A stretch of 64,000 bases of DNA, taken from Winogradskyella sp. PC-19. GTDB lineage: Bacteria > Bacteroidota > Bacteroidia > Flavobacteriales > Flavobacteriaceae. Positions 1 through 64,000 of the stretch are shown here, piece after piece (the stretch's first letter is position 1; each line of letters opens with the position of its first letter). A program made the position numbers and the translations under genes. The notes under the pieces are model-generated. The model saw nothing but the letters and a program-made list of their open reading frames with translations, was not told where the DNA came from and did not search any database. The DNA is taken from positions 2,335,145-2,399,144 of the forward strand of contig NZ_CP019332.1 of assembly GCF_002163855.1 (NCBI RefSeq). The letters run 5' to 3'.

Positions 1-187
1 GAAACCAAGCTGCTAAAATAAGCTGGTGTTGTTCGGTTTCGGAGAGATTACTTTCTTTAGCTAAATCTTTAGCCTTATTAACAACACGTTGAGTATGTGC
101 TAGATTATGATATACAAACTTGGAGTCTAGATTGTCATTTAAGAACTTTGTTACAAAATCTTCAGCCTTTTTTATAAGTGTTTCCAT
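1..187 (-). CDS. HD-domain phosphohydrolase-like protein (partial, N-terminal 62 residues)
   Basis: The reverse strand opens at an ATG at 185-187 and stays open to the window edge, so only the first 62 residues are present. The fragment is helical. It contains YHNLAHTQRVV at about residues 31-41, the first histidine region typical of HD-superfamily hydrolases (H..H with later HD residues cut off). In Flavobacteriaceae a protein starting this way is usually about 400 residues, an HD domain followed by membrane helices, often named Pycsar-effector-like. That longer architecture is recalled, not seen. The next gene to the right is divergent. The HD-superfamily call is moderately sure; function is unknown. 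Confidence 0.55.
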   Translation of the reverse strand, partial: METLIKKAEDFVTKFLNDNLDSKFVYHNLAHTQRVVNKAKDLAKESNLSETEQHQLILAAWF

Positions 188-368
188 AGAAAAAAATAAT
201 GACGAATTTAAGAATTATTTGTGAGCAATAAATGAGCCATTACTCTAACTTGTGATTATTAAACATTTTTTTGAAAGGAATTATACCTGTTATCGACTTA
301 TTTTTTATACACTTTCAAGACCGTTCAACTAGCAAATTTTCAGTCCAACCATTCTCAAACCGATATCA

Positions 369-650
369 ATGAAAGCAATTTGGAATAACAAGATAATAGC
401 CGAAAGTAATGATACCATAGTCATTGAAGGTAATCATTATTTTCCTCACAATAGTATCAATAAAGCCTATTTTAAAACCAGTGATACGCATACAGTCTGC
501 CCTTGGAAAGGTACAGCTTCGTATTATACCATAGATGTTGATGGAAAACAAAATCTCGATGCTGCTTGGTTTTATCCTGAGGTTTCAGAATTGGCAAAGC
601 ACATAAAAAACAGAGTTGCGTTTTGGCGAGGTATAACCATTCAAGAATAG
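369..650 (+). CDS. DUF427 domain protein
   Basis: A 93-residue single-domain protein matching DUF427 over its whole length. It has an early MKAIWN strand, a central CPWKG motif at residues 44-48 followed by SYY, and a C-terminal AWFYPEPS-like stretch ([11 protein letters not shown]). DUF427 proteins form a small beta-rich fold with no established enzymatic role that I can name. The stop is 4 bp before the next start, so it is probably co-transcribed with the hydrolase-OsmC gene. No signal peptide is present, so it is predicted cytosolic. The family call is firm, the function unknown. Confidence 0.85.
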
Positions 651-654
651 TTAC

Positions 655-1875
655 ATGAAAAGTCAAAAACTAAAAATCGAAAATCGAAACGGAATTACGT
701 TGCATGCTCATTTAGAGTTACCAGCAAATCAAAAACCAAATTACTACACCATTTTTGCACATTGTTTTACTTGTAGTAGTAGTTTGAGTGCAGTCCGAAA
801 TGTAAGCAGAGCATTAACTCAAGACGGTTTTGCGGTGGTTCGTTTTGATTTTACAGGATTAGGTAGAAGCGAAGGTGAGTTTGCGGACAGTCATTTTTCA
901 GCAAATGTAGACGACCTATTAGATGTACACGCTTATATGACTCAACATTTTGATGCACCTAGTTTATTAGTTGGTCATTCCTTAGGTGGTGCAGCAGTTT
1001 TAGTCGCAGCCTCAAAAATAAAAGCGATAAAAGCAGTTGCAACAATCGGAGCTCCTGCAGACGTAGAACATGTAAAACACTTGTTTTCTCATGGAATTGA
1101 TGAGGTGAAAGAAAAAGGAGAAGCTCAGGTAAATATTGGTGGACGTCCTTTTAAGATAAACACCAGTTTTGTTGAAGCTTTTGATAAGACAGACTTACCA
1201 AAGATTGTTAAAGATCTCAGAAAACCATTGTTGATTTTGCATTCTCCAATAGACACCATTGTAGGCATAAATAATGCTGAAAAATTATATATCAGTGCAC
1301 ATCATCCCAAGAGTTTTATAACGTTAGATGATGCAGACCATTTATTGTCTAAAGAACGAGATAGTTTGTATGTAGGAGAAGTTATCGGTACTTGGGTGAA
1401 ACGTTATTTTCCTCAAATAGAAAATACAATGTTAGATACAGAAGGTGAGCAGCTAGTTGGTCATCTAAATATAGTCGAAGATAATTTTACGACTTCCATA
1501 CAAACAAAGAATCATACAATGATTGCTGACGAACCTGCTAGTATTGGAGGTAGCGATTTTGGTCCTTCACCATACGAATACCTAAACGCAGCTTTAGCCG
1601 CATGTACAGTCATGACACTAAAAATGTACGCAGAGCGTAAGAAATGGGATTTACAAGAAGTCTTTGTGTATATTTCGCATTCTAGAGTTCATAGTGATGA
1701 CTTAAATGTAAGCGTAGATAAGCCAAAATATTTAGATCATATCAGCAAAAAACTAAAATTTGTTGGTAACTTAGACAATCAGCAAAAAGAAAGATTGAAA
1801 GAGATTGCATCGCGTTGCCCAGTTCATAAAACAATTGCTAGCGAAGTTATTTTTGACACAAAAATATTAGACTAA
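655..1875 (+). CDS. Bifunctional alpha/beta hydrolase - OsmC family protein
   Basis: Two domains in 406 residues. Residues about 1-255 are an alpha/beta hydrolase with the nucleophile elbow GHSLGG (Ser109) and a late DADH giving the catalytic His. Residues about 265-406 are an OsmC/Ohr peroxidase-like domain with Cys317 (in [10 protein letters not shown]) and Cys388 (in SRCPVHK), the usual peroxidatic and resolving pair. This fusion is known in Bacteroidota and Proteobacteria. OsmC domains reduce organic hydroperoxides using thiols; the substrate of the hydrolase half is unknown. It sits directly before the ergothioneine genes egtB and egtD (6 bp gap), which suggests a thiol or oxidative-stress operon; that link is inference. 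Confidence 0.9.
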
Positions 1876-1881
1876 TAAATT

Positions 1882-3045
1882 TTGGAAACACAAACTGCAA
1901 CAGAAACATTAAAAGACCGTTTTTTAAAGATTAGAGAAAAAACAGAAAGTATTTGTGCGTCTCTAGAAATTGATGACTTTTCTACTCAGCCAGTGGACTT
2001 TGTCTCACCTCCAAAATGGCATTTGGGTCATACGACATGGTTTTTTGAACAGTTTGTATTATCAGAATATAAAAAAGATTATCGTCTTTTTTGCGAGGAC
2101 TTCGCTTACTGTTTTAACAGTTATTATAATAATGTTGGAGATCGTATTTTAAGAGCAAACCGCGGTAATATGACACGTCCAACAACTAATGATGTATTTA
2201 GTTACCGTAAATATGTAAGCCAACAGCTTGCAGAATTTTTAGAAGAAGATATAAATGCAAAAGTTTCAGAGGTTATTGAAATTGGTTTGCAACACGAGCA
2301 ACAACACCAAGAGTTATTGACTTATGACATAAAATATATATTAGGTAATCAGCCATTTTTCCCGGTTTTAAAAACAGATATTCAATTACAACCAGAAAAA
2401 GACAAAGGATTTGTTGCTATTAGCGAAGGTATTTATGAAATAGGTCATAAAGGCAAAGGGTTTAGTTTTGATAACGAACATGGGGTTCATAAAACATATA
2501 TTCACGATTGTGAAATATCGAGTACTTTAGTGACTAATGGAGAATTTATAGAGTTTATTGAAGATAGTGGTTACTCAAACTTTAATCTATGGCATGCAGA
2601 TGGTTGGGATTGGGTAAAAACAAATAATATTAAAGCGCCAATGTATTGGTATAAGCATAAAGGTGTTTGGAAACATTACACATTAAAAGGTCTTGTTGAG
2701 ATTGATTCGAGCTTGCCAATAAGCCATATCAGTTTTTATGAAGCATGGGCTTTTGCCGAGTGGAAAGGGATGCGTTTACCGACCGAATTTGAGTGGGAAG
2801 TTGCTTCGAAACATCTTAATTATGGTCAATTATGGGAATGGACCAATAGTGCTTACTTACCTTATCCAAATTATCAAAAAGCTGAAGGTGCTATAGGCGA
2901 ATATAATGGTAAGTTTATGGTTAACACAATGGTCATGAGAGGCGCATCACTTGCAACACCAAAAAATCATAGCAGACCAACTTACAGAAACTTTTTTACA
3001 CCAGATACCAGATGGCACTTTTCTGGAATACGACTTGCTAAATAA
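1882..3045 (+). CDS. egtB: Ergothioneine biosynthesis protein EgtB (sulfoxide synthase)
   Basis: A 387-residue protein with an N-terminal DinB-like four-helix part (about 1-150) and a C-terminal formylglycine-generating-enzyme/sulfatase-modifying fold (about 170-385, ending FSGIRLAK). The iron-binding triad is visible as His50 (WHLGHTTWFFE) and the HxxxHxE motif with His138 and His142. EgtB is the non-haem iron enzyme that joins trimethylhistidine (hercynine) to a cysteine thiol using oxygen. The only start that gives the full N-terminus is TTG at 1882, 6 bp after the preceding stop and without a clear ribosome-binding site. egtD follows 2 bp downstream. The start codon is less certain than the product. 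Confidence 0.9.
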   Translation: METQTATETLKDRFLKIREKTESICASLEIDDFSTQPVDFVSPPKWHLGHTTWFFEQFVLSEYKKDYRLFCEDFAYCFNSYYNNVGDRILRANRGNMTRPTTNDVFSYRKYVSQQLAEFLEEDINAKVSEVIEIGLQHEQQHQELLTYDIKYILGNQPFFPVLKTDIQLQPEKDKGFVAISEGIYEIGHKGKGFSFDNEHGVHKTYIHDCEISSTLVTNGEFIEFIEDSGYSNFNLWHADGWDWVKTNNIKAPMYWYKHKGVWKHYTLKGLVEIDSSLPISHISFYEAWAFAEWKGMRLPTEFEWEVASKHLNYGQLWEWTNSAYLPYPNYQKAEGAIGEYNGKFMVNTMVMRGASLATPKNHSRPTYRNFFTPDTRWHFSGIRLAK

Positions 3046-3047
3046 AT

Positions 3048-3986
3048 ATGACTGATACATTCGCAAAAGATGTGCTTGCTGGACTTACGGCAAAAGAAAA
3101 GCACTTATCTTCAAAATATTTTTACGACGATAACGGAAGCCGCATTTTTCAAGAAATAATGAATATGCCAGAATATTATCTCACCGATGCTGAGTTTGAG
3201 ATTCTGTCAATGCAATCCAAACAAATTATAGAGGCTCTTAAGTTTTCAAAACCATTTAATATAATAGAATTAGGTGCAGGAGATGGTTTTAAGACATTCA
3301 AACTATTAGAAAATTTAGTAAATAATAAGATAAATTTTAAATATGTACCTATAGATATTTCGCAAGAAGCTATGGATATTTTAACTAAGCGACTTAAAGA
3401 ACGTCTTCCAGATTTAAATATTAAACCACAAGTCGGTGATTATTTTGAAATCCTAAAAGTCAATAGAGAAAGTGTTTATCCTAGCTTATTATTGTTTTTA
3501 GGATCTAACATTGGTAACTACCAAAACGATAAGGCTATAGAACTTCTTAAATTGTTTAATGACAATATGAAAGATGGAGATAAGCTTCTTATAGGGATGG
3601 ATTTAAAGAAAAATCCAGTAATCATTCATAATGCTTATTATGATAAACACGGTATAACCAAACGCTTTAATCTCAATTTATTACTTCGTATTAATCGAGA
3701 ATTAGATGCAGATTTCAAGGTAGATGATTTTGACTTCTACTGTCATTATAATCCTGACAATGGAGAAGTAAAAAGCTATATTGTTAGTCTAAGAGAGCAG
3801 AAAGTTAATATCAAAAAGCTTAATAGAATTATCGATTTTGGTTACCATGAATTGATATGGACTGAGCTTTCTAAAAAGTATAGTTTGCAAGATATTAGGC
3901 TATTAGCAGAAAAAACAAAATTTAAACTCAACCATAATTTTTTAGATTGCAAACATTTCTTCACAGATAGTCTCTGGGAGAAGTAA
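3048..3986 (+). CDS. egtD: L-histidine N-alpha-methyltransferase EgtD
   Basis: A 312-residue EgtD-family (DUF2260/Methyltransf_33) enzyme. The SAM-binding motif I reads IIELGAGDG at residues 72-80. An upstream PEYYLTDAE at 41-49 matches the histidine-binding segment of the family, and GSNIGNY matches the central family signature. It makes hercynine by trimethylating histidine, the substrate of EgtB. The gene begins 2 bp after egtB. No gamma-glutamylcysteine ligase-type gene (egtA), egtC or egtE homologue is adjacent, so this is a short two-gene version of the pathway, and the later lyase step must be supplied elsewhere. Confidence 0.92.
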   Translation: MTDTFAKDVLAGLTAKEKHLSSKYFYDDNGSRIFQEIMNMPEYYLTDAEFEILSMQSKQIIEALKFSKPFNIIELGAGDGFKTFKLLENLVNNKINFKYVPIDISQEAMDILTKRLKERLPDLNIKPQVGDYFEILKVNRESVYPSLLLFLGSNIGNYQNDKAIELLKLFNDNMKDGDKLLIGMDLKKNPVIIHNAYYDKHGITKRFNLNLLLRINRELDADFKVDDFDFYCHYNPDNGEVKSYIVSLREQKVNIKKLNRIIDFGYHELIWTELSKKYSLQDIRLLAEKTKFKLNHNFLDCKHFFTDSLWEK

Positions 3987-3995
3987 TCCTATTTT

Positions 3996-4016
3996 TAATT
4001 ATCTTCGAGATAATTA
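3996..4016 (+). terminator. Possible weak hairpin after egtD
   Basis: A perfect 9-bp stem TAATTATCT/AGATAATTA with a TCG loop lies 10 bp after the egtD stop. The following bases are TTCTAA rather than a long T run, so it may only attenuate transcription into the next gene. Confidence 0.4.
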
Positions 4017-4036
4017 TTCTAACCAATATTTCTAAC

Positions 4037-7000
4037 ATGAAGAGAAATTATAAGTTTAGCCTTATTCCTCTGTTGACTTTTTTTTTAAGCGGTTGTGCAA
4101 CTATGCAAATGCAAGTAGACCAATCAAAAATAGTTCAATATCCAACAGATAAAGAGTTATTACATTCTTTTTATTTACTTGGTGATGCTGGTAATTCAAA
4201 ACTTGGAGAAACTGATTTGGCTATCCAAGATTTTGAAAAAGCTTTAAATAATGCAGCTAAAAATAGTACTGCAATTTTTCTAGGAGATAATATTTATCCT
4301 AACGGATTTACTACAAAGGATAAAGAAAAAGAAGAATTAGCAAAGCATAGAATAAAAGTACAGACAGATGCTGCAAAGAACTTTAAGGGTAATACTATTT
4401 TTATACCAGGAAATCATGATTGGTATAGTGGACTAAAAGGTCTTAAAAAGCAAGAGAAATTTATTGAAGATGCCTTAGGAAAAAACACTTTTTTACCAGA
4501 AAATGGTTGTCCGATTGAGAAAGTAAAAATATCTGAAGATGTAATTTTATTAGTTGTAGATTCTCATTGGTACATAACAAATTGGGATAATAAACCGACA
4601 ATAAACGACAATTGTGAGATTAAAACACGAATAGATTTTTTAGATGAAATAGCTAGTGAAATAAAAAAAGCTAGAGGTAAAACTACACTGATAGCAATGC
4701 ATCACCCAATGTTTAATAATGGTGCACATGGAGGTCAGTATTCATTTAAAAGTCATGTAAAGCCATTTCCTATTGCCGGAACTTTAAAGAATATTGCAAG
4801 AAAGACAGGTGGAGTAATTGATGTAGACCTACAAAATAAAATGTATAATGAACTTCAAAAACGTGTTACCAGTCTTGCTCAACAAAATGATAAAGTAATA
4901 TTTGTTTCAGGACACGAACATAATCTTCAATATTTAGTTGAAGCAGGTCTGCCTCAGATAATAAGTGGGTCAGGTTCTAAAGTTAATGCAGCAAGACTTA
5001 TAGGTAACGGACAATTTGCATACGGTGCTAACGGATATGCTCGTTTAGATGTCTTTAAAGATGGTTCTTCATTTGTTCTCTTTTATGAAGCAGGAAAAGA
5101 AGAAGCTGTTTTTCAGACAGTAGTTTTAAAAGCTAATCAAGAACTAAATTTAGCCAATTATCCAGATGATTTTCCTAATGAAAAAGTAGCTTCAATCTAT
5201 ACAAAAGAAGAAGTTGATAAATCAGGCTTTTATAAATTTCTTTGGGGTGATAGATATAGAAAACAATTTGGTACAAAAGTGAAAGCACCAACCGTAAGCT
5301 TAGATACCTTATTTGGTGGTGTAAAACCTGTTAGAAAAGGAGGCGGAAATCAATCAAAATCATTAAGGCTTGAAGACAATCAAGGACGTCAGTATGTTAT
5401 GAGAGCTTTAAAAAAGCAAGCCTCTCAATATCTACAAGCATTAATATATAAAGATGAATATATTGGAGATAAACTAGATGATAATTTTGCTTCTGAATTG
5501 TTGCTAGATGTATTTACAGGAGCACATCCGTATGCACCATTCTTAATTGGTGATTTATCAGATGCTATTGGAGTATACCATACAAACCCAGTATTGTATT
5601 ATGTGCCAAAACAAAAAACACTTGGAAGTTTTAACTCAGATTTTGGTGATGAATTGTATATGATTGAAGAGCATACTTCTGAAGGTCATGATGATAAAGC
5701 AAGTTTTGGATATAGTAATACGTTATTGAGTACTACAGATATGATGAAAAAAATCCATAAGGATGAGGACATTATAATAGATGAAGTTGCTTATATAAAA
5801 GCACGCTTATTCGATATGCTTATTGGTGATTGGGATAGACACCAAGACCAATGGCGTTGGATAGAGTTTAAAGAAAATGGGAAAAAGGTATATAGACCGA
5901 TGCCTAGAGATAGAGATCAGGCTTTCTCTAAAATGAGTGATGGATTTCTTTTAACAACAGCTGTAAAATTGATTCCAGCTGCCGGTTTGCTCAGAGAATA
6001 TAATGAGGATTTAGTTGATGTAAAAGGCATAAATGTTGAACCATATCCTTTAGATATGGAATTAATTGAGAATTCTGTAAAGTCGGTTTGGGATGAACAG
6101 GTTGCTTATATTCAAAAGAATATTACAGACGAAGTTATTGAAAAAGCATTTTTAAACATGCCTGTAGAAATAAGAGACGCAGACGCTGAAGAAATTAAAA
6201 GATTATTAAAAGCACGAAGAGAGAATCTTCAAAAAATATCGGATAGATATTATAGATTAGTTAATAAATTTTCAGTAATAACAGGTACTAATAAAGACGA
6301 TTGGTTTGATATAGAACGTATGCCTGAAGGTGTGACTAAAGTTACTGCTTACAGAATTAAAGATGGTAAAAAGTCAGATGTCTTTCATGAGCGTGTTTAT
6401 AATAGAGACGAAACAAAAGAAATTTGGATTTATGCATTAGATGATGATGATGTATTCAATGTATTTGGAGAAGGAAATCGATATATTAACGTAAGACTTA
6501 TTGGTGGTCAAAACAATGACACTTACGACATAAAGAATGGTAAGAAAATTAAGTTTTATGATTACAAATCAAAAAAGAACACAATAGTTACAGATAAAGG
6601 GTCAAAAAAATTAACTGATGATTATGAAACTAATGTGTATGATTACAAGAAGTTAAAAAATAGCACATTACAAACCTTGCCATCAATAGGAGCAAATCCG
6701 GATGATGGTTTTAAGATTGGTTTTGTAAGTACGCTTACTAACTATACGTTTGAGCGTAATCCATTTTCTTCTCAACATTCAGTATCAGCAGGATATTTTT
6801 TTGCGACTAATGGCTTTGATCTAGGATATAGAGGTGAGTTTGCAAATGTTATAGGAGAAGCTAATTTAAAGATTGAATCTAAGTTTACGAGTCCAAATTT
6901 TGCACGTAACTTCTTTGGTTTTGGAAATAGCACACCAAATTTAGAACCAGATAATAATTCTATAGATTTAGATTTTAATAGAGTAAAAATTAGAACATTC

Positions 7001-7732
7001 GATATTTCTCCAGCCTTAGTTTGGAGAGGACAATACGGATCCACATTTGAGGTTGGCGCTTCGTATGAGTCTAATGAAGTCGAAAGAACTTCTGGTAGAT
7101 ATCTAGAAACTATTACTGCTCCAACAGACGCAGTTTTTGACAAGCAAGATTTTTATGGTGCTCATGCAAAATATATTTATGATGTAAGGGATAATAGTGT
7201 TTTCCCAACCTTAGGTATGATGTTTGGTCTTGAGGCTGGTTTTAAAAATAATGTAAGTACTTCAAAAGGATTTGGTTATGTAATTCCTGAGTTAGGATTT
7301 GATTATAAGATTACTAATCAAGGAACAGTAGTGTTAGCTACTAAATTACGAAGCCAGATTAACTTAGGAGATGATTTTGAGTTTTACCAAGCAGCAACAT
7401 TAGGTGACTCAGAAGGATTACGTGGGTATAGAAGAGAACGTTTTTCAGGGAAGCAATCTTTTGTTCAGAGTACAGACTTAAGATTTAACCTTAGACGTAA
7501 ATCATCTAATTTTTTACCATTTAATGTAGGTTTCTATGGTGGTTTCGACTATGGTCGTATATGGATAGATGATGGTAGAGTTCTAAATCCAATGTTTAAT
7601 GAAAGTGGCTGGAATACATCAGTAGGTGGTGGTATTTTTGTGAGCGCTTATAGCATGTTTACAGCTAACGTCTCTGCATTTAGTAGTGATGACGGCTTGC
7701 GTTTAGCTTTTAAATTAGGATTTGGTTTTTAA
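4037..7732 (+). CDS. Metallophosphatase - outer-membrane beta-barrel fusion lipoprotein
   Basis: A 1231-residue protein. A lipoprotein signal (FFLSGC, Cys20) leads into a calcineurin-like metallophosphoesterase domain of about 45-370. Its metal motifs are in order: LLGDAG (Asp50), GDN at 83-85, GNHDW at 125-129, a HHP near 222 and GHEHN near 292. Residues about 400-860 are a conserved-looking soluble region rich in acidic and basic residues, including a GDWDRHQDQW stretch. Residues about 880-1231 resemble a BamA/surface-antigen-type beta-barrel: alternating aromatic strands, a GLRGYRRERFSG loop and a terminal Phe. The protein probably sits in the outer membrane and hydrolyses a phosphoester or nucleotide substrate that I cannot identify. 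It converges almost end to end with the next gene. Confidence 0.8.
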   Translation: MKRNYKFSLIPLLTFFLSGCATMQMQVDQSKIVQYPTDKELLHSFYLLGDAGNSKLGETDLAIQDFEKALNNAAKNSTAIFLGDNIYPNGFTTKDKEKEELAKHRIKVQTDAAKNFKGNTIFIPGNHDWYSGLKGLKKQEKFIEDALGKNTFLPENGCPIEKVKISEDVILLVVDSHWYITNWDNKPTINDNCEIKTRIDFLDEIASEIKKARGKTTLIAMHHPMFNNGAHGGQYSFKSHVKPFPIAGTLKNIARKTGGVIDVDLQNKMYNELQKRVTSLAQQNDKVIFVSGHEHNLQYLVEAGLPQIISGSGSKVNAARLIGNGQFAYGANGYARLDVFKDGSSFVLFYEAGKEEAVFQTVVLKANQELNLANYPDDFPNEKVASIYTKEEVDKSGFYKFLWGDRYRKQFGTKVKAPTVSLDTLFGGVKPVRKGGGNQSKSLRLEDNQGRQYVMRALKKQASQYLQALIYKDEYIGDKLDDNFASELLLDVFTGAHPYAPFLIGDLSDAIGVYHTNPVLYYVPKQKTLGSFNSDFGDELYMIEEHTSEGHDDKASFGYSNTLLSTTDMMKKIHKDEDIIIDEVAYIKARLFDMLIGDWDRHQDQWRWIEFKENGKKVYRPMPRDRDQAFSKMSDGFLLTTAVKLIPAAGLLREYNEDLVDVKGINVEPYPLDMELIENSVKSVWDEQVAYIQKNITDEVIEKAFLNMPVEIRDADAEEIKRLLKARRENLQKISDRYYRLVNKFSVITGTNKDDWFDIERMPEGVTKVTAYRIKDGKKSDVFHERVYNRDETKEIWIYALDDDDVFNVFGEGNRYINVRLIGGQNNDTYDIKNGKKIKFYDYKSKKNTIVTDKGSKKLTDDYETNVYDYKKLKNSTLQTLPSIGANPDDGFKIGFVSTLTNYTFERNPFSSQHSVSAGYFFATNGFDLGYRGEFANVIGEANLKIESKFTSPNFARNFFGFGNSTPNLEPDNNSIDLDFNRVKIRTFDISPALVWRGQYGSTFEVGASYESNEVERTSGRYLETITAPTDAVFDKQDFYGAHAKYIYDVRDNSVFPTLGMMFGLEAGFKNNVSTSKGFGYVIPELGFDYKITNQGTVVLATKLRSQINLGDDFEFYQAATLGDSEGLRGYRRERFSGKQSFVQSTDLRFNLRRKSSNFLPFNVGFYGGFDYGRIWIDDGRVLNPMFNESGWNTSVGGGIFVSAYSMFTANVSAFSSDDGLRLAFKLGFGF

Positions 7733-7733
7733 T

Positions 7734-8579
7734 TTAATCAATCTTAAATTCATATAAGTTTCCACCAGTTACACCCAAGTATTCATCAGCAATATAAAGT
7801 GTACTATCATTTTTAAAAACAACACTTTCTTTCTGAGAAGCATATTCAAACTCATAACGTTTATAATCTGATTCAAAGAATTTATTGCCTTTCAATTTTG
7901 AAAACACTAAAACAGAGTTTTCAGTCAAAAGCGCTAGTTTATTGCCTTTTGTGTTGATATCGGCTGAGGTTACCCAACATTCAGACTGGTTACATGTATT
8001 AAATGTATCTATATATTCAGCTTTATAGTTTCCTTTTGTTGAAGGCAATTTGTAAAGGTTTGTTTTACCTGGCTTTTTGGGTGCACGACTTTTGGTAAAG
8101 AGGTAAAGCGAATCATTATAAAAGAAAAAAGCTTCACAATCAAAATGACGTTTACTTTTCTTTGGAGGAAATTTCTTTTGTTCTGGATAAGTAAAACTAA
8201 TAACCTTTGGTTTAATAGATTCTTTATTTTTAGCTAAATCCTTTGCCGTAATCTTTAATATAGAAAGTTGCTCGCTATTATTGTCATTGTTACCAAAATT
8301 ACCAATATAGATATTACCTTTAGGGTCCGTAGTTAAATCTTCCCAGTCTCTGTTTTTGGCTTTTATTTTTATGGCTTTTATTATCTCTCCAGCAGTATTT
8401 AAGCAATATAGAATAGGTTTATTACCGCTATCATTAACCATCCAAAACAAGTTATTTTTGGTGTCAGTTTCTAATCCAGAAACTTCGTTAAGGTCAATAG
8501 GTAAATCCATAACAACTTTAAGTTCTCCAGTTTCACAACTAAGAACCAATAAGCAAATAATAAAAAAGTATTTACGCAT
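7734..8579 (-). CDS. Beta-propeller-like lipoprotein
   Basis: A 281-residue lipoprotein with a short signal ending LVLSC (Cys15). The mature part has repeated strand-turn units such as NLFWMVNDSGN, NIYIGNFGNN and SLYLFTKS. These resemble SdiA-regulated or SMP-30/NHL-type propellers that are common and mostly unstudied in flavobacteria. The segment RDWEDLTTDPKGNIYIGN is typical of that group. No catalytic residues can be assigned. Its 3' end is 1 bp from the end of the convergent barrel gene, with no room for a terminator. A substrate-sensing or binding role is only a guess. Confidence 0.6.
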   Translation of the reverse strand: MRKYFFIICLLVLSCETGELKVVMDLPIDLNEVSGLETDTKNNLFWMVNDSGNKPILYCLNTAGEIIKAIKIKAKNRDWEDLTTDPKGNIYIGNFGNNDNNSEQLSILKITAKDLAKNKESIKPKVISFTYPEQKKFPPKKSKRHFDCEAFFFYNDSLYLFTKSRAPKKPGKTNLYKLPSTKGNYKAEYIDTFNTCNQSECWVTSADINTKGNKLALLTENSVLVFSKLKGNKFFESDYKRYEFEYASQKESVVFKNDSTLYIADEYLGVTGGNLYEFKID

Positions 8580-8637
8580 AAAGGCTTCAAAATTTATAAT
8601 GCTAAATTTACAGCGATAATTTTAAGCAACTGACTTT

Positions 8638-9861
8638 TTGAAGAATTTTAATACAGATTTAGATATTGCAATTATTGGCGGTGGCGCTGCAGGTTTTTTT
8701 GCTGCTATTAATATTGCAGAGCAAAATCCAAGCCTTACAATTGCTATTCTTGAGCGAGGTAAAACAGGTTTACAAAAAGTAAAAATTTCTGGAGGTGGTC
8801 GCTGTAATGTTACACATGCCGAGTTTATGCCTTCTGAACTCGTTACGAATTACCCAAGAGGTGAAAAAGAGTTGCTTGGACCATTTCATACATTCATGAC
8901 TGGCGATACTATTACTTGGTTCGAAGAGCGTGGGATAGAATTGAAGATTGAGGAAGATGGTCGTATGTTTCCTGTGTCTAATGCTTCGCAAACAATAATT
9001 GATTGTTTTATAAATGAAGCAAAAAAGCATCATGTGAAAGTGATGTATAATTATTCTGTAAAATCAATTAGCGCTCAGGAATATGGATTTACATTAAAAA
9101 CCAATAAAGAAGATATTTCCTGTAAAAAATTAGTCATAGCTACAGGGAGCAATCCGAAAATTTGGAATATACTTTCAGATTTAGGCCATGCCATTGTTCC
9201 GCCAGTACCGTCATTATTTACCTTTGATATTAAAGACGAACGTATTAAAGATATTCCGGGTGTTGTTGCAAAAGACGTTGAGGTTAAGGTTTTGGAAACG
9301 GATTTAGAGTCCGAAGGACCATTACTAATTACCCATGTGGGTATGAGTGCGCCAGCAATTTTAAAATTGTCTGCTTTTGGAGCTGTTGAATTAGCAAGGC
9401 TGAATTACAATTTTAAAGTTGCTATCAATTTTATTCGCTATGGTGGAGAACAATGTATGGATGCTTTAAAGACTATAAAGCAAGATTTTGCTAAAAAAAC
9501 AGTCTCTAATTCAACGCAATTCAACTTGCCAAAACGCTTATGGAAAAAGTTAGTTATAGCTTCAAATATTAATGAAACAGAGCGTTGGGCAGATTTAAAT
9601 AAAAATCAATTAGAAGCACTTGTAGACCAGCTCACCAATGCCGTTTTTAAAGTTACAGGAAAAAGCACTTTTAAAGAAGAATTTGTAACTGCTGGCGGCA
9701 TAGATTTAAAAGAAATTAATTTTAAAACTTTTGAGAGTAAACGTATTCCGAATCTTTATTTTGCTGGTGAAGTTATCAATGTAGATGCCGTTACTGGAGG
9801 ATTTAATTTTCAAAATGCCTGGACGAGCGCTTATATTGTTTCTCAATCAATTAATAGCTGA
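8638..9861 (+). CDS. HI0933/BaiN-family NAD(P)/FAD-dependent oxidoreductase
   Basis: A 407-residue flavoprotein of the HI0933 (YhiN/BaiN) family. The FAD-binding Rossmann motif IIGGGAAG is at about residues 12-19, followed by the family signature SGGGRCNVTH and the C-terminal TGGFNFQNAWTSAYI segment that closes the FAD site. The start that places the Rossmann strand correctly is TTG at 8638; no upstream in-frame ATG fits. The natural substrate of this family is mostly unknown. It is followed 2 bp later by the DUF4174 gene, so the pair probably forms a transcript with the DUF1697 gene. It is divergent from the propeller lipoprotein across 58 bp. Confidence 0.88.
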   Translation: MKNFNTDLDIAIIGGGAAGFFAAINIAEQNPSLTIAILERGKTGLQKVKISGGGRCNVTHAEFMPSELVTNYPRGEKELLGPFHTFMTGDTITWFEERGIELKIEEDGRMFPVSNASQTIIDCFINEAKKHHVKVMYNYSVKSISAQEYGFTLKTNKEDISCKKLVIATGSNPKIWNILSDLGHAIVPPVPSLFTFDIKDERIKDIPGVVAKDVEVKVLETDLESEGPLLITHVGMSAPAILKLSAFGAVELARLNYNFKVAINFIRYGGEQCMDALKTIKQDFAKKTVSNSTQFNLPKRLWKKLVIASNINETERWADLNKNQLEALVDQLTNAVFKVTGKSTFKEEFVTAGGIDLKEINFKTFESKRIPNLYFAGEVINVDAVTGGFNFQNAWTSAYIVSQSINS

Positions 9862-9863
9862 CT

Positions 9864-10268
9864 ATGAAATATCTTGTATTAATACTCCTTTTTTCTGGTT
9901 GTCTTTTTGCCCAAGATGTAAAGTCACATCTTTGGAAAGATCGTGTTATTGTTATTTCTGGTAATGAAGCTGCACGCGATACTATTGACGCTCAATATCA
10001 ACGTTTCGAAAACCAGTTAGAAAAATTAAAAGACAGAAAATTAGTGATTTACATGTGTATTAATAAGTTCTGTGTTTACTACGATTCAAAATCAAAACCA
10101 AAAATGTTTAATCGAGAAGAAACATCAGAGAAATTCAGTATTAATTTGTTTGGTTTAGACGGCGGAAGTAAATTTTCTTCAACTAAAATAATAGAGCCAA
10201 AATTAATTTTTGACCTCGTTGACAGTATGCCTATGCGAAGACAAGAACTGAGAAATAAGCAAAATTAA
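9864..10268 (+). CDS. DUF4174 domain protein, exported
   Basis: A 134-residue protein with a signal peptide (MKYLVLILLFSGCLFAQ). The mature domain fits DUF4174: a start of the SHLWKDRVIVISG type, a central KDRKLVIYM strand, LFGLDGGSKF, and a C-terminal DSMPMRRQE. The family is often described as thioredoxin-like without a redox CxxC pair. Here cysteines are present at MCINKFC but not as CxxC. It is probably periplasmic. The reading frame begins 2 bp after the flavoprotein stop and ends 1 bp before the DUF1697 start. Family call good, function unknown. Confidence 0.72.
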   Translation: MKYLVLILLFSGCLFAQDVKSHLWKDRVIVISGNEAARDTIDAQYQRFENQLEKLKDRKLVIYMCINKFCVYYDSKSKPKMFNREETSEKFSINLFGLDGGSKFSSTKIIEPKLIFDLVDSMPMRRQELRNKQN

Positions 10269-10269
10269 T

Positions 10270-10815
10270 ATGAATGTTTTTGTTGTTTTACTAAGAGGCA
10301 TTAATGTTGGTGGTCACAGAAAAGTGCCTATGACTCAGTTGCGAGAGTTGCTCTCAAATTCAGGTTATGTTAATGTACAAACTTACATTCAGAGCGGAAA
10401 TGTTGTGTTGCAATCATCTTCTGATTCAAAGGCATTAAAGCAAAATTTGGAAGAAGCTATCTTAAATCATTTTGGTTTTGAAGTCACGATTTTGGTAAAA
10501 AATAATACTGAATTAAAAGCGATTTATAAGGCTTGTCCTTTTCAAAATGAAGAAAAAGAGAAGAGCTATTTTATGTTCTTAGACACATCGCCTAATACTG
10601 AAGGGCTTGCTGAAGTATCAAAACTAGAATACATCGGAGAGAAAGTTAGTATTACAGAAAACTGTATTTATTTCTTTAGCGCCAATGGTTATGGGCGTGC
10701 AAAATTCAACTCCAATTTCTATGAGCGTAAGCTAAAAGTTAATGCTACAGCAAGAAATTATAAAACGATGCTAAAATTATTAGCAATGGTAGAAGAAGCT
10801 GAAGCTAAGCTCTAG
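10270..10815 (+). CDS. DUF1697 domain protein
   Basis: A 181-residue cytosolic protein matching DUF1697 end to end. It shows the N-terminal LLRGINVGGHRKVPM signature, the YIQSGNVVLQS strand, and the C-terminal RNYKTMLKLL segment. The family is widespread in bacteria and has no confirmed biochemical activity. It is the last gene of the short run beginning at 8638. A TAnnTTTG box follows before the mevalonate genes. Confidence 0.88.
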   Translation: MNVFVVLLRGINVGGHRKVPMTQLRELLSNSGYVNVQTYIQSGNVVLQSSSDSKALKQNLEEAILNHFGFEVTILVKNNTELKAIYKACPFQNEEKEKSYFMFLDTSPNTEGLAEVSKLEYIGEKVSITENCIYFFSANGYGRAKFNSNFYERKLKVNATARNYKTMLKLLAMVEEAEAKL

Positions 10816-10823
10816 AATTTACT

Positions 10824-10831
10824 TATTTTTG
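10824..10831 (+). promoter_or_regulatory. Bacteroidota -7 box upstream of mvaD
   Basis: TATTTTTG fits the Bacteroidota sigma-A -7 consensus TAnnTTTG and lies 17 bp before the ATG of the decarboxylase. No convincing TTG -33 element is visible at the expected distance. Confidence 0.4.
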
Positions 10832-10848
10832 CATCAGAATTTAAACCA

Positions 10849-11925
10849 ATGACAGAGCAAGATTTTATTCTTAAAGACTATAAAACCAACGTTGAAAGCG
10901 GAAAAGTAAAATGGGAATCACCTAGTAATATAGCTTTGGTGAAATATTGGGGAAAAAAGGAACATCAAATTCCAGAAAATCCATCTATCAGTTTCACACT
11001 ATCTAATTGCAAAACAATTACTGAAGTCACTTATACCAAAAAAGAAGGTGATGATTTTAGTTTTGATGTGATTTTTGAAGATAAAAATAATGAGGCTTTC
11101 AAGCCAAAAATCCAAACCTTTTTTGAGCGTATTGAAGCTTATGTCCCGTTTTTAAGATACTATCATTTTAAAATTGAAACGTCTAATACGTTTCCGCATA
11201 GTTCTGGTATTGCATCTTCAGCTTCAGGTATGAGTGCCTTGGCTTTGTGTTTGATGAGTATTGAACGTTCACTGAGCGGAGTCGAAGTGAGCGAATCTTA
11301 TTTCAATCAAAAAGCGTCCTTTTTAGCGCGTTTAGGCTCAGGGAGTGCTTGCAGAAGTATTGAAGGCGAATTGGTAGTATGGGGAAATAATAAATCGACA
11401 GAGAGTTCAGATTTATTCGGCGTCAAATTTACGGAAGACATCCATCCAAATTTTCAAGACTATCAAGATGCTATTTTATTAGTGGATAAAGGTGAAAAGC
11501 AAGTCAGTAGTACTGTTGGGCATAAACTAATGTTTGGTCATCCTTTTGCCCAAAAACGCTTTGAGCAAGCTCATGAAAATTTAGCAGAATTAAAAGATGT
11601 CCTCATTTCAGGAAATCAAAAGCGATTTATAGAAATTGTTGAAAGTGAAGCTATGACGCTTCATGCGATGATGATGACAAGTATGCCATATTTTATACTA
11701 ATGAAACCAAATACGTTAGAAATCATTAATAAAATTTGGCAGTTTAGAGCAGAGTCAGGTTCTAATATTTGCTTTACTTTAGATGCTGGTGCTAACGTAC
11801 ATGTCTTGTTTCCAAAGGCTGAGCAAGAAAAAGTTTATGAATTCATTAAGACCCAGTTGGTTGGTTATTGCCAAAATGGTCACTATATTTGTGATAACGT
11901 CGGAAAAGGTGCTCAAAAATTATGA
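10849..11925 (+). CDS. mvaD: Diphosphomevalonate decarboxylase
   Basis: A 358-residue GHMP-superfamily enzyme. The N-terminal SPSNIALVKYWGK motif is diagnostic for mevalonate diphosphate decarboxylase, and the phosphate-binding loop PHSSGIASSASG lies near residues 115-127. A late LDAGANVH carries the catalytic-region Asp. It makes isopentenyl diphosphate from mevalonate 5-diphosphate with ATP hydrolysis and CO2 loss. The stop overlaps the mevalonate kinase start by 4 bp (ATGA), so the two are translationally coupled. The phosphomevalonate kinase, HMG-CoA reductase and HMG-CoA synthase genes are not in this window. Confidence 0.95.
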   Translation: MTEQDFILKDYKTNVESGKVKWESPSNIALVKYWGKKEHQIPENPSISFTLSNCKTITEVTYTKKEGDDFSFDVIFEDKNNEAFKPKIQTFFERIEAYVPFLRYYHFKIETSNTFPHSSGIASSASGMSALALCLMSIERSLSGVEVSESYFNQKASFLARLGSGSACRSIEGELVVWGNNKSTESSDLFGVKFTEDIHPNFQDYQDAILLVDKGEKQVSSTVGHKLMFGHPFAQKRFEQAHENLAELKDVLISGNQKRFIEIVESEAMTLHAMMMTSMPYFILMKPNTLEIINKIWQFRAESGSNICFTLDAGANVHVLFPKAEQEKVYEFIKTQLVGYCQNGHYICDNVGKGAQKL

Positions 11926-12878
11926 GTATTCTAACAGACAAAGAAACTATGAAAGGTCCCCTATTTTATTCTAAAATTCTGTTATTCGGTGAATACGGAA
12001 TTATTAAAGATTCTAAAGGATTATCAATTCCATATAATTTTTATAATGGCGCGCTCAAAGTTGATGAAAATCCATCTGAAGAAGCCATAAAATCAAATCA
12101 AAGTTTAACCCGTTTTGCAGTCTACTTGAAAGAGATAGATACTGATTTGGTTAATTTTGACACAGAAAAACTTCAGGGTGATGTTGATGCTGGTATGTAC
12201 TTCGATTCTTCAATACCACAAGGTTATGGTGTTGGTAGTAGTGGTGCTTTAGTTGCTGCGATTTACGATAAGTATGCAACAGATAAAATTACTGTTTTAG
12301 AAAATTTAACTCGAGAAAAACTTTTAAAACTAAAGTCCATTTTTTCAGAAATGGAGTCTTTTTTTCATGGTAAATCCTCTGGATTAGACCCACTAAACAG
12401 TTACTTAAGTTTACCGATACTAATCAACTCAAAGGATAATATTGAAGCTACAGGTATTCCTTCTCAGAAAACTGAGGGTAAAGGTGCTGTATTTTTGTTA
12501 GACAGTGGTATCGTTGGAGAGACTGCCCCGATGGTAAGCATCTTCATGGAAAACATGAAAAATGAAGGTTTTAGAAGTATGCTTAAAGAGCAGTTTATAA
12601 AACATACAGATGCTTGTGTGGATGACTTCTTAAAAGGCGATATTAAGTCTCTATTCAAAAACACAAAGCAATTATCTAAAGTTGTACTTAACAACTTTAA
12701 ACCAATGATTCCAAAACAATTTCACGAACTTTGGAAAAAAGGTATCGAAACTAACGATTACTATTTGAAGCTATGTGGCTCTGGTGGTGGTGGCTATATT
12801 CTTGGTTTTACAGAGAATATAGATAATGCAAGAGAAGCTCTTAGAGGTCAGAAATTAGAAGTCGTTTATAATTTCTAA
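11922..12878 (+). CDS. Mevalonate kinase (GHMP family)
   Basis: A 318-residue GHMP kinase. It has the N-terminal YSKILLFGEYGII, the ATP loop PQGYGVGSSGALVAA at about residues 95-109, HGKSSGLDPLNSY carrying the catalytic Asp, and the C-terminal glycine-rich LCGSGGGGYILGF. In flavobacteria this position between mvaD and a UbiA enzyme belongs to mevalonate kinase. The start overlaps mvaD by 4 bp. An internal ATG at residue 10 (MKGPLFYSK) could be an alternative start. Assignment as mevalonate kinase rather than phosphomevalonate kinase rests on context and motif feel. Confidence 0.85.
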   Translation: MSILTDKETMKGPLFYSKILLFGEYGIIKDSKGLSIPYNFYNGALKVDENPSEEAIKSNQSLTRFAVYLKEIDTDLVNFDTEKLQGDVDAGMYFDSSIPQGYGVGSSGALVAAIYDKYATDKITVLENLTREKLLKLKSIFSEMESFFHGKSSGLDPLNSYLSLPILINSKDNIEATGIPSQKTEGKGAVFLLDSGIVGETAPMVSIFMENMKNEGFRSMLKEQFIKHTDACVDDFLKGDIKSLFKNTKQLSKVVLNNFKPMIPKQFHELWKKGIETNDYYLKLCGSGGGGYILGFTENIDNAREALRGQKLEVVYNF

Positions 12879-12882
12879 ATCC

Positions 12883-13785
12883 ATGTTACCGAAGGCTCAA
12901 AAACACTTCATTTTAAAGGTTTTTAGTCTCTTTTCTGTGGTACGCGGTTATAACATACTTGTAGTTGTCATCGCTCAATATTTAGCAGCTATATACATAT
13001 TTGCCCCAGATTTACATTTTAAAGATGTATTATTTGATATTAATATACTGATGTTGGTTTTGGCATCTTCAGCTACAATTGCTTCGGGTTATATTATCAA
13101 TAATTTTTATGATTCGGAAAAAGACTTAATCAATCGTCCAAACAAAAGCATGTTAGATCGTTTGGTGAGTCAAAACACTAAGCTTTCTATATATTTTACA
13201 CTTAATTTTCTTGCAGTAATTTTTGCGAGTTATGTTTCTTTCAGAACAGTACTATTTTTTGCGTTATATATTTTTGCAATTTGGTTTTATTCTCACAAGC
13301 TCAAAAAAATGCCAATTACAGGCAACTTGGTTTCAGCGATACTAACTGTAACACCTTTTTTTGCTATTTTTATCTATTATAAAAATTTTGAATGGGTCAT
13401 TTTTATGCATGCCTTGTTCTTGTTTTTGCTTGTATCAATGCGAGAGTTGACAAAGGATTTAGAAAACATAAAAGGTGATTTAGCTCTCAATTACAGAACT
13501 GTGCCAGTAGTTTATGGAGAAAATGTCGCCAAATATTTACTCACGGGTGCTATATTAATCACTTGTTTTTCAGCATTTATTCTAATTGTTTATTTCGAAA
13601 TTGGATACATGTATTATTTCTTTTATGCAAGTGTAATTTTACTGCTTACTTTTCTACTACTGTTATGGAAATCTAATTCAAAAACACATTATCTATGGCT
13701 TCATAATATTCTGAAGTTTATTATTGTTGCTGGGGTTTTTTCCATATTACTTATAGATATTAATCTTGTTTTAAATCGATTATAA
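12883..13785 (+). CDS. UbiA-family prenyltransferase, geranylgeranylglycerol-phosphate geranylgeranyltransferase type
   Basis: A 300-residue integral membrane protein with about eight or nine hydrophobic helices. Both UbiA aspartate motifs are present: NNFYDSEKDLINRP after the second helix and RELTKDLENIKGD in the middle. Flavobacterial homologues in this mevalonate cluster are named after the archaeal enzyme that adds a second geranylgeranyl chain to glycerol phosphate. It starts 4 bp after mevalonate kinase and abuts the nitrilase start exactly, so isoprenoid supply and use are in one transcript. The precise acceptor is not established by the sequence; another prenyl acceptor is possible. 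Confidence 0.8.
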   Translation: MLPKAQKHFILKVFSLFSVVRGYNILVVVIAQYLAAIYIFAPDLHFKDVLFDINILMLVLASSATIASGYIINNFYDSEKDLINRPNKSMLDRLVSQNTKLSIYFTLNFLAVIFASYVSFRTVLFFALYIFAIWFYSHKLKKMPITGNLVSAILTVTPFFAIFIYYKNFEWVIFMHALFLFLLVSMRELTKDLENIKGDLALNYRTVPVVYGENVAKYLLTGAILITCFSAFILIVYFEIGYMYYFFYASVILLLTFLLLLWKSNSKTHYLWLHNILKFIIVAGVFSILLIDINLVLNRL

Positions 13786-14733
13786 ATGAATACGACACTA
13801 AAAATTGCCATGGCGCAAATTGCTCCAGTTTGGTTAGATAAATCAGAAACACTAAAGAAAATCGAGAAATCAATTTCTGATGCAGCCAAAGAAAATGCCG
13901 AGCTTGTTGTTTTTGGTGAGGCTTTACTACCAGGTTATCCATTTTGGTTAGCTCTAACTGGTGGTGCTGAGTGGAATACAGATGTCAATAAAAAGTTGCA
14001 TGCACATTATGTAAGCAACTCTATTTGTATAGAAAAAGGAGAATTAGACTCGGTATGTAAACTAGCAAAAGCAAATAAAATGGCTGTGTATTTGGGTATT
14101 ATGGAGCGCCCTGAAGATCGAGGCGGACATAGTATTTATGCATCATTGGTTTATATCAACGAAAGAGGAGAAGTGCAATCTGTACATCGTAAACTACAAC
14201 CAACCTATGACGAGCGTTTAACTTGGGCACCAGGTGATGGTAATGGACTAAAAGTACATTCGTTAAAAGCATTTACTGTTGGTGGACTTAATTGTTGGGA
14301 AAATTGGATGCCGTTACCAAGAACTGCATTGTATGGGCAAGGCGAAAATTTGCATATTGCAGTATGGCCAGGAAGCGACCATAATACAAAAGATATTACT
14401 CGTTTTATTGCCAGAGAGTCACGTTCTTATGTGGTTTCTGTATCGAGTTTAATGGCAAAAACAGATTTCCCAAAAGACACACCTTACTACAACGAAATCG
14501 TTAAAAACGCACCTGATACTTTAGCCAATGGCGGTAGCTGTATTGCTGGACCAGATGGCGAGTGGATTGTAGAGCCAGTCTTACATAAAGAAGGACTTAT
14601 CTACCAAACGATAGATTTTAATTGTGTATTAGAGGAACGACAAAATTTTGATGCTGTCGGTCATTATTCACGTCCAGATGTTACTAAATTGACAGTTAAT
14701 ACAGAGCGTCAAACAACTGTAGAAATAAAATAG
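13786..14733 (+). CDS. Carbon-nitrogen hydrolase (nitrilase type)
   Basis: A 315-residue nitrilase-superfamily enzyme with the full catalytic triad: Glu45 (VVFGEALLPGYPFW), Lys136 (HRKLQPTYDER) and Cys170 (GGLNCWENWMP). The CWEN context and the LPGYPFW stretch match branch-1 nitrilases rather than amidases, so it probably hydrolyses a nitrile to the acid plus ammonia. The start codon is immediately after the prenyltransferase stop. No signal peptide is present. The physiological substrate cannot be deduced. The active-site residues are intact, so it should be functional. Confidence 0.88.
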   Translation: MNTTLKIAMAQIAPVWLDKSETLKKIEKSISDAAKENAELVVFGEALLPGYPFWLALTGGAEWNTDVNKKLHAHYVSNSICIEKGELDSVCKLAKANKMAVYLGIMERPEDRGGHSIYASLVYINERGEVQSVHRKLQPTYDERLTWAPGDGNGLKVHSLKAFTVGGLNCWENWMPLPRTALYGQGENLHIAVWPGSDHNTKDITRFIARESRSYVVSVSSLMAKTDFPKDTPYYNEIVKNAPDTLANGGSCIAGPDGEWIVEPVLHKEGLIYQTIDFNCVLEERQNFDAVGHYSRPDVTKLTVNTERQTTVEIK

Positions 14734-14752
14734 CACATGTTAACTATTGTCT

Positions 14753-14760
14753 TACCTTTG
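14753..14760 (+). promoter_or_regulatory. Bacteroidota -7 box upstream of the pseudouridine synthase-like gene
   Basis: TACCTTTG matches TAnnTTTG and is followed by CA, 14 bp ahead of the ATG. It would give a very short leader. No clear -33 TTG is seen. Confidence 0.45.
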
Positions 14761-14774
14761 CAAAAAATTAAGCA

Positions 14775-15614
14775 ATGACCAAACAGCAAGGCAATAAAGG
14801 AAAAGGGAAACCCGCACGTAATCAAAAAGATAGTGTGGGCAAAAAGCCATTTGTAAAAAGAAATGCGCCTTTTAAGAAGAAAGCTGCACCAAAAAGAGCA
14901 TCTAATCCAGATGAGATTAGATTAAATAAATACATAGCTAATTCTGGAATGTGTTCGCGTCGCGAAGCTGACGAAAATATATCTATAGGACTAGTTACCG
15001 TAAACGGAAAAGTAATTACAGAAATGGGTTACAAAGTAAAGTTAGGTGACGAAGTAAAGTTTGATGGGAGACGAATCAATCCAGAGCCAAAAGTTTATGT
15101 ATTGCTTAATAAACCAAAAGGTTTTGCAACCACGACTGCCGAAGGTAAAGGCAGAACAGTAATGGATTTGGTATCTAATGCTACTAGCGCAAAAATAAAA
15201 CCTATAGGCAGATTAGGGCGTAACTCTTTAGGGTTATTGTTATTTACTAACGATGACGAAGTCGTACAGAAGTTTACCAATTCTAAAAATGGTGTAGGAC
15301 GATTGTTTCAGATTGAATTGGATAAGAATCTAAAGTTTGAAGATTTAAAACAAATCCAAGAAGGTTTTAAGGTGCAAGGAAAACAAGTTGCTGTCGAAGA
15401 GATAAGTTATATTGAAGGAGAACCAAAAAACAAAATCGGGATTAAAATCAAGAACACAGGAAACACAATTCTGCGTACTATTTTTGACCACTTTAATTAC
15501 GATATAGTAAAGATAGACTGTGTAGCGATTGCGCACTTAACCAAAAAAGATATACCAAGAGGACATTGGAAACACCTGACGATTCAGGAAATAAACACTT
15601 TGAAGATGATTTAA
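14775..15614 (+). CDS. RsuA/RluB-family pseudouridine synthase-like protein
   Basis: A 279-residue protein. About 45 N-terminal residues are Lys/Arg-rich and disordered. An S4 RNA-binding domain follows (IRLNKYIANSGMCSRREAD onward, about 48-100), then the RsuA/RluB catalytic fold with LLNKPKGFATT and the closing KDIPRGHWKHL. Family members turn uridine to pseudouridine in rRNA. The conserved catalytic motif, normally GRLD, reads IGRLGRNSLGLLLFTND here, so residue 148 is Gly where Asp is expected. I believe some other Bacteroidota paralogues share this change, but I cannot check. The protein may bind rRNA without catalysing, or use another acid. A strong terminator follows. Confidence 0.85.
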   Translation: MTKQQGNKGKGKPARNQKDSVGKKPFVKRNAPFKKKAAPKRASNPDEIRLNKYIANSGMCSRREADENISIGLVTVNGKVITEMGYKVKLGDEVKFDGRRINPEPKVYVLLNKPKGFATTTAEGKGRTVMDLVSNATSAKIKPIGRLGRNSLGLLLFTNDDEVVQKFTNSKNGVGRLFQIELDKNLKFEDLKQIQEGFKVQGKQVAVEEISYIEGEPKNKIGIKIKNTGNTILRTIFDHFNYDIVKIDCVAIAHLTKKDIPRGHWKHLTIQEINTLKMI

Positions 15615-15616
15615 AA

Positions 15617-15647
15617 AAAAAGCTGAAAATTTAATTTTCAGCTTTTT
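15617..15647 (+). terminator. Rho-independent terminator after the pseudouridine synthase-like gene
   Basis: A 14-bp perfect stem, AAAAAGCTGAAAAT with its complement, has a TTA loop and ends in a run of seven T. It lies 3 bp after the stop codon. Confidence 0.9.
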
Positions 15648-15686
15648 TTATTCTTAAACAGCAGAAAGCCTTAATGGTCTAAAAAA

Positions 15687-15705
15687 AAATCTCCTTCGGA
15701 GATTT
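15687..15705 (-). terminator. Terminator of the RidA-like gene
   Basis: Stem AAATCTCC/GGAGATTT (8 bp) with a three-base loop. Read on the minus strand it is followed by a run of nine T and lies 36 bp after the stop of the RidA-like gene. Confidence 0.8.
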
Positions 15706-15740
15706 AGAAAGCTATACACGTTGTTATGTATCCGTACTTT

Positions 15741-16259
15741 TTATTTCGATTTATGTACTTCAAGTTCGATTTCAACCATAAATTCGGGCAACGCCAATCC
15801 TTTTACCTCAAGCCAAGAGCCAGTTGGAAATCCGTTTTTATAAATTTCAGCTCGATATGCTGATTTTTCTAGCATTTGTGCCATATCGGTTGTAAAAATA
15901 TCTTCCTTTACCACATCGTCAAATGTGCAGCCAAAGTGTTTTAATATTTTTTCCAAATCAGCATAACAGTTTTTCATCTGCTGTTCTATATCGCCAATTG
16001 CAGTTGGGTTTCCTTCATCGTCCATGCTTACTGCTCCAGAGACTTTAATACTATTTCCGATTTTTACAGCGTGTGAATATCCGTAAGCTTTCTCTACCTC
16101 AGGTCGCAAGAGAAAATATTCAGGTTTCTCGAATTCAACAATTACTTCTTTTTCAACTTCTTTTGATTCTTCCTGTTGCTTTTCTTTACAACTTTGGAAT
16201 CCAAAAGCAAAAGTCAAGAATGCCATGAATAATATCAGTCGGTTGGTTGTTCTATTCAT
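15741..16259 (-). CDS. RidA-family lipoprotein
   Basis: A 172-residue protein with a lipoprotein signal (AFGFQSC, Cys24), an acidic linker rich in Glu and Lys (25-45), and a RidA/YjgF/UK114 domain (about 50-172, ending EFMVEIELEVHKSK). Cytosolic RidA deaminates reactive enamines and imines and has a conserved Arg in a P-x-R-S context just before the final strands. Here that segment reads FPTGSWLEV, so the Arg is missing. Export plus loss of that residue argue against the classic deaminase role. It is flanked on both sides by short repeats resembling those in the 16.34-16.70 kb block. Confidence 0.85.
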   Translation of the reverse strand: MNRTTNRLILFMAFLTFAFGFQSCKEKQQEESKEVEKEVIVEFEKPEYFLLRPEVEKAYGYSHAVKIGNSIKVSGAVSMDDEGNPTAIGDIEQQMKNCYADLEKILKHFGCTFDDVVKEDIFTTDMAQMLEKSAYRAEIYKNGFPTGSWLEVKGLALPEFMVEIELEVHKSK

Positions 16260-16340
16260 AATTTTAATTGATTACTGATTATTTTAGTTTGTTTTCGAAT
16301 TTTCAATTATTAAGTTGATTTTCGTTTTTTGTATGAAGCA

Positions 16341-16499
16341 CAACGTCCACTGTGTATGGCGAGTGAGGCGCGCCTCACGGGAAGCCATAATTGCGCCTCA
16401 TTTGTTATACATACAGTTGTGTGTAGTTTTGTGAGGAGTTCTCGTAGACTTGACTAAATATACAACAAATTAGGGAGGCGTGATTAACAGTGGACGTTG
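16341..16499. repeat. Long inverted-repeat unit with internal perfect palindrome
   Basis: CAACGTCCACTGT at 16341-16353 is repeated in perfect inverse at 16487-16499. Inside, 16363-16378 is a perfect 16-bp palindrome (GTGAGGCGCGCCTCAC), and GCGCCTCA recurs at 16393-16400. A TATACATACAGTTGTG boundary-type motif lies at 16407-16422. The GC content is far above that of the surrounding DNA. No open reading frame is credible here. The whole gap from 16260 to 16869 holds no gene other than these repeats. Confidence 0.8.
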
Positions 16500-16569
16500 G
16501 TATGTAATTAGTAGAAAAGGAGCGTTTGCAAAACGCGATTCTACGTGCCGCAGGCAATTACATACCAAC
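16496..16569. repeat. 74-bp structured palindromic element (three-way-junction-like)
   Basis: A perfect 14-bp outer inverted repeat, GTTGGTATGTAATT (16496-16509) and AATTACATACCAAC (16556-16569), encloses two smaller hairpins. The first is GTAGAA/TTCTAC around GCGTTT/AAACGC (16511-16544). The second is TGCC/GGCA (16546-16556). It shares its first bases with the right arm of the preceding repeat. The shape resembles recombination sites that fold as single strands, such as attC, but no identity is proven. Confidence 0.8.
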
Positions 16570-16698
16570 GGTCTTGTGTATGGTTAGTTGCGTGTTTCAG
16601 CAACTAATTTAGTAAACAAAAACGAACGCGAGAAAATTCCGAAGGAATTTTCCAAGTAGGCACTTACCCAAGCAATTAATTATACACGGTGTTGTGAC
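16565..16698. repeat. Imperfect inverted-repeat unit with two internal hairpins
   Basis: The ends, TTGTGTATGGTTAGTTGC at 16574-16591 and GCAATTAATTATACACGG at 16672-16689, are approximate inverse copies. Inside are TTAGTTGC/GCAACTAA (16584-16607) and GAAAATTCC/GGAATTTTC with a GAA loop (16632-16652). I recall very similar units scattered through many flavobacterial genomes, but cannot search. Confidence 0.7.
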
Positions 16699-16792
16699 CA
16701 GTTTTTATTAATTCAATTTCAAGTTTTTTCTCAAGATTGGAGTTTATTTCATGTCTAATATTGTTTAGAGATATTCAAAAATTAAATATACA

Positions 16793-16806
16793 TTAACTAT
16801 AGTTAA
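16793..16806. promoter_or_regulatory. Palindrome upstream of the GLPGLI gene
   Basis: TTAACTATAGTTAA is a perfect 14-bp palindrome 63 bp before the likely start codon. A further half-site-like TTAAC lies a few bases downstream. It could be an operator; no regulator is adjacent. Confidence 0.3.
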
Positions 16807-16869
16807 CACAAATTAACTCTTTCTTATAAAATGATTCTTTTCTTTGGAATAATAATTAAAAAAAAAATT

Positions 16870-17625
16870 ATGATTGATTTTAAATTAACACTAACACTCG
16901 TTATATTTCTATTTGGAAACCTAATTAATGCTCAAAATACTAGTGAGAAATATTTAGTTAGTTATCTAGAAAAAAGAATTAGTAGCGAAAAAGGACTTAA
17001 AAGAATAGACAAATTTCCAAACCTTTTGAAAGAAAGAATGTTGAAACAAATCAACGAAGGTGAAGAGAAATTCCTTTTTATAGATAATTATGAATCTGTT
17101 TATTCATTAAAGAAAATGATAAAAAGAAAAGAAACAGTTATAGATGAGGTAAGTCCAGAAGAGACTATAGAAACGACCTCAAGTTTGGCTACAACCGAGT
17201 ATTTCAAGAAGAGTAATGATTCATTGCTTGTGTTAAAAAAAAATATTGGTGATGATATTCACATCATAAAAACAAATTTGTACCCATTCGAATGGAAACT
17301 AATTGACGAGGCTAAGGAAATAAATTCGATAAATTGTAAGAAAGCTACAACAGTTGATGATAAAGGTAACGAAATAGAAGCCTGGTATACAGAAGATATT
17401 CCAATATATAATGGACCTTCAATTTATGGCGGACTACCAGGATTAATAATCCAACTAAAAACAAAAAATCGTTTTTTCAACGTGCAAACTATAGAGAAAA
17501 CAAATACTGAAGAAAAAATTGACTTTCCATCTACAAAAAATTCCATAACGATGGAAGAATTTAAGATACAGTTTAATTCAAAGAATGATTCTGGGTGGCA
17601 TGTTAAGAATCAAGGAAAGATATAA
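16870..17625 (+). CDS. GLPGLI family exported protein
   Basis: About 251 residues from the ATG at 16870. This start gives a clean signal peptide (KLTLTLVIFLFGNLINAQ); an upstream in-frame ATG at 16831 would add 13 residues before it and is less likely. The family tag is explicit: YGGLPGLIIQL near the C-terminal third, preceded by CKKATT and AWYTEDIPIYNGP, all characteristic of the GLPGLI family of Bacteroidota. These are periplasmic or surface proteins of unknown function. It is an orphan gene between palindromic repeats and a broken recombinase, with no operon partner. Confidence 0.85.
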   Translation: MIDFKLTLTLVIFLFGNLINAQNTSEKYLVSYLEKRISSEKGLKRIDKFPNLLKERMLKQINEGEEKFLFIDNYESVYSLKKMIKRKETVIDEVSPEETIETTSSLATTEYFKKSNDSLLVLKKNIGDDIHIIKTNLYPFEWKLIDEAKEINSINCKKATTVDDKGNEIEAWYTEDIPIYNGPSIYGGLPGLIIQLKTKNRFFNVQTIEKTNTEEKIDFPSTKNSITMEEFKIQFNSKNDSGWHVKNQGKI

Positions 17626-17631
17626 TTAATT

Positions 17632-17649
17632 CAATTTCTTCTGAAATTG
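17632..17649 (+). terminator. Hairpin after the GLPGLI gene
   Basis: A 7-bp stem CAATTTC/GAAATTG with loop TTCT starts 6 bp after the stop. No T run follows, so termination is doubtful. The bases after it (GGTTACAACTAGTTATATACC) resemble the repeat boundary motifs at 16.4 and 16.7 kb. Confidence 0.35.
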
Positions 17650-17684
17650 GTTACAACTAGTTATATACCAGTAAATATATGGTT

Positions 17685-18857
17685 TTATCTGTTTATTTTA
17701 CGGGATAAACCTATATTGTTGTTTGTTTTATCCGTAAGTTTTTTTACTGCGATATCCAGTGGATTTGTTATTTGCATTAAATCTTTTTTTGTAACATGTG
17801 TATAAATCATAGTAGTTTCTGGCCTAGAATGTCCTAATAAGACTTGTATATATCTAATGTCTACACCATTTTCTAACATATGTGTAGCATAACTATGTCT
17901 TAATACATGAGGTGTAACTTTAATTGATGTTTGTGCTTTTAAACTATTTCGTCTTAAGAAGTTTCTAATACTTTCTGCACTATATTTCGTGTTATTCTTA
18001 CCTTCAGCAAAATAATTTACTGGTTTATACGTATTAAGGTAATTTAATAGAAGTGGTATAAAGCTTTCGGCCAAATTTACATAGCGGTCTCTACGGCCTT
18101 TACTTTGCGAAACCAAAATCTGTTTTCTATTTATATTAATGTTCTTTAGTTTTAGATTAATTAGTTCACTAACTCTGAGTCCACAGGAGTAAAGTAACGC
18201 TGTTATTGCTCTATGTTTTAAATTTTCTGTGTGCTGTAAAAGTGATATAACTTCATTTTGAGACAAAACTTTGGGTAGTATTTTATCTTTTTTTGGACGT
18301 GTTAGTTGTAAATTATTAATCTGAGTTGTAGGTTCAAAAACAATAAATAATTTCACTGCACTTATAAATTGTCTTTGTGTGCTAATGCTATATTTTTGCT
18401 TTATAAAAACTGTTTCTATGAAAAGTTCAATATCTCTATTGGTTAAATCTGACAACAATTTCTTTCCGTGAAATTAAATAAAATCGGCAATAAAGTGTGT
18501 ATATGTGTTAATCGTACTTTGGCTATAACGTTTACCTTTTAGGTATTTGTAAAACCCGTTAAGGCTATCTTTTTGATTTTGATTTAGGTTTCGACTTTTA
18601 GTGCTATTTTGCTTTTTAGAAGTATTGTTATATGATGTGAAATCTAATTTTGCAAAGTCCTTTAAATAGGTTTCGATTTGTTTTAAATTAGCCTTGCTAT
18701 CATCTAAATACCATAATTTTTTGCTGCTACTCCATCTGGCTTTAGTTAATGTTCGTGTAATTTTTATAATTTTTTCGTTGTAATTAAATTTTAAACCTAT
18801 CCGACTTTCTCCACGATGAAAAAATCTAACAATATCGATATTTGGGAGTACTTCCAT
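17685..18857 (-). pseudogene. Tyrosine recombinase interrupted by an in-frame TAA
   Basis: Two reading frames in the same phase form one 391-codon integrase split by a single TAA at 18474-18476. The upstream piece (18857-18477) holds an arm-type N-terminal domain and the start of the SAM-like core-binding domain (STINTYTHFIADFI). After the stop the frame continues through FHGKKLLSDLTNRDIELF into the catalytic domain. That domain has all RHRY residues: CGLRVSEL, HVLRHSYATHM, GHSRPETTMIYTHV. A TTG at 18458 could restart translation but would lack the N-terminal domain. The domain order matches Bacteroidota recombinases, which I associate with repeat arrays. A sequencing error or readthrough cannot be excluded. 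Confidence 0.85.
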
Positions 18858-18889
18858 ATGGATTAAAAATACTAAAAATATGTTTTGTG

Positions 18890-19915
18890 TTACAAAAACC
18901 GTTTTACCTTATATACGTAACTAGCTACAAGTTGTTCGTTGATACTTAGATGGATATCATAAAACCCATATTTTTTTAATACATAAGAAAGCGAGAGTTT
19001 TCGGTTCTTAAACTCTAGAGTGTCTGCTTTGATTGTTTTTGTATTTATACCATCATCGAAGGTCAATGTTACTGTTTTTGGCTCAATATTTGGCTTTAGC
19101 GTATATTCTAAATTTAGAGTGTAGTTGCGAGGCACCTCATTATATAGTTTATTAGGAAGCTTATGTTCGGCTAATATTTTGTAAGCTTCGTTATACACAA
19201 TTGGCGCCTCAAAAAAACTGGTGAATGTTGGTAATGGCCCGTCAAGTAAAAACCATTGTTGCTCTAATGGAAAATGGTTAATCGCAAAGAGTTTTGGTGT
19301 GGCTAAAAATAAACCGTCATTATATTCAAATTTAAACCTGCCATTATTTAAATCTTGTACGCCACTGGCCCAAGTTGGGTCACAGAGGTACCATTTATTG
19401 TTTAGTTTTACGGCGTTCCAGCTATGGTTAGGGTAGCGTAAATCTTCAGGATTTCCTGAGCTTGTTTTGCCAAATCCGTTTATGATATTACAATCGATAT
19501 TGGCTAAGTTGCTTAGCGTTTTAACCATGTAGGCATAACCGGTGCAAATGGTGCGCTTTCTTTTGAGTAAAGTCTTAAAGATTCGTTTTTTAAATTTCTC
19601 ATTCCAAGCCTCTAACTTTAAACTATCTTCTTGGTAGCGTTTACGTTTGCGTTTGTTTTTTGCATAAAGATTATAGTCGTTTTTTACATTAGTACACACC
19701 CATAAATAAATAGCCCTAAAACGCTCTACATCGGTTTCAAGGCCATTGGTAAGATTGTATGTTAACTCTTGTAAATTATCTAAAGATGCACCTTTATTTA
19801 CCTTAGCAAGGCTATCGGCTTTTTTAAAATTTATGTGGTCAAAATCCCAAGATTGTGCTTGACTCTTTAAGACACAAACTAAAAATAACCCACAAAAAAA
19901 ATAAAGATATTTCAT
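18890..19915 (-). CDS. Transglutaminase-like domain protein, exported
   Basis: A 341-residue protein with a signal peptide (LFLVCVLKSQAQ). The transglutaminase/protease-like core carries the expected triad: Cys124 (RTICTGYAYM), His164 (YPNHSWNAV) and Asp179 (WYLCDPTWASG). This is the arrangement of bacterial transglutaminase-core (kyphoscoliosis-peptidase-like) proteins. The C-terminal third (about 240-341) is beta-rich and has no motif I recognise. The protein is probably periplasmic or outer-membrane facing, acting as a peptidase or a cross-linking enzyme. It lies 9 bp after the CarboxypepD_reg-like gene on the same strand, so the two are likely co-transcribed. Confidence 0.85.
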   Translation of the reverse strand: MKYLYFFCGLFLVCVLKSQAQSWDFDHINFKKADSLAKVNKGASLDNLQELTYNLTNGLETDVERFRAIYLWVCTNVKNDYNLYAKNKRKRKRYQEDSLKLEAWNEKFKKRIFKTLLKRKRTICTGYAYMVKTLSNLANIDCNIINGFGKTSSGNPEDLRYPNHSWNAVKLNNKWYLCDPTWASGVQDLNNGRFKFEYNDGLFLATPKLFAINHFPLEQQWFLLDGPLPTFTSFFEAPIVYNEAYKILAEHKLPNKLYNEVPRNYTLNLEYTLKPNIEPKTVTLTFDDGINTKTIKADTLEFKNRKLSLSYVLKKYGFYDIHLSINEQLVASYVYKVKRFL

Positions 19916-19924
19916 CTAAATAGT

Positions 19925-20335
19925 CTAGCTCTTTTTTGGACGTTTACTCTTAAATCTTTTGTTGGTGTTAACAGCACTTAATACATCTATTGGCGCTTCT
20001 TTCATAAAGATTTCGACATAGGTAGAGGTTTCTTTTACCGTTAGAGATTGTTTTTCATAACCCAAATAGCTAAAGATTAAGACATCTCCTACCTTTAATT
20101 GTGACGGAAATGTAAAGCTGCCATCTGTTTTTGATACGGTACCAGTTTTGGAGTTTTTAAGGTAGATGCTTACACCATCTAAAGCGCCAATTTCGCTATT
20201 AATGACACCTTTTACTGTTACAGATTTACTCTGTGCTTGTATTGGGTTACATAAAATAGCTGTTAGAAATAAAAAACTTAAAATAAATAAGGACTTACCA
20301 AAGATGTTACTCTGTTTTGTGTGCATTGTTTTCAT
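19925..20335 (-). CDS. CarboxypepD_reg-like domain protein
   Basis: About 136 residues from the ATG at 20335, which gives a reasonable signal peptide (SLFILSFLFLTAILCNPIQAQ). An in-frame ATG at 20356 would lengthen the N-terminus by seven residues. The mature part is a single carboxypeptidase-regulatory-like beta sandwich: VKGVINSEIGALDGVSIYLKN, then TDGSFTFPS, then LIFSYLGYEKQ. In TonB-dependent receptors this module precedes the plug; here it stands alone with a basic tail. It is probably an envelope accessory or binding protein. It shares a transcript with the transglutaminase-like gene. Confidence 0.8.
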   Translation of the reverse strand: MKTMHTKQSNIFGKSLFILSFLFLTAILCNPIQAQSKSVTVKGVINSEIGALDGVSIYLKNSKTGTVSKTDGSFTFPSQLKVGDVLIFSYLGYEKQSLTVKETSTYVEIFMKEAPIDVLSAVNTNKRFKSKRPKKS

Positions 20336-20396
20336 AATGTATATATTTTGTTTCACCTAAAACTAAAGCCTCTCAGCTTTACTTTCAACTAGCGAT

Positions 20397-20447
20397 GAGT
20401 TATCGTTGATTATGGTTTAGTAAAGATAGTATTTTATTGAGTTATCG
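20397..20447. repeat. Direct repeat GAGTTATCG upstream of the envelope pair
   Basis: GAGTTATCG occurs at 20397-20405 and 20439-20447, 42 bp apart, close to four helical turns. The copies lie in the divergent gap between 20335 and 20542. It could be a regulator-binding pair. Confidence 0.25.
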
Positions 20448-20541
20448 CTTTATCGAAAAAGTAGCAAAAATTAATATTAAAATGATTTTTGAATACTTTT
20501 CCTTTATAAATTAGTACTACTAAAATTATTTCTTTTTAGAT

Positions 20542-20856
20542 ATGAAAGACAATTTAAGACGTGTTATTGTTGACTTTAAGAAACTAACACCAGAAATTTT
20601 GGCATTGCTTGTAGAAAAGTATCCTGATGGTTATGACGACAAGCATATCATTGAATTTAAAAATGCTAAAAATGAACTTATTGAAGCTGTAGAAGTTACT
20701 ACTGAAGACACTAAATATTTAGTAAAGGTTAGTACTAAGTTAGCTGTAACTATGGAGAATTATGACGAGGATGATTATGATGATTATGGCGATGATGATC
20801 CAGAAGCAGTAAAAGCACCTGAGGATATAAATGACGATGTCGATTTAGGAGATTAA
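20542..20856 (+). CDS. Conserved flavobacterial acidic-tail protein of unknown function
   Basis: A 104-residue protein. Residues 1-72 form a compact alpha/beta-looking part (LRRVIVDFKKLTPEILALL, then EYPDGYDD-like YPDGYDDKHIIEF). The last 30 residues are almost all acidic (DEDDYDDYGDDDPE onward). I recall this as a widespread short flavobacterial protein sometimes labelled DNA primase, but nothing in the sequence supports primase activity. It has no signal peptide, so it is probably cytosolic. Its last 4 bp overlap the end of the convergent membrane glycosyltransferase gene. Confidence 0.75.
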   Translation: MKDNLRRVIVDFKKLTPEILALLVEKYPDGYDDKHIIEFKNAKNELIEAVEVTTEDTKYLVKVSTKLAVTMENYDEDDYDDYGDDDPEAVKAPEDINDDVDLGD

Positions 20857-22232
20857 ATTCTAATCTTACGCCTTAGTAATACTTCCCAAATAAAGGCTGA
20901 AAATACTATGGTATATTCCAGAGCTATAATCCATAAATTTTCAGACTTATCGGCATTACCAATACTTATATATGCTAAATAACTGAGTATAATAGCAACG
21001 CTCCATATTAGTGGAAATCTATAATTTGTAAATAAACATAATATAACTAAAGTCGCCAAATACCATGGGTGGACAGTAGTGCTCAAAAACAAATAATAAG
21101 TAAAAGCTATGAGAATAGAGCTTGTTAATTTGGGTATTGTGATATTTTTTCTGAAGAATGAAAAATAAAGGATAATTAGTAACGCCACAACAGGAAGAAT
21201 TTTACCAATAGTTTTAATCTCATTGTAACCTGTAATTGCATAACCTATTTCTCTTGCTAGGTAATATATACTTGCGTTAAACTCAAAATTATTAAACCAA
21301 AGTCCTACAGTTTGGGCATAATTATCAATAAATTTCATGGAGAAGAAAGGAAGAAATAATGCCATGGTTGAACCAATCACTATGACGTAAAATAGAACTA
21401 GATTTGTCATTCTGAGCGAAGCCGAAGCATCTTTTTTCCTTTTCCAGAACCAACCAAAGAAAATTGGTAAAAACATTAACGGAATTAACTTGACAGAAAT
21501 CGAACAAGCAAAAATGACTGCTGCTAATTTCCACCTATTAGTTTGGAGCAAATATAGACTCCATACAAGGAAGAAAATCATAACACCTTCAAAATGAAGA
21601 TTACCTGTAAGCTCAATAATTATAAATGGATTTAGCATATACCACCAAATACGACTCGAAGGTAATTTTAAGGCTTCTAAGAGCTTCTTTCCGAAGTATA
21701 GCGTTCCTATATCGGCAGCTATGATTAATACTCTTAAAGAGACGATTGCTCCTGTAATACTTTTACCCGAAAATAAAGCAGCTATATAAAAGCAGAATTG
21801 ATTAATCGGAGGATAATTGGTAAAATGTGATGCATTCAAAGTACCCATACCGTTATACAATTCTTTTGCCTGTTCAACAGGAAATTCAGAATTCTGAATA
21901 AATGAATCTGGTGTATATAAATAAGGATTGAAACCTTCAAAAAGCATGCGTCCATCCCAAATAAAACGATAAAAATCTTGAGATAGATTTGGGATTGCAG
22001 GTAAAAAAACTAGTCTCATAAGAATTGAGGCAATAACTAGTAAGCTAAAATTGAAACCTGCAGATTTCTTTAAAAAATAAGCGCAAATAAATAGTGCAGT
22101 ATAAAGCAGAACTAGTTTTGCGGCTTCAGTCCTAGCTAAATCATAAGCAAAACTTGCATACAAAATTAGACTCACCAAAATACATAGTAGTGGCGCTTTA
22201 TGAAATTTAAATAAGCTTGGGTTTAATAGCAT
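20853..22232 (-). CDS. Polytopic membrane glycosyltransferase (GT87/mannosyltransferase-like)
   Basis: A 459-residue protein with about twelve hydrophobic helices. Early periplasmic-loop motifs DFYRFIWDGRML and GFNPYLYTP are typical of GT-C-fold, polyprenyl-phosphate-dependent transferases in Bacteroidota. It is the last gene of a minus-strand run with two GT2 enzymes, so it may use a lipid-linked sugar made by the GT2 at 23751-24440; that is inference. A cytosolic loop near residues 265-275 (KKDASASLRMTN) is encoded by a dispersed intergenic-type repeat read in frame. The 3' end overlaps the convergent acidic-tail gene by 4 bp. Confidence 0.8.
   Translation of the reverse strand: MLLNPSLFKFHKAPLLCILVSLILYASFAYDLARTEAAKLVLLYTALFICAYFLKKSAGFNFSLLVIASILMRLVFLPAIPNLSQDFYRFIWDGRMLFEGFNPYLYTPDSFIQNSEFPVEQAKELYNGMGTLNASHFTNYPPINQFCFYIAALFSGKSITGAIVSLRVLIIAADIGTLYFGKKLLEALKLPSSRIWWYMLNPFIIIELTGNLHFEGVMIFFLVWSLYLLQTNRWKLAAVIFACSISVKLIPLMFLPIFFGWFWKRKKDASASLRMTNLVLFYVIVIGSTMALFLPFFSMKFIDNYAQTVGLWFNNFEFNASIYYLAREIGYAITGYNEIKTIGKILPVVALLIILYFSFFRKNITIPKLTSSILIAFTYYLFLSTTVHPWYLATLVILCLFTNYRFPLIWSVAIILSYLAYISIGNADKSENLWIIALEYTIVFSAFIWEVLLRRKIRI
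21405..21431 (-). repeat. Dispersed palindrome-type repeat inside a coding sequence
   Basis: TGTCATTCTGAGCGAAGCC at 21405-21423, continuing to GAAGCATC, is a common flavobacterial intergenic repeat motif that I recognise. A related variant lies at 32747-32771. Here it sits in frame within the membrane glycosyltransferase gene and encodes DASASLRMT. Confidence 0.6.
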
Positions 22233-22260
22233 TGATTAAAGATAATGCAAACTCTGGATA

Positions 22261-23751
22261 TTATGCCTTAGAACCTAAAGACTTAAAAAACACATAACCA
22301 AAACCAATAAAAAGCATTAAGTGAAAAGGGAACAATCCAAAGTCACCACCTTGGTCACCAACAATAAATGCACTGTACATACCAAAACCAAAATATAGCA
22401 TTAACCCACCTTCGATAATAACATGTGGCGATACCTTTTTGCGTAGGTATTTGTTGTCTTTCCAAGAATCTTTTAAAGTACTTATGTTGAATTTAGGTGT
22501 TCTTACAAACTCACTACGTTTGCCTACATGTCCTTCTAAAACGGCTATTGTGTTATGCAATGAAAATCCCATGGCTATCGAGAAGAATGTAAAAAACATC
22601 CCAATATAGCTAAAGAATTTTTTGAAGCCACTACCATAGATACTTTTGTACATAAACCAGTAACACACAAAAAAGATGATTGTACTAGTTACAAAGAAAC
22701 TCATGATGTAAAAGTAGTTACGAAGGTGTGCATATTCGTTTTTAATATACAACATTGGTATACTAAGAATGGCAACTGTAAATATGCTTAAAAACATGGT
22801 GCTATTCAATAAATGAAGCAGACCATGTATCTTAGTTTTAGCAGAAATATTTTTTGATTTTACAACACGCCAAAGCATTTTTCTAAAGTTCTCAGCACCA
22901 CCTTTATTCCATCTAAATTGTTGTGAGCGTGCTGCGCTTATTACTACTGGCAGTTCTGCAGGAGTTTCGACATCTTCTAGATATTTAAATTCCCAATTTT
23001 TTAATTGTGCACGATAGCTTAAATCTAAATCTTCGGTTAATGTGTCGCCTTCCCAGTTACCAGCATCGATAATGCAGTCTTTTCGCCAAACACCAGCAGT
23101 ACCATTAAAATTGATAAAATGGCCTTTGCTATTTCGTCCTACTTGCTCTAAAGTAAAGTGCGCATCTAAAGCAAATGCTTGAATTTTTGTTAGTAAAGAG
23201 TAATTACGATTAATGTGTCCCCAACGTGTTTGTACGACACCGATTTTTTCATTTTTGAAGTAAGGGATTGTTCGTTTTAACCAGTTTGGTTGTGGCAAGA
23301 AATCAGCATCAAAAATGGCAATAAATTCACCTTTTGCAATTTCTAAACCTTCCTTAAGAGCACCAGCTTTAAAACCTTGTCTATCTGTACGTGTAATATG
23401 AATAATATCTAGGCCAGTTTGGGCTAGTTTTTCAATATGCTTGCGCGTACTTTCAACAGTTTCGTCAGTAGAATCATCAAGAACTTGAATTTCTAATTTC
23501 TCTCTTGGATATTCTATTAGAGCGATATTTTCTAAAAGTCTGTCCATAACGTACATCTCGTTAAAAACAGGAAGTTGTATGGTTACATAAGGGATTTCAT
23601 CAGAATTTGATAAGTCAAATTTTTCACAAGTATCTTTTTTCTTCTTAGAAGAAAGGTAATTAGATAACAAGTTTAGTTGTGCCAAAGCATACATGAAAAT
23701 TAGCATGATGGCAATCGTGTAAATGACTATTATGATGTATTCTAAGAGCAT
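22261..23751 (-). CDS. Cellulose-synthase-like family 2 glycosyltransferase
   Basis: A 496-residue membrane GT2 enzyme. One helix at the N-terminus (about 5-30) precedes a cytosolic catalytic domain with the D,D,D,QxxRW pattern: DDSTDE (92-97), DAD (148-150), TED (239-241) and QQFRW (277-281). Several helices close the protein (about 310-410 and 445-495). This topology is that of processive or beta-glucosyl-type synthases; no PilZ domain is present. It begins on the last base of the preceding GT2 stop (1-bp overlap), so it is translationally coupled. It probably makes an envelope glycan or glycolipid; the sugar is unknown. Confidence 0.88.
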   Translation of the reverse strand: MLLEYIIIVIYTIAIMLIFMYALAQLNLLSNYLSSKKKKDTCEKFDLSNSDEIPYVTIQLPVFNEMYVMDRLLENIALIEYPREKLEIQVLDDSTDETVESTRKHIEKLAQTGLDIIHITRTDRQGFKAGALKEGLEIAKGEFIAIFDADFLPQPNWLKRTIPYFKNEKIGVVQTRWGHINRNYSLLTKIQAFALDAHFTLEQVGRNSKGHFINFNGTAGVWRKDCIIDAGNWEGDTLTEDLDLSYRAQLKNWEFKYLEDVETPAELPVVISAARSQQFRWNKGGAENFRKMLWRVVKSKNISAKTKIHGLLHLLNSTMFLSIFTVAILSIPMLYIKNEYAHLRNYFYIMSFFVTSTIIFFVCYWFMYKSIYGSGFKKFFSYIGMFFTFFSIAMGFSLHNTIAVLEGHVGKRSEFVRTPKFNISTLKDSWKDNKYLRKKVSPHVIIEGGLMLYFGFGMYSAFIVGDQGGDFGLFPFHLMLFIGFGYVFFKSLGSKA

Positions 23752-24440
23752 TATTTAAAACTGTATTTAAAAATCCATGTCAGGATTTTTACGCCTGCAA
23801 ATATAGCACCTTTTACCGTTCCTGAAACTTTTGAGACGCCTATTCTGTTTCGGTAGTTTACTGGGATTTCTCTGTAGCTATATTTTTTCTTTAAAACTTT
23901 GAGTTGCATCTCAACAGTCCAACCATAAGTTTTGTCTTCCATTTCTAAGGCCAAAAGTTTATCGTATTTTATAGCTCTAAATGGACCAAGGTCTGTAAAT
24001 GTTGACCTAAACATAATCTTCATTAAAGTTGTAGCTAGCCAATTGCCAAAAATTTGAGGACCAGTCATACTACCAGTTTCACGTAAATTTTTATCCCTAG
24101 CGCCAATAACAAAATCTATATCTTCTCCAATTATAGGCTTAACAATTTTGGTTAATTCTTCGGGATAATCACTGTAATCACCATCTAAAAAAACGATTAT
24201 ATCTGGCCTAATAGTTTGCTGAGAAACATAATCCATACCTCTTAGACAAGCAAAACCATATCCTTTTCGATTTTCTACTAGTACCGTAGCACCCGCTTTT
24301 TTGGCATTTATTTCTGTATCGTCAGTAGAATTATTACTAACGACAATAACTTCATTAACGTAATTGGGTATATCTTTTATAACATGCGGAATAGATTCTG
24401 CTTCGTTATATGCAGGAATGATGACTTTTATATGGGTCAT
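23751..24440 (-). CDS. Dolichol-phosphate-mannosyltransferase-like GT2
   Basis: A 229-residue cytosolic GT2 domain without the long C-terminal membrane part. Key segments are VIIPAYNEAESIP at 7-19, VSNNSTDDTE, FLDGDYSDYP (the DxD-like metal site) and a late YREIPVNYRNRIGVSKV. This matches polyprenyl-phosphate mannose or glucose synthases, which load a lipid carrier. In this operon it could feed the membrane GT at 20853-22232. The start overlaps the MORN gene by 4 bp and the stop overlaps the next GT2 by 1 bp. Confidence 0.88.
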   Translation of the reverse strand: MTHIKVIIPAYNEAESIPHVIKDIPNYVNEVIVVSNNSTDDTEINAKKAGATVLVENRKGYGFACLRGMDYVSQQTIRPDIIVFLDGDYSDYPEELTKIVKPIIGEDIDFVIGARDKNLRETGSMTGPQIFGNWLATTLMKIMFRSTFTDLGPFRAIKYDKLLALEMEDKTYGWTVEMQLKVLKKKYSYREIPVNYRNRIGVSKVSGTVKGAIFAGVKILTWIFKYSFK

Positions 24441-24907
24441 TGTAAATCTCTTAGTCTATTTTCTTTTTTGAATGACCTAAAATCTGTCCATTCTTTTATT
24501 TTTTTGCCCAAAGAATATTTTACAGCTGAAGCGAGTTTTTCATTTTTGTACATTAGACAATAGCCGTTTTTTTTACTAGCCTTTAATTGACATTTATGAA
24601 TAACTAATCCTTTGCTATTATAAAAAATCCACCATTTAGTTTTTTCATTATTCTGAAAATGTCCTTCACTTTCTAGGCTGCCATCCAATCTATATAGTTT
24701 CCAAAATTTTGTTTTTTGTCCATTACTATAATGCCCTTCAGCTTTTAATTTTCCATTAGAATAATATGTACGCCAGTATTTGGTTTTTTTACCATTTTCT
24801 ATCCAACCAGCAGATGCAATGGTACCATCTTCAAAATAATTTTTTTGATAGCTTTTTTGTGCAAATGCAAAGCTACAAATAAGACTAAGAAAAACTACTA
24901 AACGCAT
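24437..24907 (-). CDS. MORN-type repeat protein, exported
   Basis: A 156-residue protein with a signal peptide (MRLVVFLSLICSFAFAQ). At least three tandem units of about 22 residues follow, of the type YYSNGKLKAEGHYSNGQKTK, YRLDGSLESEGHFQNNEKTK and so on. These are MORN_2 variants, which databases often call YwqK-family antitoxins. No toxin gene is adjacent and the protein is secreted, so that name is misleading here. It is more likely a periplasmic or surface accessory protein. It overlaps its neighbours by 1 and 4 bp inside the minus-strand run. Confidence 0.8.
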   Translation of the reverse strand: MRLVVFLSLICSFAFAQKSYQKNYFEDGTIASAGWIENGKKTKYWRTYYSNGKLKAEGHYSNGQKTKFWKLYRLDGSLESEGHFQNNEKTKWWIFYNSKGLVIHKCQLKASKKNGYCLMYKNEKLASAVKYSLGKKIKEWTDFRSFKKENRLRDLQ

Positions 24908-26499
24908 TATTTTTGATTTACAAGTTCCATTAAGTCAACATCATTACCTAATAAAACTTCTGTCGGATTAATACGTCCTTTCATACTATCATTCTCTAAC
25001 TTTAACACACCTCTAGGACAAACTGCAGAACAAATGCCACAACCTACACAGCTAGAGCGTACAATATTTTCTCCTTTTTGAGCATAATGACGTACATCGA
25101 TTCCCATTTCGCAACTGTTAGAGCAGTTACCACAAGAAATACATTGGCCACCATTAGTTGTAATTCTAAATTTTGAAAATAAACGTTGTTGAAATCCTAA
25201 TATGGCTGCCATAGGACACCCGAAACGACACCAAGAACGACTTCCTAAAATAGGATAGAATCCAGTTCCTATAACACCAGAAAATATAGAGCCAATGTAA
25301 ATACCATAAGCTGAACGTAAAGCACCACCTTTTATATAAAAAACATGATCTGTAGTCCCAGTAAAATGCATGATTAGTAATAGTGCTATTACCGAAAAGA
25401 AACCTATGGCGCCAAATTTTGCGTCTTTACCTAATTCTTGTCTCTTAAAATACATGACACCTGCAAATATCAGAGTCAAGAATCCTATGACTAGTGAAAT
25501 AAATACACCACGTGTTAACCAAAAATCATTTTTATCATACCCTAAATAAGTATATATCATAGCAGTTGTCATAACAACCGAGAAAACGAGTACCAAATGA
25601 ATCAACCAACGTTCTATTTTCCATGCAGACATTTTTTTTGAGGATAAATGTCTAAAAGAATCACCTGCAGTTTCTGCTAAACCACCACAACCACAAACCC
25701 AAGAGCAATACCATCGTTTTCCGAATTTATAGGTTAATATTGGTGTAATTATGAATATTGAAATGATACCAAATAGTATTAATGCCAAACCTATATTTCC
25801 ATTTGAAAGAAAGCCGTTTACAGACCATTCATCAAAAATATAATAGTTAAGTGGCCATACACTTTTTAGGTCATAATATGGTAAATCATTATTCATGACA
25901 TACATAAATTCCGGAATCAAAAAGGCAAAGCCTAATTGAAAAAACATTACAGAAAAAGTACGTAATTGTTGGTATTTATTGTGTCTGTATTTAAGGATAA
26001 ACTTATAGCCAAAAGCTAAAATAGCTAATGTGTAAAGTGTACCGTAGACAAACCATTGGCTGGCATCTCTGCCAGATAATAATTGACTTAGCGGATCAAA
26101 GAGTGAGATTAACCCTGTGTTACCACCATCAACACCTTGATCTAAGCCTAGATATTTAGGGTAAAAGTAAAGCACTATATAAAAGCCTGTTAAGACTAAA
26201 CCTAAAACCCATCCCCAAACACCTCTAGACGAAATAGATTTGAACCATTGTCCGTCATTTTTAATACCTTCTAATTTAGTTAGGTATGCTTCACGAGAAT
26301 ACACAATAATTCCACCAGCAATTAGTAATAATGCAGATGTTAAGAATATCCCTTTATTTGGAAAGTTTGTGTTTAATAATGCTAAAACAAAAATAAAAAG
26401 GCCTACAATTCCTGTTGCTAATGCTATTTTCTGTTTTGTTGTGATGTCTAAAGCATCTGGTTTTGCTAAGGACATGCTATGATTTATTTTGTTACTCAT
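24907..26499 (-). CDS. Membrane 4Fe-4S protein (NapH/NosR-like)
   Basis: A 530-residue protein with about ten hydrophobic helices. It has a cysteine-rich cytosolic loop, YCSWVCGCGGLAET, and a second, SWCRFGCPMAA, of the kind seen in NapH and NosR. Near the C-terminus are two ferredoxin clusters, CISCGNCSNSCEMGID and CVGCGICSAVCPRG. Such proteins pass electrons between the quinone pool or flavoproteins and periplasmic or membrane acceptors. It begins 2 bp after the flavoprotein gene at 26502, so the pair probably works as one electron-transfer unit. The terminal acceptor is not identifiable. Confidence 0.85.
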   Translation of the reverse strand: MSNKINHSMSLAKPDALDITTKQKIALATGIVGLFIFVLALLNTNFPNKGIFLTSALLLIAGGIIVYSREAYLTKLEGIKNDGQWFKSISSRGVWGWVLGLVLTGFYIVLYFYPKYLGLDQGVDGGNTGLISLFDPLSQLLSGRDASQWFVYGTLYTLAILAFGYKFILKYRHNKYQQLRTFSVMFFQLGFAFLIPEFMYVMNNDLPYYDLKSVWPLNYYIFDEWSVNGFLSNGNIGLALILFGIISIFIITPILTYKFGKRWYCSWVCGCGGLAETAGDSFRHLSSKKMSAWKIERWLIHLVLVFSVVMTTAMIYTYLGYDKNDFWLTRGVFISLVIGFLTLIFAGVMYFKRQELGKDAKFGAIGFFSVIALLLIMHFTGTTDHVFYIKGGALRSAYGIYIGSIFSGVIGTGFYPILGSRSWCRFGCPMAAILGFQQRLFSKFRITTNGGQCISCGNCSNSCEMGIDVRHYAQKGENIVRSSCVGCGICSAVCPRGVLKLENDSMKGRINPTEVLLGNDVDLMELVNQK

Positions 26500-26501
26500 A
26501 A

Positions 26502-27806
26502 TTATGCAGTTTGTAGTTGTTGGTTGTAGGTAGTTAATATTTCTGTTTCAAAACGTTTGTAAAATTCTGGATCAAAATTGGCTTCAGTAAGATTGTTCAT
26601 CACAAAGTCTACATCTTTTTCTTCACTTAACCAGCGGTCAAAAACGTCGTGACGCATTCGAATACCAAATGTATTGATGCCCAAAAATTTATTAGTGTTT
26701 TTGTCGAAGGCAACTGTTATACACTTAGTGTCGTCTTCGTGTTTCCAATGAAAATGCTTTTCGTTTTCTGGACGACCTCGTTCTCCAAAAACCCAACCAT
26801 AAGTTTGGTACTCTATATCCAGAAATTTTGCGGAGTTAAACCAATGTCCTGGCTTGTATTCGATACGATTACCACAAATAGTTTGGGCTAACGTTTCGCC
26901 CATCATACGTCCAGTATACCAAACTGCTTCGATTGGTCTTCGGTTACCAATAGCTTCATGCTGTTCTGCACAATCGCCAATAGCATACACGTCTTCAATA
27001 TTAGTTTCTAAAAATCGATTCACTTTTACACCACGACCAGTTTCAATCTCTGATTCTTTTATAAAATCAATATTAGGAGAAACACCAGCCGTTAGGCCTA
27101 CAACGCTGCATTCTAATTCCTCTCCGGTTTCTTCAATGATAACCGATTTTACTTTGCCATTTTCATCAGCTTTTATCTCTTTTAGATTGGTCGAAAGTCT
27201 TAAGTCAATATGATGATTTTTTATATGACGATTAATCATCTCACTTTCACCTGCAGGTAAAACGCCATTCCAAAAACTATTTTCTCGCACTAAAAAAGTT
27301 ACAGGTATACTTCTGGAATTTAGCATCTCTGCCAATTCAATCCCAATCAATCCGCCACCAACGATAACAGCTCTTTTACACGTTTCCTTATTTGGCGCAT
27401 ATTTTTCGAGATTATCCAAATCTTGTTTGTGATACATACCCATAACACCATCTAGGTCTTGACCTGGCCAACCAAATTTGTTTGGTTTACTTCCTGTAGC
27501 AATAACTAATTTGTCATATTCAAGAGTATCTCTATTTGCAAAAAGAAGTGTCTTAGATTTCGTTTCGACAGTTTTTACATATCCTTTTTTAAGTTCGATT
27601 CTGTTCTTCTCCCAAAACCAATTTCCATAGGGTTGTGTGTGTTCAAATTTCATATGGCCCATATAAATATACATGAGTGCTGTTCTTGAAAAAAAATAGT
27701 CTGTTTCTGCGGAAACTATAGTGATTCTCTTATCGGATAACTTTCTTATATGACGCGCAGTTGTTACGCCAGAAATTCCGTTGCCGATGATGACAATGTG
27801 TTCCAT
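26502..27806 (-). CDS. NAD(P)/FAD-dependent oxidoreductase
   Basis: A 434-residue two-dinucleotide-binding flavoprotein. The FAD Rossmann motif is IIGNGISGVTTA (about 6-17), the NAD(P) motif is VIVGGGLIGIELA near the middle, and the second FAD contact is VYAIGDCAE. A redox-active CxxC pair of the disulphide-reductase type is absent, so it resembles ferredoxin/rubredoxin reductase or nitrite-reductase-type NADH oxidases. It is the first gene of the minus-strand run and directly precedes the 4Fe-4S membrane protein, which suggests NAD(P)H oxidation feeding that protein. Confidence 0.85.
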   Translation of the reverse strand: MEHIVIIGNGISGVTTARHIRKLSDKRITIVSAETDYFFSRTALMYIYMGHMKFEHTQPYGNWFWEKNRIELKKGYVKTVETKSKTLLFANRDTLEYDKLVIATGSKPNKFGWPGQDLDGVMGMYHKQDLDNLEKYAPNKETCKRAVIVGGGLIGIELAEMLNSRSIPVTFLVRENSFWNGVLPAGESEMINRHIKNHHIDLRLSTNLKEIKADENGKVKSVIIEETGEELECSVVGLTAGVSPNIDFIKESEIETGRGVKVNRFLETNIEDVYAIGDCAEQHEAIGNRRPIEAVWYTGRMMGETLAQTICGNRIEYKPGHWFNSAKFLDIEYQTYGWVFGERGRPENEKHFHWKHEDDTKCITVAFDKNTNKFLGINTFGIRMRHDVFDRWLSEEKDVDFVMNNLTEANFDPEFYKRFETEILTTYNQQLQTA

Positions 27807-28018
27807 TTGATTTGTGATTATTGATTGTTAGTTAGTGCTAAGTCGCAATGAAAGATAATAACTTAATCTGTATCTATAATTTAGAAACACTTTAAATAGG
27901 AAAAAAGTGTAAGGAATAATTATTTAAAGAGACGTGAAAATTCTTTCAATAAAAATGTAAGTACACGTATTTATGGTCGACAGAAGTGGCGTTACAATAA
28001 CTAAGCAACTTAAAAATC

Positions 28019-28729
28019 ATGAAAACATATATTTTAATAATAATTGCCCTAATCGGGACAAATGTGCAAAGTCAAAGTCTAGATAAATTCTTTTCACAAG
28101 CAGACGCTTTTTTTAAAACTAATGTAAAAAATGGTAAGGTTGCATATGCCGAGATACATAAAAACCAGACAACTTTAGATGCTTTATTAGAAATTGCCCA
28201 AGATGTTTCAGTATCCAAAAATGATGCAAATAACTATCAAGCCTTTTGGATTAATGCCTACAATCTCTCAGTTATTAAAGGGGTTATTGATAATTATCCA
28301 ACAAAATCACCATTAGATGATGCTGATTTTTTTGACAAGACCACATATAGTTTAGCTGGTAAAAATATTACACTCAATGATATTGAACACAAGTTATTAC
28401 GACCAGTGTTTAAAGATCCGCGTTTTCATTTTGTATTGGTTTGTGGTGCGAACGGTTGTCCACCACTAATTAATAAAGCCTATTTGCCAGCAACTCTAGA
28501 TGCGCAACTAGAAGAACAAACAGTTAAGGCTATTAATGGAAGTTTCTTAAAAGTAAATATTAAGAAAAAGAGAGTCTCAGCTTCAAAAATTATGGAATGG
28601 TATAAAGAAGATTTTACCATGCATGGAAAAACAGAAATAGATTTTATCAATAAATACAGAACCGAAAAAATACCAGTAAAATCTAAGTTAAGCTACTTTG
28701 AATACAACTGGAATTTAAATAAACAATAA
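28019..28729 (+). CDS. DUF547 domain protein, exported
   Basis: A 236-residue protein with a signal peptide (YILIIIALIGTNVQSQ). The DUF547 core shows FWINAYNLSVIKGV, ITLNDIEHKLLRP and FHFVLVCGANGCPPL, ending with a SYFEYNWNLN tail. A second DUF547 gene lies at 32778-33671, where the tail reads KDYNWDLND. The family is common in marine bacteria near redox and arsenosugar genes; its activity is unknown to me. It is divergent from the flavoprotein at 27806 across 212 bp and precedes an outer-membrane barrel gene by 30 bp. Confidence 0.88.
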   Translation: MKTYILIIIALIGTNVQSQSLDKFFSQADAFFKTNVKNGKVAYAEIHKNQTTLDALLEIAQDVSVSKNDANNYQAFWINAYNLSVIKGVIDNYPTKSPLDDADFFDKTTYSLAGKNITLNDIEHKLLRPVFKDPRFHFVLVCGANGCPPLINKAYLPATLDAQLEEQTVKAINGSFLKVNIKKKRVSASKIMEWYKEDFTMHGKTEIDFINKYRTEKIPVKSKLSYFEYNWNLNKQ

Positions 28730-28759
28730 CAAACTCAAACACTAAATAACAGACCAAAA

Positions 28760-29650
28760 ATGAAAAAAATAATAGTATTTGCAATAGCATTAATCGTAAG
28801 TTTTACTGGATTCTCTCAAGAAGATGAGGAGCCGACAAAAAGTGTAATTCAAGAATATACACCATCAATTTTATTAAAAAAAGGGCAATGGGACATCAAG
28901 TGGTTTAATAACCTCTATACAGAAACAAAATCAACATTTAATGGTGTAGAGAGTGATATTGATAGAAATAATTTTTTTACTTCTAGTGTCGATATTTTCA
29001 CAGGAATTTCAAATAGTAACCGCGTTAATATTGGTTTGCTTTTAGAGTTTCGCTCAAACGCTATTAACGGAAGAGACGCTTTAGATGTATTCTCATTTGA
29101 TGGAGAACGCGGAACGGCACGTTCGGGATTTACCTCATTTGCGCCAGCAATAAAATTTAATCCAATAAAAAGTGTGTCAAATTTTACAATACAGACCGCT
29201 TTTCATATTCCATTAATTGATAACGAAACTGAAGATGGTGTGTTTTTAGACCAAGATGGCTTTATTTTTCAAAATAGATTTTTCTACGATTATAGTTTTC
29301 CAAGCGGTGACTGGCAATTATTTACTGAGTTAAATACTGAGTATAACTTTGGCGAGCAAGACAGTTTTGCTTACAATAGTTTACGTTTAACACCAGGTGT
29401 TTTCTTGAGCTATTTTCCAAGTTCTAAATTTACAGTCTTAGGATTTGTTCAGCATTTACAGTTGATTTCTTTCGGCGGAAACGATGCTGGTCAAAATGAT
29501 TTTAGCCAGGATGCTTCTATTTTAGGCGCTGGTGCAAAATATCAGCTTACAGATGAATTGAATGTAGAATTCCTGTATTCTAATTTTGTGAGAGGAAATG
29601 ATACAGGCTTAGGGCAAACTTTTAATATAGGTTTAAGAGCTTTATTCTAG
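28760..29650 (+). CDS. Outer-membrane beta-barrel protein, putative transporter
   Basis: A 296-residue protein with a signal peptide ending TGFSQ. The mature sequence alternates polar and hydrophobic residues in 10-14-residue strands, for example INIGLLLEF-like NIGLLLEF, FLSYFPSSKFTVLGFVQH and LNVEFLYSNFVRG. It ends with a Phe (GLRALF), which fits a small barrel of perhaps 12 strands. No TonB plug is present. The substrate is unknown. It lies 30 bp after the DUF547 gene and 34 bp before the GH113-like lipoprotein, so these are probably one transcript. Confidence 0.72.
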   Translation: MKKIIVFAIALIVSFTGFSQEDEEPTKSVIQEYTPSILLKKGQWDIKWFNNLYTETKSTFNGVESDIDRNNFFTSSVDIFTGISNSNRVNIGLLLEFRSNAINGRDALDVFSFDGERGTARSGFTSFAPAIKFNPIKSVSNFTIQTAFHIPLIDNETEDGVFLDQDGFIFQNRFFYDYSFPSGDWQLFTELNTEYNFGEQDSFAYNSLRLTPGVFLSYFPSSKFTVLGFVQHLQLISFGGNDAGQNDFSQDASILGAGAKYQLTDELNVEFLYSNFVRGNDTGLGQTFNIGLRALF

Positions 29651-29684
29651 AAATCATTTTATTTTAGGAGCTTAAATCTATATT

Positions 29685-30695
29685 ATGATTAGAGTTAGGC
29701 TCCTAATTTGTTTTCTTTTTTCAATTTTACTCTCATCTTGTTCAGGCCAAAATGAAAAGGTAAATGGTGTCAGTTTTGTCGCTTACGGAAACCCAGTTGA
29801 TGAGACGCATACAGAGCCTGTTGTTTCTAAAATCAATGCTAATTTTGCGGCTGTGATGCCGTTTGGATTTATAAGAGATATAAGTAACCCAGAAATAATT
29901 CATAACACCGATAGACAGTGGTTTGGAGAAACTAGAGCTGGTGCAAAGCAATATTCTGAAGAATTAAGAAAGCAGAATATCAAAATAATGGTTAAGCCAC
30001 ATATTTGGATACGTCGTGGCGAGTTTACTGGGTTTTTGGATATGAAGTCTGAAGAAGACTGGAAAAAACTTGAAGAAACCTATACCAGTTTTATTCTTGA
30101 ATATGCTGATTTAGCTCAAGAAATCAATGCTGAAATTTTCTGTATTGGTACAGAACTTGAAAATTTTGTAGCTAAACGACCAAAGTATTGGGACGTTTTA
30201 ATCAATAAAATTAAATTAGAATATAAAGGAAAACTAACCTACGCCGCTAATTGGGACGAGTATAAACATACACCATTTTGGAGTAAATTGGATTATATTG
30301 GTATTGATGCTTATTTTCCTGTAAGTGATGAGCAAACACCAACTTTTGAAACAAGTATGAAAGGTTGGAATAATCATAAGCCACAGATAAAAGCATTATC
30401 TGAACAAAACCAGAAGTCCGTTTTGTTTACAGAATATGGTTATCGAAGTGTAGATTATGCTGGCAAAAAACCATGGGTTTATGACCGTAGTATGACGGTA
30501 GTAAACATGGAAGCACAAGTTAACACTAGCAAAGCTTTGTACGAAACCTTTTGGAAAGAAGACTGGTTTGCAGGCGGATTTTTATGGAAATGGTTTATCG
30601 ATTATGATAAAAGCGGTGGTAAGGATGACAATCAATTTACACCACAAAATAAGCCAGTTGAAAAGGTTATAAAAAATTATTATTCGGCATATTAG
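29685..30695 (+). CDS. Glycoside hydrolase family 113-like lipoprotein
   Basis: A 336-residue lipoprotein (LLSSCSGQ, Cys19) with a TIM-barrel glycosidase domain. Two glutamates occupy the clan GH-A positions: Glu157 in FCIGTELENF as the acid/base and Glu250 in FTEYGYRS as the nucleophile. WDYIGIDAYFPV-like DYIGIDAYFPVS and the YAANWDEY stretch match GH113-type beta-mannanases. It is anchored to a membrane and could trim mannan-like or host glycans. There is no SusCD pair nearby, so it is not in a classical polysaccharide utilisation locus. Confidence 0.78.
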   Translation: MIRVRLLICFLFSILLSSCSGQNEKVNGVSFVAYGNPVDETHTEPVVSKINANFAAVMPFGFIRDISNPEIIHNTDRQWFGETRAGAKQYSEELRKQNIKIMVKPHIWIRRGEFTGFLDMKSEEDWKKLEETYTSFILEYADLAQEINAEIFCIGTELENFVAKRPKYWDVLINKIKLEYKGKLTYAANWDEYKHTPFWSKLDYIGIDAYFPVSDEQTPTFETSMKGWNNHKPQIKALSEQNQKSVLFTEYGYRSVDYAGKKPWVYDRSMTVVNMEAQVNTSKALYETFWKEDWFAGGFLWKWFIDYDKSGGKDDNQFTPQNKPVEKVIKNYYSAY

Positions 30696-30754
30696 AATAA
30701 ATCATCGTAAGGAATTTCTATATTTTGTGACCAATGGTTTAACAAACCATATCA

Positions 30755-32011
30755 ATGAAATATTTTACACTATTATTCTGTTTTTTTGTCTCTATATCTA
30801 GTGCTCAAAAAATTGTAGATGTCAAAGTACAAGGCAATAAAAAGCTTAAATCTTCATTTGTAAAAAAGATAGCTTTGGTCAAAGCAGGTACAGTTTTAGA
30901 CTCTACGCAACTCGAAGAAGATATAAAACTACTCAAAAGGTTACCTTCAATAGCACATGCATATTACCAAGTATTTCCAGCTAATAAGCCTAATGAATAC
31001 AATGTGTTTTATAACATCGAAGAGAATTTTACTATAATTCCTTCTGCCAATGTTTATACAACTAATGACGATGAGTTTGCCTATCGTTTGGGCTTGTATG
31101 AGTTTAATTTATTTGGTCAAAACATGACTTTTGGAGGGTTTTATCAAAAAGATATTTATGATTCTTATGCTATAAACTTTAGAGCTCCATTTTTGTTTAA
31201 TAGAAAATTGGGTTTAGCTATTAATTATCAAGATTTAACAACGCAAGAACCTGTTTTTTTTGATGGTACGACTGCAGATTACAAATACAATAATGAATCT
31301 ATAGAAGTTTTGGGTTTGTTTCAGCTTGATTTCACAAATCGTTTTGAGTTAGGATTAAATTACTTTACGGAAGATTATGAGTACCAATCTGGTGCAACCA
31401 ACCCTAATGTTCCGCAAGATTTGAGAGTTAAAAAGTTATTGTATAAGCTTATTTATGAGTATAACAATCTTAATTATGATTATCAATATATAGAAGGTTT
31501 TAGAAGCATTTTTAATTTTCAATATGTGACATCAACTGATACGGCTCAGTTACCAGATTTTTTAATTGGATGGAATGATTTTCAGTACTTTAAACGGTTT
31601 GGTAAAAAAGGCAATTGGGCAAGTCGATTGAGATTAGGATTATCTACAAACAACGATACACCTTTTGCACCTTTTGCAGTAGATAATAATTTGAATATTC
31701 GAGGTGTTGGAAATTTGATTGACCGTGGAACAGGTGCCATTGTTCTTAATACAGAGTATAGATATACATTATACGAAAAAGGTTGGTTTGCATTACAAGG
31801 AAATGCTTTTATAGATGCTGGGAGTTGGCAAAATCCAGGAGGTGATTTGGGCGATTTTGTAGATTCTGATAACTTAAGAATTTATCCAGGCGTTGGATTA
31901 CGCTTTATTCATAAAAAAATCTTTAATGCTATTTTTAGAATTGATTATGGTTACGGTATAACACCAAACGCTACTAACGGGTTTGTGTTTGGGATTGGAC
32001 AGTATTTTTAA
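30755..32011 (+). CDS. POTRA-BamA/TamA-like outer-membrane protein
   Basis: A 418-residue protein with a short signal peptide (LLFCFFVSISSAQ), one POTRA-like domain (about 20-95: KIVDVKVQGNKKLKSSFVKK) and a 16-strand-like surface-antigen barrel. The region NLNIRGVGNLIDRGTGAIVLNTEYR resembles the conserved barrel loop of the Omp85 family, and the protein ends in Phe (GIGQYF). With one POTRA it is shorter than BamA. It may act as an accessory insertase or in lipid transport. Its final 4 bp overlap the convergent glycosyltransferase gene. Confidence 0.8.
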   Translation: MKYFTLLFCFFVSISSAQKIVDVKVQGNKKLKSSFVKKIALVKAGTVLDSTQLEEDIKLLKRLPSIAHAYYQVFPANKPNEYNVFYNIEENFTIIPSANVYTTNDDEFAYRLGLYEFNLFGQNMTFGGFYQKDIYDSYAINFRAPFLFNRKLGLAINYQDLTTQEPVFFDGTTADYKYNNESIEVLGLFQLDFTNRFELGLNYFTEDYEYQSGATNPNVPQDLRVKKLLYKLIYEYNNLNYDYQYIEGFRSIFNFQYVTSTDTAQLPDFLIGWNDFQYFKRFGKKGNWASRLRLGLSTNNDTPFAPFAVDNNLNIRGVGNLIDRGTGAIVLNTEYRYTLYEKGWFALQGNAFIDAGSWQNPGGDLGDFVDSDNLRIYPGVGLRFIHKKIFNAIFRIDYGYGITPNATNGFVFGIGQYF

Positions 32012-32697
32012 ACTATATACTTCTTGTAATAATTATACAAGTCATTAGCAGATGCCCCAAACCATTTCTTGACATAAATTGTCCAAAAGTGATATTGTAA
32101 CTTCCATACGCCATTTTTTTCGTAAAGTCTTGCTGAAGTTCTTATCGTTTCTTTAATAACTACAAACTCCTTACGTTTATAAAGTTCGTTAATAAGAATG
32201 TTATCTTCATAAATGGTATAAGTTTCGTCAAAACCACCAATATCTTCAAACAAAGCTTTAGTGATAAATTGGCTTTGGTCACCACCACGACAAGCACGCC
32301 AACTAAATTGTGTTAGCCAACTCGCTAATCGTAACCACCAATGATTACTATCAAATTGAAGTCTAAAACAGCCAGCGTTATTTCCTTTTTTGACTTCACC
32401 TATAATATGTTGGTCGTAATTTAAAGGCGGAAATGAATCGGCATGTAAAAAGTATAAGATATTTCCTGTAGCGGCATTAGCACCTCTATTCATCTGTTTT
32501 GCGCGACCTTTTTCTGAGGTTAGTAACTTTATTTTTAGGTCTAGATTTTGAATAATCTCTGGAGTGCCATCAACGCTTCCACCATCGACAACTATAATCT
32601 CATTGATATTTTTTAGGTCCGCACAATCCACTAAATGAAACAATAACTCTTCGATTGTTTCGGCTTCATTTAAAACAGGAATAATTATGCTAATCAT
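32008..32697 (-). CDS. TIGR04283-type arsenosugar-associated glycosyltransferase
   Basis: A 229-residue GT2 enzyme. It starts MISIIIPVLNEAETIEELL, has the VVDGGSVDGT motif, then ILYFLHADSFPP and a RACRGGDQSQFI segment, which together match the TIGR04283 group found with arsenosugar genes. It lies 2.4 kb from arsM on the same strand but is separated by hydroxylase and DUF547 genes and by a plus-strand gene. The function is inferred from family naming: possibly sugar transfer in arsenosugar or arsenolipid assembly. The upstream gap holds a dispersed repeat. Confidence 0.82.
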   Translation of the reverse strand: MISIIIPVLNEAETIEELLFHLVDCADLKNINEIIVVDGGSVDGTPEIIQNLDLKIKLLTSEKGRAKQMNRGANAATGNILYFLHADSFPPLNYDQHIIGEVKKGNNAGCFRLQFDSNHWWLRLASWLTQFSWRACRGGDQSQFITKALFEDIGGFDETYTIYEDNILINELYKRKEFVVIKETIRTSARLYEKNGVWKLQYHFWTIYVKKWFGASANDLYNYYKKYIV

Positions 32698-32707
32698 AAG
32701 GGTTTAT

Positions 32708-32772
32708 CTGTTATGCTGAATTTATTTCAACATCTTAAAAAAGAGATTCTTCACTTTGTTCAGAATGACAAT
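32708..32772. repeat. Dispersed flavobacterial palindromic repeat
   Basis: The sequence runs from TTATGCTGAATTTATTTCA (32711-32729) to GATTCTTCACTTTGTTCAG and AATGACA near 32771. It is a variant of the ATGCTGAA...TTCAGAATGACA repeats that I recognise from many Bacteroidota intergenic regions. It fills the gap between the glycosyltransferase and DUF547 genes. Confidence 0.6.
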
Positions 32773-32777
32773 TATTT

Positions 32778-33671
32778 TTAATCGTTTAAATCCCAATTGT
32801 AATCTTTAAAAGACTTTTTCGCTTTTGATGAAATTTCGACTTCAGTATATTTATTTAAGAAATCTATCAAACTACCATCGGTTTTGAAATCTTTTGCAAA
32901 CCATTTAAATATTTTTGACAACCTAAGGTTGTTTTGAGAAATCTCATTTCTGTCTGAATCAGCTAAGAAATCTTTTGTAGCTTCGGTTAATTGCGCTTCT
33001 AAATTTGAAGCTGTAAAAGCTTTATTTTGGAGTTTTGGACAAGAAAAGGATGCGCAAACTATTGCAAAATGAATTCGCGGCTCGTCCATTTTACGAAGAA
33101 TTTGATGCTCAATATCATTGAGATTTAGCCATTTCTCACCAAATTTCCATAGTCGTTGGTCCCAAGGTTTATCAATATCTTTTATACTTTTTATTGGATA
33201 ATTTCTGAGAATTAAATCTATGGTTAATGCGTTGTAAGCGTTAATCCAATAGGCAAGTTTTTGTTCTTTTGAAGCGTTATTATTGGGTAAGCTGTCTTGT
33301 AAAAACTTAATATAATATTGAAGACCTTTAAAGTCTTTCCTAAAACTCTCATAATTGACATTACCATTATCGGATACATTTTTTTGTAAGAAGTTTGTCC
33401 AGAAATCATCAAGGCTATCAAAAGTATGTTTGGTTAAATCTTGATGAAACCCCAATGAGTCAGGTTTAATTATCTGATTAGGATTATAATTGTCAGGTAT
33501 ATCAATTATTTCTTCGGTTTCATAAGGTGCCTCAGGTATAATCTCAACTTCGGATTTTTCAACCACATCTTTCTCAACTTTTTCAGTAGGCTTAGAACTT
33601 TCTATAACTTTTTTGCTACTTCCACATGCAGTAACTAAAACTAGAAGTATAAAGAGTGTTATTTGTTTCAT
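32778..33671 (-). CDS. DUF547 domain lipoprotein
   Basis: A 297-residue lipoprotein (VLVTACGSS, Cys16). About 70 residues of Glu/Lys/Pro-rich linker follow, then a DUF547 domain with AYWINAYNALTIDLI, LNLNDIEHQILRK and IHFAIVCASFSCPKL. It is a paralogue of the gene at 28019, longer because of the linker. Its start overlaps the hydroxylase stop by 4 bp, so the two are coupled. Context (hydroxylase, arsenosugar-type glycosyltransferase) hints at a membrane-lipid or arsenolipid role, which is only inference. Confidence 0.86.
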   Translation of the reverse strand: MKQITLFILLVLVTACGSSKKVIESSKPTEKVEKDVVEKSEVEIIPEAPYETEEIIDIPDNYNPNQIIKPDSLGFHQDLTKHTFDSLDDFWTNFLQKNVSDNGNVNYESFRKDFKGLQYYIKFLQDSLPNNNASKEQKLAYWINAYNALTIDLILRNYPIKSIKDIDKPWDQRLWKFGEKWLNLNDIEHQILRKMDEPRIHFAIVCASFSCPKLQNKAFTASNLEAQLTEATKDFLADSDRNEISQNNLRLSKIFKWFAKDFKTDGSLIDFLNKYTEVEISSKAKKSFKDYNWDLND

Positions 33672-34552
33672 TTTTTCTTTAAAGGATACAATTCTTGAGT
33701 TAAAAAATCTTTTGGAAAATTTTCATCTCCGCTAAAACCCAATTCAATATCACGACCATTATGTGGTACGTAATTGGTTTTAAAAAGATAATCCCAAATA
33801 CTCAAGGTTAGTCCATAATTAACACCATAACTTACATGTTTTGGTAATTCTTTAGCATGATGCCATATGTGCATTTTCGGATTATTGAATATGTATTTTA
33901 GTATTCCATAATCCCAGCCTAAGTTTGCATGGTTTAAGTGGCCAATTGCAATACTAAAGAAATAAACAATCGCTACATCCTGAGCATCAAACCCTCCAAT
34001 AATCGCAAGCGGAATGTATAATAGCGATTTGTAAACTACTGGTTCCATCCAATGGTAACGTAAATGAGCGGCAAACCCCATTTCTTTTACAGAGTGATGT
34101 ACTTTATGAAAATTCCATAAAAAAGGTATGCGATGAAGTAGACGATGTGTATTCCATTGTACAAAATCTGATACTAAGAAAAATACGAGTAAACCTAACC
34201 ATTTTGGCAAATTATCAACATCAAATAATTGAAGGCTTCCTATGCTAATCCCAATACTTTTTAAGACGTCATTAAAAAATTCTGAAACCGTATTTGATAA
34301 CGCAATAAGAATTATAAGATTAAGAATAAAGAAGTTAAAGAACATATAAAATGTATCTAGCCAGAAATCCTTTCGAAAAATAGCTTGTCGTTTACGCCAA
34401 GGAAAAGCGATTTCTAATAGCCAAACTGCAATAGAAATAATGATTAATCCATAGAAAAAGTTATCCCAGTGATTGAGGTCTATTAATTCATATTTTAAAT
34501 AATTCCAATAATTAGAATATGAATTTTTAAAAATGTCTAAATACTTTTCCAT
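33668..34552 (-). CDS. Sterol desaturase/fatty acid hydroxylase family protein
   Basis: A 294-residue membrane di-iron enzyme with four or five helices and the histidine boxes HRLLH (136-140), HKVHH (149-153) and HIWHH near 230. This matches the fatty acid hydroxylase/sterol desaturase superfamily, which uses oxygen to hydroxylate or desaturate lipid chains. It lies between the DUF962 gene (divergent) and a DUF547 lipoprotein (overlapping by 4 bp). The substrate is unknown. The histidine pattern is complete, so it should be active. Confidence 0.88.
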   Translation of the reverse strand: MEKYLDIFKNSYSNYWNYLKYELIDLNHWDNFFYGLIIISIAVWLLEIAFPWRKRQAIFRKDFWLDTFYMFFNFFILNLIILIALSNTVSEFFNDVLKSIGISIGSLQLFDVDNLPKWLGLLVFFLVSDFVQWNTHRLLHRIPFLWNFHKVHHSVKEMGFAAHLRYHWMEPVVYKSLLYIPLAIIGGFDAQDVAIVYFFSIAIGHLNHANLGWDYGILKYIFNNPKMHIWHHAKELPKHVSYGVNYGLTLSIWDYLFKTNYVPHNGRDIELGFSGDENFPKDFLTQELYPLKKK

Positions 34553-34603
34553 TTAAGACTATTGTCGAAATTACTTAGTAAAAATAACACATTTAAATAG
34601 TAT

Positions 34604-34613
34604 TACTATCTTG
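34604..34613 (+). promoter_or_regulatory. Promoter-like TACTATCTTG box
   Basis: TACTATCTTG lies 26 bp before the DUF962 start. The identical 10-mer lies 24 bp before the AhpD-like gene on the other strand (40266-40275). It resembles the Bacteroidota -7 box TAnnTTTG with one base missing. Confidence 0.3.
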
Positions 34614-34639
34614 TAATCCTTAATTAAAGCGATTATAAA

Positions 34640-35125
34640 ATGCGAAAAACAGATAGCCTTTTATCTGAATATGGCGAGAGTCACCAAACAACTTTTAATA
34701 AGCGTGTTCATTACATTTGTGTTCCTGCTATTTTTCTAAGTCTAATAGGTTTGTTGGCTTGTATACCAACTGGAGGGTTTTTGGTGGATCAAACACCAAC
34801 TTGGATTGAACCTTATTTACATTTTGGAACTGTGGTAATTATTTTGGGGCTATTGTATTATTTACGTTTATCGTTCACGCTTTTTATAGGTATGTTATTA
34901 TTTTCAGCATTGGTTTTGTACATTATACACATTATAGAATATTCTGAGATTGCACCTCTTTGGGCCATTATGGTTGGTATTTTTGTTATAGCATGGATAG
35001 TTCAATTTGTTGGTCATAATCATGAAGGTAAAAAACCTTCGTTTTTAAAGGATGTCCAATTTTTGATGATTGGTCCGGCTTGGACTATGAGTCATTTATT
35101 TGAGGCAATAGGTGTAAAATTTTAA
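34640..35125 (+). CDS. DUF962/Mpo1-like membrane protein
   Basis: A 161-residue protein with four hydrophobic helices. The family signature is clear: YGESHQTTFNKRVHYICVPAI at the N-terminus, IVQFVGHNHEGKKPSF late in the sequence, and FLIGPAW-like FLMIGPAWTMSHL at the end. The yeast homologue Mpo1 is an iron-dependent dioxygenase acting on 2-hydroxy fatty acids. The conserved histidines (H17, H25 and the GHNHE pair) are present. A divergent fatty-acid-hydroxylase-type gene next door makes a joint role in hydroxy-fatty-acid turnover plausible, though unproven. Confidence 0.85.
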   Translation: MRKTDSLLSEYGESHQTTFNKRVHYICVPAIFLSLIGLLACIPTGGFLVDQTPTWIEPYLHFGTVVIILGLLYYLRLSFTLFIGMLLFSALVLYIIHIIEYSEIAPLWAIMVGIFVIAWIVQFVGHNHEGKKPSFLKDVQFLMIGPAWTMSHLFEAIGVKF

Positions 35126-35140
35126 ATAATATAAAATAGT

Positions 35141-36109
35141 TTAGCAACATCCGCCACCATCGTAATGGTATGTAGATTCGCTAATAAATATATCGTCTCG
35201 CCCTAAATCAGCTAATGCTCCTGCTGTTTTATCACAAATAGCGATAGGCTGATTTTTTAAAAGAATATGTCCTTTTTTGTCATCAAAAAAATCGTCGCTA
35301 CCATAATAAATTGCAGCTTTTCCTGTAAAAATACATGGACCATCTTCTGGCATTGGGTCTTTAATAGCAGCAACTTCAATCGACTCAATATAAATTAACT
35401 CATCAGTTGGGTAATTCTTAGGGTCAAGAATACGGTAAGGCTTTCTTGCTCTTATTTCGATTGTCCCAAAACCTGCGTCTGTTAATGCTTTTACATATTC
35501 TGCAATAGGCAAACTTCCGCTAAGGCATAATGCTCTTAACCTATCATCATTTCTTAGTGTGTCGTTCATTGGTTGCTCACATGTCGGGTCACTCATTACT
35601 AAACGTCCATGAGGCTTTAAAACACGATACATTTCATCAATGGCGCGTTTTAAATCTTCAGCTTTAAAAATATTAAATAGACAATTTTGTGCTGCTACAT
35701 CAATAGAGTTGTCTTCAACTGGTAAGTTTAGTGCATCTCCTTTTTTAAGATCTACAAATTCACTTTTAAACCAATCGTTTTGAGCCTCGGCTTCAATAAA
35801 ATTTTTACGAGACGCTTCTAGCATTTCGTCTACGACATCAACACCTATTACGCCTCCTTTTTGGCGATTAAAATATGAGAACTGTAACAATTCCATGCCG
35901 CCACCAACACCAACATAAAGCATTTTAGGGTCGTTGGTCAAATCACGAGCATTTACAGTACTTCCGCATCCGTAATTCATCTCCTGCATGATTCTTGGTA
36001 TCTTTAATCCTGGTAATTCCCAAATAGGGTTTGTTGTACAGCATAGGCCTACATCTGGTGTTAATGCTGCTTCTTTATATAAATCGTTTGTTGCTTCTAA
36101 GTAGCTCAT
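35141..36109 (-). CDS. arsM: Arsenite methyltransferase ArsM, arsenosugar type
   Basis: A 322-residue SAM-dependent methyltransferase. Motif I reads YVGVGGGMELLQF. The N-terminus carries a cysteine pair, Cys23-Cys24 (GLCCTTNP), and Cys48 in NYGCGSTVN, and there is a later PTCEQPMND. These are candidate arsenite-binding thiols. The C-terminal GGGCC is typical of the arsenosugar-operon subgroup. It methylates As(III) to give dimethyl-arsenic intermediates for ArsS. It is the last gene of the arsenosugar run, 11 bp after the purine nucleoside phosphorylase gene. Confidence 0.9.
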   Translation of the reverse strand: MSYLEATNDLYKEAALTPDVGLCCTTNPIWELPGLKIPRIMQEMNYGCGSTVNARDLTNDPKMLYVGVGGGMELLQFSYFNRQKGGVIGVDVVDEMLEASRKNFIEAEAQNDWFKSEFVDLKKGDALNLPVEDNSIDVAAQNCLFNIFKAEDLKRAIDEMYRVLKPHGRLVMSDPTCEQPMNDTLRNDDRLRALCLSGSLPIAEYVKALTDAGFGTIEIRARKPYRILDPKNYPTDELIYIESIEVAAIKDPMPEDGPCIFTGKAAIYYGSDDFFDDKKGHILLKNQPIAICDKTAGALADLGRDDIFISESTYHYDGGGCC

Positions 36110-36120
36110 AAATCTCTTTC

Positions 36121-36933
36121 TTATAACGTTTTTATTAATTCTTTAAATAAGGTAATCATATTTGGTTCTGCTTTGCCAGCCATTGCAATAATTTCGGCAA
36201 TATCTACAGGTTTTAAATTATCTGGGTCACATTCGTCGGTTAAAACAGAAACGGCAGCAACTTTTAAATTTAGATGATTTGCAACAATAACTTCGGGTAC
36301 TGTACTCATACCAACTGCGTCCGAGCCAATAATTTTTAACATTCGATATTCTGCACGTGTTTCTAACTGTGGGCCAACCACAGATGCATAAACACCTTTG
36401 TGTAATTTAATACCATTTGTTTTTGCAATTGCTTCAATTTTTGAATTGATTTCTAAATCGTAAGGCGCACTCATATCAGTAAAACGCTCACCTAGTTTTT
36501 CTACACCTTTAAATGCTAGTGGCGAACTGCCTTGCAAGTTAATATGGTCGTCGATAAGCATGATTTCACCTTTTTTGAAATCTAGATTTACTGCACCTGC
36601 TGCATTTGAAACTAAAAGTGTTTTGATACCTAGTTTTTCCATAATACGAACCGGAAAAGCTACATCTTGTAATGTATAACCTTCATATACATGAAAGCGG
36701 CCTTGCATAACCACTACTTTTTTATCAGCTAAAATTCCATAAATCAGTTTGCCTTTATGAAACTCAACCGTTGCTGTTGGGAAATTTGGGATATGATTAT
36801 AACTAGCTTCTGCAATAACTTCTATTTCATTAATAAGCTGTCCTAAACCTGTACCAAGTATAATCCCGACTTCGGGTTTGTCAAAGCCTTTGCTTTTAAG
36901 GTATTCTGTACTTTCTGTTATATATTTTGTCAT
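36121..36933 (-). CDS. Purine-nucleoside phosphorylase
   Basis: A 270-residue trimeric-type PNP. Landmarks are GIILGTGLGQL at 23-33, the phosphate-binding HKGKLIYG and MQGRFHVYEGY, LLVSNAAGAVN, and the base-binding VGPQLETRAEYRML followed by GMSTVPEVIVANH. It cleaves purine nucleosides with phosphate. In arsenosugar loci it is thought to remove adenine from the adenosyl-arsenic intermediate made by ArsS. It lies 11 bp before arsM, downstream of a terminator that separates it from the T9SS protein gene, so it may have its own promoter. Confidence 0.93.
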   Translation of the reverse strand: MTKYITESTEYLKSKGFDKPEVGIILGTGLGQLINEIEVIAEASYNHIPNFPTATVEFHKGKLIYGILADKKVVVMQGRFHVYEGYTLQDVAFPVRIMEKLGIKTLLVSNAAGAVNLDFKKGEIMLIDDHINLQGSSPLAFKGVEKLGERFTDMSAPYDLEINSKIEAIAKTNGIKLHKGVYASVVGPQLETRAEYRMLKIIGSDAVGMSTVPEVIVANHLNLKVAAVSVLTDECDPDNLKPVDIAEIIAMAGKAEPNMITLFKELIKTL

Positions 36934-36941
36934 GATAAAAA

Positions 36942-36981
36942 AATCGTAGTTATAGCTTCAAATTTATCTATAACTACGATT
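36942..36981 (-). terminator. Rho-independent terminator after the T9SS protein gene
   Basis: A perfect 14-bp stem, CTATAACTACGATT with AATCGTAGTTATAG, has a 12-base loop. On the minus strand a run of T follows. It divides the arsenosugar run into a five-gene part and pnp-arsM. Confidence 0.85.
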
Positions 36982-37003
36982 GTAAGCAATTTTAAAAGTA
37001 TAA

Positions 37004-37714
37004 TTATTCTATAATTAATCGTTTTGTTGTTTGCTTGCCTTCAGCTTCAATTCTTACGAGATAAATTCCAGTTTTAAGATTATTTAAATCAATGTCAGAA
37101 TTTAAAGACTGAACTGTTTTATAAACCTGTTTACCTAGCATGTTATAAACTGAGATTTGAGCGTCTTCATTTGTCGATGATTGTAGTGTTACATTTCCTT
37201 TTGAAGGATTTGGATATAGAGCTAGACTATTCAAAGTATTTTCGTTAATACTTAGACTCGCACAATCAGCTCCAGTATTTGCGCCAAGGGCAACATGTCC
37301 CCAACGTTCATTTATAGCAATACACTGTATAACAATAAAATCAAAGTCGGCTAATGTAGTTGATGGTGGTATAGAAAAAGTCATCATACCCGTTATAGGT
37401 GCTGTTCCAGGTCCACCAAAACCACCAGCATCGTTTTCTAATTGACCAGATATCTGAATAGCATCAGAACCAGGCGTCGCAATGTCATCAGTTTTAGAGA
37501 TGTAAACTCTTAAATCTGCGCCTTGTACTGTAGCAAAATTGCTTTCGAAAATAACGTCTTTATCACCTGAAGTCGTAAATGTAATATTAGCATCTCCACT
37601 GATACTATACATTGGATCACTCTGAACAAAACTGCCGCTTCGTGAGCATTGAGCTTGTGTAAATTGAAAAGAAGCCATAAAAGTTACGGCTAAAAAAAGT
37701 AGTTGTTTTTTCAT
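37004..37714 (-). CDS. DM13-like domain protein with T9SS sorting tail
   Basis: A 236-residue protein with a signal peptide (FLAVTFMASFQFTQAQ). The first domain resembles DM13 (GDANITFTTSGDKDVIFESNF, GADLRVYIS, DFDFIVIQC), a cysteine-containing fold proposed to act in redox. The C-terminal 70 residues are a type A T9SS sorting domain: LALYPNPSKGNVTL, YNMLGKQVYK and LKTGIYLVRIEAEGKQTTKRLII. It should therefore be secreted and attached to the surface. Its place within the arsenosugar run, between a terminator and the TIGR04282 gene, is notable; its role there is unknown. Confidence 0.82.
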   Translation of the reverse strand: MKKQLLFLAVTFMASFQFTQAQCSRSGSFVQSDPMYSISGDANITFTTSGDKDVIFESNFATVQGADLRVYISKTDDIATPGSDAIQISGQLENDAGGFGGPGTAPITGMMTFSIPPSTTLADFDFIVIQCIAINERWGHVALGANTGADCASLSINENTLNSLALYPNPSKGNVTLQSSTNEDAQISVYNMLGKQVYKTVQSLNSDIDLNNLKTGIYLVRIEAEGKQTTKRLIIE

Positions 37715-37726
37715 GAGAAAGTTGAT

Positions 37727-38332
37727 TTAGTTTTTAAACAAATAGTTAAACTCTTTATAGGGTTTTAAGTCCTCTAAATAGTCTATGTCGTTTAAAGTTT
37801 CTAAAACATACAGAGATTGCTCAAAAAAATCTTTTTTTGTTTTTTTTAAAACTGTCTCTGTACCCCAATTCTTATTTTTAAAGACGTTTTTATTCAGATT
37901 TTTCATACCTAAAAGGTAGTAGCCACCATCTTCTGCTGGACCAATGACAGCGTCATTTTCTTTTAGTTTTTTGTAGGCGTTTTGTATAATTTCTTCTTTT
38001 AAGTCTAGTAAGTCACTGCCAATAATAATTACTTTTTTAAAACCTTCAGAAAATAAAGTTTGAAAAGCATTCTCCATGCGTTCGCCAAGGTCATCTCCAT
38101 ATTGTAATTTTTTATTGAAAAAAGCATTGTCCCAAATATCGTTTTGCTGAATATTTTCAGAGTAAAATACAAATCGCTCTGCATCTACTTTTTTGGAAAC
38201 ATTTGCAGTATGCTGTAGTAGATGTTTGTAGATTTTTAAAGCTTCTACATCACCAACTGATTTTGCTAATCTAGTTTTGCATTTACCAAGTTCTGGGTTT
38301 CGTGTAAAAATAATCAAGGCACAATCAGTCAT
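37727..38332 (-). CDS. TIGR04282-type arsenosugar biosynthesis glycosyltransferase
   Basis: A 201-residue protein of the DUF2064/TIGR04282 group. It opens ALIIFTRNPELGKCKTRLA, with YGDDLGERMENAF and the ending VIGPAEDGGYYLLGM, a nucleotidyltransferase/GT-A-like fold. In this locus it is proposed to handle the sugar part of arsenosugars; the exact reaction is not settled by sequence. It follows the rhodanese gene by 5 bp and precedes the T9SS protein by 12 bp on the same strand. Confidence 0.88.
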   Translation of the reverse strand: MTDCALIIFTRNPELGKCKTRLAKSVGDVEALKIYKHLLQHTANVSKKVDAERFVFYSENIQQNDIWDNAFFNKKLQYGDDLGERMENAFQTLFSEGFKKVIIIGSDLLDLKEEIIQNAYKKLKENDAVIGPAEDGGYYLLGMKNLNKNVFKNKNWGTETVLKKTKKDFFEQSLYVLETLNDIDYLEDLKPYKEFNYLFKN

Positions 38333-38337
38333 CCTTT

Positions 38338-38838
38338 TTAGTTTTTGGGATAAACCTTAATTCCTTTTTTTACCCATTTACTCCATTCTTCAGAAAAAGC
38401 ATGAATACTATCGGTTATTTTTTCTCTATCGTTATAGACTTTAAAGTTGTTGTTTTTCCATTCAAAAATTCCGCCATAAAGATTTCTAACGTTTGTGTAG
38501 CCTTCTTTTTTAAGTTTTTCAGCAATATCTTCAGATCTAATACCTAATGAGCAATAAACCACGATTTCTTTGTTTTTATCGGTTATAGTATCCGTTACTT
38601 TTTTTATATCAAAATTATCATAACCGATACAAATAGCATTCTTTAGATGACTAACAACATATTCGTTAGTTTCTCTAGCGTCTAACAGAATGGCTTGAGT
38701 TTTTGGCATTGCCAACTCCTGTACAGAAATATATGGAATGGTTTGCTGATTATTTTCCTTCAATAATTTGTTTAAATCGTCTTGGGTAAAACCTAAAGTT
38801 GAAATAAAAATGAATATGTAAAACAAGTTCTGTTTCAT
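38338..38838 (-). CDS. Rhodanese-like domain protein, exported
   Basis: About 166 residues from the ATG at 38838, which gives a good signal peptide (NLFYIFIFISTLGFTQ) and starts 10 bp after arsS ends. A longer frame back to 38898 would run into arsS and is rejected. The rhodanese domain has LLDARETNEYVVSHLKNA and the active-site loop VVYCSLGIRSEDIA with the catalytic Cys. It could transfer sulfur or bind thiol-reactive species in the periplasm. Because it lies inside the arsenosugar run, a role with thio-arsenicals is conceivable but unproven. Confidence 0.85.
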   Translation of the reverse strand: MKQNLFYIFIFISTLGFTQDDLNKLLKENNQQTIPYISVQELAMPKTQAILLDARETNEYVVSHLKNAICIGYDNFDIKKVTDTITDKNKEIVVYCSLGIRSEDIAEKLKKEGYTNVRNLYGGIFEWKNNNFKVYNDREKITDSIHAFSEEWSKWVKKGIKVYPKN

Positions 38839-38848
38839 ATACGTAAAA

Positions 38849-39913
38849 TTATGCAACAACGCCTTGACAGCTACTTCCTGCTCCTGCTGTACAACCATAG
38901 CAGTGTTGAGAGATTACTATATTTCTGCCTTCAAGTAGTTCTGTTTTATATTCAGATATATGCTTTGCTTTACTATTTACTGGTAATTCTAACATCTGGT
39001 TAAAATCACAATCAAATAAGTATCCATCCCAACTAACCGATAATGTGTTTGTGCACATCACATTTTGAACAGCAGCAGGATTATATGCTTCGACTAAGGA
39101 ATACATATAGTCTTCATAATTTTCTGAAGCAATTAAATAATCTAGGAAACGTGCAATTGGTAAATTTGTAATAGCAAAAAGATTATGAAATTGAATACCA
39201 AAATCTTCCATCAAGGCTTTCTTGAAGTCTTTTTCCATTGCCATTTGGTCACCAGGTAAAAATGCGCCACTAGGATTATAAACTAAATCGAGTTTTAAGT
39301 CACTATCAGGCATTCCGTAACCAACAGCATTTAGTTCTTGCAGCGCTTTTATTGACATGTCAAAAACACCTTCACCACGTTGCTTATCTGTTTTTCCTCT
39401 TGTCCAGTGCGGCATGGAACTTACCACATGAATATTATGTTTTTTGAAAAACTCGGGTAAATCGTAATATTTTTTATTGGCTCTAATAATGGTAAGGTTA
39501 GAGCGTACAATAAAATCTTTGATACCAATCTTTGAAGCTTCTTCTACAAACCATCTGAAATTTGGATTCATTTCTGGAGCTCCACCTGTTAAATCTAGTG
39601 TGTGTGCACCAGTTGTTTTAATCACATCCAAAATCTGTTGCATGGTCTCTTGTGTCATTATTTCCTTCCGGTCAGGACCTGCATCAACGTGACAATGCTC
39701 GCAAACTTGATTGCACATATAGCCTACGTTAATCTGTAGAATTTCTAAGGTATTAGCTTTAAGCGGAAACTGATTTGTTTCTGAAATTTTATTCTTAAAT
39801 GTTGGTAATTCACCATTTGCAAAAATACCATTTGATAAAATCTCTAGTTGTTTATTTGTATTCGCTAAATCACTATGTCTTTTTTGTAGCGATTGCGTTT
39901 TTAATTTACCCAT
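38849..39913 (-). CDS. arsS: Arsenosugar biosynthesis radical SAM protein ArsS
   Basis: A 354-residue radical SAM enzyme. The cluster motif CNQVCEHC gives Cys67, Cys71 and Cys74, followed by HVDAGPDRKE. The C-terminal DUF3641 part ends HCYGCTAGAGSSCQGVVA (Cys338, 341, 349). Family knowledge: ArsS adds a 5'-deoxyadenosyl group to dimethylarsenite. Some homologues carry selenocysteine; here all these positions are ordinary cysteine codons with no in-frame TGA. The start overlaps the end of the AhpD-like gene by 8 bp. Identification is strong. Confidence 0.93.
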   Translation of the reverse strand: MGKLKTQSLQKRHSDLANTNKQLEILSNGIFANGELPTFKNKISETNQFPLKANTLEILQINVGYMCNQVCEHCHVDAGPDRKEIMTQETMQQILDVIKTTGAHTLDLTGGAPEMNPNFRWFVEEASKIGIKDFIVRSNLTIIRANKKYYDLPEFFKKHNIHVVSSMPHWTRGKTDKQRGEGVFDMSIKALQELNAVGYGMPDSDLKLDLVYNPSGAFLPGDQMAMEKDFKKALMEDFGIQFHNLFAITNLPIARFLDYLIASENYEDYMYSLVEAYNPAAVQNVMCTNTLSVSWDGYLFDCDFNQMLELPVNSKAKHISEYKTELLEGRNIVISQHCYGCTAGAGSSCQGVVA

Positions 39914-40241
39914 CTAACTTATTTACTTTATTCATCATCTGCACACCATGTACTAATGTAGCACCACTTTTTATAGCAGCCCCAACATGTATGGCTTCCA
40001 TCATTTCTTCTTTGGTTACGCCACGTTGTAGACCGTCTTTGGTATAGGCGTCAATGCAATAAGGGCATTGTTCTGTATGTGCAACAGCTAAAGCTATTAA
40101 AGACTTTTCTCGAGCGGTAAGTGCGCCTTCTTCAAATACTTTTCCGTAGTATTCAAAGAATTTATTTCCTAAATCCTCACTCCATTCGGTAATTTTCCCA
40201 AATTTTCTTAAGTCTGCTGGGTCATAATATGTTTTAGACAT
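39906..40241 (-). CDS. Arsenosugar-associated AhpD/carboxymuconolactone-decarboxylase-like protein
   Basis: About 111 residues from the ATG at 40241, which matches the usual family start MSKTYYDPADLRKF; an upstream ATG at 40268 is less likely. The AhpD-type redox motif is present as EQCPYCIDAYTKDG (CxxC), followed by EEMMEAIHVGAAIKSG. Relatives are named peroxidase-like proteins of arsenosugar operons and may reduce arsenic species or peroxides using the CxxC. It is the first gene of the run and overlaps arsS by 8 bp. Confidence 0.9.
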   Translation of the reverse strand: MSKTYYDPADLRKFGKITEWSEDLGNKFFEYYGKVFEEGALTAREKSLIALAVAHTEQCPYCIDAYTKDGLQRGVTKEEMMEAIHVGAAIKSGATLVHGVQMMNKVNKLDG

Positions 40242-40265
40242 AAATGTATTTAGTTTTATAAAAAA

Positions 40266-40275
40266 CAAGATAGTA
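40266..40275 (-). promoter_or_regulatory. Promoter-like TACTATCTTG box of the arsenosugar run
   Basis: On the minus strand TACTATCTTG ends 24 bp before the chosen start of the AhpD-like gene. It is identical to the box at 34604-34613. No ArsR-type palindrome is obvious beside it. Confidence 0.3.
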
Positions 40276-40382
40276 TTTTAAGACGAAGTAAAAAGCTAAA
40301 GCTTACATAAAGAATTAAGAAATTATTGCAAGATATTTTTCTTCAAAAAAACATAGATTCTTTATTCTTTTTGTTGTGCCAT

Positions 40383-42965
40383 TTATGCTGAATTACGGCT
40401 CGCATTAATATTGCCAAAGAGTGACCGTGTGACCATACTTGCATAAATTTTTAATTGCTCATCGTCAGGTTTAGCTCCATTTTTTTCTAGCTCTTGAATC
40501 TTTTTTAATGCATATTGTTGGATTGTCAATAAAGGTAGAACAATGGATTCTCTAACTGCAATAGAAGCTTTACTTGAAGGTTCTTCTTGCATCAATTCTT
40601 TATAGCCAGTTAGTTTTAAAATCAAACGTTTTGAGGTTTCATATTCCTCATTAATGATATTCCAAAAATCACCATATTCCTCATCTTCTGACATGTATCT
40701 TGTTAAATCAAAAAATGATTTTGATAAGGACATCATACTATTGCTAATGAGTGTTTTAAAGAATTTAGATGTTTTAAAGAGCGTCTGTACTTTTTCAAAT
40801 TGTCCTGTGTCTTCATAATGTTTTAAAGCAGTACCAACACCAAAAAAGCCAGGCACATTTTGTTTTAACTGGCTCCAAGAGCCTACAAAAGGAATAGCTC
40901 TTAAATCTTCAAAAACTAAGCCTTTGGCTTTACCGCGCTTTGATGGACGACTACCAATATTTGTTTTAGCATAATATTTAAGTGTACTCATATGCTCTAA
41001 ATATGAAATGAATTTTGGATGCGCTTTAAAGTCTGAATAAGCTTTATAGCTACGTTCGGATAAGTCATTCATTATAGCTCTGTTCTCTGGCTGCATACTT
41101 AAATCAGAATCATTTAATCGATTATGAATGCCAGAGCTAATCAATTGCTCTAGATTGTATTGTGAAGAATCTAATGTCCCAAAATTAGAACTAATGGTCT
41201 GTCCTTGGATGGTTAATTGTACTTCTTTGTCCTCAATTGTTGGACCAAGCGAAGCATAAAAATTGTGTGTTTTTCCGCCACCACGTGCAGGTGGTCCACC
41301 ACGACCATCAAAGAAAATAACTTTTACACCATGTTCTCGAGATACACGGGTTAGGTTTTCTTTGGCTTTATAAATGGCCCAATTAGCCATTAAATAGCCT
41401 CCATCTTTAGTGCCATCACTAAAGCCTAACATTATAGTTTGTTTGTTTCCTCTTGTCTTAAGGTGTGCAGCATAATTAGGATTTGTATATAACTCTTCCA
41501 TAACTTTTGGTGCATTTTCTAAATCTGTAATGGTTTCAAAAAGAGGTCCAATATCTACTGTTAATTCATCTTGAAAAGCAACCAATTTAAGCATCGCAAA
41601 TAGTTGCATGACGTTAAGTGTGGTTTGGTTATTGCTTATAATATATCGGTTTGCCGATTTTTCACCATTTTCATCTTGTATGGTTTTAATGACTTTCATA
41701 GTTTTTAAAGCCTTTAATGTTTCTTCATCCTTGATTAAGGATAAGTCAATTTCGCCTTTAATCTTAGATAGAATTTTTATCTGCTCTTTTTCAGTTAAAT
41801 CATGATAGTCTTTTGGAAAAATTGAATCTCCGTTTTCAATAGATGTATTAACCATCTCGTTGAAAAACTGATTATGTTTTCTGCTGTCTTGTCTGATATC
41901 TAGGTTAGCTAAATGAAAACCAAACAAATGAATTTTATTAATAAGACTATTGACCTCGTTGATGTAAAGTGACTGATGCTTTTCCGTAATAATATCCTTT
42001 ATGGCTTGCATTTCAGAAGCAAAATGATCGGCAGTCAATTCTGATGACTTATTGGTAATAATTGCCCAAAGCTCGGTTTCTAAATCAATAATTCTACTTT
42101 CTACACCATCAAAAGTTAGTTTTCTTCTTAAGCGTCTTGCATCTCGGTAATAATTTTTTATAACTGTGATACGTAATCTCCTAGCAACTTTCAATGTTGT
42201 TTCTGGTGTGACAAAAGGATTTCCATCTCTGTCTCCACCAGGCCAAAAACCAATGTTTATAATGTCATTTTCGATATGTTTCCCATCAAAAATATTCTGC
42301 TGAATATAATCGTAAATTTGACCAAAGGACTTGTAGAATACATTTTCTAGATACCACATTAAACTCACTGCCTCGTCATAAGGAGATGGTTTTTTATGTT
42401 TGTAAAATGGCGTTTTTCCTAGTTGGGCTAATAAATCGTTTATTTTGAGTAAATCATCATTCCTAATAGCTTGGGATAATTCTGTAATTATGCCTAAAAC
42501 AGAGCCTGGATAAAATTGAGTTGGATGAGCCGTTAGTACAATACGAACTTTAAATTCTTCTAGATATTTTTGAAGTAAATCTAATTTGTTTTCCTTAGAT
42601 ACAGCTTCCTTTAGGCTTCGTAGCGTTCCAATGCCGTCCATGTTATTTACAACCGGAAAAGCTGCGTCCTCAATAGCATCAAACAGGACAACTTGTCGTT
42701 CTATGTATTGAATAAACCGGAATAATAAATCTATTTGACTCTCTGGAGAACGTCTGGCTTGATATTTTTCAAAGAAGGTTTCAATAATAGTTGTCGGGTC
42801 ATCTTGGTTAGCAAAACCCTTTTTGCATGTCGCATGGAACAAAGGTAATAATGTGCCTGTTCTTTTGATAGTATCAAATGGTAGCGTCACAAAAATACTA
42901 TTGTAAATTTGATATTTTGATAATACATTTTGATTGAATCTCGTGAGCTTTGGTTGTGTTGGCAT
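40383..42965 (-). CDS. ppc: Phosphoenolpyruvate carboxylase
   Basis: An 860-residue bacterial-type PEP carboxylase, near the usual length. The catalytic His lies in VLTAHPTQFYPGS near residue 147. Other landmarks are GFWPGGDRDGNPFVTPET, FFDGRGGPPARGGGKTHNF (glycine-rich loop) and the C-terminal LFGNINASRNSA. It fixes bicarbonate onto PEP to replenish oxaloacetate. It is the last core gene before the integrated element and is transcribed away from it. Its 5' side faces the 502-bp gene-free junction region. Confidence 0.95.
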   Translation of the reverse strand: MPTQPKLTRFNQNVLSKYQIYNSIFVTLPFDTIKRTGTLLPLFHATCKKGFANQDDPTTIIETFFEKYQARRSPESQIDLLFRFIQYIERQVVLFDAIEDAAFPVVNNMDGIGTLRSLKEAVSKENKLDLLQKYLEEFKVRIVLTAHPTQFYPGSVLGIITELSQAIRNDDLLKINDLLAQLGKTPFYKHKKPSPYDEAVSLMWYLENVFYKSFGQIYDYIQQNIFDGKHIENDIINIGFWPGGDRDGNPFVTPETTLKVARRLRITVIKNYYRDARRLRRKLTFDGVESRIIDLETELWAIITNKSSELTADHFASEMQAIKDIITEKHQSLYINEVNSLINKIHLFGFHLANLDIRQDSRKHNQFFNEMVNTSIENGDSIFPKDYHDLTEKEQIKILSKIKGEIDLSLIKDEETLKALKTMKVIKTIQDENGEKSANRYIISNNQTTLNVMQLFAMLKLVAFQDELTVDIGPLFETITDLENAPKVMEELYTNPNYAAHLKTRGNKQTIMLGFSDGTKDGGYLMANWAIYKAKENLTRVSREHGVKVIFFDGRGGPPARGGGKTHNFYASLGPTIEDKEVQLTIQGQTISSNFGTLDSSQYNLEQLISSGIHNRLNDSDLSMQPENRAIMNDLSERSYKAYSDFKAHPKFISYLEHMSTLKYYAKTNIGSRPSKRGKAKGLVFEDLRAIPFVGSWSQLKQNVPGFFGVGTALKHYEDTGQFEKVQTLFKTSKFFKTLISNSMMSLSKSFFDLTRYMSEDEEYGDFWNIINEEYETSKRLILKLTGYKELMQEEPSSKASIAVRESIVLPLLTIQQYALKKIQELEKNGAKPDDEQLKIYASMVTRSLFGNINASRNSA

Positions 42966-43244
42966 TAAATTATAATGTTTTTTGTTTCTAATAGTCTATA
43001 TTTTAGAAACTCGTATTTGTTTTCGATAGTTTGTAAACAAAAAGTTAAAGTTGACTTCGTATTTTTATTAAATATCAATAAAAAATTTGATTTTATTGTG
43101 TTAAGATTTGATGTTTTTTTTAATAAAAAAATACTGGTAAATATTTGGTAAAAAAGGGTTGTTTATATTGTGAATCCTTCAATATAAAATGTGTATGACT
43201 TATTTATATTGTTAAATGATTAATCTTAAAAGATTCAAAAACCA

Positions 43245-43274
43245 AAAAACCCAATTCAAACGAATTGGGTTTTT
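43245..43274 (-). terminator. Hairpin terminator, probably of the displaced tRNA gene
   Basis: A perfect 13-bp stem AAAAACCCAATTC/GAATTGGGTTTTT with a 4-base loop. It works in either direction, but on the minus strand it starts 2 bp after the CCA end of the tRNA fragment at 43277-43291, where a tRNA terminator would be expected. Confidence 0.8.
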
Positions 43275-43276
43275 GA

Positions 43277-43291
43277 TGGTGGTGCCTCCAG
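43277..43291 (-). other. Attachment site: tRNA 3'-end fragment (attL)
   Basis: On the minus strand the bases read CTGGAGGCACCACCA. This parses as the end of a T stem, a 7-base acceptor strand (AGGCACC), the discriminator A and CCA. The rest of the tRNA is absent: the sequence departs immediately inward. This is what remains on one side after an element integrates into a tRNA 3' end. The full tRNA (possibly tRNA-Phe, from memory) should lie at the other end, beyond 64000. Confidence 0.65.
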
Positions 43292-43338
43292 TACCACTTT
43301 TTAGTTTAATACATGTTATTCTATTTTAACTATAATTA

Positions 43339-43367
43339 TTTAAAACCCTTTATTTATAGGGTTTAAA
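43339..43367. repeat. Hairpin beside the attachment site
   Basis: TTTAAAACCCT and AGGGTTTAAA form a 10-bp stem with one bulged A and an 8-base loop. It lies between the tRNA fragment and the integrase and could be an integrase or excisionase site or a leader structure. Confidence 0.4.
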
Positions 43368-43419
43368 TTGTGTATTTCATATAATTGAGTAAATTTGATA
43401 TAACAACGAATAAACAATA

Positions 43420-43440
43420 TGTTGTCCCTTTTGTTGTCCC
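43420..43440 (+). promoter_or_regulatory. Direct repeats TGTTGTCCC upstream of integrase
   Basis: TGTTGTCCC occurs at 43420-43428 and 43432-43440, 12 bp apart, 28 bp before the integrase ATG. Position and form fit arm-type integrase sites or an operator controlling the integrase gene. Confidence 0.5.
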
Positions 43441-43467
43441 CCGATTTAATATTGAATTTATTTTTTT

Positions 43468-44766
43468 ATGAGTACAGCTATAAAGTCCACTTCTGGAACA
43501 ATAAAATATAGACTTAAAGAAGTCAACTCGAAAAAGGAGACATCTATTCTGCTAGATTATAATTACGGAAGAAATAATAGGATAAAATTTGCAACAGGCT
43601 ATAAAGTCTTACCAAAGAATTGGGATAAAACCAACCAGAGAATTAGAGCAGTCTCATCTATTAAAAATAGAGAGAAAGTAAATAGCGACTTACAGCTCTA
43701 TTCATCAGAGTTTTTGGCAGCCGTATCTAAGCTGAATGAAAATGATAAACAAAACAAAAAATTACTTAAAGAGACCTTAGAACGAATTGTTAGGGGTGAA
43801 GTAAAAGATGTAAAAATTATAAAGACATTTTTTGACTTTGCAGATGACTTTATTGAAAGAAAAGAAAATCAAGCTAAGAATATTTCTGCGGTTAAACTAA
43901 GTCCCATTACTGTTAGGTCATATAAACAAACTGTTAGTAGACTTAAAGAATTTAATGACGAGTTGAATTATAAGCTTGATTTTGCCTCAATAGATTTGAA
44001 GTTTTACTATGCTTTTTTAAAGTATATGGAGGATAAAAGCTATTCTGTTAATACTATTGGTAAACACATAAAGAATTTAATTACAATTTTAAATAGAGCG
44101 ACAGAAGATGGCGTAAACTCTAATCTGAAATATAAGCATCGGGAATTTAAGCCAGTTTCAGAAGAAACAATTTCCATTTATTTAACCGAAGCTGAAATAA
44201 GTGCTCTGTATAAAGCGGATTTATCAAAAATGAAAGACTGGGAATTGGCGAGAGATATTTTTTTAATTGGATACTATACAGGTCAAAGGGTATCAGATTA
44301 TAACGGTATTTCACAGAATCAAATAAAGATTTTTGATGGTAGGAAGGTGTTTGAATTTAAACAGAAAAAAACTGGAAAGAAACTGTTTGTTCCTGTTCAT
44401 CCTAAGATTCAAGAAATAATGGATAAGAGATATAAAGGAAAGCTACCTAGAAAATTGAATGAGCCAGACATAAATGAATATATTAAAGAAGCTGGCCGCA
44501 TTGCAGAAATAGATGAGCCTATTACAATAAGAAGAACAGTTGGCGGAAAAGAGGTCATAAAGAATATCGCAAAGTACAACTTGATAGTAAGTCATACGGC
44601 AAGGCGCTCTTTTTGTACCAACGCTTATTTATCAAAAATGCCTACTATAGATATTATGGCAATAAGCGGTCATTCTACTGAGCGAGAATTTTACAAATAC
44701 ATAAAAATAACTCCCCAAGAGAGAGCGATTAAAATTTCTGAGTCTACTTTTTTCACCAAAATTTAA
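43468..44766 (+). CDS. Tyrosine-type site-specific integrase
   Basis: A 432-residue integrase. An N-terminal arm domain (about 10-95, with the NWDKTNQRIR stretch seen in Bacteroidota integrases) precedes a SAM-like core-binding domain (about 110-220) and a catalytic domain. The catalytic residues are Arg274 (YTGQRVSDY), the beta-hairpin Lys (QKKTGKKLFVPV), His376 and Arg379 (HTARRSF), His402 (GHSTEREF) and Tyr411 (YKYIK). It lies 177 bp from the tRNA 3'-end fragment and is directed away from it, the classical layout for an integrated element. Its residues are intact, unlike the broken recombinase at 17.7-18.9 kb. Confidence 0.93.
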   Translation: MSTAIKSTSGTIKYRLKEVNSKKETSILLDYNYGRNNRIKFATGYKVLPKNWDKTNQRIRAVSSIKNREKVNSDLQLYSSEFLAAVSKLNENDKQNKKLLKETLERIVRGEVKDVKIIKTFFDFADDFIERKENQAKNISAVKLSPITVRSYKQTVSRLKEFNDELNYKLDFASIDLKFYYAFLKYMEDKSYSVNTIGKHIKNLITILNRATEDGVNSNLKYKHREFKPVSEETISIYLTEAEISALYKADLSKMKDWELARDIFLIGYYTGQRVSDYNGISQNQIKIFDGRKVFEFKQKKTGKKLFVPVHPKIQEIMDKRYKGKLPRKLNEPDINEYIKEAGRIAEIDEPITIRRTVGGKEVIKNIAKYNLIVSHTARRSFCTNAYLSKMPTIDIMAISGHSTEREFYKYIKITPQERAIKISESTFFTKI

Positions 44767-44770
44767 ACAA

Positions 44771-45550
44771 ATGAATTACAAAGACATGTTTACATTTAAA
44801 TCAGAGGACAGTCATGAAAAAGATATTTATTTCCTCGAAGATTTTGATTATTTACTTGCATTAAATAAGTCTGAGCAAATTAGTTTTGAAGACGATTTTT
44901 ATCTGAAAGTTTTTTTGAAAAAACTGTTGTTCGAATTACCAAGTTTAGAAATAAACGATTTTTTACAAATCCAGTTTGAAAATTCAGAACATCCAGAAGT
45001 TTTTTGTGATTTTGTATTTCTTGAAGTAATCCCAGCAATTCAAACGATTATTAAAAACGCAATGATAAGTGGTAATGGAATAGAATATTATAAAGCTGAA
45101 AAACTTGAAGGAGAATTTATTATTTCTGAGAATGTTATAAAAAACAGAAATTATGACTTTAGGTTGTTCTACCATCAAGCGGCAATGTTTGAATATGTAC
45201 CTAAGTTCAAAAGAATAATCAAAATACTTAAAAAGCTCACTAAACAAAATGATAAAAACATAAATAATGGTCAGATTATTACTTGGAAAGCATCTCCAAA
45301 TGTTCTAGGTTATTTGGTAAGTGAGTTAGCGTCTAAGGGTTATCTCAAAACACCAATATATCAAGGAAAGACAAACAACAGTGAGTTGACCAGACAGGTT
45401 CTAAAATCATTTAAGTTTACTTGCAAAACACCTTCATTTGATGGTCTGAAGCCATACGTTATAAGAGGTTCATCCCAGAATGAGGATTTAGATTATAAAT
45501 TAAGAAATCTAGGTTGGGATATTCCCAAATATGATGACGATTCCAAATAA
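44771..45550 (+). CDS. Unrecognised island protein, possibly RteC-like
   Basis: A 259-residue acidic, helical protein that starts 4 bp after the integrase stop. The C-terminal third (GQIITWKASPNVLGYLVSELASKGYLKTP) vaguely resembles the RteC C-terminal region of Bacteroides conjugative elements (a W....L.ELI..L...G pattern). The match is weak and I do not rely on it. No signal peptide, membrane segment or catalytic motif is seen. The position right after an integrase is common for regulators of excision in Bacteroidota elements. Confidence 0.55.
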   Translation: MNYKDMFTFKSEDSHEKDIYFLEDFDYLLALNKSEQISFEDDFYLKVFLKKLLFELPSLEINDFLQIQFENSEHPEVFCDFVFLEVIPAIQTIIKNAMISGNGIEYYKAEKLEGEFIISENVIKNRNYDFRLFYHQAAMFEYVPKFKRIIKILKKLTKQNDKNINNGQIITWKASPNVLGYLVSELASKGYLKTPIYQGKTNNSELTRQVLKSFKFTCKTPSFDGLKPYVIRGSSQNEDLDYKLRNLGWDIPKYDDDSK

Positions 45551-45627
45551 CAATCGATAGTTGCTGATTGTTCTACTTCATTAAATTCTTATAAAATTTG
45601 TTCCATTCAAACTAATAATTTAATTGG

Positions 45628-45921
45628 ATGGAATCTAATGAGATAAGAATATATAATATAACACCAAATTCGCTAGAAGAATCTGTAGAGCGCGCTGTTA
45701 CCAAAGCTCTTGGCATTTTAACTCAATCTGATATTAAAGATTATAAGGAGGAGACTAAGGACGTTCTGATGACCGTTGATGAGACAATAGAATTTCTAAA
45801 ATGTTCCAAACAAGCTTTATGGAACTGGCGCAAGAACGGTATACTTCCAAGCTACAGATTAGGTAATCGTGTCTATTATAAGAAAAGTGATATTTACGAG
45901 AAACTTGTAAAGCAGTGCTAG
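45628..45921 (+). CDS. Helix-turn-helix (excisionase/MerR-like) DNA-binding protein
   Basis: A 97-residue protein. The C-terminal half is a compact HTH_17-type domain: MTVDETIEFLKCSKQALWNWRKNGILPSYRLGNRVYYKKSDIYEKL, with the helix-turn-wing order of excisionases. The N-terminal 45 residues are probably helical and may mediate dimerisation. In islands such proteins control excision or regulate early genes. The next gene starts 1 bp after the stop. The domain call is strong; whether it is Xis or a regulator is open. Confidence 0.85.
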   Translation: MESNEIRIYNITPNSLEESVERAVTKALGILTQSDIKDYKEETKDVLMTVDETIEFLKCSKQALWNWRKNGILPSYRLGNRVYYKKSDIYEKLVKQC

Positions 45922-45922
45922 T

Positions 45923-46582
45923 ATGATTGGATATGTGCAAATTCACCGACAGATTATGGATTGGGAATGGTATCAATGCCCAAAGGTTTCTAGACTGTGG
46001 TTTCATCTCATTCTCAAAGTAAACTTCAAGGATAAAAAGTGGCAGGGAAAGCTAATTAAAAGAGGTCAAGTTATTACATCTAACGAGAAGTTGGCTAATG
46101 ACCTATCACTAACCATACAAGTTATTAGAACTGCGCTTCAAAAACTTAAAGATAGCGGTTGCATAAAGATAACTACAACAAACAAATACACGCTTATAAC
46201 CGTTGTTAATTACCATCATTTTCAATCTTCAGAAGCTTCTAATAACAACCAGAATAACATTCAGAAAACAAACAAACAGCAAACTAACAACACTAAATCA
46301 ACAACAACTAAAGAAGGTAAAAAAGAAAATAACTTAAATAAAGTAAAAATTAATGAGAGGCGTAATATATTCAAAAACAAAGTTTTTGCACTCACAACGT
46401 TTAATTATAAAGTTTTAAATGATTTTTTTAAGTATTGGAGTGAGTTAAATGCGAATAAAACTATGATGCGCTGTGAAGCCGAGAGGTTTTTTGAAATTGA
46501 AAAGAGATTAGAAAAATGGAATAAAACCGAAAAGTTTTCTAAAGGGTTAGTTTCCATAAGTAATGAAGACGATAATAGGTAA
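45923..46582 (+). CDS. Winged-helix replication-initiation-type protein
   Basis: A 219-residue protein. The N-terminal 100 residues (MIGYVQIHRQIMDWEWYQCPKVSRLWFHLILKV, then GQVITSNEKLANDLSLTIQVIRTALQKLKDSGCIKI) match phage replisome-organiser or DnaD-like N-terminal winged helices. A low-complexity Asn/Gln/Lys/Thr linker (about 108-140) and a helical C-terminus follow. It is probably the origin-binding partner of the DnaC-like loader encoded 5 bp downstream. No repeat-based origin inside the gene is obvious to me by eye. The linker is where iterons could hide, so this should be examined. Confidence 0.7.
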   Translation: MIGYVQIHRQIMDWEWYQCPKVSRLWFHLILKVNFKDKKWQGKLIKRGQVITSNEKLANDLSLTIQVIRTALQKLKDSGCIKITTTNKYTLITVVNYHHFQSSEASNNNQNNIQKTNKQQTNNTKSTTTKEGKKENNLNKVKINERRNIFKNKVFALTTFNYKVLNDFFKYWSELNANKTMMRCEAERFFEIEKRLEKWNKTEKFSKGLVSISNEDDNR

Positions 46583-46587
46583 TAGAA

Positions 46588-47292
46588 ATGAGAATAAGTA
46601 AAATAATGATACTAAACGACCTTATAAGTTCAAGAAACATGATGCCACCAGAAATAAAAATTTCAATTAAAAAAGAGGATTTGTGGAATGATTTTAACGC
46701 TATGTTTCGCAAAATGTATAAAAAAGGCTTTACTCAAAATGACCAGACATTAGCCAATCTTAAAACTCTATTTTATTATTTTTTACGTGATGATAAGTTT
46801 TTTGTTCAGGAAAATATCCATGCTAATTTAAGTGTTCCATCTTTTGATAAAGGTCTTCTAATTGTTGGAAGCTACGGAGTTGGGAAAACCGCATATTTAA
46901 AAGTTTTTGAAAAAATATTTTACTCAAATCCTCATTTAAGATTTAGAGGTTTTAATACCAAATCAATCGTAAGTGATTACGAACTGTGTAATACACCACT
47001 AGATAAAAAACTACTTAAAAATAAGATGATGCGAAAATTACTTTTTATAGATGACCTAAATGCTGAAAGAGTTGCTAATAACTATGGTAAAGTAGAACTA
47101 ATGGAAGAAATATTATCTGAACGCTATGCTAATAATCTAAAAACCATTGTGACTTGTAATTATACCAATAAAAATAGAAGTGTTGAGGAAACTTTAAGCG
47201 ATTTTTCTAAAAGATATGGTGGTAGATTACATGATCGCATTTTTGAAATGTTCAATATTATTGAATTTAAAGGTAAAAGCATGAGAAGATAA
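46588..47292 (+). CDS. DnaC-like helicase-loader ATPase
   Basis: A 234-residue AAA+ protein. Walker A is GSYGVGKT at 94-101, Walker B is LLFIDDLN near 150, and a sensor-type stretch TIVTCNYTN follows. RYGGRLHDRIFEMF near the end matches the arginine-finger region of DnaC/IstB-type loaders. It would load the host replicative helicase onto the element. There is no transposase upstream, so an IstB role is unlikely. A strong terminator begins at the stop codon, so the integrase-to-loader block forms its own unit. Confidence 0.82.
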   Translation: MRISKIMILNDLISSRNMMPPEIKISIKKEDLWNDFNAMFRKMYKKGFTQNDQTLANLKTLFYYFLRDDKFFVQENIHANLSVPSFDKGLLIVGSYGVGKTAYLKVFEKIFYSNPHLRFRGFNTKSIVSDYELCNTPLDKKLLKNKMMRKLLFIDDLNAERVANNYGKVELMEEILSERYANNLKTIVTCNYTNKNRSVEETLSDFSKRYGGRLHDRIFEMFNIIEFKGKSMRR

Positions 47293-47324
47293 AAACGTTA
47301 AATAAAGCGTTATTTAACGTTTTT
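47291..47324 (+). terminator. Terminator after the DnaC-like gene
   Basis: A perfect 15-bp stem AAAAACGTTAAATAA and its complement, with an AGCG loop and a terminal T run. It begins within the stop codon of the loader gene. Confidence 0.9.
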
Positions 47325-47345
47325 CAGTCCAAAAAATAGCATAAA

Positions 47346-47759
47346 ATGGGAAAATTAAGCTTTTGTAAACATTGTCAACAACAATTTGAGTCACGTAGAA
47401 GTAATCATTTATACTGTACACCCAGTTGTAGGACAAAAGCCAGTTATCAAAGAAACAATTATAGATATGTTTCAGGGCATTATGAGAAAACAACAGAAAT
47501 TAATTCTGAACAATTAGCCTTACCAGTGAATAATGAATTATTGTTAGCGGTAAAAGAATTAGAAAAAAAAATTGAAATGTATAGTCAAAAAAAGACTATT
47601 AATACAAATGGAATAACGGAGGCTGCTATTGGGAATGCAGCTTCTGATGCAACAATTTATGCGGTAAAAAAACTTTTGGCACCTAAAACATTACCTGCTA
47701 CAAAAGGAGATATAGACCGGCTCTTGTATGAATTAAATGAATTAAAAAAGAGTATATAG
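47346..47759 (+). CDS. Small zinc-finger protein of unknown function
   Basis: A 137-residue protein with an N-terminal zinc-knuckle, Cys7, Cys10, Cys24 and Cys28 (CKHC...YCTPSCRTKASYQR), resembling bacterial treble-clef fingers found near phage replication genes. The rest is helical and Lys/Glu-rich. It follows the terminator by 21 bp, so it probably has its own promoter. It may bind DNA or single strands in element replication; no enzymatic motif is seen. Confidence 0.7.
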   Translation: MGKLSFCKHCQQQFESRRSNHLYCTPSCRTKASYQRNNYRYVSGHYEKTTEINSEQLALPVNNELLLAVKELEKKIEMYSQKKTINTNGITEAAIGNAASDATIYAVKKLLAPKTLPATKGDIDRLLYELNELKKSI

Positions 47760-47846
47760 TTTTCATTCAGTTGAAATCGCATCACTAAGTCAAACAATCT
47801 CCAAATAAATAGAATACTTTTAAAAACAAACAGAAATAAATCACAA

Positions 47847-48023
47847 ATGAAAACACCCAAAAAAATAATTGATTTATTAATTAAAGATGACCCACAATTA
47901 ATTGAATATGTTTATCGAAAATATTGGGTTAATGATAAATTATCTAAATCAAAAAAACTTAAAATTGATGAAAACGAGGTTAGAAAATATTTATTAAAGA
48001 ATGTTTTTAATATTACTCGATAA
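47847..48023 (+). CDS. Small hypothetical protein (58 residues)
   Basis: ATG at 47847, stop at 48021-48023. The product starts MKTPKKIIDLLIKDDPQLIE, is highly basic and predicted helical. Codon use is like that of the neighbouring AT-rich genes. It is not recognised as a known family. Support is limited to an intact frame in a plausible slot between two gene blocks. Confidence 0.45.
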   Translation: MKTPKKIIDLLIKDDPQLIEYVYRKYWVNDKLSKSKKLKIDENEVRKYLLKNVFNITR

Positions 48024-48336
48024 ATTAATGTTGGCATAAAAAAATTAACTAAGACCTTACCTTTATATAATCATGTGTTTAATTATCAGTAATCGAGTCT
48101 TCAAGGGTCATTCATAGAGCACCAGCATGCTTACATTCTATGGCTTTAAACTTTTCCAGTGTGCTTCGTTTTTCTTGAAGAGCTCATATCTCAAATAATT
48201 TTCTTTTTTAGTGTATTGCAGCAGGATTAAAAATAGGATTTATTTATAGTAAAGCTTTTGTGGGAACGAGGGCTTTTTCTATCTTTAAAGTCTCCCACAA
48301 ATTTAGTTGTTACTTTACAGTACTTAACCAACACTT
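48024..48336. other. Gene-free gap before the restriction operon
   Basis: 313 bp without a credible gene. It contains the hsdR leader. The only structure I see is the inverted repeat at 48259-48303. Base composition becomes more balanced from about 48080 onward, which marks the change from the AT-rich replication block to the restriction cargo. Confidence 0.5.
48259..48303 (+). promoter_or_regulatory. Inverted repeat in the hsdR leader
   Basis: TTTGTGGGA (48259-48267) and TCCCACAAA (48295-48303) are perfect inverse copies with a 27-base spacer that contains CTTT and AAAG able to extend the stem. It ends 33 bp before hsdR and could be an operator or a structured leader. Confidence 0.4.
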
Positions 48337-51300
48337 ATGGCATTTAACGAAGACTCAAGAGTAAAATTACCTGCAATTCTGCACTTAACCCAACTGGGGT
48401 ACACATACCTTTCATTAAAGGATAGCGTATGGGATGAAGAAACCAATATGTTTACGGATATATTTAATGAAGCCATCCATCGTATCAATCCTGAATTACT
48501 AGAGAGCGATATCGAACGTTTGTATCAAGAAATCAGTCTAGATTTAGAAAACGAGGATTTAGGAAAAGCATTTTTCGATAAACTAATCAGTCGCTCTGGT
48601 GTAAACTTGATTGACTTTGAAAATTTTAAAAACAACGACTTTCATGTGGTCACCGAGTTGACTTATAAAAATGGAGAAGACGAGTTTCGACCAGATGTTA
48701 TCTGCTTGATTAACGGAATGCCATTGGTATTTATTGAGGTAAAGAAACCCAATAACATGAATGGTGTGATAGCAGAGCGCGACCGCATCAATAAACGCTT
48801 TCAAAATAAGAAGTTTAGGAAGTTTGTGAACTTAACCCAGTTCATGATTTTTTCAAACAATATGAAATATGATGATGACGAAATTGAACCTTGGCAAGGC
48901 GCTTATTATGCATCACCATCCTATTATAAACCACAGTTTAATTATTTCAGAGAAGAGATAGGATTCAATTTATCTAAAGAATTGAAACCATTGGATGCAT
49001 CAGTTGAAGATTTCCTGCTAAAGGATACCAATTACATCAGTGTAAAAAACAATCCTGAATATATTACCAATAAGAATCCCGATTCACCAACGAATCGTAT
49101 TCTAACTTCAATGCTGTTAAAAGACCGCCTGAAATTCATTTTGCAATACGCTTTTGCTTATGTGAAGGAAACTACTGGTTTGCAAAAGCACATTATGCGA
49201 TATCCGCAATTATTTGCTACAAAAGCGATTGAAGAGAAATTGGATAAAGGCATTCGTAAGGGGATTATTTGGCATACACAAGGATCTGGTAAAACGGCTT
49301 TGGCATTTTACAACACGCATTTTTTAACGGATTATTACCAAAAGCAACACATCATACCCAAGTTCTATTTTATCGTAGATCGATTGGATTTATTAACCCA
49401 AGCGAGAGATGAATTTACAGCACGTGGTTTAAAAGTGCATACAGTTAGTTCAAGAGATGAGTTTGTGGCTGACCTTAAAAAAACATCAGCTGTAAATAAT
49501 GATAAAGGGCAACGCGAAATTACCGTTGTAAACATTCATAAGTTCAAAGATGACCCTGAAGTAAGCACTACCACAGATTACAACATCAACGTGCAACGCG
49601 TTTACTTTTTAGATGAGGTACACAGAAGTTATAATCCACAGGGTAGTTTTTTGGCTAATCTTGAGGAATCTGATAGAAACGCTATAAAAATTGGTTTGAC
49701 CGGAACACCATTGATTGGTAAAGATGTAAAATCCAAGGATTTATTCGGTGGTTATATCCATAAGTACTATTACAACAAGTCGATTGCGGATGGTTATACG
49801 TTGAAGCTAATCCGTGAGGAGATTGAAACCGAATACAAAATCAAGTTCAAGAAAATTCTTGATGATTTAGATATTAAAAAGGGCGATATTGATAAGCGTC
49901 GCTTGTATGCGCATCCTTCTTTTGTCGCACCAATGCTGGATTATATTGTCAACGACTTTGAAAACTTTAGACGTCTTAAAGGCGACCCAAGCACAGGCGC
50001 TATGGTGATTTGCGATAGTAGCGACCAAGCCGAAGAATTGTATAAAATATTCAATGCAACATACAGAGATGCTGACGAAGCCGATAATCAATTGCCAATG
50101 GCGGCAGAGCCTGAACCAGACTATCTGAGAAAACTCAAAAACGACTATAAAGTCAAAAAGGCCGCACTCATTTTATATGATGCTGGTAGCAAAGAGGAAC
50201 TAGAAGCTTGGCGAGACGATTTTAAGGCTGGTAAAATAGATATCCTCTTTGTCTATAATATGTTATTGACTGGTTTTGATGCCAAGCGACTAAAGAAAAT
50301 CTATTTGGGTCGTGTTATAAAAGCGCACAACCTTTTACAAGCCTTAACTAGAGTTAACCGTAAATACAAAGACTATCGCTATGGTCATGTAGTGGACTTT
50401 GCTGATATTTCAACGGAGTTTGAAAAAACCAATAGAGATTACTTTAACGAATTACAGAGCATTTTAGGAGATGAGATGGAAAGCTATTCTAACCTCTTTA
50501 TGACCAAAGAGGAAATGACTGCTTCCATTAGAGACATTAAAGAAGTGCTTGCTGATTACGATTTAAAGAACGCCGAAAATTTCTCTTCTCAAATCTCACA
50601 GATTTCAGACCATGGCGAAATGCTACAAATTAAAAAGGCGCTAGAGGATGCACGCTCGTTGTATAACACCATTCGCTTACTGGGTGAATATGACTTATTG
50701 GAGAAGATGGATTTTACCAAGCTAAATGCTTTACGTATTGAGGCCGTAAACCGATTGAACCTTATTAATGCCAAAGAGGCGTTTGATAACAACGAGGAAG
50801 TAGGCAACCTGCTCAATATGGCTTTAGAGGACATTGTTTTTGATTTTCATAAAGTTGGTGAAGAAGAATTAGTGCTTGCTGGAGAACTTAAAGACACCTT
50901 AAAGAAAACGCGCGAAGCTTTAGGTGGTAGTTTTGATAGAAAAGACCCAGAATGGGTAAGCCTTTATGAAGAGTTACGTCGATTGTTTGATGATAGAAAT
51001 CTCAATGAAGTATCCCAAGCCGAAATGCAAGAGAACATCACTTCATTACGTTCAATACATGAGCGCATCAAAGAATTAAACAGACGTAACGATTTATTAA
51101 AAGAAAAGTACGAAGGCGACCCTAAATATGCTCGTGTTCACAAACGCTTGTTAGAAGCTGGTAAACCTTCTAAACTAAAAACGGTTATTATTGAAGCTTT
51201 ACAGCAAATTAAAGAACAAACCGATTTGGCGGTACTCTCGCGTAACGATAGTTTAAGTAACGAAAGTTATTTTGCAAGCCAGGTAGCACGATTGGTGTTT

Positions 51301-51411
51301 GCCGAATTTCAAAAGTCTTCACAGACCAAACTGGATGTGTCAACCACCAAATTTATAACACAATTAATAGTAGACGAATACCTTAACGAATATCACGGAA
51401 AATCCGCATGA
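48337..51411 (+). CDS. hsdR: Type I restriction endonuclease, R subunit
   Basis: A 1024-residue HsdR. The N-terminal nuclease domain shows the PD-(D/E)XK core Asp120 (EFRPDVICL) and Glu134-Val-Lys136 (FIEVKKPN). The SF2 motor follows: Walker A TQGSGKTA near 314-321, DEVH near 425 (FLDEVHRSY), GLTGTPL and a late TGFDAKRL plus QALTRVNR. A helical C-terminal domain (about 760-1024) binds HsdM. It cuts DNA after ATP-driven translocation when HsdM-HsdS meet unmodified sites. It overlaps hsdM by 4 bp. Motifs are intact, so it is probably active. Confidence 0.95.
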   Translation: MAFNEDSRVKLPAILHLTQLGYTYLSLKDSVWDEETNMFTDIFNEAIHRINPELLESDIERLYQEISLDLENEDLGKAFFDKLISRSGVNLIDFENFKNNDFHVVTELTYKNGEDEFRPDVICLINGMPLVFIEVKKPNNMNGVIAERDRINKRFQNKKFRKFVNLTQFMIFSNNMKYDDDEIEPWQGAYYASPSYYKPQFNYFREEIGFNLSKELKPLDASVEDFLLKDTNYISVKNNPEYITNKNPDSPTNRILTSMLLKDRLKFILQYAFAYVKETTGLQKHIMRYPQLFATKAIEEKLDKGIRKGIIWHTQGSGKTALAFYNTHFLTDYYQKQHIIPKFYFIVDRLDLLTQARDEFTARGLKVHTVSSRDEFVADLKKTSAVNNDKGQREITVVNIHKFKDDPEVSTTTDYNINVQRVYFLDEVHRSYNPQGSFLANLEESDRNAIKIGLTGTPLIGKDVKSKDLFGGYIHKYYYNKSIADGYTLKLIREEIETEYKIKFKKILDDLDIKKGDIDKRRLYAHPSFVAPMLDYIVNDFENFRRLKGDPSTGAMVICDSSDQAEELYKIFNATYRDADEADNQLPMAAEPEPDYLRKLKNDYKVKKAALILYDAGSKEELEAWRDDFKAGKIDILFVYNMLLTGFDAKRLKKIYLGRVIKAHNLLQALTRVNRKYKDYRYGHVVDFADISTEFEKTNRDYFNELQSILGDEMESYSNLFMTKEEMTASIRDIKEVLADYDLKNAENFSSQISQISDHGEMLQIKKALEDARSLYNTIRLLGEYDLLEKMDFTKLNALRIEAVNRLNLINAKEAFDNNEEVGNLLNMALEDIVFDFHKVGEEELVLAGELKDTLKKTREALGGSFDRKDPEWVSLYEELRRLFDDRNLNEVSQAEMQENITSLRSIHERIKELNRRNDLLKEKYEGDPKYARVHKRLLEAGKPSKLKTVIIEALQQIKEQTDLAVLSRNDSLSNESYFASQVARLVFAEFQKSSQTKLDVSTTKFITQLIVDEYLNEYHGKSA

Positions 51412-53036
51412 CAACAGAAAACACACAACGCTTTACACAGCAAACCAAAGACCTCATTGACGAACTCAAATCCGTTTGTGCCAGTTATGGCTTAGGCAAT
51501 GATGGTAACGAATTTAAAATCATTAGCCAGATTTTTCTATACAAGTTTATAAACGACCGTTTCGCTTATGAGATAAAGAAATTAAAACCAGAATTGGAAG
51601 GTACGGACAATTGGGAAGCACAACTGGCAGAACTAGCCGAAGCAGATTATGAGGTTTTACAGTTTGAAATGAATGCTTCTACGGCCTTTTTGAAACCACA
51701 CCAGTTGTTGGGTTATTTGTTTCAACGCCAAAATGAACCTGATTTTGCCAAGTTGTTAGACGATACCTTAATGGATATTGCCGCTGATAATAACGAACTT
51801 TTTGCCGTAAAGACCGAAGATGGACAAAAGGTGCAACTCTTTGACCGCATTACCGAATATGTGCGTAGTAAGCGCGATGCCTTTGCTGTAGCTTTGATTA
51901 ATAAACTGGTGATTTTCAATTTTGAAAACATCATGGAAGAAGGCTTTGACTTTTTCTCAACCATTTTTGAATATTTAATTAAAGATTACAACTCTGATGC
52001 AGGTGGCAAATATGCCGAATACTACACACCACACGCCGTTTCTAAAATCATTGCTAATATATTGGTACCAGAACCAGTGAGCAACGTCACTATTTACGAC
52101 CCAAGTGCAGGTTCAGGGACACTTTTAATGAATTTAGCACATGCTATTGGGCCAGATAAGTGTACGGTCTATTCACAAGACATATCTCAAAAATCGTCTA
52201 ACCTATTGCGATTGAATTTAGTGCTGAACCAATTGGTACATAGTATTGAGAATGTGATACAAGGCAATACCATGACCGACCCTTACCATCGCAAAGATGG
52301 TGATGTCCGCAAGTTTGACTATATCGTAAGTAATCCACCGTTTAAGTTAGATTTTAGCGGTGATGTGGATGTGCTTAAGAAGAAAGAAAACAAAGTGCGT
52401 TTTTTTGCAGGCATACCCAATATACCTAAAAAGGCCAAAGATAAAATGGCAATTTACACACTGTTTTTACAGCACATTATGTATAGTCTTAATGAGACAG
52501 GAAAAGCTGCAATTGTTGTGCCTACAGGATTTATTACGGCGCAATCTGGTATCGATAAAAAAATACGACAAAAACTGATTGATAATAAAATGTTGGCAGG
52601 TGTGGTAAGCATGCCATCTAATATTTTTGCTACGACAGGTACTAATGTATCCATTGTGTTTTTGGATAAAGAAAACAAAGAAGATGTAGTCTTAGTAGAT
52701 GCTTCTAATTTAGGAACCACGGTAAAAGAAGGTAAAAACCAAAAGACAGTATTGAGTGTTACTGAAGAAGACCAAATCATTAAAACATTTACAAATAAAG
52801 AAGCTATTGAAGATTTCTCAGTAGTGGTAAAATATGATGATATTAAAGCCAAAAACTATAGTTTAAGTGCAGGCCAGTATTTTGAAGTAAAAATTGAATA
52901 TATAGATATTACTACAGAAGAATTTGAAGACAAGTTGAAAGACCACGAACACAATTTAGATAGGTTATTTTCAGAGAGTACTCAGTTAGTAAGTGAAATT
53001 AAGAGCCAATTAAAAGTTTTAAAATATGAAGGTTAA
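51408..53036 (+). CDS. hsdM: Type I restriction-modification DNA methyltransferase, M subunit
   Basis: A 542-residue HsdM. The N-terminal helical part (about 1-160) includes LLGYLFQRQ. The N6-adenine methyltransferase domain has motif I DPSAGSGTLL near 228 and motif IV NPPF near 309. A C-terminal KNYSLSAGQYFEV segment links to the specificity subunit. It methylates adenine at the site read by HsdS and forms part of the restriction complex with HsdR. It overlaps hsdR by 4 bp and hsdS by 11 bp. Confidence 0.95.
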   Translation: MTTENTQRFTQQTKDLIDELKSVCASYGLGNDGNEFKIISQIFLYKFINDRFAYEIKKLKPELEGTDNWEAQLAELAEADYEVLQFEMNASTAFLKPHQLLGYLFQRQNEPDFAKLLDDTLMDIAADNNELFAVKTEDGQKVQLFDRITEYVRSKRDAFAVALINKLVIFNFENIMEEGFDFFSTIFEYLIKDYNSDAGGKYAEYYTPHAVSKIIANILVPEPVSNVTIYDPSAGSGTLLMNLAHAIGPDKCTVYSQDISQKSSNLLRLNLVLNQLVHSIENVIQGNTMTDPYHRKDGDVRKFDYIVSNPPFKLDFSGDVDVLKKKENKVRFFAGIPNIPKKAKDKMAIYTLFLQHIMYSLNETGKAAIVVPTGFITAQSGIDKKIRQKLIDNKMLAGVVSMPSNIFATTGTNVSIVFLDKENKEDVVLVDASNLGTTVKEGKNQKTVLSVTEEDQIIKTFTNKEAIEDFSVVVKYDDIKAKNYSLSAGQYFEVKIEYIDITTEEFEDKLKDHEHNLDRLFSESTQLVSEIKSQLKVLKYEG

Positions 53037-54357
53037 TGTAGGACAAGACTTATACTTAAAAGGACGAATTGGCTGGAAAGGACTAGCTAAATCAGAATAT
53101 CTAGAAAAAAGTGGTTACAGAATTATAAATGGATATTCTTTAAAAGACGGATATATTGATTGGAAAATTGCAGGCTATATAAGTCAAGAAAGATATGAAG
53201 AGTCGCCAGAAATTAAACTGGAAATAAATGATATTCTAATTTCAAAGGACGGCACAATTGGAAAAGTTGGAATTGTTCGAAAATTAGAAATACCTTCAAC
53301 AGTAGCATCTGGAATATTTGTTTTAAGAAACATCGTCGAAGATTGGTTAGATACCGAATATTTATTTCAATTTTTGAAAAGTTCCAATTTTAAAAATTTT
53401 ATTAATCGTGTTAAGGCAGAAGGTTCAACTATTAATCATCTTTATCAAAGAGATTTAGTGAGATTGGAAATTGATATTCCTGATATTATAGAACAAAAAA
53501 GAATTTCTAAAGTTTTAAAAAATATTGATGACAAAATAGAAGTCAACAACAAAATCAATGCAGAGTTAGAAGCCATGGCAAAAACCATTTATGACTATTG
53601 GTTTGTACAGTTTGATTTTCCTGATGCCAATGGCAAGCCTTATAAATCTTCTGGTGGTAACATGGTGCATAATGAAGAATTAAAACGTGAGATTCCGGAG
53701 GATTGGGAAAAGGGCGTTCTGGATGATATTGCAAAAATTGTAAGAGGTGTTTCTTATAATAAACATGATATAAAAACACCGAATGATGATGGCGTCACTC
53801 CAGTTCTAAGAGCTACGAATATTACCGGAAACATCATAGACTTGGAGAATATGGTCTATGTTCCAGATGAGTTTGTTAGTGAAAAACAATTAATGAATAA
53901 GTATGATGTTTTAATCACAATGTCTAGTGGAAGTAAGAACCATATTGGGAAAAATGGACTGTTCTACTTCAAAACAAAAGTTGCTTTTGGTGCATTTTGT
54001 GCAAAATTAGAGGCAAAAGAAGATTTCCAGTTTTACTTATCAAGTTACATGCAATCTGCCTTTGTTTCTGAAACTATTAAAAAAGAATGTTTAGGCACAA
54101 GCATCAACAATTTAAATGGTTCATTAGTTAAGGGATTTAGACTTGTAAAACCGAATGAACAAGTATTAAAAAGCTTCAACAAAAAAATGAAGCCTATCCA
54201 CGATAAAATCGGAAATAACCACAAAGAAAACCAAAAACTCGCTGCCTTACGCGATTGGTTATTACCCATGCTTATGAATGGGCAGGTTACGGTTGGTGAG
54301 GCTAAGGGAGAATTGGGTATGGTCGGGGAGGATAATACTAAATATGGTGATGTATGA
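53026..54357 (+). CDS. hsdS: Type I restriction-modification specificity subunit S
   Basis: A 443-residue HsdS with two target-recognition halves. The first (about 1-155) begins almost at the initiator Met. A conserved helix follows (IIEQKRISKVLKNIDDKIEVNNKIN), then YDYWFVQFDFP. The second half is about 215-385, with a closing helix ending NQKLAALRDWLLPMLMNGQV. Each half reads one half of the split target, so site specificity cannot be told from sequence. No inverted partial hsdS copy is visible, so phase-variable shuffling is not indicated here. The start overlaps hsdM by 11 bp and the end overlaps the ATPase gene by 4 bp. Confidence 0.92.
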   Translation: MKVNVGQDLYLKGRIGWKGLAKSEYLEKSGYRIINGYSLKDGYIDWKIAGYISQERYEESPEIKLEINDILISKDGTIGKVGIVRKLEIPSTVASGIFVLRNIVEDWLDTEYLFQFLKSSNFKNFINRVKAEGSTINHLYQRDLVRLEIDIPDIIEQKRISKVLKNIDDKIEVNNKINAELEAMAKTIYDYWFVQFDFPDANGKPYKSSGGNMVHNEELKREIPEDWEKGVLDDIAKIVRGVSYNKHDIKTPNDDGVTPVLRATNITGNIIDLENMVYVPDEFVSEKQLMNKYDVLITMSSGSKNHIGKNGLFYFKTKVAFGAFCAKLEAKEDFQFYLSSYMQSAFVSETIKKECLGTSINNLNGSLVKGFRLVKPNEQVLKSFNKKMKPIHDKIGNNHKENQKLAALRDWLLPMLMNGQVTVGEAKGELGMVGEDNTKYGDV

Positions 54358-56318
54358 GGTTAGCGGCTGTTTTTATTCCTAATGGCGTATTAACATACGT
54401 GTTTGGTGAAAATCATAAAGGATATACACTTAATCTAGGTGGTAAATATAATTATGAGTTTACAGAGATAAATAATTTACCAGTTTTAAAAGAAAAACTA
54501 CCTAACCCAAATTTTATTAAAGGTTTTTGGGGGTCAAATTTATACTTGGTTTCGGCTATAGTTGGAGCTAACGGAACAGGTAAGACTTCTATTTTAAATG
54601 TCTTTAGAAACAGGTCGTTCTGTTTTTTTATTTATGAAAATGAAAAAAATGATACGTATAAAATTGGTGATAGTACTGATAACATTTTTGATATTATATA
54701 CTATTCTCCCTTTTTAAACATACAAAATCATGACTATGTAAATTCTAATTTCAAAGATGTGTCTAAGTATGAGTTAATGTTAGAAGATACTGAATATGAG
54801 AACATAGAATTATCAGCACAGCTGGAATTGCATAATTCGGAAAATTTAAAACGATGGATAAAGTTTAGACAGATGTCTAATATTGAGTTTTTTTTAAATT
54901 ATGTTGCATTACCTGTTTTTAATAAAATTAATGTAAAGATTAATTTCGTAGGACCTCGTGTTCATGATACACCTTATAAATTTAGACCATTTTTTGAGCG
55001 CTTTAAAGTTATAAAGGACGAGGAAGAAATTGCGAAATTTGACAAATTACGGGAACTAAACCCTATAACGAATGAAAAGAAACGACCGCGACTATTTGGC
55101 AATAAAATAAAATTGGAGTTACAAATAATTGAGCGGGTTATAGATAAGGTTCAAAATATTCTTGAAATGTCAGGAAATAAATATTTGAATGAGGGTTATA
55201 TTAATAATAGTTATACTCCAGATAGCTCAGATTTCAAAAAAAATAAAGATTTAAAAAGCGCTTTTTATTTTTTTATAGATAATGCTTTTATTCAGCTGAG
55301 TAAGGGTAGTCAGAAAATATTCTTACCTACTAGAGAGATAAAAGACTTACTCGAACTACTTCTATCTCATATTCCTGAAAAAGATGTTGAAATTGAGAAT
55401 TGGACAGAACTACAAATATCATTTAAAGACGCACTACAGCTTTTAGATGCTTATGAAAACTTTATTATTTCATTTAAAGATAACTTTAGCTTAGATAGAA
55501 AAATTTTACTAACATTTCGACCAGATAAAAACTTGAGTTCTGGAGAAAAGGGTATGTATAATTTATTTTCTTCTTTGTATGATTATCAATTCAAAGTTGA
55601 TAAACAAATTTTTAACGAGTACAATAGATATTCGACTAAGGATGTGGCCAACGATAATTATTTATTACTATTAGATGAGGCAGATATGGGATTTCATCCT
55701 CAATGGAAGAAAAAGTTTGTAAAATCAATTTTAATGTTATTTAGAATTATTTTTCCTAACCAAAAAATACAAATATTATTTACAACACATGATCCTTTAA
55801 CGTTGTCAGATATACCAAAAAGTAATATTGTTTTTCTAGATAAAGACAAAAATTCAAAATTAACCTATGTTTTGCCTCAAGATAGAAAAGTTTCAAAAAG
55901 AAGTTTTGGAGCAAATATTCATGACCTATTAGCTGACAGTTTCTTTTTAAAAGATGGCTTTATGGGAGAATTTGCAGAGTACAAAATCGGAGAATTACTA
56001 AGAAACTTGAATTTTCTCATTTTAGGAAATGAAATTGAGGATTTAAATAATAAGGGTAATAAAAAAAATAGAGAGCTTTTAAAAATAAAGAAAGCTGAAT
56101 TTATGAGGTTAGAGAGTTTTGTTACCTCGAAGGATGAAGACTACATAAAGTCTGTAATTGATATTGTTGACGAGCCTATTTTGAAGTTTAAGCTTGAAGA
56201 AATGTATGATCGAGCATTTCCTAATAATGTAGATAAAAAGGATGCGTTATTTAGAGCAAAAGATATTCTCGGAAGAGCTGGACTAGATATTGATGATTTA
56301 ATTGATGATGTAACATGA
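54354..56318 (+). CDS. ABC/SMC-type AAA ATPase of an ATPase-HNH nuclease pair
   Basis: A 654-residue ATPase. Walker A GANGTGKTS is at 71-79. A long insertion (about 100-380) is followed by an ABC-signature-like LSSGEKGMYN near 394-403, Walker B LLLLDEADMGFHP near 438-450 and a switch-like FTTHDPLTLSD. This order is that of the OLD/RecF-type (AAA_15/AAA_21) ATPases used in defence, for example PtuA of Septu. There is no TOPRIM domain, so the nuclease is supplied by the HNH gene, which overlaps by 4 bp. Its own start overlaps hsdS by 4 bp. The exact system is not identified. Confidence 0.85.
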   Translation: MRLAAVFIPNGVLTYVFGENHKGYTLNLGGKYNYEFTEINNLPVLKEKLPNPNFIKGFWGSNLYLVSAIVGANGTGKTSILNVFRNRSFCFFIYENEKNDTYKIGDSTDNIFDIIYYSPFLNIQNHDYVNSNFKDVSKYELMLEDTEYENIELSAQLELHNSENLKRWIKFRQMSNIEFFLNYVALPVFNKINVKINFVGPRVHDTPYKFRPFFERFKVIKDEEEIAKFDKLRELNPITNEKKRPRLFGNKIKLELQIIERVIDKVQNILEMSGNKYLNEGYINNSYTPDSSDFKKNKDLKSAFYFFIDNAFIQLSKGSQKIFLPTREIKDLLELLLSHIPEKDVEIENWTELQISFKDALQLLDAYENFIISFKDNFSLDRKILLTFRPDKNLSSGEKGMYNLFSSLYDYQFKVDKQIFNEYNRYSTKDVANDNYLLLLDEADMGFHPQWKKKFVKSILMLFRIIFPNQKIQILFTTHDPLTLSDIPKSNIVFLDKDKNSKLTYVLPQDRKVSKRSFGANIHDLLADSFFLKDGFMGEFAEYKIGELLRNLNFLILGNEIEDLNNKGNKKNRELLKIKKAEFMRLESFVTSKDEDYIKSVIDIVDEPILKFKLEEMYDRAFPNNVDKKDALFRAKDILGRAGLDIDDLIDDVT

Positions 56319-57292
56319 TTTACTTAGGAGATCAATTTAATGCATTGAATGAGTATAGTAAAGTAGCTGTTTGTTGGCTTGGTGTAAAACTTAAAGGTAG
56401 AAATACTTACAACTGCGGAGATTCTACATGTGTTTTTTGCAATGGTAATGGAAAAAAAAGGTCAGGCTTAGATCAAGATTTTAGGAATTTATTTACTGAT
56501 AGCGTAATACACGAGTTGGTAACGGCCAAACCTATCAGGCTTTTTCAATTACATAATATTTTACTTACAGAATATGTATCTATTCCAGGAAAAACAGTAA
56601 ATAATTTTAAAAGATATTGTAAGCTATTGTTTGTAGATTCTGGATACACAAATTGGTTTCTAAAAGAGAAAAAAAACTATTGGCTTGCTAATTTATTAGA
56701 TCAACATACATGTACTTATTGTAATAGAGAATACATATTCATTTATAAAAACAAAGCTGGAGGTAAAGGGATGGTGCCACAATTTGATCACTGGTTTGCA
56801 AAAACAGATTATCCGTTATTAGGATTGTCGTTTTATAATTTGATTCCATCTTGCGCGACCTGTAACGCTATCAAATCTACAACTACTTTTAATTTAGTAG
56901 ATCACTTACATCCGTATGTTGACACTAATATTTCATCGTCATATATGTTTAGTTATTTACCAATAAGTGTGACAAATAATCAATTAATATTTAAGAATAA
57001 TTCGCTTTTTAATTTCAAAGGTCTTGATACGGTTAGTGCTCTCAATTTACCTTTAATCTATGAAGGCCACTCAACTAAAGAATTACAAGATTTAATTGAT
57101 TTGCGATATAAGTACTCAGATAATTATCTAAACATACTTTTAGAAAAAACGTTTGGTCATCTTGATATTCCAAAAGAAGAAAGATATAGGTTAATTTTTG
57201 GAATTGAATTAGAAGAAGAAAAATATCACAAACGGATATTCAGTAAGTTTAAAAATGATATAATTAAAGAATTACTTTCAATAAATAATTAA
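56315..57292 (+). CDS. HNH endonuclease partner of the ATPase
   Basis: A 325-residue protein. An N-terminal zinc cluster is Cys34, Cys39 and Cys42 (YNCGDSTCVFCNG). A central HNH domain has Cys133 and Cys136 (CTYCNREY), Asp158-His159 (QFDHWFAK) and Cys180 and Cys183 (SCATCNAIKS). This is the zinc-bound HNH fold used in restriction and in PtuB-like defence nucleases. Residues about 230-325 are helical and may contact the ATPase. The start overlaps the ATPase gene by 4 bp and the stop is immediately followed by the mcrB start. It probably cuts nucleic acid when the ATPase senses phage; the trigger is unknown. Confidence 0.85.
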   Translation: MIYLGDQFNALNEYSKVAVCWLGVKLKGRNTYNCGDSTCVFCNGNGKKRSGLDQDFRNLFTDSVIHELVTAKPIRLFQLHNILLTEYVSIPGKTVNNFKRYCKLLFVDSGYTNWFLKEKKNYWLANLLDQHTCTYCNREYIFIYKNKAGGKGMVPQFDHWFAKTDYPLLGLSFYNLIPSCATCNAIKSTTTFNLVDHLHPYVDTNISSSYMFSYLPISVTNNQLIFKNNSLFNFKGLDTVSALNLPLIYEGHSTKELQDLIDLRYKYSDNYLNILLEKTFGHLDIPKEERYRLIFGIELEEEKYHKRIFSKFKNDIIKELLSINN

Positions 57293-60200
57293 ATGTCAAA
57301 TATTACTATAGATAACTTAAAACAACAAGCAACGTTACTTAATCTTCTAAGTAACGACGAAGAAGCGCTTTTTAATTACTTAAATACTAACCAAGATAAT
57401 CTGGATGAAGTTATACAACAGTATAAACCAGAAAACGAGTTTAGGCCTGTAAATACATTACGTTTTTTAATAGCCAACGAACTTAAAAAAGGTAATAAAA
57501 TAAACGCTGAGGTTATTAATCAATTAAAACAAGCTTTAGAAAATAGAGATGTTTCAGGGTATTATAGTCTTAGCGAAATAGTGAAGCAAAGCTTGATAAA
57601 TTATAAACAGAGTAAGGTTGGTATGTTTCCCAATTGGAAACAGGTGTATAAAATATTATTTCCATTTATTCATAATCAATCCGATAATGAGCAAGTAAAA
57701 GCATCTCTTAATCAGCTGGCTGATGAAATTATTACTTCAAATCAATTTCAAAATGTTACTAAGCACATTGTTAGTTTCCAAGGTCCACAAAATTATGGGG
57801 CAGATCATGCATGGGTGGCCATAATACCAGAGTCTTCGCCAAGTGTTCAGTATGCATATCAAATGTTTTTTGTTGTAGATGTAAATGGTTTGGGTGGTGG
57901 CATCCATAAAGGGCATAATTTGACAAAACAACAATTTGAAAATCAAGATTTAAAATTTAATAGTTGGGAAGATTATTTAGAGCATACTAAAAATACCAAA
58001 GAACAATGGATACAGCTAAATTCTGATATCAATTTTCTTTTTATAAATGATGAAAAAGCATTTGTAAAAACACTTAAAAAAGTTGAGGCATCTTCAGTGT
58101 TAGATTATTTTAAAATACTCGATAGACTAAAGGAAGATTTGGATATTCAGGACGAAGAAAAACTAGTCTTTAGTATTGCAAAAAATCGGTTGAGTTTTCA
58201 AGTGGGTAAACGCTATTGTCTAAATGTAAACAAGCAACTATTTGACTTTATTTCTTATAATGACTCAGATGGTCATCAAAACGAAAATAAAGAGGTTTTT
58301 AGCGGTACAGAAACTGCATATCTGTATAAGAGTAGAAGTGCAGATATTGTTTTTAATAATTATGAAGAGATAAAAGGTGCTGTTGCGATAGAAATTGATA
58401 GAGATAATCATGCCTTAGCCAAAACCTATGATAACAGTGCCTTTAGGAAAGCTGTTTTTGATAAGGACTACAGGTTAAAGTTTATTAAAGGTGATTTTTA
58501 TAGCGATAAAATAATTTTAGATGGACAAAGAATATTCAAAATTTCAATGGGTAAAGACTATTTTAATGATGAAGCTATCGAAAAAGCAATTAACGAAAAG
58601 TTAGTTTTAGTTCATTCTGAAACTAAACCTAAAGGACGTTCTAAAATATCTCAGGCTGATATTTTTATAAATCAAATTAGAGATGGTGATTTTTTCTATT
58701 TAACCCATAGTAACAAGAATGTAAAATTAATTGGAAGTATAACTTCTCCTTCAAAACCAGCTACTTTCAATAATATGCATAATTATGGTTGGTTAGAAAG
58801 AAGTTTTGAACCATTAATAACGCCAATTAAAGAAAGTGCATTTAACGGAAAAGGTAAGTATTGGACTCCTAATACAGTTACAACGTGTTGGGAAATAAGT
58901 GAAGATGAAATTGAGGAAGCTAATAGAGTTTTATTCAAGCCTTTTTTTAACATTGAATTTATAAATAATGACATGGAAAATAAATTTAAAGAATTTTTAA
59001 ATCTTTCATTGTCTGAGGGAACTGTTAAAACTTATCTCTCAGCAATAAGGTCCTTAGAAAAACTTGCTAAATCTGAAGGTCTTAGAACTTTTAAAATTTA
59101 TGAGATAACAAATGTTTCAGCTTTTCAGGACTTTTGGACGACATTGAAAAAGATTCAATCATATATAATAACTAATGATAAACACCACAATAGGTATAGT
59201 TCAGCACTTCTGAAATATGAGGAATTTTTATATTCATTAAAGAATACCGTTATAACAAATAGAAAATATATAGCACCACTAAACCAAATCTTTTATGGTC
59301 CACCAGGAACGGGAAAAACCTACAATACCATTTTAGAATCTGCTAAAATTATCACACAAAATCCAGATATTAGCTATACAAAAGCATTAGAGGTTTTTAA
59401 TGAAAATTTACGAGATAAAATAGAGTTTATAACGTTTCATCAAAATTATAGTTATGAAGATTTTATACAAGGTTTACGTCCAGATGTAGAGCAGAAAGCA
59501 TTGAGCTTTAATAGAGCAGATGGGGTATTTACCAAAATGGTAACTAATGCATTGTTTGAGTACTATAAAGAGTATCAAAAAAAGCAAAAGCAAGTGCATA
59601 ATACTGTGGATGCAAAAATAGACTTAAATGATGCTTTTATCGAGTTTATGAATACTTTAGAAATTGGTCAGCAATTTAACACTAAAACAGGAGGAATAGT
59701 TAAAGTTTATAATTTTACAGATAGACAGAACATAGAATTTAGACCAATAAATGGAGTCAAGTCATATTTAGTTTCTGCCAATCGTTTGCTCAAACTATAT
59801 AAAGTTTATGACGACATAGACAACATTAAAAGAGTTAATGAAGATATTAGAGAGGCAATAGGAGGTTGTAATTCTACGATGTATTACGTCGCTCTAAGAG
59901 AATTTATCGACTTCTTAAAAAAATATAAGGAGAGTGTAGATGAGTTTGTAGATGAAGAGGAAGAATACGATTATGATGATATTACTTATCGGAGAAAAAA
60001 GGAGCTGTTATCTAATTTTAGTTTAGAAGAACTAAGAAGCGTATCCAAGCATGAAGTTTCAAAGTATGTTATTATTATTGATGAAATAAATAGAGCAAAC
60101 ATTTCTAGAGTTTTCGGTGAGCTTATTACGCTTATAGAAAAAGACAAACGCTCTCATGGTAAAATACCACTTAAATCAATTTTACCATCAGGAGAGTCTT

Positions 60201-60589
60201 TTATTGTGCCATCTAACTTATATATTATTGGTACAATGAATACGGCAGATAAGTCTATTGCACTTTTAGATATTGCATTACGAAGACGTTTTGAGTTTGT
60301 GCCAATGTATCCAGATTCTAAATCTACAGAAGATAAAGTAGTAAAGGATTCAAATATTTTAGATGCTATCAACGAAGAAATCATAAATAGAAAAGGACAT
60401 GATTTCACTATCGGTCATTCTTATTTTATGGGAGAAGACTATGACTTAAAAAACACTATTGATAATAAAGTAATTCCTTTATTACTAGAGTATTTTATGA
60501 ATGATTTTGAGGAAGTGAAAAAAATTATGAGCGCAGCAAACATAACTGTTGATGGTTGGCCAATGCAATATATACCTAATGACAACTAA
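57293..60589 (+). CDS. mcrB: McrB-like AAA+ GTPase with extended N-terminal recognition region
   Basis: A 1098-residue McrB-type motor. Residues about 105-270 resemble the MrcB_N/DUF3578 domain. Residues about 450-555 resemble an EVE/PUA-like modified-base pocket (DIFINQIRDGDFFYLTHSN, VKLIGSI), followed by a helical segment. The AAA+ domain is C-terminal: Walker A GPPGTGKT near 670-677, the McrB hallmark IDEINRANISRVFGEL near 929, and GTMNTADKSIALLDIALRRRF near 981. McrB recognises modified DNA and drives translocation for McrC cleavage. The start codon follows the HNH stop directly, and it overlaps mcrC by 11 bp. The domain borders are estimates by eye. Confidence 0.88.
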   Translation: MSNITIDNLKQQATLLNLLSNDEEALFNYLNTNQDNLDEVIQQYKPENEFRPVNTLRFLIANELKKGNKINAEVINQLKQALENRDVSGYYSLSEIVKQSLINYKQSKVGMFPNWKQVYKILFPFIHNQSDNEQVKASLNQLADEIITSNQFQNVTKHIVSFQGPQNYGADHAWVAIIPESSPSVQYAYQMFFVVDVNGLGGGIHKGHNLTKQQFENQDLKFNSWEDYLEHTKNTKEQWIQLNSDINFLFINDEKAFVKTLKKVEASSVLDYFKILDRLKEDLDIQDEEKLVFSIAKNRLSFQVGKRYCLNVNKQLFDFISYNDSDGHQNENKEVFSGTETAYLYKSRSADIVFNNYEEIKGAVAIEIDRDNHALAKTYDNSAFRKAVFDKDYRLKFIKGDFYSDKIILDGQRIFKISMGKDYFNDEAIEKAINEKLVLVHSETKPKGRSKISQADIFINQIRDGDFFYLTHSNKNVKLIGSITSPSKPATFNNMHNYGWLERSFEPLITPIKESAFNGKGKYWTPNTVTTCWEISEDEIEEANRVLFKPFFNIEFINNDMENKFKEFLNLSLSEGTVKTYLSAIRSLEKLAKSEGLRTFKIYEITNVSAFQDFWTTLKKIQSYIITNDKHHNRYSSALLKYEEFLYSLKNTVITNRKYIAPLNQIFYGPPGTGKTYNTILESAKIITQNPDISYTKALEVFNENLRDKIEFITFHQNYSYEDFIQGLRPDVEQKALSFNRADGVFTKMVTNALFEYYKEYQKKQKQVHNTVDAKIDLNDAFIEFMNTLEIGQQFNTKTGGIVKVYNFTDRQNIEFRPINGVKSYLVSANRLLKLYKVYDDIDNIKRVNEDIREAIGGCNSTMYYVALREFIDFLKKYKESVDEFVDEEEEYDYDDITYRRKKELLSNFSLEELRSVSKHEVSKYVIIIDEINRANISRVFGELITLIEKDKRSHGKIPLKSILPSGESFIVPSNLYIIGTMNTADKSIALLDIALRRRFEFVPMYPDSKSTEDKVVKDSNILDAINEEIINRKGHDFTIGHSYFMGEDYDLKNTIDNKVIPLLLEYFMNDFEEVKKIMSAANITVDGWPMQYIPNDN

Positions 60590-61955
60590 TCTTTTCGAAT
60601 ATCAAAATAACGAAACCTTTTCAGAGCGTCATTTTGATGGTCTGGAAGAGTTTTTAGACGATATTTGGTCAAAAAGAGAAAAATCAAATTACTACTTTAA
60701 TGAAGAAGACAATAGAGTTGAGCAACAGCGTTTTGTTCAGTTTTTACATAAATCAAAAACACTAAAGTCTAATAAATATGTTGGTGTTGTACATTACGAA
60801 GGTCAAACAATAAATCTACTCCCAAAAATATTCTATAATGGAAAAGATCCAGAAGCTTATCAAGTAAACGCTATTAATAAACATATTTTGTGGTGGTTGA
60901 GTTATTGTAGAAAATTAAAATTTCCTAACTACCTATCTGCCTTAAACACTGAGAAGGCTGACTTTTTTGAGATACTAATATATCTTTTTAGTAAGTACAC
61001 AAGAGAATTATTAAACAGCGCTATTTATCAAAAATATACAGAGGTAAATAAAGAACTCTCTTTTGTAAAAGGACGTATAGATTTTGGTGCTTACATAAAC
61101 AAGAACTTATCAAGAGGAAGGAACCATAAAATTAGTTGCGAGTTTGATGCCTTTGAAATGGATAATGAGTTTAACAGATGTGTGAAGTTTGTTTCAAAAC
61201 TATTATTATCTGTTACAAAAGAACCTCAAAGTAAACGGTTTTTAAGCGATGTTTTGTTTATACTTGATGAGGTTAAAGACGTTAATGTTTCGTCTGACAA
61301 AATGAAACGTATGAGTTTTAACCCAATGTTTTCCGATTTTGAAACTATTCGAGATTATTGTGTTTTGTTTTTAGACAATAGTGTGTCGTTTAATTTTAAA
61401 AACGATTTAAAACTATTCGCATTCTTGTTACCAATGGAATATGTGTTTGAGGATTTTATATTTGGTTTTATTGATAAAGAAATCGATGAGATAAAGGCTA
61501 AAGATCAGGATAAATCTAGGTATTTAGCAGAAGGAAATAAATTTCAATTAAAACCCGATTTATTGTTAGAATTTGATAGTCGAAAAATTATTGCTGATAC
61601 AAAATATAAAATTGTTTATGACGATATAACAGATTCGAAAAATGGAATTGCACAAACAGACTTGTATCAAATGTTAGCCTATGCTGTTAGATTTAAAGTA
61701 AAAGAAGTTGTGTTGTTTTACCCAAATACGATAACTATGCGAAAACCAAATGATTCAGTATTGTTCTTAGTTGATGAATTGGCAAAAGGCGAGAGAGTTC
61801 AAATTAAATCGTGTCAATTACCTATCATAAATTTTAAGTTATTCGATGTAGATTATGTAAATGAAAAATCGATAGATTTGGAGTTTACAACTCAAAAAGA
61901 GCAATTGAAAATAGAGCTAATTAAAAGCTTAATGGCAGGAAATGCTAATAAATAG
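60579..61955 (+). CDS. mcrC: McrC-like endonuclease subunit
   Basis: About 458 residues from the ATG at 60579 (MTTNLFEYQ), 11 bp before the mcrB stop. A longer in-frame start at 60549 is less likely. The DUF2357/McrC scaffold is followed by the PD-(D/E)XK core Asp327 (LKPDLLLEF) and Asp340-Thr-Lys342 (IIADTKYK). It is the cleavage subunit recruited by McrB. The protein is longer than E. coli McrC (about 350 residues) because of an extended N-terminal region. Confidence 0.9.
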   Translation: MTTNLFEYQNNETFSERHFDGLEEFLDDIWSKREKSNYYFNEEDNRVEQQRFVQFLHKSKTLKSNKYVGVVHYEGQTINLLPKIFYNGKDPEAYQVNAINKHILWWLSYCRKLKFPNYLSALNTEKADFFEILIYLFSKYTRELLNSAIYQKYTEVNKELSFVKGRIDFGAYINKNLSRGRNHKISCEFDAFEMDNEFNRCVKFVSKLLLSVTKEPQSKRFLSDVLFILDEVKDVNVSSDKMKRMSFNPMFSDFETIRDYCVLFLDNSVSFNFKNDLKLFAFLLPMEYVFEDFIFGFIDKEIDEIKAKDQDKSRYLAEGNKFQLKPDLLLEFDSRKIIADTKYKIVYDDITDSKNGIAQTDLYQMLAYAVRFKVKEVVLFYPNTITMRKPNDSVLFLVDELAKGERVQIKSCQLPIINFKLFDVDYVNEKSIDLEFTTQKEQLKIELIKSLMAGNANK

Positions 61956-61957
61956 TT

Positions 61958-62038
61958 TGGGAGAAAAAAGATTCTATTTATCTTTACGGTCAAGATAAGC
62001 AAGAACTATTTCCAATAGTCAACTTTAAACTTGTTTAT
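61958..62038 (+). other. Possible coding remnant between mcrC and the next gene
   Basis: Read from 61958 in a frame different from mcrC, the DNA encodes a coding-like 27-residue tract ending QDKQELFPIVNFKLVY. It lacks a start codon. The PIVNFKL part echoes PIINFKLF near the mcrC C-terminus. It may be the tail of a lost mcrC-like gene. Confidence 0.25.
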
Positions 62039-62039
62039 C

Positions 62040-63974
62040 ATGTCAAACATTCAATACAAAAAAGAAGCCCAAAACCTTTACAAAAGCAATAAGCTTTTTG
62101 AGGCTTACAGTTGTGCTTGGAAATTATCTTTTTCAGATTTTATTACTTGGTATACTAATCCTCAAAAAAGAAGAGGATTGTCTAAAAGTCAAACTTTTTT
62201 TAATAATTCTTTTTTTTATAATTCATTCTTAATTACCAAACCGCCTGTTTGGCTTCAGCATAATGATGCAATATTACTTTGGCATCACTATTTAGATTCG
62301 CAGAAAGAAATCTCACTTGAATTTGAATTGTATGTAGCTCATAACAATGCAATACTTTTTATTGAAGGATATAAGAATAGAAAAACCTTCTTAGATAGTA
62401 GTCGAATAAAATTGCTCGAAAGGAAACAATTGCCAGAACCCATTATAAATGAACTTAAAATCTGGGATAAATTCAATAATATCTTAAATTCAAATTGGAG
62501 TGATGTTCTCCAATTAACTGATAAAATAAATGCACAACCTCATGAATTATGCATGTCAATTTTTTCAGCCTTTGAAGCTTTTATTTATCAAGACTCTGAT
62601 AATAAATCTAGATGGTACTTTGCAGTTGAGGCTTTAAGTTTACTCGTGGCATTTATTCAAAATACATATGATTTTTCAGATATAAGTGTTGATTCAGACA
62701 CTCTTAATAAGTCATACCTTGAAAGCGTAATTAATCCTAATGCTATTGAACTTTTTAATAAAACTTTTGACTACGTCTTGTGTCGAAATAACGTTTACAG
62801 ATATGCTCACGAGCCAGGACTTAATGTCGTATTTGATGAAAACAATATAGTTTTCAAAGAATCCGAAGATTTTAATAAACAGTGGCAACGTGATGAGTAT
62901 AGATATTCAGTTAATGAAAATTTGTATTATGCTTTTGGAGAACAATTGTTTGACGAAGTGAAGAAGAATGAAAAAATCAAATTTATAAACGGTAATAAAG
63001 ATTCAAATAATCAATTAGGTAATGCGCGACAATTTGCAATCAAACAGGCAATAATTGACTTAGGTGTTCACGATGAGGACTTGAAAAACTGTAAGCTTCC
63101 TAATCTTAATTTGATTATTTCTTTTATGCATGGTATTGCATGGCGCAAATTAGAAACTTCAGAGAAGCCTTTGCATAAAATCTCGCGTACAAGACGCAAT
63201 AAATATTCACAAGGTATAGCAGAGCTGAATTATAAAAGTCGTTTTTCAGAGTTTATAATAATTAGTGATAAAAGCATCTTGTTTCAGGCAGCTGAGGCTT
63301 CTGGACTTAATTTGGCAAAACGAGAATTTGATCAATTAATTGATGCGTTCTCTTTTAACTGGATTGTTAAAAAATTTGATCCTATTACAATGCCTCTGAG
63401 TTTGTGGCAGAAACCATTCGTTAAATTAGGCAAACATGTTCTTTCTCCATTAAGTGTGTTAACTGGATTTACTGGTCTTTACACGATTTCAGAGTCAATT
63501 TTAAAAAACTTTAGACCTGGTGATGGAACAAGAATAGAAAATAGGTTAAAGGAGGTTTATCAAAATACAAGCTGGAAAACATTACTACTTGAAGATAATC
63601 AAGAATTTGGCGATATAGACGTGTTAATGGAAGATGAAAAAAGCATTGTGCTTATGCAGATGAAGCGCACGACTCAAAAAACAAATATGTTTGAACTTCA
63701 TAATCAACTGCGGCAAGATAAAAAAGCATTTAGTCAACTCTTAGAGGCAAAAGAAAGTATTGACAGTAACAAGAACATTCATCTTTGGTACGTAACTACA
63801 GCATTTGAAAAGGTTGGTACATGGGAGAATGATGTTTATCGTGTGAGTTATCAAGACTTAATTCATACGAAGCGGTTGTTAGATTCTGGAAGATTACGTC
63901 TTAAAAGTCTTAGTAGTTTTATAGAAATGATAGAGTCAGACTATCTGTATAATTTACGTAAACAAGATACTTGA
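62040..63974 (+). CDS. Unrecognised 644-residue protein with C-terminal PD-(D/E)XK-like nuclease motif
   Basis: Taken from the ATG at 62040 (MSNIQYKKEAQNLYK); a TTG at 62031 would add three residues. The first 480 residues are mostly helical with no motif I recognise (LWHHYLDSQ and ISFMHGIAWRKLE are notable). The C-terminal 140 carry EFGDIDVLMEDEKSIVLMQMKR: Asp527 and the Gln540-Met-Lys542 triad of Mrr/NERD-type restriction-endonuclease folds, with a plausible upstream Glu. It lies 84 bp after mcrC, outside the overlapping chain, so it may have its own promoter. It is probably a defence nuclease; the target and partner are unknown. Confidence 0.65.
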   Translation: MSNIQYKKEAQNLYKSNKLFEAYSCAWKLSFSDFITWYTNPQKRRGLSKSQTFFNNSFFYNSFLITKPPVWLQHNDAILLWHHYLDSQKEISLEFELYVAHNNAILFIEGYKNRKTFLDSSRIKLLERKQLPEPIINELKIWDKFNNILNSNWSDVLQLTDKINAQPHELCMSIFSAFEAFIYQDSDNKSRWYFAVEALSLLVAFIQNTYDFSDISVDSDTLNKSYLESVINPNAIELFNKTFDYVLCRNNVYRYAHEPGLNVVFDENNIVFKESEDFNKQWQRDEYRYSVNENLYYAFGEQLFDEVKKNEKIKFINGNKDSNNQLGNARQFAIKQAIIDLGVHDEDLKNCKLPNLNLIISFMHGIAWRKLETSEKPLHKISRTRRNKYSQGIAELNYKSRFSEFIIISDKSILFQAAEASGLNLAKREFDQLIDAFSFNWIVKKFDPITMPLSLWQKPFVKLGKHVLSPLSVLTGFTGLYTISESILKNFRPGDGTRIENRLKEVYQNTSWKTLLLEDNQEFGDIDVLMEDEKSIVLMQMKRTTQKTNMFELHNQLRQDKKAFSQLLEAKESIDSNKNIHLWYVTTAFEKVGTWENDVYRVSYQDLIHTKRLLDSGRLRLKSLSSFIEMIESDYLYNLRKQDT

Positions 63975-64000
63975 ATTAGAGTTCCAATAAAGGATAGAAG

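Follow-up and report, generated by a model that had tools for sequence, protein, structure and literature searches.

A probable composite immigration-control operon in Winogradskyella sp. PC-19 with a Septu-like nuclease pair between type I restriction and McrBC genes

The 64,000-nucleotide stretch of Winogradskyella sp. PC-19 DNA analysed here (the window) carries a chain of seven genes that is probably a composite immigration-control operon, built from three defence modules that lineages exchange: a type I restriction-modification (RM) system, a pair of PtuA-like ATPase and PtuB-like HNH nuclease (M62A and M62B, together M62AB), and McrBC (Table 1). Within it, M62AB most likely acts as an independent, infection-triggered fail-safe. 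This reading is favoured because of the family and fold of the pair, its intact motifs, a gene order that recurs when compared with a control, and the exchange of modules with the order kept.

Table 1. Features of the gene chain and its surroundings (positions in the window)
Feature	Description	Position	Strand	Evidence or remark
Promoter-like element	TTTG-N19-TATCTTTA, Bacteroidota type	48257..48287	+	5' of hsdR; weak; consensus relaxed by one base
hsdR	Type I restriction subunit, 1024 aa	48337..51411	+	HSDR_N, SWI2_SNF2, ResIII, T1R_D3-like
hsdM	Type I adenine methyltransferase, 542 aa	51408..53036	+	N6_Mtase 1e-65; PADLOC MTase_I 7.9e-273
hsdS	Specificity subunit, 443 aa	53026..54357	+	Methylase_S, two target-recognition stretches
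M62A	PtuA-like ABC ATPase, 654 aa	54354..56318	+	Lineage-exchanged half, residues 1 to about 385
M62B	PtuB-like HNH nuclease, 325 aa	56315..57292	+	
mcrB	GTPase subunit, 1098 aa, long N-terminal part	57293..60589	+	AAA_5, PRK11331; GPPGTGKT and NTADKS motifs
mcrC	Nuclease subunit, 458 aa	60579..61955	+	PF10117 8.4e-71
Possible eighth gene	647 aa	62031..63974	+	60% identical homologue after mcrC in L154

The seven open reading frames lie on the + strand without internal stops and meet at junctions of -4, -11, -4, -4, 0 and -11 nt, as the first-pass annotation had described. Pfam, NCBIfam and PADLOC uphold the gene names it had proposed, although Pfam gives no match for the HNH gene and PADLOC none for mcrB or mcrC. 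The start of mcrC was placed at the ATG at 60579 by overlap (the mechanical ORF starts at TTG 60549), and the GC content of hsdR is 0.370. A consensus scan for terminators splitting the chain found none terminator-like on the + strand at any junction, and sigma-70-like sites, which might serve as internal promoters, are not enriched (71 versus a shuffle mean of 79). The genes form one tightly packed chain and may be read as a single transcript.

The promoter-like element before hsdR represents a relaxed reading of the Bacteroidota consensus. The strict TTTG-N-TANNTTTG scan gave three sites in the window versus a mean of five in shuffles. The element is overlapped by a predicted terminator-like stem (48251-48276), and locus L049 has, before its own hsdR, a 96% identical counterpart of the 25-nt piece at 48272-48296. 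The TTGTGGGA/TCCCACAA inverted repeat before hsdR is absent from all 217 loci examined. An RptR-like regulator is not claimed, since none of the fetched loci matches the 58-aa ORF that precedes hsdR, and neither is an attachment site, since the window contains no tRNA or tmRNA and positions 42900-64000 have no Rfam match. Downstream of mcrC, the chain may include an eighth gene, whose product matches no Pfam family above cut-off and contains GDIDVL...MQMKR, resembling by eye a PD-(D/E)xK-type nuclease motif. In L154, its homologue is preceded by hsdRMS, a reverse transcriptase gene and mcrBC, and the 86 nt upstream of the gene are 80% identical there.

The two outer modules show the features of their families. 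The HsdR motor nuclease, the HsdM N6-methylase and HsdS with two recognition stretches constitute a type I RM system, which would be expected to cut DNA without host methyl marks. McrB contains the GTPase signature (AAA_5, NTADKS motif; the PRK11331 match is below the curated cut-off) and McrC belongs to the nuclease family PF10117, a combination that would cut DNA with foreign modified bases. In the N-terminal part of McrB, which would be the part that recognises modified bases, the only match is a sub-threshold one to Phage_int_SAM_5.

The best PADLOC matches of both middle proteins are the PDC-M62 models, which likewise describe two adjacent genes. PDC-M62 is a PADLOC candidate, for which no experimental test was found in the literature searched; in one study, PDC-M62 calls were counted as duplicates of DefenseFinder Septu in 203 of 244 such pairs (PMC11811056). 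M62A contains the P-loop, signature, Walker B and switch histidine of PtuA-type ABC ATPases, and M62B is of the PtuB-type HNH class, with C133/C136, D158/H159, N175 and C180/C183 invariant in 50 sequences. The two genes overlap by 4 nt, in keeping with the adjacent gene pair of Septu, and adjoin each other in 21 of 23 Flavobacteriaceae M62B loci, while L165 and L179 have M62B without a recognised M62A alongside. Judged by its fold, M62AB is a Septu-like two-protein nuclease. It shares the fold of both proteins, the motifs and the gene pairing with the PtuAB proteins of Septu and retron I-A, but M62A is longer, with an exchangeable front half (PtuA-type chains compared, 456-552 aa). Against the NCBI model for PtuA of retron Ec78, which represents that subfamily only, M62A scores 41 bits and does not reach the curated cut-off of 500; this score and the modest RM linkage count against the composite-operon reading.

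Membership in related families was rejected in three cases. Retron I-A (PtuABC) has a reverse transcriptase gene beside ptuAB, whereas no reverse transcriptase match was found among the eight genes of 48337-63974, and msr-msd, searched by Rfam alone, gave no match. PrrC and RloC are also ATPase-linked nucleases, and PrrC is located in a type I operon, but M62B is a separate HNH subunit and Pfam finds only AAA_21 in M62A, without AAA_13, which marks this family of ATPases fused to an anticodon nuclease. In PARIS, the ABC ATPase AriA is related to M62A, whereas M62B is PtuB-like and not of the AriB type that partners AriA in PARIS. For PrrC/RloC and PARIS, the family is rejected and not the mode of action. 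No relative of M62A was found in viral contigs by one scan with M62A alone, which reaches close relatives only.

By gene similarity, the kin of the window are Flavobacteriaceae. The recurrence of the gene order was analysed in 397 Flavobacteriaceae genomes, in which 24 M62B genomes provided 23 M62B loci (G264, a fragment with a stop, was dropped). Allowing at most one gene between, 13/23 M62B loci are located behind type I restriction genes, compared to 8/37 loci of a CBASS control (Fisher p 0.011, uncorrected, for one control family and non-independent rows), and RM linkage thus exceeds general defence clustering only modestly. By the same measure, 7/23 M62B loci precede mcrBC, compared to 0/37 in the control, in which some stretches at contig ends are short (L183, 5.5 kb; L184, 15 kb; L188 and L192, 16 kb). 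The complete order of RM, M62AB and mcrBC was found again in six other genomes, and this recurrence, together with the excess over CBASS, indicates that it is not the chance arrangement of a single genome that the annotation had named as a possible refutation.

The order is conserved, and the alleles are not. In a tree of 90 rows (101 pairs minus 4 duplicates and 7 short ones), calculated with FastTree, which joins long branches more readily, RM linkage changes 13 times versus 26 in shuffles, and mcrBC linkage nine times, with gains and losses indistinguishable. The pair of the window belongs to a supported clade of eight rows, all behind type I RM, and the three modules are swapped almost freely among relatives. 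Exchange also occurs within M62A: the front half, from residue 1 to about 385, is swapped between lineages against the back part and M62B, its N-terminal lobe moving together with the ATPase middle (of 97 pairs, 8 in which the motifs were not recognisable were dropped). Relatives with a similar back part and M62B but a different front half are L171 and L148, L157 and L017, and L140 and L079. This evolutionary pattern suggests that the front half is probably the part that reads the trigger.

The same layout, hsdR-hsdM-hsdS-slot-mcrB-mcrC on one strand, is found in the immigration control region of E. coli K-12, where symE occupies the slot. In E. coli K-12, there are gaps between hsdR and hsdM and around symE, whereas all junctions are zero or overlapping here, and McrB is longer here. 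Elsewhere, the position before mcrBC is taken by other abortive-type genes, encoding Roc-COR-TIR (L149), a DRT2 reverse transcriptase (L154) or a KAP/PifA-like protein (L155), and in L147 an Avs2-like gene fills the slot. These occupants and symE were counted in favour of the composite operon. TgvAB of Vibrio cholerae VPI-2 and DarTG2 of EPEC are likewise second defence modules within a type I operon, and complementarity has been argued for TgvAB as it is here, but they represent other families at another insertion point (DarTG2 between hsdS and hsdR), and McrBC is mentioned in neither text. No description of an hsdRMS-Septu-mcrBC operon was found in the open-licence literature, although a 2024 preprint by Payne on embedded defences may cover part of it.

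The variety of occupants also fits another explanation, in which the hsdS-mcrBC gap is a recombination-prone landing site and the pair is tied to its neighbours by transcription alone. The free exchange of modules and their separate evolution would equally suit a mere insertion hot spot, and CBASS is near type I RM in the control as well. The linkage to mcrBC is nevertheless specific with respect to CBASS and is seen with another class of RM in front as well (L167, L169, L171), which makes the landing site alone a possible but weaker account.

The annotation had proposed that the pair guards or complements the restriction systems. This interpretation is partly supported. As a guard, M62A would respond when HsdRMS is inhibited, or to an anti-restriction protein (for instance a DNA mimic like Ocr), and would then release M62B, as in PrrC and PARIS, both of which are described as RM guardians (PMC12707154). 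The position next to hsdS, the entirely RM-linked clade and the profile and fold relationship of M62A to AriA, which was solved with Ocr, agree with this. Against it, co-variation with HsdM is weak (r 0.21) and a close sister pair stands behind an unrelated HsdM; three pairs follow an Eco57I-type methylase; and in 62/80 loci the fetched stretch, short in several cases, shows no same-strand type I genes upstream. A guard is possible, though less probable than an independent Septu-like nuclease; a variant sensing a phage protein instead of HsdRMS would escape the first two of these objections. That DNA ends or fragments from restriction enzymes of any class switch on M62AB for added nicking or arrest is more doubtful still, since pairs without DNA-cleaving neighbours exist, despite the predicted DNA cleavage shared by type I, Eco57I-type with SduA_C, McrBC and JetC-like neighbours.

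For the favoured independent fail-safe, a mechanism can be outlined by analogy with PtuAB. M62A would restrain M62B until infection alters the state of M62A, whose exchangeable front half probably reads the trigger, and released M62B would cleave tRNA or DNA and stop the infected cell. Two related systems act on tRNA-Tyr, which is depleted by PtuAB of retron-Eco7 and cleaved by Septu EcB88, while targets differ between PtuAB relatives. M62AB would most likely be a self-sufficient backup against phages that pass restriction, gaining from a common promoter and a mobile island.

In Bacteroidota, the locus corresponds to the immigration control region of E. coli, with a Septu-like pair replacing symE; measured against one control, this pair is linked to McrBC more often than a CBASS gene. 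Somewhat improbably, M62AB could instead be a restriction-coupled abortive nuclease that fires when adjacent restriction of any class is under way or failing, sensed via the swapped front-half cassette; if so, RM, a trigger-reading nuclease and McrBC would constitute a convergent three-step defence design. Through the swappable front half, a comparison of natural relatives could test what triggers Septu-type ATPases.

The chain consists of seven open reading frames lying exactly where the first-pass annotation had placed them, with junctions of -4, -11, -4, -4, 0 and -11 nt. A scan of the window sequence found no plus-strand terminator-like sites at these junctions, and the chain would be transcribed as one unit. 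The identities of HsdR, HsdM, HsdS, the AAA_21 ATPase, McrB and McrC are backed by Pfam, NCBIfam and PADLOC; the families and, for the ATPase-HNH pair, the folds are clear and the motifs intact. The PtuA-like ATPase also matches PADLOC PDC-M62A (1.3e-90), and the PtuB-like HNH nuclease, for which a Pfam search returned no match, corresponds to PDC-M62B (1.4e-39). The GC content falls from 0.370 in hsdR, 0.358 in hsdM and 0.327 in hsdS to 0.28-0.30 from M62A to mcrC, a drop compatible with a mosaic origin.

Upstream of the chain lie an integrase gene and several small genes for DNA handling, so the chain is probably carried by an integrative element; its right end was not seen in the window. 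The gene directly downstream of mcrC has a sole homologue among the loci searched (60% identical) and may be an eighth gene of the chain, since this homologue follows hsdRMS-DRT2-mcrBC in locus L154.

A co-occurrence check found the full hsdRMS-M62AB-mcrBC order again in homologous loci from other genomes (table), and at L157 M62AB is followed by a 64-residue relic that is 70% identical to the start of the window's mcrB. A scan of genome contigs retained 80 loci from the 430 relatives listed, and their neighbours were judged by hand from HMM labels; among these listed matches, 18/80 are preceded by type I RM genes in the same orientation, including 8/8 loci whose M62B is 46% or more identical across almost its entire length. 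In 397 Flavobacteriaceae genomes, M62B is present in 24, the window's HsdM family in 23 (25 loci) and McrC in 59. Linkage was counted at 23 M62B loci (one fragment left out; fetched stretches of about 20 kb) and compared with a single control family, the CBASS cyclase PF18144. Type I RM genes occur near M62B at 13 of the 23 loci, upstream and on the same strand in all 13, versus 8 of 37 control loci (Fisher p 0.011). mcrC lies downstream of M62B at seven, with one intervening gene in two (L148 and L171), versus none of the 37 (Fisher p 0.0006). By coordinates, 8/25 hsdM loci are followed by a same-strand M62B at a distance of 3.2-5.5 kb, and in 7/11 genomes containing both M62B and McrC, mcrC lies at most 4 kb downstream of M62B.

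The slot after hsdS is not reserved for M62AB. Among the 25 loci of the window's hsd family, it contains M62AB in eight and other recognised defence-type genes in eight (table); in the remaining nine, no gene was recognised or the genes were only partly scanned. E. coli K-12 has the order hsdR-hsdM-hsdS-symE-mcrB-mcrC, with symE where the window has M62AB. Embedding inside type I operons is already known: a review describes this E. coli region as a combination of type I and type IV systems that also holds toxin-antitoxin pairs (PMC12707154), an McrBC census places the E. coli-type branch next to type I RM, in many cases with the two potentially forming one operon (PMC11090510), and two further papers contain earlier cases of defence modules embedded in type I operons (PMC12255303, PMC11411939). 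No description of the hsdRMS-M62AB-mcrBC trio was found in the open-licence literature searched.

Features in the window and in homologous loci
Locus	Position	Feature	Remarks
Window	17685-18857, - strand	Tyrosine recombinase-like ORF	Next to a distinct short ORF on its upstream side; the two may be a single interrupted gene (judged by eye)
Window	43468-47759	Tyrosine recombinase (integrase, at 43468), HTH_17, replisome-organiser-like, AAA genes	Upstream of chain
Window	48337-61955, + strand	hsdR, hsdM, hsdS, M62A, M62B, mcrB, mcrC	Chain
Window	57293-59340	McrB N-terminal part (residues about 550-605)	Sub-threshold Phage_int_SAM_5 match, 4.2e-4 on piece; unexpected for McrB
Window	62031-63974	647-aa gene, family unassigned	Directly downstream of mcrC
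L012		Full order	Five extra genes; hsdR cut by contig end
L017		Full order	One extra gene
L079		Full order	No extra gene
L148		Full order	One extra gene; mcrB in two pieces
L170		Full order	One extra gene
L176		Full order	No extra gene
L149		Slot: Roc-COR-TIR	Before mcrBC
L154		Slot: DRT2	Before mcrBC
L155		Slot: KAP/PifA-like gene	Before mcrBC
L147		Slot: Avs2-like gene	Without mcrBC
L153		Slot: Schlafen-type gene	Without mcrBC
L152		Slot: PDC-M33A	Without mcrBC
L142		Slot: PDC-S26	Without mcrBC
L163		Slot: PDC-S18	Without mcrBC
L017	4132-5130	RhuM-Fic gene	Between hsdR and hsdM
Other loci		ORFs of about 325-332 aa	Between hsdR and hsdM
L012, L161		AbiV-type HEPN genes	Before M62A
L043, L064		Second M62A-like gene	Immediately 3' of M62B; first M62A of L043 split in two pieces
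L165	12566-14248	M62B fused to N-terminal region with weak TPR match	74% identical to window's M62B from residue 69 on; no recognised M62A beside it
L178	6188-9490	Weak JetC (Wadjet) match, 1.2e-7	Followed by one ORF, then M62AB

In a FastTree phylogeny of 90 rows, built from joined M62A and M62B, the RM label changes 13 times versus 26 in shuffles and the mcrBC label nine times, gains and losses being indistinguishable for both. The window's clade (eight rows, support 98) lies behind type I RM throughout. Pairwise distances correlate within modules (hsdR-hsdM, r 0.99; mcrB-mcrC, r 0.77) but hardly agree between them (hsdM-M62B, r 0.21, p 0.02; mcrC-M62B, r 0.00, n 11). Thus, gene order is kept while the modules are swapped.

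Agreement is also poor between M62A and M62B themselves (r 0.30), because the front half of the ATPase (N-terminal lobe and middle, residues 1 to about 385) differs. Locus L171 shares with L148 78% identity in M62B and 61% in the ATPase back part but 31% in the front, whereas its front is 61-70% identical to that of L172, with M62B at 41%. The same pattern is seen for L157 and L017 (M62B 80%, back 56%, front 27-28%) and for L140 and L079 (77%, 60% and 24-41%), while L013 combines an ATPase that is L140-like along its whole length (50-67%) with an L014-like M62B (70%). A counter-example is the window's M62A, which resembles that of L012 over its entire length (60-70%). Among 89 rows, the back parts and M62B each form one cluster and the ATPase middles form 15. 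From these identities and cluster counts we infer that the front half is a trigger-reading part exchanged as a cassette.

The front half of M62A would then be the sensor and M62B a nuclease held under ATP-gated control, with tRNA or DNA as its putative target. For related PtuAB proteins, published work reports that tRNA-Tyr is depleted by retron-Eco7 and cleaved by Septu EcB88, and that another Septu acts on nicked DNA (PMC11555353, PMC13096335). WonAB of V. cholerae stops translation; its authors set it apart from Septu and assign it to a larger family of ABC-ATPase sensors with nuclease effectors (PMC12137116).

The first-pass annotation had proposed that the ATPase-HNH pair guards or complements HsdRMS and McrBC. 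Across loci M62AB is found with restriction partners of different classes: three further M62 loci are preceded by an Eco57I-type methylase, accompanied in two cases by an SduA_C gene. Because of this variety of partners, and because the pair is also found with no restriction partner at all, M62AB is best read as an independent fail-safe within a chain that would act against phage. A guard of HsdRMS itself is less likely; M62AB may yet be a guard that senses a phage protein.
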